53,149 bases of DNA. Origin: an uncultured Monoglobus sp. GTDB lineage: Bacteria > Bacillota > Clostridia > Monoglobales > Monoglobaceae. Shown one piece after another: positions 1 to 53,149 of this stretch. Location: NCBI GenBank assembly GCA_947624775.1, contig CANQLT010000006.1, positions 1 through 53,149 of the forward strand, in the 5' to 3' direction. Numbering within the stretch: position 1 is the stretch's first letter; every line of letters begins with the position of its first letter. The notes below the pieces were generated by a model. The model saw only the letters and a list, made by a program, of their open reading frames with translations. It was not told the DNA's origin and did no database searches. The position numbers and the translations under genes were made by a program.

Positions 1-264
1 AATTGGGCAAATTTATCGACATATTTCAAATATCCGCAAGCGGTGAGAACGCTGATATACACGACGAATACCATAGAAGGATTCAACCGACAGCTGAGGA
101 AAGTGACGAAAAACAAAAGCGTATTTCCGACGGATGAGAGCTTGATAAAGATGCTGTATCTGGCGATGATAGACATAACGAAAAAATGGACAGGCAAGCG
201 CAAGGACTGGGGAGTGATCCATTCGCAGCTTGAGATATTTTTCGCGGATCGGCTGCCGGAATAA
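1..264 (+). mobile_element. IS256/Mutator-family transposase, C-terminal fragment (starts before window)
   Basis: Open frame from base 1: NWANLSTYFKYPQAVRTLIYTTNTIEGFNRQLRKVTKNKSVFPTDESLIKMLYLAMIDITKKW, typical IS256-family C-terminus; stop at 262-264. Confidence 0.93.
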
Positions 265-369
265 AGCATAAGCCGCCCGGTCAAGTCAAGGGTTTGCGCG
301 GCAAGCCGCTCCAATGAACGCCCTGCGGGCGCCCTTGACAAGCCCGGCCGATTATGCTACAGTATATTT

Positions 370-402
370 GAGGCAGAAATTGAGCAAGTCAATTTCTGCC
401 TC
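370..402. repeat. Perfect inverted repeat/hairpin (14-bp stem, 5-nt loop) between transposase and helicase 3' ends
   Basis: GAGGCAGAAATTGA-gcaag-TCAATTTCTGCCTC read directly. Confidence 0.85.
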
Positions 403-413
403 GGCAAAACAGA

Positions 414-2648
414 TTATATTACCGTTTTGGAGTTTACACAAAATTCGGGACAGTGCCTGTTATTTGCATTTTCTTTATTTATAATCTTGTCAATATTAGC
501 TGACATGTTAATTGTTCTTTTTGATGCGATATTGTCAAATTGAACGGTTATTGTCTTGTTCACAATATCGATATCTGTAATAATTCCATTTCCGAAATGC
601 TTATGGAAAATCCTATTTCCAATTGATAGTGTCATATTATTAATTTCATTTGCTTTATTTTTTATTGCGCTTTCTTGAGCCGCAATATATAGTTGAGATT
701 CAATTTCATATTTTGCATCTAATTCCACACAGTATTTTAAATACTTATCTTCAATATTATATATAAATCGTGATGGATATCTGTTCATTCCGTCGTAATA
801 AATACCTCCTGCATCACTTAAAAACAAAGCTTTTTTCGCACGGGTAATCGCTACATATGCAAGGCGACGTTCTTCTTCTAATTTTGGAAGAGTATCTGCT
901 CTGCGCGTAGGAAAAATACCATCGTTTAATTCGCATACAAAAACATACGGAAATTCAAGACCCTTTGCAGCGTGAACGGTCATTAATTTAACAGTATTTT
1001 CTTTGTTTTCATTATCCATATTGGTATATAATGATATTTTTTCTAAATAGTCCTCTAAACTTACATCTTCGCCAGCCTCGTTTTCATAATTCATTATTGA
1101 TTGTTTTAATTCTGCTATATTATCAAGTCGATCTATGTCATCCTTTGTCCTCAGCATTGCTTCATAGCCGCTTATGTCTAACATTTCTTCAGTTAGATTT
1201 GTTATAGTTTTTTTATGGTAAACCCTTCTGTATTTTTCAATTATGTAAATATACATATCAGCTTTTGTGTTTTTAAATAGTGATTGATGCAAATTGTCTT
1301 GTAGAGCCTGATATAATGTGCACTTATGATTATTTGCATAATTTTTTATAAAATCAATTCTTCTTTTGCCAATATTACGCGGCGGTGTATTAACTGTACG
1401 CAAAAAAGATAAGTCATCCGCACTTGTTAGCATACGCAAATATGAGATTACATCCTTTATTTCCTTTCTTTCATAAAAGCCAACGCCACTGTAAATAACA
1501 TAAGGTATTTTATTTTCTCTGAAAGCTTCTTCTATTATATGAGATACATAATGTGATCTATATAATATAGCTATATCATTCCAATTAATTTGCTGTTCTC
1601 TTAAAAGCTTAATTTGATCTGATATCCAATTACTCTCATTATATACAGAAGAAGCGTGATTATATAACGTTATTGTCCCGCCTGACAGTACAGGAAGCAA
1701 TTGCTTATCTATCCTATCATTATTTTTGCTAATCAAAGAATTAGCAACGTTGAGAATCTCAGGATAAGATCGATAATTTTTGACCATCATAATTGTTTTT
1801 GTATTTTTAAATACAGTATCAAAATTCAAAAGTATATTGACATCAGCTCCCCTCCATGAATATATTGTCTGATCAGGATCCCCTACTACAAATAAATTCT
1901 TATGAAAATCATTTAAGATTCTACATAAATCATATTGAGAATGACTCACATCTTGAAATTCATCAACCATAATATATTCCAATTTCTGCTGCCATTTGAG
2001 TCTAACGTCAGAAAATGTTTCCAAAATATATAATGAAACAAGAATAAGGTCATCAAAATCTAATCCGTAACACTTTTTTTGCTCATATATGTATCTATAA
2101 AATATTTTGTCAGTTACAGCCGATGCAGCATTGTACTTATTAATTAAATTAGTATCGGATTCATCAATTAAAAGTTGAATATATTCATTATATTTTGTCA
2201 CTCTTTTGCATGTGCTGATATAGCTTTTTGCAGCTCGATATGTTAATTCGCTATTACGTATTTCCGAATCAACATATACGTTTTTCAAAATTGATTCTGT
2301 GTCTTTTCCATCCAAAATAATAAAATTTTTAGGGAGACGGATTTTAAAAACATCCTCTCTCAACAGTCTAACACAAAAGCCATGAAATGTACATATTAAT
2401 CCCAAATCATTATCGCCAATCATCGAACGAATACGACTTTTCATTTCATTAGCGGCTTTATTTGTAAACGTTACACATAAAATATTTGCAGTACTTATAC
2501 CTAACTCGTTAACCAAATATACATACCTATGCACTAATGCACGGGTTTTTCCAGATCCTGCACCAGCAATAACGCGTATATAACCTTCAGTTGTTTGTAC
2601 CGCTTCGCGCTGTTCTTCATTAAGGCTATTCAATATATATTCTTCCAT
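414..2648 (-). CDS. UvrD/PcrA-like superfamily 1 DNA helicase
   Basis: Walker A GAGSGKTRAL, VDEFQDVS, VGDPDQTIYSWRGAD, TVHAAKGLEFPYVFV, RRLAYVAITRAKK, and PcrA-type C-terminal segment (HKHFGNGIITDIDIVNKTITVQF). Start at 2648 preferred over 2663 (ggag RBS upstream). Confidence 0.93.
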   Translation of the reverse strand: MEEYILNSLNEEQREAVQTTEGYIRVIAGAGSGKTRALVHRYVYLVNELGISTANILCVTFTNKAANEMKSRIRSMIGDNDLGLICTFHGFCVRLLREDVFKIRLPKNFIILDGKDTESILKNVYVDSEIRNSELTYRAAKSYISTCKRVTKYNEYIQLLIDESDTNLINKYNAASAVTDKIFYRYIYEQKKCYGLDFDDLILVSLYILETFSDVRLKWQQKLEYIMVDEFQDVSHSQYDLCRILNDFHKNLFVVGDPDQTIYSWRGADVNILLNFDTVFKNTKTIMMVKNYRSYPEILNVANSLISKNNDRIDKQLLPVLSGGTITLYNHASSVYNESNWISDQIKLLREQQINWNDIAILYRSHYVSHIIEEAFRENKIPYVIYSGVGFYERKEIKDVISYLRMLTSADDLSFLRTVNTPPRNIGKRRIDFIKNYANNHKCTLYQALQDNLHQSLFKNTKADMYIYIIEKYRRVYHKKTITNLTEEMLDISGYEAMLRTKDDIDRLDNIAELKQSIMNYENEAGEDVSLEDYLEKISLYTNMDNENKENTVKLMTVHAAKGLEFPYVFVCELNDGIFPTRRADTLPKLEEERRLAYVAITRAKKALFLSDAGGIYYDGMNRYPSRFIYNIEDKYLKYCVELDAKYEIESQLYIAAQESAIKNKANEINNMTLSIGNRIFHKHFGNGIITDIDIVNKTITVQFDNIASKRTINMSANIDKIINKENANNRHCPEFCVNSKTVI

Positions 2649-2956
2649 AATTATTAACTCCATTTATTGCCTTTGATATTATATATATCATTATATATTT
2701 TATTGTTTCGGTCGTCAAGAGTTATCTGGACATAAAGAAGTAGCACATAAAACCCTGGAGCTTAATTTATGACATTTTTTGTTGTAACGTGATAAAATTT
2801 TGTTTATATATTGAAATATAATAATTAGTGTGATATAATTTTCTAAATTATATAAATTACTATAATGGATTATGTAAATTTAAATAAATCGAATAAATAA
2901 ACAAATATATATCACAAGACTACGTGATGAAATAATGTATTAAGGAGTATTAATTT

Positions 2957-3487
2957 ATGTGTGAAATTGATGAAGAAAGACAATCTGATGAATTGTTGAT
3001 GTTAGGGGAATTCATAGAACATTTTAATGTTCATTATTCATTGCTGCTTAGAAGATATAAAAAATTCCGGGAACTTAGTAAATACAATTTTGATAATATA
3101 GATTTATTAACTTACTTAGATATTATCGTTGTTCAGTTACGTGCAATGTGTATTGAAAGCCCCCAAAATAAAAAGAATTATACAGTACAAACTTTGTTGA
3201 AACAACTTGGTGAACCAGAACTAGCTCAACGAATAGATGACATGTTGGAAGAAGAATTTTTGGGAGATGTCTTAGTCTCAGGTTTTACAATTAAAAAAGC
3301 GTTAAAGTTACTTGCTGATCGTTTTATATGTCATTATGATAATTTTGATGGTAAGGATTCTGATGGATGGTATTATTATAATATGATATCACGTCGTTTA
3401 TGTGATTGTTGCAAAAAAGTTAATTTGGATTATATTATGAATATAATTATTGAGTGTGTTGGAGAAGGATTAACAATTAAAATGTAA
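2957..3487 (+). CDS. hypothetical protein (176 aa)
   Basis: Clean ORF with aaggag-like RBS upstream (taaggagtattaattt atg); family not recognised. Confidence 0.65.
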   Translation: MCEIDEERQSDELLMLGEFIEHFNVHYSLLLRRYKKFRELSKYNFDNIDLLTYLDIIVVQLRAMCIESPQNKKNYTVQTLLKQLGEPELAQRIDDMLEEEFLGDVLVSGFTIKKALKLLADRFICHYDNFDGKDSDGWYYYNMISRRLCDCCKKVNLDYIMNIIIECVGEGLTIKM

Positions 3488-3649
3488 AAGTATAATTTAG
3501 AAAAAATTAAGAGCATGATATATTAATCATCATATTAATGAAAATATAAATTTTTGTAATATTTTACATACATGATCTTATATAAGTATTGTCAAATGTA
3601 TAAAATCAGCGGTAAATTGGTATATCGCTACAGTAGAGCAACAGGAGAT

Positions 3650-3688
3650 AAAAAATGCCCCGGAGCGTTGATTGCTCCGGGGTTTTTG
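3650..3688 (-). terminator. Intrinsic terminator downstream of tRNA-Ser(GCT)
   Basis: CCCCGGAGC-gttgatt-GCTCCGGGG with A/T runs on both sides. Confidence 0.8.
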
Positions 3689-3709
3689 ATCCCAAAATGG
3701 GGATTTTGC

Positions 3710-3801
3710 TGGCGGAGAAGGAGAGATTCGAACTCTCGCGCCGCTTTCACGACCTACACCCTTAGCAGGGGCGCCTCTTCGGCCTACTTGAGTACTTCTC
3801 C
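3710..3801 (-). tRNA. tRNA-Ser (anticodon GCT), CCA encoded
   Basis: Reverse complement GGAGAAGTACTCAAGTAGGCCGAAGAGGCGCCCCTGCTAAGGGTG...GTTCGAATCTCTCCTTCTCCGCCA; long variable arm. Confidence 0.95.
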
Positions 3802-3825
3802 GAATTTATAAAATATTTAATTTAG

Positions 3826-3912
3826 TGGCGGAGAGGCAGAGATTCGAACTCTGGGTGCTTTCGCATCACTAGTTTTCAAGACTAGCTCCTTAAACCACTC
3901 GGACACCTCTCC
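3826..3912 (-). tRNA. tRNA-Ser (anticodon TGA), CCA encoded
   Basis: Reverse complement GGAGAGGTGTCCGAGTGGTTTAAGGAGCTAGTCTTGAAAACTAG...GTTCGAATCTCTGCCTCTCCGCCA. Confidence 0.95.
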
Positions 3913-3951
3913 ATACTTACGGCCGCAGAGCCTCTCGCACGCGACTTGATA

Positions 3952-3981
3952 AGTATACCACAAACAACAATAATTTGTCAA
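3952..3981 (-). promoter_or_regulatory. Sigma-A-type promoter for the tRNA-Ser pair
   Basis: Minus strand TTGACA - 18 nt - TATACT. Confidence 0.7.
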
Positions 3982-4032
3982 TAGTTTTTTTGTTTTAAAA
4001 ATTATTTTTTTCAAAAATAATTTTTAATAAAA

Positions 4033-4163
4033 GATTTTTAATCGCAAATTAAGCTTGCGAAGCCATGGGGCTCCCGGAAAGCGCTTGCGCTTTTTGGGAA
4101 AAGGAGTAATCGCGGAGCGGGCGCCGGTTTGCGATTTTTAATCGCAAACAAAGCTAGCGAAGC
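4033..4163. repeat. Pair of 31-bp near-identical direct repeats flanking a hairpin, downstream of dut
   Basis: gatttttaatcgcaaattaagcttgcgaagc (4033-4063) and gatttttaatcgcaaacaaagctagcgaagc (4133-4163); hairpin CCCggAAAGCGCttGCGCTTTttGGG at 4073-4098. Confidence 0.8.
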
Positions 4164-4166
4164 GAA

Positions 4167-4670
4167 TTACGACGTGCTGCCGAAGCCTCCGTTGCGGACA
4201 CCGTCGGCGTCATCATCAACGGTTATGCCGTAAGGAGTGAAAATTCCCTGGACGAATCCGTCGCCGCGGGCTATTTTAACGGTCTTGTCCATATTTGTAT
4301 CATTTGTTATTTTGATAAAAATATGTCCCTCGTTGTCGGAGTTATAATAATCGCTGTCGATTATGCCGACCGTGTTGTTAAGCTGCAGTCTGAACTTAAA
4401 TCCGAGGCCGCTGCGGGGATAGAGGCAGAGGACCCAGCCCTCGTCAATGCGCGCCCTAATGCCGGTGGGAACAGTCACGGTCTCGCCGGGGGCGAGCTCA
4501 AAATCGAGCGTCGAGAAAAAATCATATCCCGCGCTGCCCGACGTGGCACGGCGCGGCAGCTTTATCTCGGAGTATATTTCATCAATTTTTTCATCATTAA
4601 TGCCGAGACCGCTCATTGCCTCTCGGAACTGCTCGATGCTTACTTTTTCAAATTTAGCTATGCCTTTCAT
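4167..4670 (-). CDS. dut: dUTP diphosphatase (dUTPase)
   Basis: Motifs GSAGYDFF, PRSGLGFK, NTVGIIDSDYY, C-terminal GGFGSTS. Start set at MKGIAKF; the longer ORF overlaps nrdG. Confidence 0.9.
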   Translation of the reverse strand: MKGIAKFEKVSIEQFREAMSGLGINDEKIDEIYSEIKLPRRATSGSAGYDFFSTLDFELAPGETVTVPTGIRARIDEGWVLCLYPRSGLGFKFRLQLNNTVGIIDSDYYNSDNEGHIFIKITNDTNMDKTVKIARGDGFVQGIFTPYGITVDDDADGVRNGGFGSTS

Positions 4671-4680
4671 ATTATCACCT

Positions 4681-5172
4681 CTATGCCGTGTGCAGAACAA
4701 TACTGCCGATCTCGCGTGTTTTCTTAACGTCAATAACTCTTTGGTTCGAGCTGCCTTTCCAGAAAAGCTTAGGGTCGAACGCCTCCTGAATAAATCTGCC
4801 ATCAACTATAACGTCCAGATATTTTACGGCGGGCAGGTCGCATATCTCCTCATAGGTGTATCCGGTGTAGAGCCACTGTGTCTTGTTCGGATATTTTTCG
4901 TGTATCTCCTTTGCCAGCAGCGCTATATCATCGCGGTTTGCGTGGTGAAGCGGATCGCCGCCGCTGTATGTGATGCCCGATATATAATCCTTGTCAAGCT
5001 CGGTGAAAAGCTCCTGTTTTTCTGAACCTCCGAAAGGCAGACCGCCGTTTTCATCCCAAGTGACCGGGTTCTGACAGCCGGGACAGCCGTGCTCGCAGCC
5101 GGCCACCCAAAGCACGACCCGAAGGCCGTCGCCGTTCAGCATATCATCTTTTGTTATATTGTGATAACGCAT
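4681..5172 (-). CDS. nrdG: anaerobic ribonucleoside-triphosphate reductase activating protein
   Basis: VAGCEHGCPGCQNPVTW radical-SAM motif, YSGGDPL; adjacent to nrdD. Confidence 0.95.
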   Translation of the reverse strand: MRYHNITKDDMLNGDGLRVVLWVAGCEHGCPGCQNPVTWDENGGLPFGGSEKQELFTELDKDYISGITYSGGDPLHHANRDDIALLAKEIHEKYPNKTQWLYTGYTYEEICDLPAVKYLDVIVDGRFIQEAFDPKLFWKGSSNQRVIDVKKTREIGSIVLHTA

Positions 5173-5175
5173 GTC

Positions 5176-7296
5176 CTACATACTTCTCCTGTCTCTGATT
5201 TCCGCCATTTTTGCGTCGTTTAATCTCGTGTCGCCCTTAACTCTCGAATATGACAGATAGCCGTTCATGCGGTCGATCTTTGTCAGATTCTTGCTGCCGC
5301 ACTTGGGACAAACATCCATCTCAAGCTCCTGATGTCCGCAGTCGTCGCAGTACGCCAGCGAGAGATTCACGCCCTCATAGAAACCCATATCCATCGCGCG
5401 GTGGATAAGCGTCTCTATAGCCTTTTTGTTATAGTCGATAGGATACTTTACATATTGTATCTTGCCGCCGTTCATCAGATCCCAGAAACGCTTTTCAAGG
5501 TCCTGCTTGCGGATGGGGCTTATGTCCTCGGCAACATGGCAATGGAAACTGTTTGTCACATACTCTCTGTCGGACACGTTTTCAACGATGCCGAACTTCT
5601 TTCTGAACTGCTGGACCTGAAGTCCGCAGAGGCTTTCTGCAGGCGTTCCGTAGAGAGCGTACAGATGTCCGTCCTCTTCCTTAAACTGAGCGACTTTTTC
5701 ATTGATGTGCTCCATGACCTCGAGAGCGAATTGTCCGTCCTCGACCATCGACTTCTTATTGTGGAGCTGCTGCAGCTCATTGAGCGCGGTAATTCCGAAA
5801 GAGGCGGTGGCTGATTTTAGCAGAGGCTTGATCTTGTCGTGGAAATTAAGATGTCCGCCGTAGAAACCGCCCTCGCAGTAAGCGAGAGGATTTGTGGACG
5901 CGCGCATCTCGCCGAGATACTCATATGTGCGTATGTGCAGCCTTCTGATAAGCTCAAGATAATAGTCAAGCACCTCGTAGAAATCCTTGCTCTCTTTCTT
6001 GGCCTTGGCGTATATCATGGGCAGATTGAGCGATACCGCGCCGATATTGAAACGTCCCACAAAAACGGGCTCGTCGTTCTCATCGGCGGGTTTCATGCCA
6101 CCTCTCTCAAACCAAGGGGAAAGAAACGCCCTGCATCCCATAGGTGAAATAACTTTTTTGTATTTTTTATAAATGCTCGCGACATATCCCTCGCCTGTAA
6201 GGGAGAGCCAATCGGGATACATTGTTTTTGCGGAGCACTCAACGCCCGCGCGGAACACGTCCTCGAGTTCTTTTCCGGGACCGTGAAGTTCCTCGTCGTA
6301 AAGGAACACGATCTTTGGAAACAGGACCGGCTTTTTGCACTCCTTTTTGCCCTGTCCGTTTTTGTGAACTTCGAGCAAAGCGATGGTCGCCATTTTCTCA
6401 AATTTAGCGGTGCCGAGGCCCGCGGTCACCGTGATAAACGGATAGTCGCCGCGGCTTGACGCGACGGTGTTGAACTTGTACTCCCAGCCCTGGAAGCCCT
6501 GCTCAAAATCGCGCTTAACGTCTTTCATCGTCTCTCTCTCGGCGGCTTCCTCGGAAACACCCAAACTCAGATAGCGCGCCTTGTTTTTCTTGTATGTCTT
6601 TTCGGCGTAAGGCGCCAGAATTTTATCAACCTCGGGCACGGTAAAACCGCCGTACTGCTGACTGGCTGCAGACAAAACAATATCGCCGATAACATCGAAC
6701 GCCACGTCCAAAGTCTTTGGCTCGTTGTACCAGAGATTGCCCATTTCAAATCCGCCGGTCAAAACGCTCTTAACGTCAAAAAGGCAGCAATTCATTGTGT
6801 CGCGTCTGGCCGACATATCATGTACATAAATATAGCCGTCTCTGCATGCCTGAAGTTCCTCGACCGTCATAAAGAACTTTTGATACAGCTCTTTGTTAAG
6901 CTGGTTGAATATAAGCGAGCGCTTTGTCGAAACCAAAGCAGAGTCGGAGTTGGAGTTCTCCTTGTCGCCTATGTACATAATCGCCTGGCTCTTCTGATAG
7001 ACCTCGTCCAGCATGTGAACAAAGTCCTGCTTATAGTTGCGATAGTCGCGGTAGCTCTTCGCCACGATCGGATTAACCAGATCAAGAGCGCCCTCGACAA
7101 TATTGTGCATCTCGGCTATGTGTATCTCATTTTTACCCATATTGAAAACCCTGTTGTCCACAAACGAGCAGATATTGTTAAGGTCCTCAGGAGTAAAGGT
7201 TATAAGAGCGCGGTTAGCGGATTTAGTGACCGCGGTAACAACTTTCTGTACATTGTAATCTTCTTTCGTACCGTCTTTTTTTATAATTTTTATCAT
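5176..7296 (-). CDS. nrdD: anaerobic ribonucleoside-triphosphate reductase
   Basis: N-terminal ATP-cone-like segment, C-terminal zinc ribbon (CDDCGH...CPKCGS) and glycyl-radical RMNGYLSYSRVKGDTRLND. Confidence 0.96.
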   Translation of the reverse strand: MIKIIKKDGTKEDYNVQKVVTAVTKSANRALITFTPEDLNNICSFVDNRVFNMGKNEIHIAEMHNIVEGALDLVNPIVAKSYRDYRNYKQDFVHMLDEVYQKSQAIMYIGDKENSNSDSALVSTKRSLIFNQLNKELYQKFFMTVEELQACRDGYIYVHDMSARRDTMNCCLFDVKSVLTGGFEMGNLWYNEPKTLDVAFDVIGDIVLSAASQQYGGFTVPEVDKILAPYAEKTYKKNKARYLSLGVSEEAAERETMKDVKRDFEQGFQGWEYKFNTVASSRGDYPFITVTAGLGTAKFEKMATIALLEVHKNGQGKKECKKPVLFPKIVFLYDEELHGPGKELEDVFRAGVECSAKTMYPDWLSLTGEGYVASIYKKYKKVISPMGCRAFLSPWFERGGMKPADENDEPVFVGRFNIGAVSLNLPMIYAKAKKESKDFYEVLDYYLELIRRLHIRTYEYLGEMRASTNPLAYCEGGFYGGHLNFHDKIKPLLKSATASFGITALNELQQLHNKKSMVEDGQFALEVMEHINEKVAQFKEEDGHLYALYGTPAESLCGLQVQQFRKKFGIVENVSDREYVTNSFHCHVAEDISPIRKQDLEKRFWDLMNGGKIQYVKYPIDYNKKAIETLIHRAMDMGFYEGVNLSLAYCDDCGHQELEMDVCPKCGSKNLTKIDRMNGYLSYSRVKGDTRLNDAKMAEIRDRRSM

Positions 7297-7389
7297 ATAG
7301 CACACCCCGTTTTTATAAAATTATGCTATGTCACCGCTCTTCCCGTCGGTTGAGGAATTACAACATTTAGGGCAATCACGATTCGATTG

Positions 7390-7405
7390 ACACAACATAT
7401 AGTAT
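7390..7405. promoter_or_regulatory. Candidate NrdR box upstream of nrdD
   Basis: ACACAACATATAGTAT resembles the NrdR-box consensus (acaCwAtATaTwGtgt, from memory) and overlaps a minus-strand -10 candidate. Confidence 0.5.
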
Positions 7406-7680
7406 ATTAGCACACTTTTTCAAAAAAATCAATACCCATAATACTCAAATTTTCACAGAGCCGCATCGCCAGCAAACAGCGTGTATACGGCGCAGGAGCG
7501 GCTTAGCGTGAAAATCTGTAAAATAATTGTAATATTTTGTAACAGATTTTTAAAATCAGCGTGTATAAAAAATTATAGCATAACGTTTTTTTCAAAACAA
7601 GAGGAATTTTAAAATTGATAAAATTTAAATAAACCGTTAAAAATCAAACCGGACAAACTTTATATAGTAAAAAAATGTAG

Positions 7681-7708
7681 TTCACGATGTAAAACGGTTG
7701 TTCACGAT
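7681..7708. repeat. Direct repeat TTCACGAT, exact 20-bp period
   Basis: TTCACGAT at 7681-7688 and 7701-7708. Confidence 0.75.
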
Positions 7709-7818
7709 ACAGCTATTGACAAAAAAGTATAAGGCGCTATACTTCAAACATAAACACGGTCTAACACATCAAAAAATATCTAATATGTATAAAATTTTTA
7801 AAATCACAAAAATAATTA

Positions 7819-7847
7819 TTGACACATAATTGCCAATGTGATATACT
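7819..7847 (+). promoter_or_regulatory. Candidate sigma-A promoter
   Basis: TTGACA (7819-7824) - 17 nt - TATACT (7842-7847). Confidence 0.6.
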
Positions 7848-7950
7848 TACAAAAGAAATAAATTTAGAGAAGGATTAAGTTTTCGCGTATCCGATATTAT
7901 GATGGCGAGAAAAATTTTCAACACCGCGAAAATTATAGCGCGGCACATGA

Positions 7951-7991
7951 AAAACATGACCGATGTTGCAGAAAAATGACCGATGTTGCAG
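7951..7991. repeat. Tandem near-perfect 20-bp direct repeat
   Basis: AAAACATGACCGATGTTGCAG / AAAAATGACCGATGTTGCAG. Confidence 0.85.
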
Positions 7992-8161
7992 ATCGTATTG
8001 ACATTTGTTGTTAATTCATATTAATATACAACATATAAACATGTTTTAAGTAAGATGACCGTTCGGATAATATACAACCGCTTAATGGTTTTGTACGTAA
8101 AAGCAGATATTTGTGTGTTCATTACCGCTATATGGGCTAAATTTCTGCTCACGAACTGTAA

Positions 8162-8190
8162 TTGACATTAACTAATAACACTAATATAAT
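8162..8190 (+). promoter_or_regulatory. Perfect consensus sigma-A promoter for the pectate lyase gene
   Basis: TTGACA (8162-8167) - 17 nt - TATAAT (8185-8190), about 70 bp upstream of the ATG. Confidence 0.75.
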
Positions 8191-8260
8191 TATAATTAAC
8201 AACTTATGAATAAAATTGGGGTGCCTGTCCACTACACTATACAAAACGGAGGAGTGTATT

Positions 8261-11200
8261 ATGAAAAAACTATGTTTGATTTTATCTTTGATTATGATTA
8301 TGGCGATAATGCCATACAGTTCGGCCGCGGAGAGCGGTGTTAATTCCGCGCCGATTTCGGCGGCCGAGTTTAAAAGCCTTCCGGCATTTCCAGGCGCAGA
8401 GGGCGGCGGTATGTACGCCACGGGCGCGAGAATGGCGGCGAAGCCCGAGATATATCATGTGACGACGCTCAAAGACTATGACAAAAACGCTGGTGAGCGC
8501 CCTATACAAGGCTCGCTTCGCGACGCTGTATCAAGCGGCAACAGAATAATCGTGTTTGATGTGGCGGGAAATATTGAACTGAAAAACCGCCTTAATATCA
8601 GCGGCGGCGATCTGACAATTCTCGGTCAGACCGCGCCGGGAGACGGAATATGCGTCACGGGATATGACACGCATATCAATTCGAGCAATGTGATCCTGCG
8701 TTATCTGCGCTTCAGAATGGGCGACAGCAATGACGTAGAGGACGATTCTCTCGGCGGCAGGAACATAAAAAACGTAATAGTCGATCACTGCTCGATAAGC
8801 TGGAGCGTTGACGAGTGCGCCTCGTTCTATGACAACACAAATTTCACCATGCAGTGGTGCATAATATCCGAGAGCCTCAACAATTCAGTCCATGCGAAGG
8901 GCAGCCACGGCTACGGCGGCATCTGGGGCGGCGCGAACGCCAGCTTCCATCACAACCTGATGGCGCACCACAAGAGCAGGAATCCGCGGGCGCCCGAGGG
9001 TGATTTTAAAATGCTTGTTGGTATAGACGACGGCGATTATGATATGACGCAGCAGCGTCAGCTTACGGACTGGCGCAACAATGTCATATACAACTGGGGA
9101 AGCAACTCTGCCTACGGCGGTCAGGCAGCCATGGCGGTAAATATTGTAAATTGCTATTACAAGTCTGGTCCAGCTACCGGAAGCGGAGTTAAAAACAGAA
9201 TCTACGAATTAAGTTCCACAGGCAACGGCAATACGTTTGTTTGGAGCACCGACCTTTATCTTGACGGTAATCATGTTGAGGGCTATCCCGATATTACCGA
9301 GAATAACGCTTTGGGAGTTTCCAAAGACTCGACGGCGCAGAATTACTACGTCTGGACAAACGGCTCAAGCGGAACCAACAATAACAATGTTAATTACAGT
9401 CCGATCTCTGAAAACGCGGACGCGCGGAATGTGCACTTTAAATACAGCGATGAGTATCCCGTAAATGCGCAGTCAGCAGAAGAAGCGTATGAGGAAGTTT
9501 TGTCGAAAGCCGGAGCGAGCTATTCCCGCGACTCGCTTGACGCGAGAGTGGTGGACGATGTGAGAAACGGCACAGCGGAACACGGAAACAACGGAATAAT
9601 CGACACGCCCTCCGAGGCGGGCGGACTGCCTTATCTCTCGGGAATCGGCGAGGCCGATTCCGACAAAGACGGCCTTCCCGACAGGTGGGAGGATCAAAAC
9701 GGCTCGAATAAGAACAGCGCATCCGACGCGGCGGATATCATGGCAAGCGGCTATACGAGGATCGAGGAATACGCCAACGATCTGGCGGACGGCAGCTTTG
9801 TTAAAGAGGACATAAGACCCACCGCGACGCCCGTTCCGACGACTACTCCCGAACCCACACAAACGCCCGAGCCCACGCCCACTGCGACGGCCGATCCGCT
9901 GTCGCTGATCAAGTGGGAGATAGTTGACAACAAAACCGTGACAATAACGGGCCTAAGAGGAACTAAAGTGCCGAGCGAACTGAACATACCGAATGAAATA
10001 GAAGGTCTGCCCGTGACTGCCATAGGCGATTCGGCGTTTGAAAGAAAAGGCATTATGAAAGTGACCCTGCCTGACACTATTGAGGTGATAGGAACACGTG
10101 CCTTTTCTCAGTCCGGTCTTGATGAGATAGAATTACCTAAAAATCTGAAAACGATCGGTGCCAACGCGTTCGCAATGTGCGGATTCTCAAGAGTGGAGAT
10201 CCCCGCAGGAGTGACCGAGATAAATGGCTCATCATTTATGAACTGCTGGAATATGAAAGAGATCATTGTGGACTCGGAAAATCAAACATTCCGCTCGGAG
10301 GACGGAGTTTTGTTCAGTAAGGATATGTCAATTCTTGTGAGTTTCCCCGCCGGCAGAAGCGGAGAATACAGAGTTCCCGAAAAGGTTGCAAGCATAGGCG
10401 AGGGAGCGTTCTGCTATAGCGGTTTGAATACCGTTATCGTCTCGGCGGACGTAAAAGAGATAGGCGCCAACGCGTTTATCGGCTGCGTAAACCTTGAGAG
10501 TATATATCTGCCAAACGGTCTTTCCGAGATCATGCGCCGCGCGTTCATGAACTGCGCAAAACTAAAGGATGTGTATTTCGACGGCACCGAGGAGAAGTGG
10601 AACACAATAACGATAAGCGAGGAGAACAACAACTATTTATTGTCGGCGCAAAAACATTTTAACGCATCCGCGCCTACGCCCATGCCCACAAACGCGCCGA
10701 CACCTACGCCGACGTCCACGCCGACCGTTGCGCCGACGCCGACCAAGGAACCTTTGGTAACACCGCAACCGGAGCATACGCCGATTGTTGAGTCTACAGC
10801 TACGCCAACTGTAAAACCAACGACTGAACCAACATCAACGCCGACATTAAAACCAACAACCGCGCCAACCGTTGAACCAACGGCTACGCCTGTAACAGAA
10901 CCGACATCTACGCCAACATTAAAACCAACAATCGCGCCAACCGTTGAACCAACGGCTACGCCTGTAACAGAACCGACATCAACACCGACATTAGAACCCA
11001 CAGTCGCACCAACCGTTGAGCCCACAGCTACGCCTAAACCGATATTTGATACTTGGAAAATTCTTCAAATCGATGACACGCTTGGAGGCGTAAATATAGC
11101 GATAGGCGACGGAGTGCCGCTCGGAACACCCTTCACAATAATAATGGCGAAGTATAAGGATGATATTTTGCTTGATATTGTCATGGAAAGCCACGTGACC

Positions 11201-11356
11201 GAGGTGATTGGCGGAAACGAGTGTTTTGTAAAACTTGACAGAATAATTTCTGCTCAAGATACGGACGAATATGTTAAGCTCATGCTGTGGGACAATACCG
11301 GAACTTGCAAACCGCTTACGGAATTCTACGAGCAAAAAAAACGATTAAGACAATAA
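8261..11356 (+). CDS. Secreted pectate lyase-like protein with LRR (BspA-like) region and long Pro/Thr-rich repeat linker
   Basis: Signal peptide MKKLCLILSLIMIMAIMPYSSAA; FPGAEGGGMYATGARMAA and ILRYLRFRMGD...DHCSISWSVDE typical of pectate lyase-like proteins; DSDKDGLPDRWED Ca-binding-like motif; LRR_5-like repeats; PT-rich tract; C-terminal VKLMLWDNTGTCKPLTEF. RBS ggagg before ATG 8261. Confidence 0.88.
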   Translation: MKKLCLILSLIMIMAIMPYSSAAESGVNSAPISAAEFKSLPAFPGAEGGGMYATGARMAAKPEIYHVTTLKDYDKNAGERPIQGSLRDAVSSGNRIIVFDVAGNIELKNRLNISGGDLTILGQTAPGDGICVTGYDTHINSSNVILRYLRFRMGDSNDVEDDSLGGRNIKNVIVDHCSISWSVDECASFYDNTNFTMQWCIISESLNNSVHAKGSHGYGGIWGGANASFHHNLMAHHKSRNPRAPEGDFKMLVGIDDGDYDMTQQRQLTDWRNNVIYNWGSNSAYGGQAAMAVNIVNCYYKSGPATGSGVKNRIYELSSTGNGNTFVWSTDLYLDGNHVEGYPDITENNALGVSKDSTAQNYYVWTNGSSGTNNNNVNYSPISENADARNVHFKYSDEYPVNAQSAEEAYEEVLSKAGASYSRDSLDARVVDDVRNGTAEHGNNGIIDTPSEAGGLPYLSGIGEADSDKDGLPDRWEDQNGSNKNSASDAADIMASGYTRIEEYANDLADGSFVKEDIRPTATPVPTTTPEPTQTPEPTPTATADPLSLIKWEIVDNKTVTITGLRGTKVPSELNIPNEIEGLPVTAIGDSAFERKGIMKVTLPDTIEVIGTRAFSQSGLDEIELPKNLKTIGANAFAMCGFSRVEIPAGVTEINGSSFMNCWNMKEIIVDSENQTFRSEDGVLFSKDMSILVSFPAGRSGEYRVPEKVASIGEGAFCYSGLNTVIVSADVKEIGANAFIGCVNLESIYLPNGLSEIMRRAFMNCAKLKDVYFDGTEEKWNTITISEENNNYLLSAQKHFNASAPTPMPTNAPTPTPTSTPTVAPTPTKEPLVTPQPEHTPIVESTATPTVKPTTEPTSTPTLKPTTAPTVEPTATPVTEPTSTPTLKPTIAPTVEPTATPVTEPTSTPTLEPTVAPTVEPTATPKPIFDTWKILQIDDTLGGVNIAIGDGVPLGTPFTIIMAKYKDDILLDIVMESHVTEVIGGNECFVKLDRIISAQDTDEYVKLMLWDNTGTCKPLTEFYEQKKRLRQ
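10806..11035 (+). repeat. About 72-bp (24-aa) tandem repeats encoding PTATPVTEPTSTPTLKPTIAPTVE
   Basis: Three successive near-identical units visible in DNA and protein. Confidence 0.85.
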
Positions 11357-11382
11357 ATTAATTTCTTCCCATTAATTTGCAT

Positions 11383-11410
11383 GCAAAGACCTGTTTCGGC
11401 AGGTCTTTGC
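11383..11410 (+). terminator. Hairpin downstream of the pectate lyase (terminator-like, poor T-tract)
   Basis: GCAAAGACCTG-tttcgg-CAGGTCTTTGC. Confidence 0.55.
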
Positions 11411-11471
11411 GCTATGTAATTGTATAAGTCTTGCGGTTATAACAGTATCGGGTTGAAAATCAAACTAACTC

Positions 11472-11500
11472 TTGATTTTTTCTTCAAACTGTTGTATAAT
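11472..11500 (+). promoter_or_regulatory. Promoter for P-type ATPase gene
   Basis: TTGATT - 17 nt - TATAAT (11495-11500). Confidence 0.6.
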
Positions 11501-11587
11501 ATACCAATATTATCAAGTAAGTGTCGGCGCGCGGCCAACGCGCCCTATTTAAACAGCGGTTACGCATGCGGAGGAAATACAGGACTT

Positions 11588-13948
11588 ATGGAAAACACAG
11601 AAAATCTGCCGGCTTTAATTGACAGCTGCGCCGGGCTTAATCCCGACGAGGTCAGGAAACGGGTCGCGGAGGGCAAAGTTAACACATCCGCCAAAACCTC
11701 GACACGATCATATAAAGATATAGTGCGCGACAACGTTTTCACGTATTTTAACTTAATATTCGCGGTTCTTGCCGTGCTGCTAATTTTGGTTGGTTCCTTC
11801 AGGAACCTGACCTTTATGGTTGTTATATTTTTTAATACGATAATAGGTATCATTCAGGAAATACGTTCAAAACGCGCTCTTGACAGTCTGAAAATCATCA
11901 GCGATCCGAAGGCCACGGTTATCAGATCGGGCTCCGAGCATGTTATTCCTATCAACGAACTGGTGCTTGACGATCTTATTGTGCTGACCGCCGGAAATCA
12001 GATCCCCGCTGACGCGGTCGTTATCTCGGGCTCGGTCAATGTCAACGAGTCGCTTATCACAGGCGAGTCGGACGATGTAAAAAAACTCAGCGGATATGAG
12101 CTGCTTAGCGGAAGCTTTGTGGTTTCGGGAAGATGCTTGGCAAAGCTCACCAAGGTCGGTGAGGATTCGTATGTTTCAAAATTGACAAAAAAGGCGACCG
12201 ATGAAAAAAGAGAAGAGGAGTCCGAGATGATAAGGGCTCTTGACAAACTTGTCAAAATTGTCGGCGTTATTATCATACCTATCGGTCTTACGCTGCTTAT
12301 TCAACAGCTGTTTATTGACCACGCGGGATTCCGCGACAGTGTGACGGGCATGGTTGCCGCCGTTATCGGCATGATCCCGGAGGGACTTTATCTTCTGGCA
12401 AGCGTCGCGATGGTCGTCAGCATAATGCGTCTGGCGCGCCAAAAGGTTTTGGTGCGAAGCATGAAGTGTATCGAAACGCTTGCCCGCGTTAACGTGCTTT
12501 GCGTGGATAAAACCGGAACCATCACCGAAAACACCATGACCGTCAGCAAGCTTGTCACGGTTGACGGAAACGACAAAAAGAGCGTCGAAACTCTCATATC
12601 AACAATGGTTTCTGCAATGGACACTGACAATATCACCATGGCCGCGTTCAAAAAATATTTCACGAAAAAATCCGACGTCAAACCCGACAGGATATGTCCG
12701 TTCTCGTCAAAATACAAATATAGCGGATGCGTTATAGGCGGCCGCGGATACGTGCTCGGCGCGCCCGAGTTTGTGCTCCGCGATTCGTTTGAAAACTACA
12801 AGAAAACCGTGGAGAAATATTCCTCAAAAGGTTACAGAGTGCTGGTGTTCGCCGAATATAAAGGCGAGCCCGACGGAAAAGAGCTTACCGAAATGGCGGA
12901 GCCGCTTGGTTTTGTGCTGCTCGAAAATCCGATCCGTCCAGCAGCGAAAGAAACGTTCAAATATTTCGCGGACCAGGGCGTGCAGATAAAAGTGATCTCG
13001 GGCGATAATCCCGCCACGGTCTCAAGAGTTGCGGCGGAAGCGGGGATCGAGGGCGCCGACAGCTATATTGACGCCTCAAAATTGACCTCGGATCAGGCGA
13101 TACTCGACGCCTGTACAAAGTACAATGTTTTCGGCAGAGTTGTGCCCGAACAAAAACGGCAGTTTGTTTTGGCGCTCAAGGCTCTGGGAAAGACCGTCGG
13201 AATGACCGGAGACGGTGTGAACGACGTTTTGGCCCTGAAAGAGGCGAACTGCAGCATCGCCATGGCCTCGGGCAGCGACGCGGCGTCTCAGGTGTCACAG
13301 CTTGTTCTGGTCGATTCCGACTTTTCAAAAATGCCCTCGGTTGTCGGCGAGGGAAGAAGAGTTGTAAACAATGTCCAGCGCACGGCGGGCATGTTTCTCG
13401 TGAAAAATATTTTCTCGCTGCTTCTCGCTATCTTTTCTGTTGTTGTGGCCTGCGGCTATCCTATGGAGCCGTCGCAGGTGTCACTTTTGGCGATGTTCAC
13501 AATCGGAACGCCCGCGTTTTTCCTGTCGCTTGAGCCCAACAGGAACCTGATCAAAAGACGGTTCCTCATCAACGTGTTTAAAAAAGCGATACCCGCGGGC
13601 CTCACGGACTTTATTGTTGTTGCGGGCTTGGTCGTGTTCGGAAAGGTTTTCGGCGTGGACGATGTGAGCATATCCACGGCCTCGACCATTCTGGTATCAC
13701 TGGTCGGCTTTATGGTGCTCTATCACATTTCAAAGCCGATGAACACGTTCCATATAATCCTGCTGTCTGCCATGATAGCGGGCTGGCTCGGCTGCTCGAT
13801 ATTCTTAAACGACTTGTTCGCGATGACCTTAATGAGCCCGCGCTGCATTTTGATTCTGGCAGTATTCCTGCTTGCCACGGACCCTCTGCTGAGAGGCCTC
13901 CGCTTTGCTGTAGAGTTCATTTTTGACAAATTTTTCAAGAATAAATAA
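11588..13948 (+). CDS. HAD-type cation-translocating P-type ATPase (CtpE-like)
   Basis: TGES (LITGESDDV), DKTGTIT, MTGDGVNDVLALKEA; multiple TM segments. Start MENTENLP with RBS cggagg. Confidence 0.92.
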   Translation: MENTENLPALIDSCAGLNPDEVRKRVAEGKVNTSAKTSTRSYKDIVRDNVFTYFNLIFAVLAVLLILVGSFRNLTFMVVIFFNTIIGIIQEIRSKRALDSLKIISDPKATVIRSGSEHVIPINELVLDDLIVLTAGNQIPADAVVISGSVNVNESLITGESDDVKKLSGYELLSGSFVVSGRCLAKLTKVGEDSYVSKLTKKATDEKREEESEMIRALDKLVKIVGVIIIPIGLTLLIQQLFIDHAGFRDSVTGMVAAVIGMIPEGLYLLASVAMVVSIMRLARQKVLVRSMKCIETLARVNVLCVDKTGTITENTMTVSKLVTVDGNDKKSVETLISTMVSAMDTDNITMAAFKKYFTKKSDVKPDRICPFSSKYKYSGCVIGGRGYVLGAPEFVLRDSFENYKKTVEKYSSKGYRVLVFAEYKGEPDGKELTEMAEPLGFVLLENPIRPAAKETFKYFADQGVQIKVISGDNPATVSRVAAEAGIEGADSYIDASKLTSDQAILDACTKYNVFGRVVPEQKRQFVLALKALGKTVGMTGDGVNDVLALKEANCSIAMASGSDAASQVSQLVLVDSDFSKMPSVVGEGRRVVNNVQRTAGMFLVKNIFSLLLAIFSVVVACGYPMEPSQVSLLAMFTIGTPAFFLSLEPNRNLIKRRFLINVFKKAIPAGLTDFIVVAGLVVFGKVFGVDDVSISTASTILVSLVGFMVLYHISKPMNTFHIILLSAMIAGWLGCSIFLNDLFAMTLMSPRCILILAVFLLATDPLLRGLRFAVEFIFDKFFKNK

Positions 13949-13965
13949 AAGTTAAAATTTTCTAT

Positions 13966-13993
13966 TGACAAATAATTTATACGTGCTATAATA
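13966..13993 (+). promoter_or_regulatory. Promoter for cysK
   Basis: TTGACA - 16 nt - TATAAT. Confidence 0.65.
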
Positions 13994-14059
13994 GTATTAT
14001 ACAGAAAAACATACCAAACATATAGGATATATTGATTTTATGAAAAGAGGTTATGTCAA

Positions 14060-14989
14060 ATGTCAAAAATTTACACAAAGATCACAGATCTGATCGGAAA
14101 TACTCCGCTATTGGAGCTTTCGAATTTTGAGAAAAAGAACGGGCTTGAGGCAAAAATAATCGGCAAACTGGAATATTTCAATCCGGCGGGCTCGGTCAAG
14201 GACAGGATAGCAAAGGCCATGATAGAAGAGGCGGAGGAATCAGGAAAGCTGAAACCCGACTCGGTTATAATCGAGCCGACATCGGGCAACACGGGAATAG
14301 GCCTCGCCTCGGCCGCGACAGCCAAAGGATACAGAATAATCATCACCATGCCCGAAACCATGAGCATGGAACGCCGCAATCTGCTCAAAGCCTATGGCGC
14401 CGAGCTTGTGCTCACGGAAGGCAGCAAGGGTATGAAGGGCGCGATCCAAAAAGCTGAGGAGCTCGCGAAAGAGATCCCTAACAGCTTTATACCCGGGCAG
14501 TTCACAAACCCGGCCAACCCCGCCTGCCATAAGGCGACAACAGGTCCCGAGATCTGGAACGACACAGACGGCGAGATCGACATATTTGTTTCGGGAGTCG
14601 GAACCGGCGGCACTATCTCGGGTATCGGCGAATACTTAAAATCAAAAAATCCGAATATCAAAGTCGTAGCTGTCGAGCCTGCATCCTCACCCGTGCTTTC
14701 AACCGGCAAGGGCGGCCCCCACAAAATTCAGGGCATAGGCGCGGGATTCGTTCCCGAGACCCTCAACACCGAGATATATGACGAGATAATAACCGTCACA
14801 AACGAAAACGCCTTAAAAACCGGCAAGGATGTTGCCCGCGCCGAAGGAATGCTGGTTGGCATATCCTCTGGCGCCGCGGTATGGGCAGCGGCCGAACTCG
14901 CCAAAAGACCGGAAAACAAAGGCAAAACAATCGTTGCCCTGCTCCCCGACACCGGCGAGCGCTATCTCTCCACAACAATGTATGACTAA
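14060..14989 (+). CDS. cysK: cysteine synthase A
   Basis: [45 protein letters not shown]. Confidence 0.96.
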
Positions 14990-15007
14990 AACTCAATAAT
15001 CTAACCC

Positions 15008-15048
15008 AACGGCACGAACCCGCAAAACGCGGCCCGTGCCGTTTTTTT
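15008..15048 (+). terminator. Intrinsic terminator after cysK
   Basis: AACGGCACG...CGTGCCGTTTTTTT. Confidence 0.9.
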
Positions 15049-15066
15049 ATTAAATTCCACGTATGT

Positions 15067-15095
15067 TTGCAATTCAAAAACCAATGTGCTATACT
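15067..15095 (+). promoter_or_regulatory. Promoter for the two-component operon
   Basis: TTGCAA - 17 nt - TATACT. Confidence 0.55.
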
Positions 15096-15136
15096 GTCTA
15101 TAGATAAAAAATAAATTTAAAAGCGGGAAAGATATT

Positions 15137-15814
15137 ATGAAATTACTTTTGGTTGAAGATGATTTAAGCTTAATAAACGGACTTTCATTCGCCTTAAAGA
15201 AACAAGGCTTTGATTTGGACATAGCACGCACAAGCGAAGAAGCAACAGCATTTTTCGCGGACGGAAAATACTGCTTGGTTATTTTGGATGTGTCGCTTCC
15301 CGACGGAAACGGCTTTGATTTATGCAGGACGATCCGCAAAAAATCAAAAGTGCCGATCATATTTTTAACCGCCGCGGACGAGGAAACGGACATTACAATG
15401 GGCCTTGACATCGGCGGCGACGACTATATTACAAAGCCGTTTAAGCTGTCGGTACTGGTTTCGAGGATTAACGCGATACTGCGCAGAAGTGGCGGCTTTA
15501 AAAATGATGCGGAGTTTAGCTCAAACGGAATAACCGTAAAGCTGCTCTCGGGCGATGTATATAAAAACGGCGAGCGAATAAATTTGACGGCCGGAGAATA
15601 TAAGCTGCTTTGTATGTTTATGAAAAATTCCGATATTGTCTTATCATCTGACCGAATACTTGGAAAGCTTTGGGACTGCGACGAAAAATTTGTGGACAGC
15701 AACACGCTCACGGTATATATACGCCGTCTGAGAACAAAGATAGAGGATGATCCGGGCGCGCCTAAAATGATCGTTACAGTTCGCGGTTTGGGATATAAAT
15801 GGAGTGTAATATGA
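15137..15814 (+). CDS. OmpR-family response regulator
   Basis: VEDD, VILDVSLPDGNG, GGDDYITKPF, C-terminal winged helix (TVYIRRLRTKIEDDP..VRGLGYKW). Confidence 0.95.
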   Translation: MKLLLVEDDLSLINGLSFALKKQGFDLDIARTSEEATAFFADGKYCLVILDVSLPDGNGFDLCRTIRKKSKVPIIFLTAADEETDITMGLDIGGDDYITKPFKLSVLVSRINAILRRSGGFKNDAEFSSNGITVKLLSGDVYKNGERINLTAGEYKLLCMFMKNSDIVLSSDRILGKLWDCDEKFVDSNTLTVYIRRLRTKIEDDPGAPKMIVTVRGLGYKWSVI

Positions 15815-16845
15815 AAATATTTACTAACAGAAAAATTAAATCACTTTTTATATTAATGATGTTTTGCGTTTTTGCCTTTGCGGTTGTTTCGACGCTTTTA
15901 ATGATTTTCGACGTCAAAAATGCGGCGGCGTATATTTTTATCGCGGCAATCGCCGCGTTTGCCGTGGCGCTTGCGGACATATACAGATATTTTCGCAATC
16001 AGAACAAAACCATAGAAACCGCCGAAGAACGGATAACGGATTACATCTCCGGAAACCACGCCGCGCGAATCGAATGTGACGACGAGGGAGAGCTTAATAA
16101 GCTGTTCCATAAGGTCAATTTGCTCGCTTCCGTTCTGAACGCACACGCGGAAAATGAGGCAAAGTCGAAGGAATTTTTGAAAAACACCATATCAGACATT
16201 TCACACCAGTTGAAAACGCCTCTCGCCGCGCTCAACATCTATAACGACATTATCCAAGACGAAACGGAAAATCCCGAAATAAAAGAATTTACCGAGCTTA
16301 CCGACCGGGAGCTTGACCGAATTGAAACGCTTGTGCAAAATCTTTTAAAAATAACCAAGCTCGACGCGGGAACGATACAAATCGAGAAAAAAGATGAAAA
16401 CATGTCGGAAATGATGAACGATATAAAAAACCATTTTATGTTCCGCGCAAAACAAGAGGGAAAGCAAATCAGCTTATCGGGAGACGACATAATCACATTG
16501 CCGTGCGACAAAAGCTGGCTCATTCAGGCGATAGAAAATATCGTCAAAAACGCTCTCGATCATACGGAACAAGGCGGAGAAATAAATATTGAATGGAAGC
16601 GCCTTCCGTCTGTTCTGCAAATTATCGTTAGAGATAACGGCGTCGGTATTCACCCGGAGGATATACACCACATTTTCAAGCGCTTTTACCGCAGCCGATT
16701 CTCAAAGGACACGCAGGGCATCGGTCTCGGACTTCCGCTTGCGAAAGCTATCATCGAAGCGCATGACGGCAGTGTCGAGGTTGACAGCGAGGCCGGGAAT
16801 GGTGCAGCTTTTGTTATTAATTTTTTGATTCCTACAAAATTGTAG
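15811..16845 (+). CDS. sensor histidine kinase
   Basis: TM segments, H-box ISDISHQLKTPLAAL, N-box IENIVKNALDHT, DNGVGI, GIGLGLPLAKAI. Confidence 0.95.
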   Translation: MKIFTNRKIKSLFILMMFCVFAFAVVSTLLMIFDVKNAAAYIFIAAIAAFAVALADIYRYFRNQNKTIETAEERITDYISGNHAARIECDDEGELNKLFHKVNLLASVLNAHAENEAKSKEFLKNTISDISHQLKTPLAALNIYNDIIQDETENPEIKEFTELTDRELDRIETLVQNLLKITKLDAGTIQIEKKDENMSEMMNDIKNHFMFRAKQEGKQISLSGDDIITLPCDKSWLIQAIENIVKNALDHTEQGGEINIEWKRLPSVLQIIVRDNGVGIHPEDIHHIFKRFYRSRFSKDTQGIGLGLPLAKAIIEAHDGSVEVDSEAGNGAAFVINFLIPTKL

Positions 16846-16870
16846 GATAAAATTAATCTCTCGGTAGGAT
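16831..16870. promoter_or_regulatory. Candidate response-regulator operator at HK/ABC junction
   Basis: Palindrome CCTACAA-aa-TTGTAGG (16831-16846) plus repeated GTAGGAT (16842-16848, 16864-16870). Confidence 0.4.
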
Positions 16871-16880
16871 TTTGGTGTTA

Positions 16881-16903
16881 TTCTGTTATTGAAAATAACA
16901 GAA
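16881..16903 (+). other. Perfect hairpin abutting the RBS of the ABC ATPase gene
   Basis: TTCTGTTATT-gaa-AATAACAGAA, immediately before agagg. Confidence 0.6.
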
Positions 16904-16916
16904 AGAGGTGTTTTAC

Positions 16917-17600
16917 ATGAATTTGCTTAAAGTAGAATCCGTTTCAAAAACCTACGGCAGCGGCGAAGCGGCAGTTGAGGCTCTTAAAAACGTCAGCTTT
17001 ACCGTGCCGAAGGGCGAATTTGTCGCGGTGGTCGGCGAGTCGGGCAGCGGAAAATCAACGCTGCTCAATATGATAGGCGCACTCGACACGCCCACGAGCG
17101 GAAAAGTTTTCATAGACGGAAAAGACACGTTTGCGATGAAGGAAAAGAATCTGACAATCTTCCGCCGCAGAAATATAGGTTTTATTTTTCAGTCATTTAA
17201 TCTTATTCCCGAACTCACGGTAGAGCAAAACATAATATTCCCCGTCCTGCTCGACTATCAAAAGCCTGACAAGCGGTATTTGGAGGAACTTTTGACGGTG
17301 CTCAATTTGCATGATCGCCGTAACTATTTGCCGAGTCAGCTCAGCGGCGGACAGCAGCAAAGAGTCGCAATAGGCCGCGCACTCATCACCCGCCCCGCGC
17401 TGATACTCGCTGATGAGCCGACCGGAAACTTGGACACACAAAACAGCAGCGAGGTGATCTCGCTATTAAAGAAAGCGTCCAAAAAATACGAGCAGACTAT
17501 CATAATAATCACCCACAACCGCGCCATCTCCGCGTCCGCCGACCGCGTGCTTCAGGTATCCGACGGTGTGCTTACCGATTTCGGGAGGTGCAGAGAATGA
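16917..17600 (+). CDS. ABC transporter ATP-binding protein (MacB/BceA/LolD type)
   Basis: GESGSGKST, FQSFNLIPELTVEQNI, LSGGQQQRVAIGRAL, LADEPTGNLD. Confidence 0.95.
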   Translation: MNLLKVESVSKTYGSGEAAVEALKNVSFTVPKGEFVAVVGESGSGKSTLLNMIGALDTPTSGKVFIDGKDTFAMKEKNLTIFRRRNIGFIFQSFNLIPELTVEQNIIFPVLLDYQKPDKRYLEELLTVLNLHDRRNYLPSQLSGGQQQRVAIGRALITRPALILADEPTGNLDTQNSSEVISLLKKASKKYEQTIIIITHNRAISASADRVLQVSDGVLTDFGRCRE

Positions 17601-19927
17601 AAAGCTATCTCGATTTAATTCCCATTTCCGCGCGTGTGAAGAAAAAGCAGAATATAATGACAATTATATGTATTGTGCTCGCCGTTTTTCTCGTAACAGC
17701 CGTGTTTTCTATGGCGGATATGGGTATGCGCATGGAGGAGGCAAGCGCAAAGCAAAAGCACGGGAATTGGCATATTATGCTCCATAATATTTCCGCTGAA
17801 AACGCTCGGAAAATTGCTGCCCGTCCCGATGTTGCGTCATATTCCGAATATGATGTGATAAACTACAAAATCGACGAAAATTATTATGTCGGCAATAAAA
17901 AAACAGCTGTTGCCGGTATGGACAAAACGTGGCTCACCGATATATTTGATTATATTACGGAGGGCGAATTTCCGCAAAACGAAAATGAGGTTGTTATATC
18001 TGAAAACGCAAAGGATATATGGAACATAGGTATAGGCGACACGGTAAAACTAAACACTCCCGCGGGAGATTTTGAGTATACCGTGTCGGGCTTTGAGCGG
18101 GACGGCGACTCGGCAAGATATGACGCGATTATTCTCTGCATGGATATGACGGCGTTTGAAAAGGTGCGCTCCGCAAACGGCAAGCCGCCTGAGACGACAT
18201 ATTACTATCAGTTCAATAAGTATATCAACGCGCGCAAGACTATCAACGAAATCAAGGAAGAATTTAATCTTACAGATGATAATATCAGCGAAAACCTTGT
18301 GATGATAGGCTTAACAGGATTCAGCGAAAATAACGTATTACAGGGAATGTACGCCACCGCCGCATTTCTCTTTCTGCTGATACTGATTGCCGGAGTGCTG
18401 ATGATCGCAAGCAGTATGAACAGTAATATTGCCGGGCGGACGAGATTTTTCGGTATGCTGCGCTGTACTGGCGCAAGCAAGAAACAAATCAAACGGTTTG
18501 TGCGCCTTGAAGCGCTTAATTGGTGCAAAACAGCTGTTCCGATAGGTGTTGTTTTCGGAATGATAATCACATGGGCGCTGTGCGCGGTGCTTCGGTTTGG
18601 CATAGGTGGCGAGTTTTCCGAAATGCCGCTTTTCGGTATAAGCGCAGTCGGTATCGTATGCGGCGTTTTGGTCGGAATTATAACGGTTCTTATTGCGGCG
18701 CAGTCTCCTGCAAAGCGTGCGGCGAGCGTGTCGCCAGTTGAAGCGGTATCAAACAGCTCACAAACAAAAAGCCGCCGCGCCGCAAATACAAAGCTCCTGA
18801 AAATTGAAACGGCGCTGGGCGTTCGACACGCGGTATTATCAAAGAAAAATCTGTTGCTTATGACAGGCTCATTCGCGCTCAGTATTATTCTCTTTTTGGG
18901 ATTTTCCGCGATCCACGATTGGACGCGCCACGCACTGAACGGCTTACAGCCCCACACGCCCGATCTGTCCATAGCAAGCGATGATCGTTCCTGCACAATT
19001 TCGCGTGAGCTAACGGATAAAGTTGGTTCTATGACAGGCATAAAGAAGGTTTTCGGGCGTGCTTTCAGCGGAGATCTCCCAACCGAAACAAACAAAGGCG
19101 TAACGGCGATTGACCTTGTTTCGCTCGACGATATGCAGTTTAACTGGGCTGACGAGGAAAACTGGACAGAGGATAACATAGGTTTGGAGCGCGGCTATAA
19201 AGAGGGCGACTGCGTGATGACAGTATATGACAAGGATAACCCGCTTGAAAAAGGCGATAAAATTATATTAAACGGCGAAACGTTGGAAATCGCTTGTGTA
19301 CTGACCGACAGTCCAATAGGCGGCGGAGGAAACCCGACAATAATATGCACGGAAGAAATATTCAGGCGGCTGACTGATAATACGGGATACGCTGTTGTTG
19401 ACATTCAGCTTGCCAAGGACGCAACGGACAGTGATATGCGCGCCATTCGAGCCGAAACCGAGGCAAACGGCTTTTTGCTGACGGACAGGCGGGAAAGCAA
19501 CCGCGGAGTGGTCGGAACATATTGGGCGTTCACTTTGCTGGTATACGGATTTTTGTCGCTGATTGCTCTTATTTCCGTGTTCAGCATAATTAACAGCATT
19601 TCCATGAGCGTGTCCGCGCGGATGAAACAGTACGGGGCGATGCGCAGCGTAGGCATGAGTGCGGGTCAGCTTACAAAAATGATATGCGCCGAAACGGTAA
19701 CATACACTTTATGCGGACTTCTTTGCGGTTTGGCGGCAGGTCTGCCTATCCATAAGCGCTTTTATGAGAGCTTTGTAACGGCATATTTTGGCGAATCATG
19801 GGAGCCGCCGATTTTAGCGGCAATCGTAATTGTGACATTTATAATCTCAGCTTCCGCCGCCGCAGTATACGTGCCGTCGAGACGTATTAAAAATATGTCT
19901 GTTGTGGAAGTGATAGCAAACGAATAA
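17597..19927 (+). CDS. FtsX/MacB-like ABC transporter permease
   Basis: 779-aa ORF, large extracytoplasmic region, duplicated FtsX-like TM blocks (MLRCTGASKKQIKRFVRLEA; MRSVGMSAGQLTKMICAET). Start at 17597. Confidence 0.92.
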   Translation: MKSYLDLIPISARVKKKQNIMTIICIVLAVFLVTAVFSMADMGMRMEEASAKQKHGNWHIMLHNISAENARKIAARPDVASYSEYDVINYKIDENYYVGNKKTAVAGMDKTWLTDIFDYITEGEFPQNENEVVISENAKDIWNIGIGDTVKLNTPAGDFEYTVSGFERDGDSARYDAIILCMDMTAFEKVRSANGKPPETTYYYQFNKYINARKTINEIKEEFNLTDDNISENLVMIGLTGFSENNVLQGMYATAAFLFLLILIAGVLMIASSMNSNIAGRTRFFGMLRCTGASKKQIKRFVRLEALNWCKTAVPIGVVFGMIITWALCAVLRFGIGGEFSEMPLFGISAVGIVCGVLVGIITVLIAAQSPAKRAASVSPVEAVSNSSQTKSRRAANTKLLKIETALGVRHAVLSKKNLLLMTGSFALSIILFLGFSAIHDWTRHALNGLQPHTPDLSIASDDRSCTISRELTDKVGSMTGIKKVFGRAFSGDLPTETNKGVTAIDLVSLDDMQFNWADEENWTEDNIGLERGYKEGDCVMTVYDKDNPLEKGDKIILNGETLEIACVLTDSPIGGGGNPTIICTEEIFRRLTDNTGYAVVDIQLAKDATDSDMRAIRAETEANGFLLTDRRESNRGVVGTYWAFTLLVYGFLSLIALISVFSIINSISMSVSARMKQYGAMRSVGMSAGQLTKMICAETVTYTLCGLLCGLAAGLPIHKRFYESFVTAYFGESWEPPILAAIVIVTFIISASAAAVYVPSRRIKNMSVVEVIANE

Positions 19928-19965
19928 CAAATTAAAAATTATTTTTAAATGCCGAAAAATTATAA

Positions 19966-19998
19966 AAGAGCGTATCGTTTTCGGATACGCTCTTAAAT
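19966..19998. terminator. Bidirectional terminator between permease and tyrS
   Basis: AAGAGCGTATC-gttttcg-GATACGCTCTT with flanking A/T runs. Confidence 0.85.
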
Positions 19999-20003
19999 AT
20001 TTT

Positions 20004-21236
20004 TTATGCTTTTGTGATTTTGAGGAACGTTTTTTTGCCTTTTTTGACGACCATTTCTCCGTCTTTGAAGTAGGAGGCGTCAATTACCGTGCCTATGTCT
20101 TTGACCTTTTCGCCGTTGACCGAAAGTCCGTTCTGCTGGATCAGGCGCCTACCCTCGCCCTTTGAGGGTATCAGCTTGACCTCGAGCAGCAGGTCGAGGA
20201 TGTTAACGCCCGCGTCGATCTTGGCCGCGTCGGTCTCGGCGGACGGCATGTTGTCGGTGTTTCCGCCGCCTCCGAATATTGCCATTGCCGCGTCGTTGGC
20301 TTTCTTTGCCTCGGCCTCACCGTGAACCATCTTTGTGACCTCGTATGCCAGAACGCACTTGACTTTATTAAGCTCGGCACCCTCGCACTTTTCATATTCG
20401 GCAATCTGCTCCATCGGCAGGAAGGTCACCAGCTTTAAAAGTCTGATAACGTCCGCGTCGTCAACGTTTCTCCAGTACTGATAGAACTCATAGGGCGAAA
20501 CCTTCTCGGGATCGAGCCACAACGCGCCCTTTTCGGTCTTGCCCATCTTTTTGCCCTCGCTTGTGGTGAGCAAAGTGAAGGTCATGCCGTAGGCCTGCTT
20601 GCCGTCCTTGCGGCGGATAAGCTCGATTCCGCCGATGATGTTCGACCACTGGTCGTCGCCGCCAAACTCCATGATCGCGCCATAATCCTTGTGAAGCTTG
20701 TAGAAATCATATCCCTGCATCAGCATATAGTTAAACTCAAGGAACGAGAGACCCTTTTCAAGTCTGGTCTTGAAACACTCCGCGGTGAGCATCCTGTTTA
20801 CCGAGAAGTGAACTCCGACCTCGCGGAGGAAGTCGATATAATTAAGGTCAAGCAGCCAGTCGGCGTTGTTTACCATGATCGCCTTTTCGCCGTCAAAGTC
20901 GATAAACTTTGACATCTGCTTTTTAAAGTTGTCGGCGTTGTGCTGTATCTGCTCCTGCGAGATCATGGGGCGCATATCGGCCTTGCCCGTGGGGTCTCCA
21001 ACCATCGTTGTGCCGCCGCCCAGCAGCACGATCGGTCTGTGTCCCGCGTTCTGCATGTGCTTCATAACGATAAGCTGCATAAAGTGGCCTATATGAAGGC
21101 TGTCGGCCGTCGGGTCGAATCCGATATAGAACGTGATCTTTTCCTTGCCGAGAAGCTCTCTTATTTCATCCTCATGAGTGGTCTGCGCGATGAGGCCGCG
21201 CTCCTTTAAAATGTCAAATACGTTTCTCTCAGTCAT
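20004..21236 (-). CDS. tyrS: tyrosyl-tRNA synthetase
   Basis: [41 protein letters not shown]4-like C-terminus. Confidence 0.96.
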
Positions 21237-23055
21237 TTTCGGGATTCTCCTTTTCTTCATCATTATCTTCCGCAACCGTCACGGTAATTCCGAGCTCATC
21301 GAGCTGCGCCTTATCGACAACGCTCGGCGACTTCATCATTATCTCGGACGCGGTCTGCGCCTTGGGGAAGGGTATAACGTCGCGTATCGAGTCACAGCCC
21401 GCCATTATCATCACAAGACGGTCAAAGCCGTACGCCAGTCCGCCGTGGGGCGGTATTCCGTACTTAAACGCCTCGAGTAGGTATCCGAAACGCTCCCACG
21501 CCTCGTCGTGGCTAAAACCAAGCGCCTTGAACATCTTTTCCTGAAGCTCGGAGTTGTATATTCTCAGGCTTCCGCCGCCGATCTCATTGCCGTTTAATAT
21601 AATGTCATACGCCTTGGCGCGAACCTTTTCGGGCTCGGTTTCAAGCTTGTCGATATCATCATCAACGGGATGCGTAAACGGGTGGTGCTTTGCGACATAT
21701 CTGTCCTCTTCCTCGGAATACTCAAACAGCGGGAAGTCTGTCACCCAAAGGAAATTAAGCTTGCTTTTGTCTATCAGGTCAAATCTGCGGGCGACTTCAA
21801 GTCTGAGATTTCCGAGCGCGTCATATACCACGTCATTTTTGTCCGCTACTATCAGAATTCCGTCTCCGGGTTCCGCCTCAGCTCTTTTGATTATAGCCTG
21901 TACTTCGTCGTCCGTCAGGAACTTGGTTATCTGCGAGCGCAGATTTCCGTCTTCGACAACGATCCACGCCATGCCCTTGGCTCTGTAGGTCTTTACATAT
22001 TCGACAAGGCTGTCAAGGGTCTTGCGCGTCAGCTTTGAGCCGAGACCCTTTGCGTTTATGCAGCGGACGCTGCCGCCGTTTTGGACCGCTCCGGAAAATA
22101 CCTTAAATCCGCAGTCTTTAACGATGTCGGATATATCACAAAGCTCCATTCCGAATCTGGTGTCGGGCTTGTCCGAGCCGAATCTGTCCATCGCCTCGCT
22201 GTATGGCATACGGAGGAAAGGCGTCTCAACGTCTACTCCAATACCCTCTTTAAAGGCCTTTTTGAGAAAGCCCTCGTTTACCGAAATAATATCGTCTATA
22301 TCAACAAACGAAAGCTCCATATCAAGCTGGGTGAACTCGGGCTGACGGTCGGCGCGCAGATCCTCGTCTCTGAAGCAGCGCACGACCTGAAAATATCTGT
22401 CATAGCCCGCAAGCATCAGCAGCTGCTTATATTGCTGCGGTGATTGGGGCAGAGCATAAAATTTGCCCTGCTGCACGCGGCTGGGTACCAGATAATCTCT
22501 GGCTCCCTCGGGAGTGCTCTTTGTGAGCATGGGAGTTTCGATCTCCAGAAAACCATTATCGTTAAAATAGTCTCTGGCGATTTTCGCGACCCTGTGGCGC
22601 AGCATCAAATTTCTCTGCATATCGGGACGGCGAAGATCAAGATATCTGTATTTAAGGCGCAGAGCGTCATTGGTGTCTATGCCTTCCTCAATATAAAACG
22701 GCGGTGTCTCGGAAGCGTTGAGGATCCTGAGTTCGGTGACAAAGACCTCGATCTCACCTGTCGCCATGTCCTTGTTGATATTCTCCGGAGTTCTCTTTAT
22801 CACCTTGCCTCTCGCGGCGGCGACATACTCGCTTTTTAAGCGGTCGGATTTCTCAAAAACGTCCTTGTCGGTCTTGTCGTTAAACGCAAGCTGAACGATT
22901 CCTGTCCTGTCTCTCAATGTCACAAAATTAACTCCGCCAAGCCTGCGGTTTTTGGCGACCCAGCCGGTCAGCACGACTTCGCGGTTCTCATCGGCGGCTG
23001 TTAATGTTCCGCACATATCGGTGCGTTTCATGCCATCTAAGTTTTCAAATTGCAT
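21229..23055 (-). CDS. aspS: aspartyl-tRNA synthetase
   Basis: [68 protein letters not shown]. Confidence 0.97.
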
Positions 23056-23060
23056 TTTTC

Positions 23061-24323
23061 CTATCCCTTCCTTGTAATGATTTCGTATATTTTATCCGGC
23101 TCAAGGCCGCAACTCGCGGTCTCACCGGTGCTCATATTCTTTATGTCCGCGGCTCCCTGCTCGATCTCGTTGTCGCCCAGCACCATACTGAATTTTGCTC
23201 CGAGCTTGTTGGCGTACTTCATTTGAGCCTTAACGCTTCTTGAGCAGAGATCACGCTCCGCCGAAACGCCTTTGTTCCTAAGAAAGTACACAAGCTTTTG
23301 AGCCACGATGTCTGCCTTATCTCCGATCGCCGCGATAAAAATATCGGGAGTCTCGGCCTCGCCTAATTTGATGCCTTGGTTCTTTAAGATCATCATTATG
23401 CGCTCGATTCCGAGAGCGAATCCTATACCGGGCGTCGGCTTTCCGCCGAGCTCCTCAACAAGGCCGTTGTATCTGCCGCCGCCGCATACCGCCGACTGAG
23501 CGCCGAGATCGCCGGACGTTATCTCAAACACCGTCCTGGTGTAATAATCCAGTCCGCGCACGATATCGGGATCGACGTTATATTCAATACCGAGCTCGTC
23601 AAGATAATTCTTGAGTGTCTCAAAATGCGCCTTGCAGTCATCGCAAAGATGGTCTATCATCTTTGGAGCTCCCGCAGCGATCTCATGACAGATTGGCGAC
23701 TTGCAGTCCAAAATTCTCATCGGGTTCTTTTCAAGCCTGTCTTGGCAGGTGCCGCACAGCTCGTCTTTGTGCGACGCAAAATAATTTTTCAGCTTCTCGT
23801 TATAGGAGGGTTTGCAGCTTTCGCAGCCTATGCTGTTTATGTTAAGCGTAAGCCCTTTCACGCCCAGCGCCTTTAAAAAGTCGAGCTCCAGCGTTATAAC
23901 TTCGCTGTCTGCCGCGGCGTTTTCGGCGCCGTAGCACTCGATACCGAACTGATGAAACTCGCGCAGGCGTCCCGACTGGGGCTTCTCGTATCTGTAGCAC
24001 GAGATAAGATAATAGAGCTTCGTGGGCTGCGGACCCGCGTAGAGCGAATTTTCTATATAGCTTCTGGCAAGCGAAGCTGTGCCCTCGGGCCTTAACGTTA
24101 TGCTTCTGCCGCCCTTGTCCTCAAAGGTGTACATCTCTTTCTGAACGACGTCGGTCGTGTCGCCGACGCCGCGGCTGAACAAGGCGGTATCCTCAAACAC
24201 CGGGGTCCTGATCTCCTTGTAGCCGTATTTTCGGCAAACATCATGGGCAGTCTGCTCGATTTTGCGCCACATTTCGCTGTCACCGGGAAGAATATCTTCG
24301 GTTCCTCTTGGTTTTTTAATCAT
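23061..24323 (-). CDS. hisS: histidyl-tRNA synthetase
   Basis: KPRGTEDILPGDSEMW, TLRPEGTASLAR, YRYEKPQSGRLREFHQFGIE, GGGRYNGL. Confidence 0.97.
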   Translation of the reverse strand: MIKKPRGTEDILPGDSEMWRKIEQTAHDVCRKYGYKEIRTPVFEDTALFSRGVGDTTDVVQKEMYTFEDKGGRSITLRPEGTASLARSYIENSLYAGPQPTKLYYLISCYRYEKPQSGRLREFHQFGIECYGAENAAADSEVITLELDFLKALGVKGLTLNINSIGCESCKPSYNEKLKNYFASHKDELCGTCQDRLEKNPMRILDCKSPICHEIAAGAPKMIDHLCDDCKAHFETLKNYLDELGIEYNVDPDIVRGLDYYTRTVFEITSGDLGAQSAVCGGGRYNGLVEELGGKPTPGIGFALGIERIMMILKNQGIKLGEAETPDIFIAAIGDKADIVAQKLVYFLRNKGVSAERDLCSRSVKAQMKYANKLGAKFSMVLGDNEIEQGAADIKNMSTGETASCGLEPDKIYEIITRKG

Positions 24324-25083
24324 TTTGTTTCTCCTTTACCGTGTTTAAAAGCGTTCCTATACCCTCGATCTCAACCTCGACTTTGTCGCCTGGGCACATC
24401 GGGCCGATCCCCGACGGCGTGCCGGTGGTGATTATATCGCCCGGATACAGCGTCATAACCTGTGAAATCAACGAGACTAAACGCTTGGTTTTAAATATAA
24501 AATTAGCCGTTGATGACTTCTGCTTCACTTCTCCGTTCAGCAAAAGCCTGATGCCCGCGTTGTCTGGGTCAAGCTCTGTTTCAATAACAGGCCCGATCGG
24601 CGCGAATGTGTCAAAGCTCTTGGCGCGCGTCCACTGGGAATCGAGCGCCTGCAGGTCGCGCGCGGTCACATCATTTAGGCAGGTGTAGCCTAAGATACAG
24701 TCATCCGCCTCACTCTCGCTTATGTATGAAGCCTCTTTGGCGATAACTATGGCAAATTCCGCCTCATAATCCACCTGCTTTGACATTGGCGGATAAATTA
24801 TGTCGCCTTTATGAGGAGCGGCGGAAGAGGAAGGCTTTATAAACAGAGCCGGGAAATCCGGTATCTCAAGTCCCATTTCCTCGGCGTGGTCCCTATAGTT
24901 CAGACCAACCGCCACAATTTTGGTTGGGTCGCACGGCGTCATGTATTCTGCGGTACTCATGTCGATAACCGAATCGGTCTCTGAATATTCACTAAATACG
25001 CTTCCGCTCAAAACAACGCCTTTGTCTCCGCTGACCTTTACGTATACGGGCTCGCCATTTAATTTAATTCTGGCAAATTTCAT
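24316..25083 (-). CDS. fumarylacetoacetate hydrolase-family protein
   Basis: IVAVGLNYRDHAEEMG, YEAEFAIVIAKEA, GYTCLNDVTARDLQ, PGDIITTGTPSGIG. Confidence 0.93.
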   Translation of the reverse strand: MKFARIKLNGEPVYVKVSGDKGVVLSGSVFSEYSETDSVIDMSTAEYMTPCDPTKIVAVGLNYRDHAEEMGLEIPDFPALFIKPSSSAAPHKGDIIYPPMSKQVDYEAEFAIVIAKEASYISESEADDCILGYTCLNDVTARDLQALDSQWTRAKSFDTFAPIGPVIETELDPDNAGIRLLLNGEVKQKSSTANFIFKTKRLVSLISQVMTLYPGDIITTGTPSGIGPMCPGDKVEVEIEGIGTLLNTVKEKQND

Positions 25084-25098
25084 AAACGCTCTCCTTAA

Positions 25099-25701
25099 TC
25101 AATCATTGGTTACTTGTTTCAGCAAGTTTTCGATCAGCTCGGTCAGATACTCTCTGCCGGTTCGTTTTTCGGCGGAAAACGGGATCAGTATACCGGCGTC
25201 ATCCATGCCGAGCTTTTCATATATGACATTCATGTTCTTGTCTATCTGCGACTTTTTCAGTTTATCGAGCTTGGTAGCCACAACGATCCGCGAAAAGTTG
25301 TAATGCCTTATCCATTCGCTCATCATTATATCCTGTTGCGACGGCGCGTGTCTGGCATCGACCAGCTGAATAACCTGAATCAGATTATACCTGTCCGACA
25401 GATAGCCGTTGATCATGTTCGCCCATTTTTCCTGCTCAGCTTTTGAGACCTTCGCGTAACCGTAGCCCGGCAGGTCAACAAGGCGGTATCTGTCATTGTC
25501 AATTGAGTAAAAATTGATTGTCGCAGTTTTTCCGGGCGTGCTGCTGGTGCGCGCCAACTTGGTGCGGTTTGTCAAACAGTTGATAAGCGAGGATTTACCC
25601 ACGTTCGATCTGCCGACAAAGGCTATCTCGGGCACAAGTGTGTCCGGATACTGCTCGGGTTTAACTGCCGTTTTTAAAAGCTCGGCTTCTATAAAATCCA
25701 T
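25099..25701 (-). CDS. engB: ribosome biogenesis GTP-binding protein YihA/YsxC/EngB
   Basis: VGRSNVGKSSLIN, DLPGYGYA, TKLDKL; downstream of lon. Confidence 0.94.
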   Translation of the reverse strand: MDFIEAELLKTAVKPEQYPDTLVPEIAFVGRSNVGKSSLINCLTNRTKLARTSSTPGKTATINFYSIDNDRYRLVDLPGYGYAKVSKAEQEKWANMINGYLSDRYNLIQVIQLVDARHAPSQQDIMMSEWIRHYNFSRIVVATKLDKLKKSQIDKNMNVIYEKLGMDDAGILIPFSAEKRTGREYLTELIENLLKQVTND

Positions 25702-25711
25702 AAGTCGCTCC

Positions 25712-28129
25712 TTAAATCTTCGGTATGTCTCTTTGGCCGGTCAAATCTCCGACTCCGTCAATATTCACAATGCCCTTATCAAGTTTTCCGCTCACCGGAA
25801 GAATAGGGCGCAGCGGTTTCGCCATGGCAAGCTTTAAAACCTCGTCCATATTTTTCGCAAACTTAAACTCCATATTATCTTTTACAATGTCGGGCAGTTC
25901 CTCATAGTCAGCCTTGTTTTCAAAGGGTATTATAACTCTTTTTGAACCCACTCTAAGGGCCGCAAGGGTTTTTTCCTTTAAGCCACCTATCGGCAGCACA
26001 TTGCCGCGCAAGGTGACTTCTCCGGTCATAGCCACGTCATGTCTGACCGGGACTTCACTCAAAGCTGAAACCATAGCCGTTGTCATTGTGATTCCCGCTG
26101 AGGGGCCGTCTTTGGGCACCGCGCCCTCGGGTATATGAATGTGTATGTCGCGGGTTTTATAAAAATCGGGATTTATACCGAACTTATAGGCGTTGGCGCG
26201 AATATACGAGTATGCAGCCTTGGCCGACTCCTTCATGACATCGCCAAGATTTCCGGTAAGCTCAAGCTTTCCGCTGCCTTCCATAACGTTAACCTCGATC
26301 GGCAGAGTCTCTCCGCCGACCTCGGTCCACGCCAGACCCATAGCGATGCCGACACTGTCCATCTTCTCGGAGGCGCTTTCGTTAAATTTTCTCTTTCCGA
26401 GAAATTCGGAAACACTTCCCTTGTTTATAACGGCTTTATATTCCGGGTCCTCAACAACATGAACCGCAGTCTTGCGGCATATTTTCGCTATCTCGCGCTC
26501 AAGGTTCCTGACGCCCGACTCTCTTGTGTAGCCGTCGATTATTTCTTTGAGGCCGGCCGTGGAGAACGTCAGATTTTTGCCCGTAACGCCGTTCTTTTTG
26601 CGCTGCTTTGAAACAAGATATTTTTTGGCGATTATCAACTTTTCGTTTTCGGTATAGCCCGAAACCTCTATGACGTCCATTCGGTCAAGGAGCGGTCTGG
26701 GCACATTGGCGAGATTGTTTGCCGAGGCTATAAACATAACGTTTGACAAGTCAAAGGGCAGCTCTATATAATTGTCCCTGAACTCCTTGTTCTGCTCAGG
26801 ATCGAGTACCTCAAGCATAGCGGAGGAAGGGTCGCCGCTGACATCCGTTGTCATCTTGTCTATCTCATCAAGCAGGATCACGGGATTGTTTACCCCCGCG
26901 CGCTTCATGGCGTCAATAATTCTGCCCGGCATGGCGCCTACATAAGTCTTTCGGTGGCCGCGTATTTCGGCCTCATTATGAACGCCGCCAAGGCTCAGGC
27001 GCATATACTTCCTGCCGACGGCCTTTGCCATTGAGCTGACAATAGATGTCTTTCCGGTTCCCGGAGGGCCGGCCAGACACAAAATATTTCCCGAGGTTTT
27101 TCCGGTGAGCTTTCTCACCGCAATATACTCAAGAATTCTTTCTTTTACCTTGTCAAGGCCGTAGTGGTCTTTTTCCATCCGAGATTTGGCGGCGGAAATA
27201 TCCAGTTTTTCCTCGCTCGATCTATCCCATGGCAGAGCCAGAACCGTCTCTACATAAGTCTGTATCAACGCATACTCCTGAGAATGGGGCATCATTTTTG
27301 ACATTTTATCGAGCTCGTCGTTGAGCTTTTCCCGCACGTCATCTGAAAGACGCATTTTCGACATTTGACTTTTATATTTTGAAATGTCAACGCTCGGGTC
27401 GTCGTCCTCGCCAAGCTCGTCGCGGATAACCTTTAACTTTTCGCGCAACACATAATCTCTCTGATTCTCGTCAAGATTCTGCTGGACCTGCTCCATGACA
27501 TTTTTTTCTATGTCGAGCAGATCAATCTCATCGGAAAGTATCGTTATAAGTTTTTCCATGCGGTCATGCACGTTATTGCTGTTTAAAACCGACTGCTTAA
27601 GGGTTGGCTTAACGGGAAGGTTAGATATAACAATATCCGTCATCTCTCCGGGGTCTTCGATAGACATAAGAGCCGTGATAGCTTCGGGAGAAACGCGGTC
27701 ATATACATCGAGATATTCCTCGATCAAATGCTGAATTTTGCGCATCAAAAGCTGAGTGTATGTATCATCATCGTCGATCTCATCATCAAGCCGCCGAACC
27801 TCAGCGCGCACATAAGCGCCGGTGTCGGTTAGGGACATCAGTCTCGCTCTTTGCTTTCCCTCGACCAAAATTCGAACAACACCGTCCGGAAGACGCAGGA
27901 TCTGGCGAACCTCGCAAATCGTTCCCACCTCCGCGAGATCGGTTATATCGGGATTTTCCGTGAGATAGTCATTCTGATAGCACAAAAAGACGAGCTTGTT
28001 GTGCTGAAGGGCGCTCTCGACAGCCTCAATGGATTTCGGTCTGCTCACGTCAAAATGCAGGATCATCTCGGGGAATACAATAATTCCCCGCAGCGGAACC
28101 AAAGGCATCGTGTATATATTTTCACTCAT
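25712..28129 (-). CDS. lon: endopeptidase La (Lon protease)
   Basis: N-domain MPLVPLRGIIVFPEM, GPPGTGKTSI, catalytic PKDGPSAGITM and C-terminal HDVAMTGEVTLRGNVLPIGGLKEKTLAA. Confidence 0.97.
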   Translation of the reverse strand: MSENIYTMPLVPLRGIIVFPEMILHFDVSRPKSIEAVESALQHNKLVFLCYQNDYLTENPDITDLAEVGTICEVRQILRLPDGVVRILVEGKQRARLMSLTDTGAYVRAEVRRLDDEIDDDDTYTQLLMRKIQHLIEEYLDVYDRVSPEAITALMSIEDPGEMTDIVISNLPVKPTLKQSVLNSNNVHDRMEKLITILSDEIDLLDIEKNVMEQVQQNLDENQRDYVLREKLKVIRDELGEDDDPSVDISKYKSQMSKMRLSDDVREKLNDELDKMSKMMPHSQEYALIQTYVETVLALPWDRSSEEKLDISAAKSRMEKDHYGLDKVKERILEYIAVRKLTGKTSGNILCLAGPPGTGKTSIVSSMAKAVGRKYMRLSLGGVHNEAEIRGHRKTYVGAMPGRIIDAMKRAGVNNPVILLDEIDKMTTDVSGDPSSAMLEVLDPEQNKEFRDNYIELPFDLSNVMFIASANNLANVPRPLLDRMDVIEVSGYTENEKLIIAKKYLVSKQRKKNGVTGKNLTFSTAGLKEIIDGYTRESGVRNLEREIAKICRKTAVHVVEDPEYKAVINKGSVSEFLGKRKFNESASEKMDSVGIAMGLAWTEVGGETLPIEVNVMEGSGKLELTGNLGDVMKESAKAAYSYIRANAYKFGINPDFYKTRDIHIHIPEGAVPKDGPSAGITMTTAMVSALSEVPVRHDVAMTGEVTLRGNVLPIGGLKEKTLAALRVGSKRVIIPFENKADYEELPDIVKDNMEFKFAKNMDEVLKLAMAKPLRPILPVSGKLDKGIVNIDGVGDLTGQRDIPKI

Positions 28130-28345
28130 ATTATCAAATCCTTGCAAAAATTATTTTCAATCTGAATTATTATACTATTATTTAGAAGAAATATCAAGTA
28201 TTTCAGCAAAAATTCATTGCATAAAATTATCGCGTGCCGACATATTATTTTTGTGCAACGACTCTACCTTGAAAAAGATTTGCTATTTACATTTTATTAA
28301 AATTCTGATATACTGGTTTATATTCTTAAAAATAGGAGCGGAATC

Positions 28346-29149
28346 ATGGAAACAAATTATATTTATCTTATGGCGTGGTTTTTCTTTATTTACGCTTTTC
28401 TAGGATGGTGCACCGAGGTTGTGTATGCTGCGCTGGTTCATGGAAAATTTATCAATAGAGGCTTTTTGAACGGACCCGTGTGCCCAATTTACGGCTTTGG
28501 CGTTGTAATAGTTTTGTGCGCCCTTGAGCCGATACGCGAAAATTTTGCGCTGCTTTACCTCGGCTCCGTTGTGCTTACCACAACTCTGGAATTTATCACG
28601 GGATTCGTGCTTGACAAGCTGTTTCACAAGCACTGGTGGGACTATTCAAAAGAGCATTTTAACATAAAAGGATACATATGCCTGAAGTTTTCGCTTATCT
28701 GGGGCTTCGCCTGCCTTATCGTTGTTGACATCGTGCACCCGGTGATACACGAGTTTGTTAAGCTGCTGCCCGACAAAATCAGCGTCGTTATATTAATTGT
28801 ATTTACCTTCGCGATTATTTCCGATATGGCCGTAACCGTTCTGGGAATAAACAAGACCAACAAGCATCTGAAGCTCATGCGCGCGACAGCGAAAGAGCTG
28901 CGTGAGCTTTCGGACTCGATCGGAACCGAGTTGTCCGACAAGGCTGTTCATATGGCCGAAAAGCATGAGTCCGCCAAAGCGGAGCGGGAGAAAAGGCTTG
29001 AGGATATACGCGGTAAAATCTCGGAGCTACAGAAAAAATATGACGATTTGCGCGCAGGCATGCCTAAGACGGGCAGACGTATTCAAAAAGCCTTCCCCGC
29101 CCTTAAACTTGGCGAACACCGTATAGGCAAAAAATCAAAGGAGCAATAA
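28346..29149 (+). CDS. putative ABC-transporter type IV/CmpB-like membrane protein (PF06541-like)
   Basis: FIYAFLGWCTEVVYAALVHGKFINRGFLNGPVCPIYGFG...YICLKFSLIWGF; coiled-coil C-terminus. Confidence 0.8.
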   Translation: METNYIYLMAWFFFIYAFLGWCTEVVYAALVHGKFINRGFLNGPVCPIYGFGVVIVLCALEPIRENFALLYLGSVVLTTTLEFITGFVLDKLFHKHWWDYSKEHFNIKGYICLKFSLIWGFACLIVVDIVHPVIHEFVKLLPDKISVVILIVFTFAIISDMAVTVLGINKTNKHLKLMRATAKELRELSDSIGTELSDKAVHMAEKHESAKAEREKRLEDIRGKISELQKKYDDLRAGMPKTGRRIQKAFPALKLGEHRIGKKSKEQ

Positions 29150-29150
29150 C

Positions 29151-30101
29151 ATGCCGAAAAAAATATTAATCTTGTTTTTGACCGCAGCGGTTTTATTACT
29201 TGCATCATGCGACGGCGAAAAAGCGACGGAAATTGAGAGCAAAACATCAATAGTATGCACGGTGTTTCCCGCATATGATTTCGCGCGCTCGATTATCGGA
29301 GACAGCGGCGAATTTGATTTAAAACTGCTGCTTAAACCCGGCTCGGAAGTTCACTCGTTTGAGCCGACGCCGCAGGATATAATCAATATAAAAAACTGCG
29401 ATATATTTATATATAACGGCGGCGAATCGGACGAATGGGCCAAAAATATCCTCGAGTCGATCAACACCAAAGACATGAAGATAATAGCAATGATGGACTG
29501 CGTTGAAACTGTCGAAGAAGAAACTGTTGAGGGTATGCAGAAAGAGGAAGAAGACGAGGAGCCTCAGTATGACGAGCATGTGTGGACATCCCCTGTCAAC
29601 GCCTCAAAAATTGCGCAGGCAATAAGCGAAAGCATTATTGAAACAGCAGAAGAAAACGAAAACGACACGCGACTATATAAGCAAAACACTGAGGAATATT
29701 TGACTAAATTGTCGGAGCTTGACCAAAGTTTCCGCAATATAATAAATAATTCAAAAAGAAAAACCATCGTTTTCGGCGATCGTTTTCCTTTCAGATATTT
29801 TGCCGAGGAATACGGACTTGATTATTACGCCGCGTTTCCCGGCTGCTCGGCGGAAACCGAGGCTGACGCGAAAACGGTGGCGTTCCTGATAGACAAAGTA
29901 AATTCCGAACAAATACCTGTGGTGTTTTATCCTGAGCTTTCGAATCAAAAGGTAGCGTTAACAATTTGCGAGTCGACGAACGCCGAGCCGAGGCAGCTTA
30001 ACTCATGCCATAATCTGACGGTTGACGAGTTTAAAAGCGGAGCAGATTACTTATCACTTATGAAAGAAAATCTGGCGGCGATCGAGGCCGCGCTAAATTA
30101 G
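29151..30101 (+). CDS. zinc/manganese ABC transporter substrate-binding lipoprotein (ZnuA/AdcA-like)
   Basis: Lipobox LLLASC, KPGSEVHSFEPTPQDI, YDEHVWTSPVNA, FGDRFPFRYFAEEYGLDYYAAFPG. Confidence 0.92.
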   Translation: MPKKILILFLTAAVLLLASCDGEKATEIESKTSIVCTVFPAYDFARSIIGDSGEFDLKLLLKPGSEVHSFEPTPQDIINIKNCDIFIYNGGESDEWAKNILESINTKDMKIIAMMDCVETVEEETVEGMQKEEEDEEPQYDEHVWTSPVNASKIAQAISESIIETAEENENDTRLYKQNTEEYLTKLSELDQSFRNIINNSKRKTIVFGDRFPFRYFAEEYGLDYYAAFPGCSAETEADAKTVAFLIDKVNSEQIPVVFYPELSNQKVALTICESTNAEPRQLNSCHNLTVDEFKSGADYLSLMKENLAAIEAALN

Positions 30102-30113
30102 GAGACTAAATTT

Positions 30114-31349
30114 ATGAAAGTAATTGTTATAGGCGGAGGACCCGCCGGAATGATGGCAGCCGGAACCGCCGCGAAAAATGGGCACGATGTCAGCTTGATT
30201 GAACAAAATAATATGCTCGGCAAAAAACTTATGATAACCGGAAAAGGCCGCTGCAACCTAACAAACGCCTGCGAGGATGTCGAGGACCTGATCCGAAACG
30301 TTACAAAAAACCCAAGATTTATGTACAGCGCGTTTTACGGCTTTTCAAACGCAGATGTTATTGATTTTTTTAACTGTCTCGGCGTTCCGACAAAAGTTGA
30401 AAGAGGCGGCCGCGTTTTTCCTCAAAGTGACAAAAGCGCGGACATCGTTAACGCCATGAAAAAATTTGTTTTTGATAGCGGAGCGAAAACAGTATTCGAC
30501 AGAGCGGACGAAATTCTCGCGGATAAAAGCGGCGAAAAACCAAAGGTTATCGGTGTTAGATGCAAAAACAGCGGCAAAATATACGCGGATCGCGTAATAA
30601 TCGCGACCGGCGGCATGTCATATCAAAGAACAGGCTCAACGGGAGACGGCTATTATTTTGCCGAGGAGCTTGGACACACCGTAACGGATATAATACCGTC
30701 GCTTGTGCCTCTTAAAGTTGAGGAAAAATGGATCGCGGATCTTGCGGGACTCACGCTTAAAAACGTAAAAATAACCGTTAAAGGTACGAGTAAAAAGCCG
30801 ATATATGAAGATTTCGGGGAAATGATGTTCGCCCACTTCGGTCTGACCGGTCCGATAATACTCAGCGCCAGCGCGCATATGCGGAATATGAAAAAAGAGA
30901 AATATACGATCGAGCTTGACCTCAAGCCCGCGCTTTCCGATGAGGAGCTTGACAAAAGAATACTGCGAGATTTCAATGAAAACTTAAACAAAGACTTTCG
31001 CAACAGCTTGTCAAAACTGCTGCCGAAACGCTTCATTGACGTTATTATAAAATTATCCGAAATTGATCCTATGAAAAAAGTAAACTCAATCACAAAACAA
31101 GAAAGGGCGCGACTTTCATCCTTGCTTAAACATACAATGTTTCACGTGACAAACTTCTGCCCGATCGAACAGGCAATAATAACCTCAGGCGGAGTTTCGG
31201 TCAAAGAAATAGACCCGTCCACAATGCGCTCAAAGCTGGTTGACGGACTGAGCTTTGCGGGAGAAATAATAGACGTTGACGCCTATACAGGGGGATTCAA
31301 CCTACAGATAGCGTTTTCGAGCGGCTTTCTTGCGGGATCGTCTTGCTGA
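30114..31349 (+). CDS. BaiN/HI0933-family NAD(P)/FAD-dependent oxidoreductase
   Basis: VIGGGPAGMMAAGTAAKNGHDVSLIE, KKLMITGKGRCNLTN, IATGGMSYQRTGSTGDGY, GGFNLQIAFSSGFLAG. Confidence 0.94.
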   Translation: MKVIVIGGGPAGMMAAGTAAKNGHDVSLIEQNNMLGKKLMITGKGRCNLTNACEDVEDLIRNVTKNPRFMYSAFYGFSNADVIDFFNCLGVPTKVERGGRVFPQSDKSADIVNAMKKFVFDSGAKTVFDRADEILADKSGEKPKVIGVRCKNSGKIYADRVIIATGGMSYQRTGSTGDGYYFAEELGHTVTDIIPSLVPLKVEEKWIADLAGLTLKNVKITVKGTSKKPIYEDFGEMMFAHFGLTGPIILSASAHMRNMKKEKYTIELDLKPALSDEELDKRILRDFNENLNKDFRNSLSKLLPKRFIDVIIKLSEIDPMKKVNSITKQERARLSSLLKHTMFHVTNFCPIEQAIITSGGVSVKEIDPSTMRSKLVDGLSFAGEIIDVDAYTGGFNLQIAFSSGFLAGSSC

Positions 31350-32387
31350 CGAGCGGGCAAAGCTCTGCTTGATGTTGTTGTGAGCAGTAGCCCAAAGCAC
31401 GCACGAGACGATTGACAAAGCGTAAGTCGCGACGGCCGTTATAAAGAATCTTACCATGGCGTCCTCAAGCCCGACATAGTTCAGAATCTCCTGCGCGGAG
31501 GTAATAATCAAACAGTGCACCAGGTAAATATAATATGACGCGCCCGAAATGCTGATAAAGAATCCTTTGCCTCGGCTTTCAAGAGACTCGGTGAGGCCGT
31601 AGGCGTACTGATAAAAGCCGAAAGTCGAGAACAGGCAGAAAAATACAACAAACACCGCCGACAGCGAATTGTTTATGACGCCGCCGTATTCCATATACGA
31701 GGTAACGCTGTGAAGTATTGCGAAAACAAGCCATCCCGCGTATACCATCAGTCTTGAGCGGCTTAAAAATCTTATAAATTCATTGTAATACATTCCGGCG
31801 TACATTCCAAGAACCCAGAAAACCAAATATGACGGAAAAATCTTGTGGGTATAGTCTTCTCCGGCCCAAATCATACGCGCGGCAACAGAAAAAATTATAG
31901 ATAAAATTATTATAATAAGATTAAATAATTTATTTTTCTGCTTGCTGAGAAGAATCCAGACCGGCATCAGCAGATAAAACTGCATGATCAGCACTATAAA
32001 ATAGAACTGCGCCGACAAATCGCCGTTTAATATATATTTAATAAGCGACACAGGATTAAACTCATATATATGAAACGCGTATATAAAAACAACATAATAA
32101 ATTATGACCATAATGATATATGGCAGATAAATTTTTCTTATGCGGTCAAGCAAAAACGGAATGTATGAAAATTTACGTTCGCTGAACTTATAAAACAGCT
32201 TAAGAGCGCTGGTAAAAATAAAAGCGGGTACGGCAAATGTCGTGAGCCGCGTGACCGTGAAAAACACGATCGACTGCACGCTCCACTTTGGAAAAACATT
32301 GACCCCCTCCGAAAGCAGGTGTATTAAGATAACGAACATACAGAGGAAAAATTCAAAAACCGAAACCTCTGTTATTTTTCTCTTCAT
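31302..32387 (-). CDS. acyltransferase-3 family membrane protein
   Basis: Multi-TM; FEFFLCMFVILIHLLSEG, FYFIVLIMQFYLLMPVW, YYIYLVHCLIIT. Confidence 0.85.
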   Translation of the reverse strand: MKRKITEVSVFEFFLCMFVILIHLLSEGVNVFPKWSVQSIVFFTVTRLTTFAVPAFIFTSALKLFYKFSERKFSYIPFLLDRIRKIYLPYIIMVIIYYVVFIYAFHIYEFNPVSLIKYILNGDLSAQFYFIVLIMQFYLLMPVWILLSKQKNKLFNLIIIILSIIFSVAARMIWAGEDYTHKIFPSYLVFWVLGMYAGMYYNEFIRFLSRSRLMVYAGWLVFAILHSVTSYMEYGGVINNSLSAVFVVFFCLFSTFGFYQYAYGLTESLESRGKGFFISISGASYYIYLVHCLIITSAQEILNYVGLEDAMVRFFITAVATYALSIVSCVLWATAHNNIKQSFARSSARRSRKKAARKRYL

Positions 32388-32667
32388 AAGCCTAACCTCA
32401 AATAATAATTATAAATATATTTTATACTATTTTCACTATTAAGTCAATACTTGTCACATAATTTTAAAATAACTGTATGTAAAGTTGACATCTTTACATA
32501 TATCTTTTTATAAAAGCTATATGCTTTACACTACATATTTCTAAAGTATACGTTTTTAGTAAAATTTATAGTGCATGTAAGTTAGATTCGCTTTACAATT
32601 TTGTATAAAATTTTTGCTGTTTATCAACTACGATTTTTATTTTCATAAAAATTTTCATAGATATGTA

Positions 32668-32696
32668 TTGACAAATTTAAAATAAAGAGGTATAAT
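32668..32696 (+). promoter_or_regulatory. Promoter for tRNA-Asn
   Basis: TTGACA - 17 nt - TATAAT. Confidence 0.8.
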
Positions 32697-32747
32697 AACA
32701 TCTGTTGGTGATAAACTAACATTATAGTAATTTATTTATAAATATAT

Positions 32748-32823
32748 TCCTCTATAGCTCAGTTGGTAGAGCATGCGGCTGTTAACCGCAGGGTCGTTGG
32801 TTCGAGTCCAACTGGAGGAGCCA
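32748..32823 (+). tRNA. tRNA-Asn (anticodon GTT), CCA encoded
   Basis: TCCTCTATAGCTCAGTTGGTAGAGCATGCGGCTGTTAACCGCAGGGTCGTTGGTTCGAGTCCAACTGGAGGAGCCA. Confidence 0.97.
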
Positions 32824-32825
32824 AA

Positions 32826-32858
32826 AAAAGTCTCGGAAAAAATCCGGGGCTTTTTATT
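32826..32858 (+). terminator. Terminator after tRNA-Asn
   Basis: AAAGTCTCGGA-aaaaa-TCCGGGGCTTTTTA. Confidence 0.75.
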
Positions 32859-32983
32859 TTACAATATTAACGAACGCGGTCTGTATGTAAATCACTTTAA
32901 TTAAAGATTTCCGCGTAATCCCTATTCACTAATTACTAATCTCTACGTTGGGTCGTTGGTTCGAGTCCAACTGGAGGAGCCAA

Positions 32984-33016
32984 AAAATCCTCGGATTTTT
33001 TCCGAGGATTTTTCTT
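32984..33016 (+). terminator. Second terminator in the duplicated unit
   Basis: AATCCTCGG-attttttt-CCGAGGATTTTTC perfect stem. Confidence 0.85.
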
Positions 33017-33234
33017 TAAAATGAGCGAGCGCGGTGATATGTAAATCTTTTAGGTTAATTAATTCCGCGTAATCGCTATTCACTAATTGCTAATCCCTAC
33101 GTTGATTCGTTTCCAACATTCTAAACTGCCTGAAAAAATTAACAAATTGAATTTTATAATTTTTTGTGATTTTATGCACTCATACAATATTCACGTAAAA
33201 CATAGGTTTTGATGTATAAAATCAAATTTAGCTC

Positions 33235-33263
33235 TTGACTTATTTGAAAATTTCTTGTATTAT
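33235..33263 (+). promoter_or_regulatory. Promoter for HPr gene
   Basis: TTGACT - 17 nt - TATTAT. Confidence 0.55.
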
Positions 33264-33328
33264 ATTATTGATATTTTTATATACACTTATAGGAATATTA
33301 TTAAAAAGTTTGTAAGGAGCAGGTTATT

Positions 33329-33589
33329 ATGTATATGAAAGAAGTAGTGGTTCAGAATCAGGTTGGACTTCACGCAAGACCGGCGACGTTCTTTATTCAG
33401 AAGGCAAATGAGTACAAATCAAGCATTTGGGTTGAAAGCGAGGACAGAAAAGTCAGCGCAAAAAGCCTTCTTGGTGTTCTGTCGCTGGGTATCACCAAAG
33501 GTCTCACTATCACGATCATAGCTGACGGCCCCGATGAGGAAGACTCCGTTAACGACCTGGTCAATCTGATCTCGTCTAACTTCGCATAA
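33329..33589 (+). CDS. HPr family phosphocarrier protein
   Basis: VVQNQVGLHARPATFFIQKA (His15 site) and SAKSLLGVLSLGI (Ser46 region). Confidence 0.93.
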   Translation: MYMKEVVVQNQVGLHARPATFFIQKANEYKSSIWVESEDRKVSAKSLLGVLSLGITKGLTITIIADGPDEEDSVNDLVNLISSNFA

Positions 33590-33612
33590 GCCGTTTTTAT
33601 ATGCAATATCGG

Positions 33613-33643
33613 GTAAGCCGCATTTTCGGTTTACTCTTTTTTA
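33613..33643 (+). terminator. Terminator after HPr gene
   Basis: GTAAGCCG-cattttc-GGTTTAC + TCTTTTTTA. Confidence 0.6.
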
Positions 33644-33669
33644 TTTGAGAATAGGGATATAATATTATC

Positions 33670-35547
33670 ATGACCGATGAAACATTATTGAGAATTAAAG
33701 AAAAACTGAAAACCCTTCCCATGTCCCCGGGAGTTTATCTTATGAAAAACGAAGACGGGGATATTATTTACGTGGGAAAAAGCAAGGTGCTTAAAAACCG
33801 CATCAGCTCGTATTTTATAAACTCAAAAGGCCACTCTGTCAAAACTTTAAGGCTTGTCGAAAACATATATGATTTTGATTATATGCTGACCGACAGCGAG
33901 GTTGAGGCGCTGATTTTGGAATGTAATCTTATAAAAAAATACAAGCCTAAATACAATATTTTGCTTAAAGACGACAAGCAATATCCCTATATAAAAATAA
34001 CCGTAAAAGAGCCCTTTCCGAGGATATTTATCACGCGCAGAGTCGAAAAGGACGGTTCTCGCTACTTCGGACCGTATATGAGTTCGAGCAGCACCAAAGA
34101 CACGCTTGAAATAATTAAAAAAATATTTAAGATACGCACCTGCAACAAGGTTTTGCCCAGAGATATCGGCAAAGACAGACCGTGTCTTTACTATCACATA
34201 GGCCAATGCAGCGCGCCTTGTGACGGAAAAATCTCCGCCGAAGAATACTCCGAAATGTTTAACAAAATTTCATCGGTGCTTTCGGGCAATTACTCTGTGC
34301 TGCGTGACGAGCTTACCGAAAAAATGCTTAAAGCCTCAGATAAGCTTGAGTTTGAAAAAGCCGCGCGATACAGAGACAGCATAGCTCATCTCAAAGCGCT
34401 TGACGAAAAGCAAAAGATCGTTTCAACAAATGAGGATAACCGAGATATAATAGGTTTTTTTACCGACGGCACGGATTGCTGCGTTCAAGTATTTTATATG
34501 CGTAGCGGCAAAATGCTCGGCTCCGAAAAATATGTCTTTGAAAATTTCGATGATACGCAATCCGAACTGATCTCAAGCTTTATAAAGCAGTTCTATTTTT
34601 CGGCCACAAGCATACCGAGAGAGATCCTGATCCCCACGGAAATTGAAGACCGTGACGAAATATCCGATTGGCTTTCGGAAAAATGCGGACATAAAATCAA
34701 TGTCCATATGCCCGTGCGCGGCTCAAAAGCGCGAACCGTGGAAATGGTTAACAAAAACGCCGAGGAGTCTTTAAAGCTCCACAAATTCAAACGCGACAAG
34801 CAGCAAACCGACCAAAACGCCGTGCTCAAAGAATTAATGAACCTGCTTGATCTTGATGATGTACCGTTTCGAATCGAGAGCTATGACATATCAAATATTT
34901 CCGGCGCTCAGAGCGTCGGCGTATGCGTTGTTTACAACAATGCGCATCCGCTGAAATCGGCGTATCGTAAATTTAATATAAAAACTGTCGAAGGCGCCGA
35001 TGACTACGAAAGCACCAGAGAGGTTATATACCGAAGAATAACACGCGCCTACAAAGAGGAAGATGCTGTAAACGAAGGCAGCCTTGAGCCATCAAAAGCC
35101 AAATTTCTCCCGCTCCCGGACTTAATATTGCTCGACGGCGGCAAAGGCCATGTTTCGGCGATAAGAGAGCTGTTTGACACAATGGGCGAGGATATTCCCG
35201 TATACGGAATGGTTAAGGACGATAAACACCGAACCCGCGCACTCACAGATATTAACAAAGAGTTTGACATTGACAAAGACGGCGCACTGTTTAAATTCCT
35301 GACGGCAATGCAGGAGGAAGTACACAGATTCGCGATAACCGCGTTCAGAAAAAGACATGTGAAAGCGGGATTAAAAAGCGAGCTTGACAATATCGAAGGA
35401 ATCGGGCCCTCAAACAGGAATAAACTTCTGCTACACTTTTCTTCAATTAATAAAATCAAGTCCGCCTCAATTGAAGAACTCGAAAAGGCCGTCAATAAAC
35501 GCGCCGCAAAAAATGTTTATAACTTCTATCATCAAGAACCGCAATAA
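33670..35547 (+). CDS. uvrC: excinuclease ABC subunit C
   Basis: SPGVYLMKNEDGDIIYVGKSKVLKNRISSYF, KYKPKYNILLKDDKQYPYIKIT, ESYDISNISG, LILLDGGKGHVSA, C-terminal HhH. Confidence 0.97.
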   Translation: MTDETLLRIKEKLKTLPMSPGVYLMKNEDGDIIYVGKSKVLKNRISSYFINSKGHSVKTLRLVENIYDFDYMLTDSEVEALILECNLIKKYKPKYNILLKDDKQYPYIKITVKEPFPRIFITRRVEKDGSRYFGPYMSSSSTKDTLEIIKKIFKIRTCNKVLPRDIGKDRPCLYYHIGQCSAPCDGKISAEEYSEMFNKISSVLSGNYSVLRDELTEKMLKASDKLEFEKAARYRDSIAHLKALDEKQKIVSTNEDNRDIIGFFTDGTDCCVQVFYMRSGKMLGSEKYVFENFDDTQSELISSFIKQFYFSATSIPREILIPTEIEDRDEISDWLSEKCGHKINVHMPVRGSKARTVEMVNKNAEESLKLHKFKRDKQQTDQNAVLKELMNLLDLDDVPFRIESYDISNISGAQSVGVCVVYNNAHPLKSAYRKFNIKTVEGADDYESTREVIYRRITRAYKEEDAVNEGSLEPSKAKFLPLPDLILLDGGKGHVSAIRELFDTMGEDIPVYGMVKDDKHRTRALTDINKEFDIDKDGALFKFLTAMQEEVHRFAITAFRKRHVKAGLKSELDNIEGIGPSNRNKLLLHFSSINKIKSASIEELEKAVNKRAAKNVYNFYHQEPQ

Positions 35548-35550
35548 TTA

Positions 35551-35579
35551 TTGACAAACAACAATAATTCTGATATAAT
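35551..35579 (+). promoter_or_regulatory. Perfect consensus promoter for tRNA-Leu
   Basis: TTGACA - 17 nt - TATAAT. Confidence 0.85.
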
Positions 35580-35590
35580 ACCAAAGTCTC

Positions 35591-35674
35591 GCGGGCGTGG
35601 CGGAACTGGCAGACGCGCCAGACTTAGGATCTGGTGGTTTTCCCGTGCAGGTTCAAGTCCTGTCGCCCGCACCA
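35591..35674 (+). tRNA. tRNA-Leu (anticodon TAG), CCA encoded
   Basis: GCGGGCGTGGCGGAACTGGCAGACGCGCCAGACTTAGGATCTGG...GTTCAAGTCCTGTCGCCCGCACCA. Confidence 0.97.
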
Positions 35675-35675
35675 G

Positions 35676-35830
35676 CGGAAAATCAACCGCTTTTTTGCGA
35701 AAGTCATGCGAAGCATGACTTTCTTTTTATGCGGTTGATTTTCCGTTATTCCCATAAAACGCACTGTGTTGGCGTTTTATGGGAGCCCAGAATGTTCTTA
35801 CAGGACTTATGCCTGTGAGAACATTTTTTA
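35676..35830 (+). terminator. Three consecutive hairpins; the last is a strong intrinsic terminator
   Basis: Nested CGGAAAATCAACCGC/GCGGTTGATTTTCCG around GAAAGTCATGC-gaa-GCATGACTTTC; CCCATAAAACGC/GCGTTTTATGGG; AATGTTCTTACAGG/CCTGTGAGAACATT + TTTTT. Confidence 0.85.
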
Positions 35831-35854
35831 TCCTGTTTTTTTGTTGTTTTCCGC

Positions 35855-38800
35855 TTATTTGAACGTCTTATCAAATCTTCCGAATACGGCTGCCGCTTCC
35901 GCGCGGATGGCATTGCCGAGCGGCGTTAATGTTCCGTCGCCGTTTCCGCTCATAAGTCCGGCTCCGCATGCCCACTGTATAGCGGGAATTGCGTATTCGC
36001 TTATGTCTCCCGCGTCCGTATAACTCAGAATATTCGTATCTTCTCCCACAGAGGTATCTATGCCCTTGTATGTGGCGTACCTGTACAGCATCGTCGCCAT
36101 CTGTTCGCGAAGAATATCGTCATCCGGGCCGAATTCCGTGTCGGAGTAGCCGTTTACAATTCCGTTTGCGCTTGCCCATGCCACGGCGTCATGATAGTAG
36201 GCATCCGCCGGGACATCCGCAAAGCTGCTTGTTCCTCCTTCCGGTGAGCCGTCTATTCGATACAGAACCGTTACGAACATTCCTCTGGTTATATTCGCGT
36301 TCGGGTCAAATGCCGTATCGCTTACACCGTTCATCAGACCGTTTTCGTATGCATATTTTACATCATCATAGAACCAGTCGGTTGTGCTCACGTCGGCAAA
36401 CGGAAGTTCTTTTGGCGGTTCGGCAGTTGCCTGCGGCTCTTCCGAAGGCGTGGGCGTGGGTGTGGCATTGCCCGTTCCGAACGTTCCGCCGCCTCCGCCA
36501 ATGCTGCCTCCGCCTGATGGAGAGTGGCCTCCGGACGACTCTTTCACATTTACGGTCACGCTGTCAGCCAGCTCGGTTCCGTCGATCTCAGCCGTTATGG
36601 TCACGGTTCCGGATCCGATGCCGGTAACGTCGCCGTTGGGGCCTACCTTAGCGATGTTCTCGTTGCTGCTGCTCCATGTCACATTGCTGTCCGCGGCCGC
36701 CGCAAGAGGAAGTATCCCGGCTTCAAGGGACAGTGTGCCGCCGACACCGACCTCCGCCTGTTCTACATCATTGCCATCCCGCCTGATGTTTAGCGCAAGG
36801 GGAACATCCTCTTCGGGGATCGTCCCGGTGAATGACTTAAAGGCGTTGACATTAAATGCGTCAAGGTCGTAGGTCCCTTCGCCGCTCACCTCTCCGGCTT
36901 CGTCATAGAGAGGAGCGCGTTTCTCGCCGTCGTAAACTTCAAGCATAAATCCCGCGGCTTTGTTCGCCGAGAACTTATCATCGGTTATCGGCATGGAACG
37001 GATCGTGACGGTCGTCGACTCTCCTACCCCGATCGCTTCAATATCGCCGTCTTCATCCATCCAGCCCACCTCGGTATACGGTGTGAAGCCCGAGGAGTTT
37101 ACCACGCTGGCATTCTGCGGCGCACTTTCAAGATACTCTTGAATTTCCTCATCCGAAGCCGTATCCATATCGGGAGCATTCGGGTCGTCGAGAATATTCT
37201 GATTTTCAATTTCCATAATTAGTCTGGGATTGCTTGCCTCCACGTTGCCGCTGTTCGTGATTTCGGTAACTACCACAAAGACGGAGCCGTTCACATCGCC
37301 TCTGATCAGGCTGCCGTTTTCATCTATGCCCTTTATCTCATGACTTCTGCCGCTGATCACGTTAATATTGCCGATATCCAGTCTGGAGCCTACTCTTATT
37401 GGCGCTTCGACCGAAGATGTTTCGCCGCGGTCCGGCTCGCTTACCGTAAGCACTGCCTTATAGCTTGCGCCCGCAAGCGCCTTGTCGATCATATCCTGTG
37501 TCATGTCAAGGTATGCCGTAATTTCTGTCTTACCTCCCGCCAGCAGCATATCCTCGCTTGACGCGTCAACGGTCTGAATTACATTCTCGCTGCCGTCAGC
37601 CGCGGTTTCAACAATTTCAGCCTTGGCATTTACGCTCTTGCTTGCCAGCAGTCCGGTGTTCTCGACCTCAGCGGTCACGCTGAATTCCTCGCCCGCCTTC
37701 GGATAGTCGTCGGAAAGCTCGATGCTGCCTTCCGTGAATTCAAGGGAGCCTATCGACGTAAAGTGCGCCGCGCACAGATCGTTGTTATCCCGCGTTTTGC
37801 CCGCCATGATCTCGTTGCCGTCCTCGTCGGTGGCTGTAACGTCAACCATGTCAAAGTCGTTGTAGAGTATTACCATATTTCCGTTTTCATCTACGCCCGC
37901 GGAAGGATTGTCAACATACTCGCGTTCCTCATCGTTTTCGCTCTCAAGCGAGAATTCTCTGGGTATGCGCCACAGCTCGTCATATGTGCCGTTTTCGTTG
38001 GGACGCAGAGTCAGCGTGGATATCATGAGCTTTTGCTCATCACCCGTGGACTGGGGCCACAATACATACACATTGCCGTCCTCGCCGTTCACAACGGTGT
38101 AGCCGTTTCCGTAAGACATACCGACTTCTCCGGTTTCGGGATCGGGGTCGTTGTATATGGCAACGCCCGGATCATACTCATCCTTTAAGGTATAGCTCGG
38201 TATTTGGGTACCGTTCGGCAGTGTTATCTCGGACTTTTCAAGCATTGTTTTCTCTTCATCCGGAATACTCTCGCTTTCATTGCCGAAATCATAATCGCCG
38301 AACATCTTGTCCAGATTGAGGTATCTCAGCTCGCCGTTCTGCGCCCATACTATCATGTTCACCTCGCCGAACTCGTCTGTCACGCTCCTGACAAACCGGG
38401 GATGTGATACATCTGCCATGCCGCTCAGGTTGATAGGCGCGGATGTCACCATACCGTTGTCGCTGCCCGGAGTCAGAACCGACATAAATACGGTTCTGTC
38501 GGTGGAAGTGGCAAGGTTGTTGTCGCCGTCGACCACGTATGCGGCAAGTATCTTATTTTCACCCTCATAGGTGGTGGAGATCATATCCGTCTGTCCCGCG
38601 AGAGGATAATAGGTCGTCTTTCCTTCGGGATCGCTGAGGTTCACATCCAGAATTCTCTGGCCGTACCACTCATCGCCGTACTTCCCTTGTTCGGACTCGG
38701 AATAGGTCTCGGACCATGCTCCGTTTTCGTAGATCCTGTACATGGTAACACCGGGAACCGCCAGCAGCCGTGAGAGGGTGGTTATCTTATCGCCGCCGTA

Positions 38801-41800
38801 TTCGTTATAGTCCACCGTCGTATAGAACAGAACTATCCTGCCGTCGGGGAGCTGTACCGCATGGGGGCTCTCATGGGCAAGACCCCATTTAAACCGGTCT
38901 TCGGTTTCCGTGTTTTTGGTGACCTGCGTAATGCTCTCTTCGGGGATCCCGTTCGCGGCCGCGTTCTTGTCTATGACCACGCTGTATACGTCCAGGGATG
39001 AGAGCATCTTGAGCGAAGAGTCGTAGGGAATTTTAAATTCTTCATCCTGAGACTCGATGTCAAGTTCCGTAAAATCATCCTCTGTGAAGGTTTTGTCCGC
39101 CGACGTCCAGCTGATCATTATCTTGTCGCCGAAATCATCCACGTTAAGACCTGTGTCAATGGTGCCGTCGTTTTGCAGGATCTCGGGCGTTGACCAGTCG
39201 CTGCCGTCATATATGCTGTAATATACGGCGTTTCTGTTGTACTTATCTCTCGAAGAGTCTATGCCTTCAAATGCCGTGAAATATTTGCCGCCGCCGAGAG
39301 GCACAACATTGGTGCGCATATTTACGCTGTCCGTAACCAGGTCGTAGCGATTTGTCTGTTCCGCGGCGGACACAGCCGTAACTTCCCCTGTTCCCGGAAC
39401 ATAGAACGAATTCTCATAATCCTTGGTATTTACCTCCATCTCGGAGAGCTTGGGATCAAAGCCCTGCATTGCCTCGTCCACGGCCGCCTGTACACTGCCA
39501 ACATTATAGAGGGTGTAGTCCCACGATTGCTGCAGGAATTTCCAGTTGAAGTTGAGGAACACAAGATTTATTTCAAAGGCGCCATAGAAGGTAGAGGTTC
39601 CCGTTCCGGAGGTGCCCGGCCCAAAGCCAAGATTGAACTGCTGCAAAAAGCCCAAGTCAAACTCTAGGGACAGCAGCTTTCTTATGCCCGCGCCCACAAA
39701 GCCTTCGATACCTATCGATATCGGGATATTGCCCTTGTACACCAGCGACTTCGGATCTATCTGAAGTTCGTTGAGCGTAGTGGTTTTCGTTGACTGTATT
39801 CCGTTATAAAGACCGAGCGACGTCGAAAATCCGAAGCCTGCATACATAGGTATCGGGAAGCCGGGTATCGTAATATAGAACACGCCGCTTATCGCAAATC
39901 CGACCTGACCGTAAACCATAGCATTGTCAAACAGCCACGTGCCCTCTTCGGGATTGTCGGGTGAAACACCCGCAACAAATTTGAACGTGATGCCGAAGGT
40001 CATGCCCAGATTCATGCCTATGGAACCCTTGCTCTTCACGACAGCGTCTCTTGCCGCGGCCGCCTGTCTTTTATCGGTATAACTGTCGGCTTGTGTAAGA
40101 GCATCCAGTAATTTGTCCAATGCGGCGGTTTCTTTGTCAAACGCCTTTGCCGAATTTTTCGCCGTGTTCAACACGTCCGACATTTGGTTTTTGTCCGGAG
40201 TTGTTATATTCTGCGCTTGATTACCGCCGGTGATAGGAGCTGTGTTTGCGGCTTCATTCCAAGCCGCATCAGCAGCCTGATACTTCTCCTCCGCCTCGGT
40301 AAGGACTGCGGCGGCGTTCGCCTGATCTACAGGGTTATCCGACTTTGATGCTTCATCCACCTGCTTGGATGCTTCTTTTAACTCTTTTTTGGCGACCTCT
40401 CTTTCCGTATATGCGTCCATCTCCTTCTGTGTGGTGAGCTTTTCCGGGAATTGCTGTTTAAGAACCTTATTCAGCAAGCCCACGGAAAATCCGATATTGC
40501 ACTCAAAGCTGGTAGCGGTTACGATGGCCTGCACTGTCAGAGGCCCGGCCGAAACCTTGGGTGTCATCTTGCCGATAACGTCCAGGGTAGGCAGGTCGGG
40601 GCTGGTCTCATCCGGCCCTATATTCGGGATCTGAATCTCTATGTCCTGACCGGGCACCTCATGGAATGTAATTCCGGTGTCAAATTCGCCGTAGCTGACC
40701 TCCACCTCGCCGACTGTGCCGTCGGCGCCGGTTACGGTCTCGGCCCCTTTGAGGTCTACGAATACCCGGTCGCCGTCATGGAAGTTAAGCAGCGCGTTCA
40801 AGGGCATCTTCACGATCTCGCCCGTATCAAGTTCGGTGGGGACCGAAGTAAGATCCACCGCGTAGTCGTATGAGTCGGGCTGTACATCGACCGTATATTC
40901 ATTGCGCTTTGCCATTTCGGTATCGTATATTGTGAATACCACGCTCTTCAGCTTTTTATACTGGTCGTGGACGTTTAATCTGAATCCGACGGAGCTGTCG
41001 GACATATTGACCTGCCCCATCGCGGCGTTTTGGGTGTCGGCTTTTTCGTAGGACGGTATTTCGCCGCTCGGCCCTACAAGCACCGAAATGCCGACGGGCT
41101 GCGGCTCCTCCTCACTTGCGAAAAAGTCAACGACCACATCGCCGACCTTGCCTGTCTGCTTATCGGGCTTCAGCAGAGCAAGAGTGTTGATATGATTGCT
41201 GTTTATAAGCGCGGTTATGTACTCGTTGCCGCTGTTTAGCATCATCGGGTAGCTGATATTTTCCCCGGCTGCTTCATCGCCTTCCGTCCAGTGGAGAGAA
41301 TATGTTCCGTCCGACTTGGTAAGACCGTAGAAAGAGCCTGCCGAAACCGTGGCGCCTGCCGCGGGCTCATATCCGTCTATCGGCTCTCCGGTGTTGAGCA
41401 CCGGCGGATTGAGCAGGCTTGCGCTGTACTTTAAGGCCTTGCCGTTTAACTCCGGAACCTCCGCCGCGTCCGCATTCTCAAAACTGAGCGTTATCTCGTT
41501 ATCGCCGTTGTGTATCTCATAGTACAGCGTCCAGCCGCCTATGTTTAGTCCCTTCCACGGATGATTTTCGGTGTTGACCGTCCAGGTGGGTACGTGCTTG
41601 GTCGATGCGGAGTGATATATGTCGGGATCGAGGAACTTTCTCAAATCGATCGAAATGACGTCTCCCGCCTTCATATCGTTGTTCTTCATCATGTCGTCTA
41701 TATCGGCTTGTATCTGCTCAAGCGGAATATTTATATCGGGAACCGTTTTATCGAGACTCAGCCGCACAAATGTGCCCTCCGCCGAATACTTCGGATATAT

Positions 41801-44491
41801 GATATAATCCTTGGGTTCCAGCTTGATGGTACTCTTTTCATCGGTCATGCTGAATGGGATCTGATACTGCGCCCCGGACTGTCCTATGGGCGAGGAGCTG
41901 CCGCCCCAGCCCGCAAAATTATAGCGTTCATCTGTGCCGTACGGCTCGATGGTTATACTGTCCGCCGCATAAAGGGTGATTTTCTTATCCTTGTCACCAC
42001 TGTTCAGGCTCCAGGGGCCGCCGTGTGAAGATGTATTGTCGGTCAGCTTCATGCCGCCGTTTTTGTCGGATTTAAGCGTGACCGAAACAGCCTTCTTCGA
42101 ATAGATAGGCTTCAGCTTAATGGTGCCGTAATCGTTGCTTCCCGTTGTGTTGTTCGCCTTAAAAGCAACGCAGCAGTAATCCAATAACTCCGCCAAATCA
42201 AGAGTCAAGCCTTTCGGGTCAAAAAATTCCGCCGAATTGGTTACCTGGTATGTTTTATTATTGATAGTAACCTCCATTCCGGTCAGCACATAGTTGTCGT
42301 TTCTGGTTGTTTCTACAAGGGAAACCTTCTCTCTGCCGTAAAAGCTCATTTTCGTGCCCTGTGATTTATTGTCCCTAGACTGCATCGCCAGTGTGCCGGG
42401 GATCACGCCGTCAATGGGGTCGGGATTTACCATTTCAAAGGGCAGTTCCATGTATTTGAAACGGACAGCTTTGATCTCGGTGTGCATACCGTTAAAGCCG
42501 CCGCTGTTCTTGTAAACCTCCCATGTGAAATATTGCGGTTTAATGGACGGCCACGTGCCATTGTTCTTTATAAAATTACTTGGGCTGTAACTCTGCCGGG
42601 CGCCGCCGGGGTCATCTACATTACCGGTTTGCAGATCAATGGTTGTTGTCTGTCCGGACGTGTGATCTCCCACAAAAGTAATCGTTGAGTTTCCGTGGAA
42701 TGCGTCGTTGTTATCCTTCATCGATTGATTTTTGACAAGGGAGAAAAAGTTATAGTTGGCTCTGACGCCTTCATAGTCTTCCGCATACCAATCTATGGAA
42801 ACCGATTGAATCGGGGGCATCGAATTCACATTGAAGTTGCGTGTGAAGCATATATAAGTGCCGCAGCATCCGCACCCATGATCCGGAATATCAAAATAAT
42901 AATATCCGTCTTTGTATCCGGCGCTTTTGCCTTTGCAAGGACCGGATAAGACTAAAGAACCAATGGAAAAAAGGCTATTTATATCAAACTCAAAATGGTC
43001 ATAAAACTCTTCTCCGTCAGCTTTAAACGGATTATTGGAACTGTTTGCCTTGATTTTCTTGCCCGTCGCTGCACTCGTGACAATACCGTCGCTTGAGTCA
43101 TTTGAGGCGGACAAAATTTCCACCGTGGTATAGTTCTCGCTGACGTCACAGCCCACGGCATTGGCAAGACTCAGGTATATGGTTTTCGCTCCGCTGCCCG
43201 CAACACCGGTCATGGGTACTTCTATGGTCTGTGTGTCCATGCCGGGCATGAAGACCACGTTGCCCTGGATCAACACATTATTGGTGTCTGTAATGGCTGT
43301 GAACGTCACAGTGCTGAGCTGATACAGAGGGTCGTTCCGGCGCAGCTCCGCCTTGAAGCTGTCGGAATCCTCGCTGATGCCGGTAACCGTGGCGCTGTCC
43401 ACATAAACATAGGGAGAAACATAGTCCTCGTCGTCCTTAATGGTGATCTGCGCGTTGTTTCTCACATCAAGGGCATAGCCGTCGCCCGAGCCGTTTATGT
43501 ATGCCACAAACACTCTGTCGCCGTTGCTCTCGTCGTCATTGTTGGGGTACACCGTGACTTTTTTCAGAGTCTCTCCGTCCTCAAACACGACCTCTGTTTC
43601 GGCACAGGGAAAAGCCTCGGCCATCAGCTCGTTGCTGATGCGGGCAGTTTCGGGATCGGAATCTTCCCCGGTTATAAAGTTGCCGAAGGTAAGGTTGCTG
43701 CCCGAGAACTGGCTGACCTGATCGTTCAGGGCGTAAAGGGGGCTTTTTTCCTCCGCTTCGCCGGCGCTCTGGTATATGGGCTCCTCCGCAGAAACGGACT
43801 CGCTTTGCGCCGAGGCGTCCGCCTCCTCGTTATCCTCGTCGGCAGGAACATTCTCATCAGCGGCAACATCCTCGTCAGTAGCAGCATCCTCGTCGGCAGG
43901 AATATCCTCGTCTGCGGCAGCATCCTCATCGGCGTCGGCAGCGTCTTCCTCCGCCTCACCGGCGGATTCTTCCTCATCCTTCGCCGTGGCCTCGATGTAT
44001 TCACCGACCAGCTCCTCCATATGCTGCACGCTTTCCTCGCCGTATTGGTCCACCAGATCCTCATAGGTGGCGTCCTCGCCGGTCAGAGGGTTATCCTGCG
44101 AGAACATATACATGATCGGAACCGCGTTCTCATTTGGTTCGATCTCATCCTTTGAGAAAACGGAATTCTCCACCTCGGCGGTGTAGTCCTTGCCGTACTG
44201 CGCGGAATAGTCCTGGAACCTGAGACTGAGCTTCGCCTCGCCCTGGGTCCCGCCGTATCTGGCGATATAGAACGTCAGAGGTTCTCCCGCGTTCTCGTCA
44301 ACCTCGGCGGCGATCTGCGGTATCGCAAACAGACCGCCGGGATATTGCTCTTTTAGAACAGGATCCGCGTTTTCCAATGATTCCCGGATCGCGCTGAGCT
44401 CATCCCTTGTGCCGTCCTCGGCAAAAGCCAAAGTAGGCACCGCTGTCAAGACCATACTCAGCACAAGCATGAAAGAAATAATACGTTTCAT
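35855..44491 (-). CDS. Giant (2878 aa) secreted SLH-domain surface protein
   Basis: Signal peptide MKRIISFMLVLSMVLTAVPTLAFA; acidic repeat region; Calx-beta-like N-terminal segments; CARDB-like and Big_2-like segments; three C-terminal SLH repeats (FADVSTTDWFYDDVKYAYENGLMNG..., FADVPADAYYHDAVAWASANGIVNG..., YTDAGDISEYAIPAIQWACGAGLMSG...). Confidence 0.9.
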   Translation of the reverse strand: MKRIISFMLVLSMVLTAVPTLAFAEDGTRDELSAIRESLENADPVLKEQYPGGLFAIPQIAAEVDENAGEPLTFYIARYGGTQGEAKLSLRFQDYSAQYGKDYTAEVENSVFSKDEIEPNENAVPIMYMFSQDNPLTGEDATYEDLVDQYGEESVQHMEELVGEYIEATAKDEEESAGEAEEDAADADEDAAADEDIPADEDAATDEDVAADENVPADEDNEEADASAQSESVSAEEPIYQSAGEAEEKSPLYALNDQVSQFSGSNLTFGNFITGEDSDPETARISNELMAEAFPCAETEVVFEDGETLKKVTVYPNNDDESNGDRVFVAYINGSGDGYALDVRNNAQITIKDDEDYVSPYVYVDSATVTGISEDSDSFKAELRRNDPLYQLSTVTFTAITDTNNVLIQGNVVFMPGMDTQTIEVPMTGVAGSGAKTIYLSLANAVGCDVSENYTTVEILSASNDSSDGIVTSAATGKKIKANSSNNPFKADGEEFYDHFEFDINSLFSIGSLVLSGPCKGKSAGYKDGYYYFDIPDHGCGCCGTYICFTRNFNVNSMPPIQSVSIDWYAEDYEGVRANYNFFSLVKNQSMKDNNDAFHGNSTITFVGDHTSGQTTTIDLQTGNVDDPGGARQSYSPSNFIKNNGTWPSIKPQYFTWEVYKNSGGFNGMHTEIKAVRFKYMELPFEMVNPDPIDGVIPGTLAMQSRDNKSQGTKMSFYGREKVSLVETTRNDNYVLTGMEVTINNKTYQVTNSAEFFDPKGLTLDLAELLDYCCVAFKANNTTGSNDYGTIKLKPIYSKKAVSVTLKSDKNGGMKLTDNTSSHGGPWSLNSGDKDKKITLYAADSITIEPYGTDERYNFAGWGGSSSPIGQSGAQYQIPFSMTDEKSTIKLEPKDYIIYPKYSAEGTFVRLSLDKTVPDINIPLEQIQADIDDMMKNNDMKAGDVISIDLRKFLDPDIYHSASTKHVPTWTVNTENHPWKGLNIGGWTLYYEIHNGDNEITLSFENADAAEVPELNGKALKYSASLLNPPVLNTGEPIDGYEPAAGATVSAGSFYGLTKSDGTYSLHWTEGDEAAGENISYPMMLNSGNEYITALINSNHINTLALLKPDKQTGKVGDVVVDFFASEEEPQPVGISVLVGPSGEIPSYEKADTQNAAMGQVNMSDSSVGFRLNVHDQYKKLKSVVFTIYDTEMAKRNEYTVDVQPDSYDYAVDLTSVPTELDTGEIVKMPLNALLNFHDGDRVFVDLKGAETVTGADGTVGEVEVSYGEFDTGITFHEVPGQDIEIQIPNIGPDETSPDLPTLDVIGKMTPKVSAGPLTVQAIVTATSFECNIGFSVGLLNKVLKQQFPEKLTTQKEMDAYTEREVAKKELKEASKQVDEASKSDNPVDQANAAAVLTEAEEKYQAADAAWNEAANTAPITGGNQAQNITTPDKNQMSDVLNTAKNSAKAFDKETAALDKLLDALTQADSYTDKRQAAAARDAVVKSKGSIGMNLGMTFGITFKFVAGVSPDNPEEGTWLFDNAMVYGQVGFAISGVFYITIPGFPIPMYAGFGFSTSLGLYNGIQSTKTTTLNELQIDPKSLVYKGNIPISIGIEGFVGAGIRKLLSLEFDLGFLQQFNLGFGPGTSGTGTSTFYGAFEINLVFLNFNWKFLQQSWDYTLYNVGSVQAAVDEAMQGFDPKLSEMEVNTKDYENSFYVPGTGEVTAVSAAEQTNRYDLVTDSVNMRTNVVPLGGGKYFTAFEGIDSSRDKYNRNAVYYSIYDGSDWSTPEILQNDGTIDTGLNVDDFGDKIMISWTSADKTFTEDDFTELDIESQDEEFKIPYDSSLKMLSSLDVYSVVIDKNAAANGIPEESITQVTKNTETEDRFKWGLAHESPHAVQLPDGRIVLFYTTVDYNEYGGDKITTLSRLLAVPGVTMYRIYENGAWSETYSESEQGKYGDEWYGQRILDVNLSDPEGKTTYYPLAGQTDMISTTYEGENKILAAYVVDGDNNLATSTDRTVFMSVLTPGSDNGMVTSAPINLSGMADVSHPRFVRSVTDEFGEVNMIVWAQNGELRYLNLDKMFGDYDFGNESESIPDEEKTMLEKSEITLPNGTQIPSYTLKDEYDPGVAIYNDPDPETGEVGMSYGNGYTVVNGEDGNVYVLWPQSTGDEQKLMISTLTLRPNENGTYDELWRIPREFSLESENDEEREYVDNPSAGVDENGNMVILYNDFDMVDVTATDEDGNEIMAGKTRDNNDLCAAHFTSIGSLEFTEGSIELSDDYPKAGEEFSVTAEVENTGLLASKSVNAKAEIVETAADGSENVIQTVDASSEDMLLAGGKTEITAYLDMTQDMIDKALAGASYKAVLTVSEPDRGETSSVEAPIRVGSRLDIGNINVISGRSHEIKGIDENGSLIRGDVNGSVFVVVTEITNSGNVEASNPRLIMEIENQNILDDPNAPDMDTASDEEIQEYLESAPQNASVVNSSGFTPYTEVGWMDEDGDIEAIGVGESTTVTIRSMPITDDKFSANKAAGFMLEVYDGEKRAPLYDEAGEVSGEGTYDLDAFNVNAFKSFTGTIPEEDVPLALNIRRDGNDVEQAEVGVGGTLSLEAGILPLAAAADSNVTWSSSNENIAKVGPNGDVTGIGSGTVTITAEIDGTELADSVTVNVKESSGGHSPSGGGSIGGGGGTFGTGNATPTPTPSEEPQATAEPPKELPFADVSTTDWFYDDVKYAYENGLMNGVSDTAFDPNANITRGMFVTVLYRIDGSPEGGTSSFADVPADAYYHDAVAWASANGIVNGYSDTEFGPDDDILREQMATMLYRYATYKGIDTSVGEDTNILSYTDAGDISEYAIPAIQWACGAGLMSGNGDGTLTPLGNAIRAEAAAVFGRFDKTFK
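43825..43960 (-). repeat. 18-bp tandem repeats encoding (A/P)ADEDxx acidic motif
   Basis: Repeated gc(g/a)g(c/g)a(a/g)(c/t)atcctcgtc-type units; protein ADEDAAADEDIPADEDAATDEDVAADENVPADED. Confidence 0.85.
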
Positions 44492-44813
44492 TTAATTTCA
44501 CTTCCTTTATATATTTTTTTATTTTTTGTTTTTTACAAATTTAGTGAGCCGACTCAGCCTGCCGGAGAAACCGCGCAGACAAAGGCGCACAGCCCGGCTT
44601 TCCCCGGTTTAATATACCGCTCTGTATAATATCATGTGCAAAAGTAAAAAAATTCCGCTATATTGTCAATTGTATCCTCCCACGTAAGTTGTTGTCAAGT
44701 ATTTTATGCTTTATTTACAAATAATAATGTGATATTCTTTCTTTTTTGTAAATTTTTCTTAAAATTTCATTTATACCTTGGCTTCCATAGAGAGTATTGT
44801 TATTACAAATAAG

Positions 44814-44844
44814 ATTATATCATGTCCACCCATGAACAAGTCAA
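44814..44844 (-). promoter_or_regulatory. MerR-type promoter/operator candidate
   Basis: Minus strand TTGACT - 19 nt - TATAAT with dyad TCATG-N6-CATGA (44820-44835) inside the spacer. Confidence 0.5.
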
Positions 44845-44863
44845 TACTTTTGAGGTGTTTTTT

Positions 44864-44953
44864 TTGAAAAAATTTTTTACTATTCGACAAGTTGTGCAAA
44901 GCTGCGGGATATCCCGCGCTGTGATTCTTTCGGCATTGCCGATAGATGCTTAA
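44864..44953 (+). pseudogene. Truncated MerR-like HTH N-terminus (29 codons)
   Basis: TTG start: LKKFFTIRQVVQSCGISRAVILSALPIDA*, resembling a MerR N-terminal helix-turn-helix cut after the second helix. Confidence 0.45.
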
Positions 44954-45186
44954 AAACCACAATTTGGGTACAGCAAAACACAACTTCTAATTACTATACA
45001 ATAATATGATTCTTATGCGCGCGAGTTCTAATCATATAGTTAGAGTAATCCATAGGATTATGCCATAAGTTATGAAATCTTCCACTTCTTAGCCTTTCCT
45101 GTTTTTAGCCTAAAAAACTACGTTTTTTCGCTGTTTGAGGCCGCCTACTGCGTGACAGCCTACCCCTTTTATCGGACTGCCGTTTT

Positions 45187-45854
45187 TCATCTGCTGCCAT
45201 GGCCATGTTGTACAGCGCAGATATTATATAACTCTTCGATCTGCCCGTGCGTTATCAGGCGATAAAGGTTTTCATAGTCGACTTTTTAATTTCGGATTTT
45301 ATTTGCTCATATCTATCCATCCTACATTATTGTTTTTCTTCACAGACACGTGATTGATAGATGGATAGATAGTTTGTTATGTTAGTTTTTAATATTTTAG
45401 TATTTTAATAAATTAGTATTTAATTGCGTTGACTTATCCAACATTGGATTTTCCAATATAGGCTTTTCCAACGTAGGATCATCCGATATAGGGTTTACGG
45501 ATACAGGTTTTTCTCAACATTATTTTCTGTGTCACATTCTTTCTGCCTCGGCACCTCATAAAAAGTGTATTCGGTCTTTGAGAGTTTGCCGCTGCTGCTT
45601 ATCAAGCGTCTGCGTTTCACATATCCTGCGCCTTCAAGGTCTTTAATAGACGAGCGAATGGCGTCAACGACCTCTTTGCTGATTGCAGCCAAACCTTTGA
45701 TAGTAAAATCCCAATTATCGGGCAGACTGAGAACAACCGACAACAACCCTTTTGACCTCAAAAATAATTCTTTGCCGTTTTCGGCGCTTTTCCCACAAAG
45801 CACACTTCGTTGGTGCTTTGCGGAAGCCCTAAGAGACCGCTTTTTTATGAACAC
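45187..45854 (-). pseudogene. Decayed plasmid/ICE-type replication-initiator-like HTH protein
   Basis: SKGLLSVVLSLPDNWDFTIKGLAAISKEVVDAIRSSIKDLEGAGYVKRRRLISSSGKLSKTEYTFYEVPR, then out of frame EKPVSVNPISDDPTLEKPILENPMLDKSTQLNTN, NTKILKTNITNYLSIYQS, MDRYEQIKSEIKK and VDYENLYRLITHGQIEELYNI. Confidence 0.65.
45437..45511 (-). repeat. Five degenerate 15-bp tandem repeats
   Basis: tccaacattggattt/tccaatataggcttt/tccaacgtaggatca/tccgatatagggttt/acggatacaggtttt. Confidence 0.85.
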
Positions 45855-45994
45855 CTTTCTTGCAAGGTGCTCTTTTTTACCCGTTTATGCTCCAAAACGG
45901 GTGTTTCGTGTCATAGGTATTGAAAAATTATTTTTTATGTGATATAGTTATGCATGATTAATTTGAATTATTGTGGCCTGTCAGGCACGCCCCC

Positions 45995-46036
45995 CTTGGG
46001 GATAATCAGCAAACCTGCTTGCGGGTTATCCCCAAG
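45995..46036. repeat. Perfect 11-bp inverted repeat with 20-nt loop
   Basis: CTTGGGGATAA ... TTATCCCCAAG. Confidence 0.85.
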
Positions 46037-46095
46037 AGGCGAGGCTAAAATTTGAAAATTATTAATACACACATACACACAAGGAGGATTTTATC

Positions 46096-46683
46096 GTGTT
46101 CCGAGACTCGGTCAACAACGATAAATACGACTGCAAAAATTGTTATTTCAAGCTGACTGACAGCATTGATCTTGAGAGCGACGAAAATAATCAGCATATC
46201 GCGATCGGAAGTCCGTTCGCGCCGTTTAACGGGCATTTCGACGGAGACAACCACTCTATTCGCAACATAATTATTTATAAGGGCGTTTGGCAGGCGAACA
46301 ATGATACCGGAGACTATCAAGGTTTGTTCGGCTATATAGGCGAGAGCGGCTCGGTCAAAAATCTGAGCGTCAGCGGATATATCGTCGGACTGCGGTATGT
46401 CGGCGGCATAGCGGGATACAGCGACGGTGTTATCGAAAACTGCACAAACTATTGTATAATTCACAGTGACAATTATAAAGATTCTTTTTCCAGACTCGCG
46501 GTTTATTCCGGATTGGCCGGCGGCATCGTAGGCTCAAGCGGCTCCGATATAATCAACTGCGGAAATTTTGGCACCGTTTTCGGAGATCTGGAAGATATTG
46601 TAGGTCATGGCAAGTACTGTGTCGGATGGTTTGGGGGGTATCGTCGGAGACAGCCGCGGCGGAAATATATTGAACTGTTATAA
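46096..46683 (+). pseudogene. GLUG-repeat adhesin-like gene, fragment 1 (lacks signal peptide)
   Basis: GTG start, FRDSVNNDKYDCKNCYFKLTDSIDLE...IGSPFAPFNGHFDGDNHSIRNI...GLFGYIGESGSVKNLSVSGYI...GGIAGYSDG. Frame lost at G6 tract 46633-46638. Confidence 0.8.
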
Positions 46684-46752
46684 TACCGCTCTGGTTACGT
46701 CGAGTTTTGATATTAATTTTAAAGGCGGTATCGTGGGCGAAAAGAAAAACGG

Positions 46753-46778
46753 AAAAATAATAAACAAAAATAATAAAC
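46753..46778 (+). repeat. Perfect 13-bp tandem duplication inside the adhesin gene
   Basis: AAAAATAATAAAC x2. Confidence 0.95.
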
Positions 46779-46835
46779 TGTTATAATACCGGAAGTACGA
46801 GGACCGGAGGGTCGACCTCGGCGAAAGTCAACGCC

Positions 46836-48926
46836 GTGCCGGCGGGTATAGTAGCGTGCTATGACCAAAACAGCTCGGTGGAAAACTGCTATCATATAGG
46901 AGATTTTATAACTTACGCAACCTTTAAACGCGCTTTGCCCATTGGCAACAGCCCCTACAAAAGCAAGGACAACATGATCAACTGCTACTACCTCGACGGA
47001 TATTATAAGGATGGTGGCGCCACAGCGCTGAGCAAAGAGGAATTTTCAAGGCAGTGGATTGTGGACAGCCTTAACCAAAACAATGGTTCCGCTTGGGCGA
47101 TAAGCCCGCATCTCGGCAGGCCCGTGCTTGTTGATAATCCCGAGTCTTTTTACGGCAGCGGCACCGAGGAGGATCCGTATGTTATCAAAAACGCTCAATC
47201 TCTCGCGTATTTTCGGGATTATGTCAACAACGGCAACGACTGCGCGGGGAAATATGTGCGTCTTGACGCCGATATCGATATGTCGATACTTTTTACTAAG
47301 CATAATTTTAAGGATTATGACTTTGTGTACAATGGGAAGAACTATGACGAACCGTCTGAAAACCCGATGACTTCGATAGGCACGGCCAAAACTCCGTTTA
47401 ACGGGTATTTCGACGGCAACTGCCATAAGATCACCGGAATTACCAAGTTCGCGGAAACCACAACCGCATACGATGATCGTCAAGGCTTGTTCGGATGTAT
47501 CGGCAGCGAAGGTACGGTCGACAAGCTGAGCGTGAAAGGAGAGATCGACTTTTACAGTAGTAACATAGGCATCATCGCGGGCATCTGCTACGGAAAGATC
47601 ACAAATTGCTATACCGATGTATCTCTCCGAAGCAATGGTAACGTGTCTGCGGGCGGCATTGCCGAGATTCTTGAAAACGGCGGCGAGATAACGAATTGCT
47701 ACAGCATTGGAAAACCCGAAGTCCCCTACGGTTCGGCGGGTCTCGTTCGCTTATTGGAAGACGGTTCTAAGATATCGAACTCATACTATTACAATAAGAA
47801 CGTAGGCACAGGAGTTTTCGGGCTCATCGCATACTACAAACAACCTTCGGCGGTGATAGAAAACTGCTATGGGCTTGATGACGAGAGCTTCGGCGCCCAT
47901 AGCGTCTCTGAACCGAAAGATGACACCGGATTGATCAAAGAAGACGAATTCAAAAATTTGGCGGAAGCTCTGAACAACGGCGGCAGCGCATGGGTGGACT
48001 CGTCTTTGGGAAGGCCGATACTTTGCGAAAATCCCGAAACGGATATGCTGGGCAGTGGCACCAAGGATGATCCGTATCTTATAACGAACCTTGCAACGCT
48101 CGAGCGTTTCCGCGATTATGTAAACAGCGGCAAGGGAGAGGGCGAGTATTTCGAAATAACAAACGATATAGACCTGTCCGAAAAATACGGCGAGTCGACG
48201 GCGTCCTGGAAACCCATAGGCAGCACTTCTGTACCGTTCCGCGGCACGCTTGACGGCGGCGGGTACAAGATAAACGGGCGTTACATAAGAGACATCAGTT
48301 CCGTCTACTTCTTATTTGGCATAATTAGCAGATACCCCTCACACTTGGGTCTGTTCGCGAGCGTCGGCGAGGGCGGAACCGTTATGAATCTGTCGGTTTC
48401 GGACAAGATAAACTGCACCGCCGATCACGTGGGCCTCATCGCGGGCAGATGTGACGGTCAGATGTACAACTGCTTTGCCGCCGAGGACATTACCGCAAAC
48501 GGTTTAGTAGCAAACAGCAACTTCTTCGGCGAAACCCGCATCAACGCGGATTGCGTCGGAGGAATCACGGGCGAATGCTCGGGCACTCTGTCGCTTTGCG
48601 GCAGCGCCGTGACGATCAACTCAGACGGAAATTACATTGGCGGTATTGCGGGAAAATACGGAAACAATCTGCTGTCGCTCTGCACCGTGCATAAAAATTA
48701 CGAAAACATTACATCGTCGATCACGTCGAGCGGAAACTGCGTTGGCGGAATTGTCGGCGAAATCGGAACCGGAAACGGCGCCGTGGCGCGCGGCGTCACG
48801 GCCTGCGAGAACGGCGCGGCGGTAAGCGGCGGCGAGCGCGTTGGCGGAATTGCCGGAAAATTTAATGGCGGATCCGTGCCATCGAACCGTGTCGGAGAAG
48901 TGCCTTGGGACTCCGAGGAGAGCTAA
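46836..48926 (+). pseudogene. GLUG-repeat adhesin-like gene, fragment 2
   Basis: LGRPVLVDNPESFYGSGTEEDPYVIKNAQSLAYFRDYVNNG modules, GGIAG...NCY motifs; ends at in-frame TAA 48924-48926. Confidence 0.85.
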
Positions 48927-50168
48927 GAGGGCAGCTCCTTGATAGGAGGCTGCACAAACTCGGGCGCGGTAAAAGGCGTCAATTACGCCGGAGGCATCGC
49001 GGGTGAAACCGCGACGGCGATAGTCGAGAACTGCCAAAACACCGTCGAGGTCAGCGGCAGCTCAAATATCGGCGGCATCACGGGCCGCGCCGCAAACGGC
49101 TATATAGTAAGCTGCGGAGTCGGAGCGTCTGTGAGCGGCGACGGAGACAGCGTCGGCGGCATCACGGGATCGGGTGAGAGTAATACTATATCAAACAGCT
49201 CCCTGAACACGGGCATTAGCGTTACAGGCGGCAGCAACGTCGGAGGTATCGTCGGCAGCGCGAGCAATGACATGATGACAAACTGCTATGTCCCGGGCAA
49301 AGGCACGATCACGGGCCGCGGCGAAAACACCGGCGGCATCGTGGGATATTATGCGGGTGAAGGAGATCTCAGAAAATGCACAAACAATAATATTGTCTCG
49401 GGCAAACAGAATACGGGCGGCTTACTCGGAGGCACGGACATAAGCAGTTCTGTCGGTTTATACAACTGCAGCAACTGCGGAGATGTTTCAGGCGAGGACT
49501 TCACGGGAGGCATAACCGGCCTTGAAACCAACAGCTTGATAATATATTGCGCGAACAGCGGCAAGGTTGAAGGAAAAGACAACGTGGGCGGAATTATCGG
49601 AGCGTCCGGTTTCTCCGGAGCTTACCACGCAATTGATACAACATACAACTTAGGCGCGGTAAGCGGAAAAACCAATGTGGGCGGAGCCGCGGGACAGAAC
49701 AAAGGCCATATTACGGATGTGTATAACGTGGGAACCGTCACCGGCGAGGAAAATGTCGGCGGCATAGCGGGACAAGATGAAAATAACGGACAGCCGTTCA
49801 GCGGGGTATTCGACGGGGGTTACAACTACGGCGCGGTCATGGGAAATACAAACGTCGGAGGCATTTTCGGAATTTCGAGAGGAAGCATCAAGGACGTATA
49901 TTATCTAAGTACCGCCGCCCAAAGCGCGTGCGGCTCCGGAGACAGCTCAGGCACAGAAGCGATAGACAAGCAGCAATTTGAGAGTTTGATCGAAAGGCTG
50001 CAAGATTACGCTTGGAAACAAAGCCCGATTTTGGGAAGGCCGATCCTTGTCAGCAATCCCGAGATAGGATTGAGCGGCACCGGCACGCCCGAAGACCCGT
50101 ATCTGATATCGGAGGCGACTATGATCACCCGTTCGCAGGCATATTCGACGGCGGCGGTCACACGATAA
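48927..50168 (+). pseudogene. GLUG-repeat adhesin-like gene, fragment 3 (same frame as fragment 2)
   Basis: IGGCTNSGAVKGVNYAGGIAGETATAIVENCQNTVEVSGSSNIGGITG... many GLUG motifs. Confidence 0.85.
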
Positions 50169-52864
50169 GCGGACTTTATGCAAGCGGCGGCGAATACGCG
50201 AGTCTGTTCGGAGTTGTCAGAGGCGGAATGGTCAAAAACCTGGCCGTTTCGGGCTCGCTCGTCGCAGGAAGTTTTACGGGCGGTATAGTCGCCTGCCTCG
50301 AGGGCGGAACTATTGAAAACTGCCTGAGTGAATGTAATATTTCGACGTCAAGATGGTCAAACTCCGTGAAAACCGGCGGAATCGTCGGCTCGTTTGAGAG
50401 GGATCTCTCCACCCTCGCGGCTTCAAGTATCAGCAACAGCTTGAGCTTAGGCAACGTCAACGCGCCAAACAGCGTCGGCGCGGTAGTCGGCGGCAGCGGA
50501 AGCTCGGACTGCAAAATTACGAACTGCTACTATCTCGAAGGCACAGACCCGAGCGGAATAGGCGGTTCGGGAGGTTCGGGAAGTCCGGTGGCAAAGACCG
50601 CGTATGAGCTCAAGAGCGGCTCGGTCGCAAATTTGCTCCAAAACGGCGGATCTGACCCGATATGGGGCCAGACGATAGGAACAGATGAGCATCCCGTTCC
50701 GTCGGGCGACATAAACAAACAGGTTTATGAGGTCAAATTCAATGTCGGCGGAAGTGAGACGTTATATGCGCCGCAGTATGTGAATTACGGCGGCACGGTA
50801 ACATTACCTGAACTGCCTGCAGAGGACGATGTACAGATATTTGCAAAATGGTCAACTACTGAGAGCGAGCCATACGATGAGTTCACCTCTCAGACAAGAG
50901 TAGAAAAAGACCTGACGCTGTATCCGATCGGCAGAGTGAAGTTCGGCGGCGAAAGCGATATAATCAAGCTCAACGCCGACGAGGGCTACGACCCGTCGAT
51001 AACAGTTGAGCTTGACGATTATATATCCTACGCAAAGGATGAAGTTTCATCCGAAGGCAAGTTCACCTACACGATAACAGACGACGGCAGGACAGGTGCT
51101 ATAATATCGGGCGGCAGCACTCTGCTTATCCCCAAGGGCCTGACTATGGGCGAGTACAACATCAGGATAACAGCAAAAGAGAACGAGCCGGGCTTTGCGC
51201 TTATGAGCGTTGACGAATACGGAACAAGTGACATCGAGCTGCTTGTGAGGCTGTCGATCAGAACAAGAGCCTCTTATGTTGAGACTACCGCCGACCAAGA
51301 GGTGACCTACGGCGAACCCCTGACGCTGACTGCTCAAATTTTGAGAGCCGATTCGGGCATAAGCCTCGCGGCTGTGACCGACGCGGTCAACTTCTACCTT
51401 GGCGATACCCTGCTTGGCGTAGCCGATGTGGAATACACCAACCAAACCAGGGACAGCGGCACAGCGACGCTCAATATAACGGCTGATAAACGCTTTGCCA
51501 TAGGCGAAAACAAGATACGCGCGGAGTACGGCGGAAGCGTGAACCTGTCGGGCAGCGGCAGCGACGAGATAACGGTGGTTATGAACCCGAAGCCCATCGA
51601 ATACTCTGTGCTGGCGATAAGCAAGGTATACGACGGAACACCCGACGCCGAGCTGCTTCTGGTACCGCTGAACACCGGAGATGATGATATTATCGCCGCA
51701 GCGACAGGAGAGTTCACGAATGAGGAAGGCCCCTCGGCGAAAGTCGGCGAATACCAAACCGTAAATATCACCGAAACCACATTTTACGGAGAGGACGGGA
51801 TGTATTACATCATTGACGGAGCAAAACAAAATGTTCCGCTTGATTTACCCGCGAATATATACACTGAAGGCGAAGGAACATCCGTGAAAATGTCCGACTA
51901 TTACTGCGGAGGCCTGCGAATGACGCCTCCGATAGCTGTGTCCGAGATATACAACATTGAGGATGTGACATATATGTTTAAGCCAAAGGACGCCGCCGAG
52001 ACAGAATATTCGGAAGATATACCGCAAACCGCGGGCGAATATACGATAAAGGCTATCTTCCCCGAAACCGAGGTCTTTGGCGGAGCCGAGGCGTATGATA
52101 ATTTCACGGTACACCATAAATACGGCGAGTGGAAGATAACAAAAGAACCGACCCATGACGAAACGGGAACGGCGGAAAGACAATGCTTGGGCTGCGGCAA
52201 TGTTGAGTCCACGGAATTGAAGGTACTCTCCGACGAAAACTTCTGGAAAAAGGGCGAAGAGACTAAGCCCACATCGACCAGCGACGGCTTGCAGGAATAT
52301 ACTTCCGACTACGGCACGGTGACCGAGACAATACCTAAACTGACGGTTGATAGAATACAAATCGCATCAGAGCCGACCACCAAAACGGTCATCGAGGGAA
52401 TGCCCCTTGACACAAGCGGACTTGTTGTTGAGGCGTTTTACCCTGACGGTTCCACAGTAGAGATAACCGATTATAAATTATCGGACTACAATACATCGAC
52501 AGTCGGCGATCAGACTGTGACCGTTACATACGGAGATTTTAAAGCCGAGTTTAAGATAACGGTAGTGCCCAAGTCCGTCACGGGAATAGAGATAACGCAG
52601 CTGCCCGACAGACTGGAGTACACTCAAGACGAAAAGCTTGACACAAACGGATTGATCGTCACCGCAAGCTACAACAATAACACGAGCAAAGAAATAGAGA
52701 TAAGCGAATGTGAGATAAGCGAGCTTACCGATAAAGTCGGAAAGCAGAAGATAACAGTCACATACGAGGGCCAAACTGCCGAGTTTACCGTCAATGTGAT
52801 CGCACCCGTGGCTCCCCCCCCAAACAGTCGAGAAACCGCTGATAAACGCCGCGGATTACTATGA
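50109..52864 (+). pseudogene. GLUG/Ig-like adhesin-like gene, fragment 4
   Basis: GGDYDHPFAGIFDGGGHTISGLYASGGEYASLFGVV...; Ig-like and bacterial Ig-like repeats (EPTTKTVIEGMPLDTSGLVVEAFYPDGSTVEITDYKLSDYNTSTVGDQTVTVTYGDFKAEFKITV). The ORF call at 50012 has a spurious N-terminus. Confidence 0.85.
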
Positions 52865-53149
52865 CGGAAAGAAAGTAACTATCTCCTGCGCAACCGAGGG
52901 AGCCGTGATCCGCTACACCACCGACGGCAGCGATCCCGACGAAAACAGCCCGATCTATTCCGAGCCGTTTACGCTGAGTGAGACGACGACCGTTAAGGCT
53001 AAAGCGTATAAAGAGGGAATGACGACAAGCAGCATAGCTGAGAAAACTATCGAGGTTAACACCGTAAGCGCACCGAGATTCAGCTATCCTTCGGGAGAAG
53101 TGGACAAAGGCACCATAGTAACGTTGACCTGCGCCACCGACGGAGCCGA
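52821..53149 (+). pseudogene. Adhesin-like gene fragment 5 (runs off window), chitobiase/beta-hexosaminidase C-terminal-like (CHB_HEX_C) repeats
   Basis: Frame after C8 tract: QTVEKPLINAADYYDGKKVTISCATEGAVIRYTTDGSDPDENSPIYSEPFTLSETTTVKAKAYKEGMTTSSIAEKTIEV...VTLTCATDGA. Not in the ORF track. Confidence 0.8.

Follow-up and report, generated by a model that had tools for sequence, protein, structure and literature searches.

Remains of a GLUG-repeat surface-protein gene in an uncultured Monoglobus: very likely a recent pseudogene from a recombining family

The DNA analysed here (the window, 53,149 nucleotides) is the entire contig C6 of a draft genome, G000, of an uncultured gut Monoglobus (2.77 Mb in 182 contigs). 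From 46.1 kb to its end it carries what is very likely a pseudogene, inactivated recently and derived from the gene for an S-layer-anchored GLUG-repeat surface protein, one member of a family that recombines. This reading is based on the lesions seen against an open ortholog, on an intact paralog in the same genome (C45), and on neighbouring genes without a net frameshift.

The two relatives that matter most are L039 and C45. L039 is contig CANRBF010000017.1 of a Monoglobus MAG (Lapin-028 bin81), a sister species, and came from a search of named genomes. Its gene is open for 2,857 aa up to its own contig end, and its intactness therefore covers those 2,857 aa only. Nucleotide identity to the window is 95.9% over 46079-50107 and 84.2% over 50107-53149. 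C45 (L021) is open for 2,458 aa to its contig end and has a signal peptide.

The region 46.1-53.1 kb is confirmed by these alignments as one ancestral GLUG-repeat gene, which would have encoded a cell-surface protein. The original prediction had proposed a single gene across several frames, with module homology and GLUG motifs running from one to the next, and this has held up: C45 aligns to the window gene end to end, and L039 matches 46079-53149. The ORF listing and three-frame translation show continuous coding homology through six segments, carried by the frames 46096-46683, 46604-46783, 46764-48923, then a stop, 48927-50165, 49982-52861 and 52800-53147. The additional, unlisted frame that had been proposed is present as segment 2. 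Module motifs (3 + 3 + 3) lie in the expected frames, as do 12 GLUG motifs of the VGGIxG type, compared with at most one per shuffle in 200 mononucleotide shuffles. Two segments match Pfam Glug above its curated cut-off of 20.5 bits, while NCBIfam has no family for the window segments. The upstream region and the segments are as follows.

45888..46092, + strand: upstream region accompanying the gene (blastn to L039, L021, L040 and L041)
46096..46683, + strand: segment 1, a 195-aa ORF, GLUG head without signal peptide (Pfam Glug 28.2 bits)
46639..46783, + strand: segment 2, the unlisted frame, GGIVGDSRGGNILNCYNTA...GGIVGEKKNGKIIN (three-frame translation and alignment)
46764..48926, + strand: segment 3 (open 46764-48923), GLUG head with two internal modules, 94% aa identity to L039; ends at lesion 4
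48927..50165, + strand: segment 4, GLUG head (Glug 29.8 bits); in-frame homology stops at 50106
50107..52821, + strand: segment 5, the end of the head and then the tail (Pfam and sliding identity), with tail domains Flg_new, Big_3_5, YDG and Big_3 (Pfam)
52822..53149, + strand: segment 6, CHB_HEX_C_1 / Fn3_assoc, truncated where the contig stops

The gene is incomplete on its 3' side, where contig C6 terminates within it. Relatives have open frames of 3,118 codons (L040) and 3,444 codons (L041, which is complete), so about a quarter of the gene would lie outside the window, and its full ancestral length was probably about 9-10 kb. The earlier estimate of 7 kb or more was thus right, although both the contig end inside the gene and the longer open frames of the relatives had been overlooked.

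In the alignments the window copy shows six distinct lesions, one of which took away its start and signal peptide. In order from the 5' end, with the ancestral ribosome-binding site, they are:

46081..46087, + strand: ancestral ribosome-binding site AAGGAGG (L039 alignment and sequence)
46086/46087, + strand: lesion 1, loss by deletion of about 177 bp, start codon and signal peptide included (alignment with L039 and C45)
46633..46638, + strand: lesion 2, a +1 frameshift in a G run (G6) (L039 alignment)
46753..46778, + strand: lesion 3, a 13-bp tandem duplication (AAAAATAATAAAC twice; TRF), single copy in L039
48924..48926, + strand: lesion 4, an in-frame nonsense TAA; L039 has a sense codon
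50106/50107, + strand: lesion 5, an out-of-frame deletion of 130 bp (L039 alignment)
52814..52821, + strand: lesion 6, a +1 frameshift in a C run (C8) (alignments with L039 and C45)

The five breaks named in the original prediction (G run, 13-bp duplication, TAA, deletion and C run) are all borne out by the alignment with L039. That list was incomplete, since comparison of the locus with its relatives adds the deletion at the start. Both ends of this deletion fall in an imperfect direct repeat (ACAAGGAGG / ACAAGGATG), and because of the deletion the ribosome-binding site now stands 8 nt upstream of an internal GTG. Further upstream, blastn aligns 45888-45977 and 46038-46092 with the upstream regions of intact copies. 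The homology is split by a palindromic interspersed repeat at 45992-46036, found genome-wide, which separates the former promoter region from the ribosome-binding site and accounts for most of the 36 other in-genome matches to the upstream query.

Programmed frameshifting and a row of separate small genes were considered and rejected, as the near-identical relative is a single open frame. In addition, no later segment starts with a signal peptide, by inspection.

The intact relatives are built alike. They carry a signal peptide and a long GLUG head, domains of the Ig-like and Fn3-like kinds, and a linker rich in Pro and Thr; those that are complete also have three SLH domains. The signal peptide was recognised by inspection in L039, C45 and C51. 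The complete relative L041 has three C-terminal SLH domains, together with Fn3_assoc/CHB_HEX_C_1, Big_3 and DUF6273 (Pfam); in the window copy, the contig breaks off inside the gene. On these comparisons the window copy appears as a pseudogene derived from the SLH-anchored GLUG family and not as a working member, because its signal peptide is deleted. Contig C51 of the same genome (L010, 2-14999) carries two giant genes in tandem, one for an SLH protein and the other for a GLUG protein from a more distant subfamily; as far as the contig reaches, both are open.

The combination of signal peptide and SLH anchor would place the intact protein on the cell surface. The predicted structure of the head has a mean pLDDT of 64.8 and a pTM of 0.45, with core blocks at 75-92. 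Foldseek matches it to the GLUG-repeat protein 3n6z (E 6.8e-6) and, weakly, to an IgA1 protease (E 2.9e-3), while a PDB sequence search with the head profile gave no match. The family thus resembles other GLUG-repeat proteins (PF07581; for example 3n6z of Bacteroides ovatus and part of the streptococcal IgA1 proteases) in its GLUG motifs and predicted fold. An identity as IgA1 protease (M26) was rejected, since the Pfam matches of L041, L039 and the window ORFs include no M26 peptidase domain; unlike those proteases, the Monoglobus family has an SLH anchor. From the domains and a head model of moderate quality, intact members may act as adhesins at the surface or form an antigenic coat, with a β-solenoid head as their base. 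A literature search found nothing on GLUG combined with SLH, or on S-layer homology proteins of Monoglobus.

The heads of the family fall into discrete allele types, A and B, which do not follow species. Type B is found in C45, G010 and G007 (all three at the tgt locus), in G003 and on contig C14 of G008; type A is found in the window copy and at the tgt locus of G008. This locus is recognised by its neighbours, a Na/Pi cotransporter, tgt, queA, spoIID and glmS. At the orthologous tgt locus, G000, G010 and G007 have type B and G008 has type A, within flanks that are 91.5-94% identical. By alignment, the head A of the window copy has an open and almost identical counterpart in another species, where it occupies a different locus.

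Divergence between species is far lower in the heads than in flanking core genes. Between G000 and G008, dS is 0.058 for head A (95% bootstrap 0.041-0.077) and 0.289 (0.259-0.322) for five flanking core genes. B heads have dS of 0.082-0.136 against 0.26-0.30 for the core. The heads are therefore of more recent ancestry than the species, and we infer that they have moved between species and loci by homologous recombination. The tails show a different pattern. In G008 the A and B copies share an exact run of 441 bp in their tails, and another pair of copies has an identical run of 731 bp. In the window gene, sliding identity shows the tail diverging from L039 near 50.4-50.6 kb and ending identical to C45, which places a head/tail recombination boundary near 50.4-50.6 kb. 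Judged from such shared runs, the tail mosaics are best read as exchange between paralogs inside genomes.

A similar situation is known for the S-layer of C. difficile, in which cassette recombination at slpA diversifies surface-layer genes and the remaining genome keeps its clonal history (PMC7677006). The tgt locus of Monoglobus, where one species has A and three have B, resembles these cassettes. It differs in that exchange would here be between species, each represented by one genome rather than by population data, and in that the part affected is the head of a single giant gene, whose paralogs share tails, with broken copies persisting at other sites. A family copy in another species, at 9562-20321 of G009:C22 (L045), is split into four frames and has a head that is a mosaic of types C, A and B. 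An origin of its breaks at allele junctions was examined; the three frame breaks coincide only loosely with the changes of type.

The original prediction also suggested that the gene could be a silent reservoir of cassettes. Stated in full, heads would be traded between species and loci, and the broken, start-less copies C6 and C15 would be an archive that is copied back into intact genes; in the stricter form, the start-less copy would be kept as a gene-conversion donor for one expressed gene, in the manner of the vls, msp2 and pilS systems. We consider the former unlikely, and the latter similarly improbable. Several features fit. As in a silent cassette, the start is absent, here through deletion of the start codon and signal peptide, while the upstream region is retained and, like the tail, still matches intact genes. 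The second copy in this genome, C15, also lacks a start codon, paralogs of one genome have long identical tail tracts, and in the sister species an open version of this head sits at another locus. The central test speaks against the idea. Of 795 sites informative for A versus B in C45, 771 are B, 14 are A and 10 are other; the 14 A sites are scattered without runs, and there are no A-type tracts in its GLUG head. Moreover, the broken copies are only two, of differing types, with no cluster beside an expression site. A single expression site with a donor array was not found, the C6, C45 and C15 copies being on separate contigs, and the intact copies of G008, several in number, are spread over several loci instead of occupying one expression site. 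A reservoir role in this genome is therefore not supported by the sequence of C45, even if past or rare donation by the window copy could have occurred, given that the family recombines between loci, and other strains might use such a copy as a donor. The closest precedent is in Anaplasma, where broken copies of the surface antigen genes msp2/p44, termed 'functional pseudogenes', recombine with an expression site (PMC2789410). The Monoglobus copies are like them in being homologous to intact copies at both ends and in recombining between loci, and unlike them in having no single expression site with a donor array and in the negative donor test.

The lesions are very probably true mutations, and the original preference for real decay over sequencing error is well founded: they are of differing kinds, a near-identical gene is free of them, and the neighbouring genes have no net frameshift. 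It is very hard to believe that the gene is intact in the cell and broken only by an artefact of assembly or sequencing. Such an artefact might be expected in a draft of 182 contigs with contig ends inside a repeated family, and two of the six lesions do fall in homopolymer runs, yet the remaining four are not homopolymer errors. About 20 kb of neighbouring coding sequence on the same contig, aligned to relatives, shows no net frame-disrupting indel: most indels keep the frame and a few others are compensated within about 20 bases, the exception, in one relative, being a 20-base gap at the extreme end of a gene. The type of assembly is also relevant. The terminal 77 bp of C6 and C45 are identical, and no longer exact run is common to both, which suggests a k=77 de Bruijn assembly of short reads. 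Although the assembler is not recorded, this makes the run-length errors of long-read or flow technologies unlikely. The end of contig C51, taken as a second check of k=77, has an 80-bp match to C167, not at the very end of the latter, and so leaves the strength of this reading unchanged. Least credible of all is a phase-variable (contingency) gene switched by slippage in the two homopolymer runs that carry frameshifts, as G6 and C8 are short runs and the nonsense codon, the start deletion and the 130-bp deletion could not be reversed by slippage.

We therefore return to a pseudogene from a recombining family. Heads would be exchanged between species and loci by homologous recombination, and tails homogenised between paralogs. 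The window copy would have arrived at, or been displaced to, its present site and then been silenced, after which further lesions could gather because nothing was selecting for the silenced copy. Broken members recur, as C15 in the same genome and as the G009 copy in another species. What the window gene shows is ordinary decay, in one member of a surface-protein family that recombines. The shuffled family around it matters more than the broken gene itself: in this little-studied gut genus, giant surface proteins appear to exchange their exposed halves between species. Swapping of this kind makes phage or immune pressure on the coat testable with strain genomes.

The age of the decay was approached through substitutions. 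The window head compared with L039 gives dN 0.032 at the dS noted above. When the changes were polarised, using a distant outgroup, the window branch had 38 nonsynonymous and 19 synonymous changes and the L039 branch 31 and 17 (p 0.84), so that the window branch shows no stronger relaxation than that of L039, whose gene is open. Either the lesions are recent, then, or the A type is free to evolve on both branches. Between the B-type heads of C45 and G010 the ratio is lower than on the window branch (p 0.0002). Selection thus gives no independent proof of decay for the window copy. On the C15 branch there are 159 nonsynonymous and 86 synonymous changes, compared with 186 and 169 on the branches of three open orthologs (p 0.0025), and the excess is a sign of relaxed selection there.

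Near the site of the window copy, homology and synteny with two relatives stop at 44876; in both, a 2,878-aa SLH gene is adjoined upstream by DUF362-like and gyrase-type genes, from reading of the translations. Between 44876 and 45887 there are fragments related to sequences beside other GLUG copies. Together these suggest that the window copy was inserted or rearranged here, or that the contig is chimeric near 44876. A 119-aa ORF at 45495-45854 on the minus strand has no Pfam or NCBIfam match, is partly similar to contigs C2 and C16, and is possibly the remnant of a mobile element. The 2,878-aa SLH protein contains an Asp/Glu-rich repeat at 43776-44066 (ADEDAAADEDI...), whose length differs between species.

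The second broken family member of this genome, C15 (L023, 8076-13830), has lost its start codon, and compared with an open relative of 2,741 codons in G008 it has deletions of 2, 1,171 and 1,279 bp and a +1 shift. Directly upstream of it is a mobile element with relaxase- and integrase-like genes. Elsewhere in the window, homology with G007, G008 and G010 stops at the 3' end of a tRNA-Leu (TAG) at 35591-35674, beyond which G010 carries an integrase-type transposase ORF; the site looks like a hot spot for insertion.
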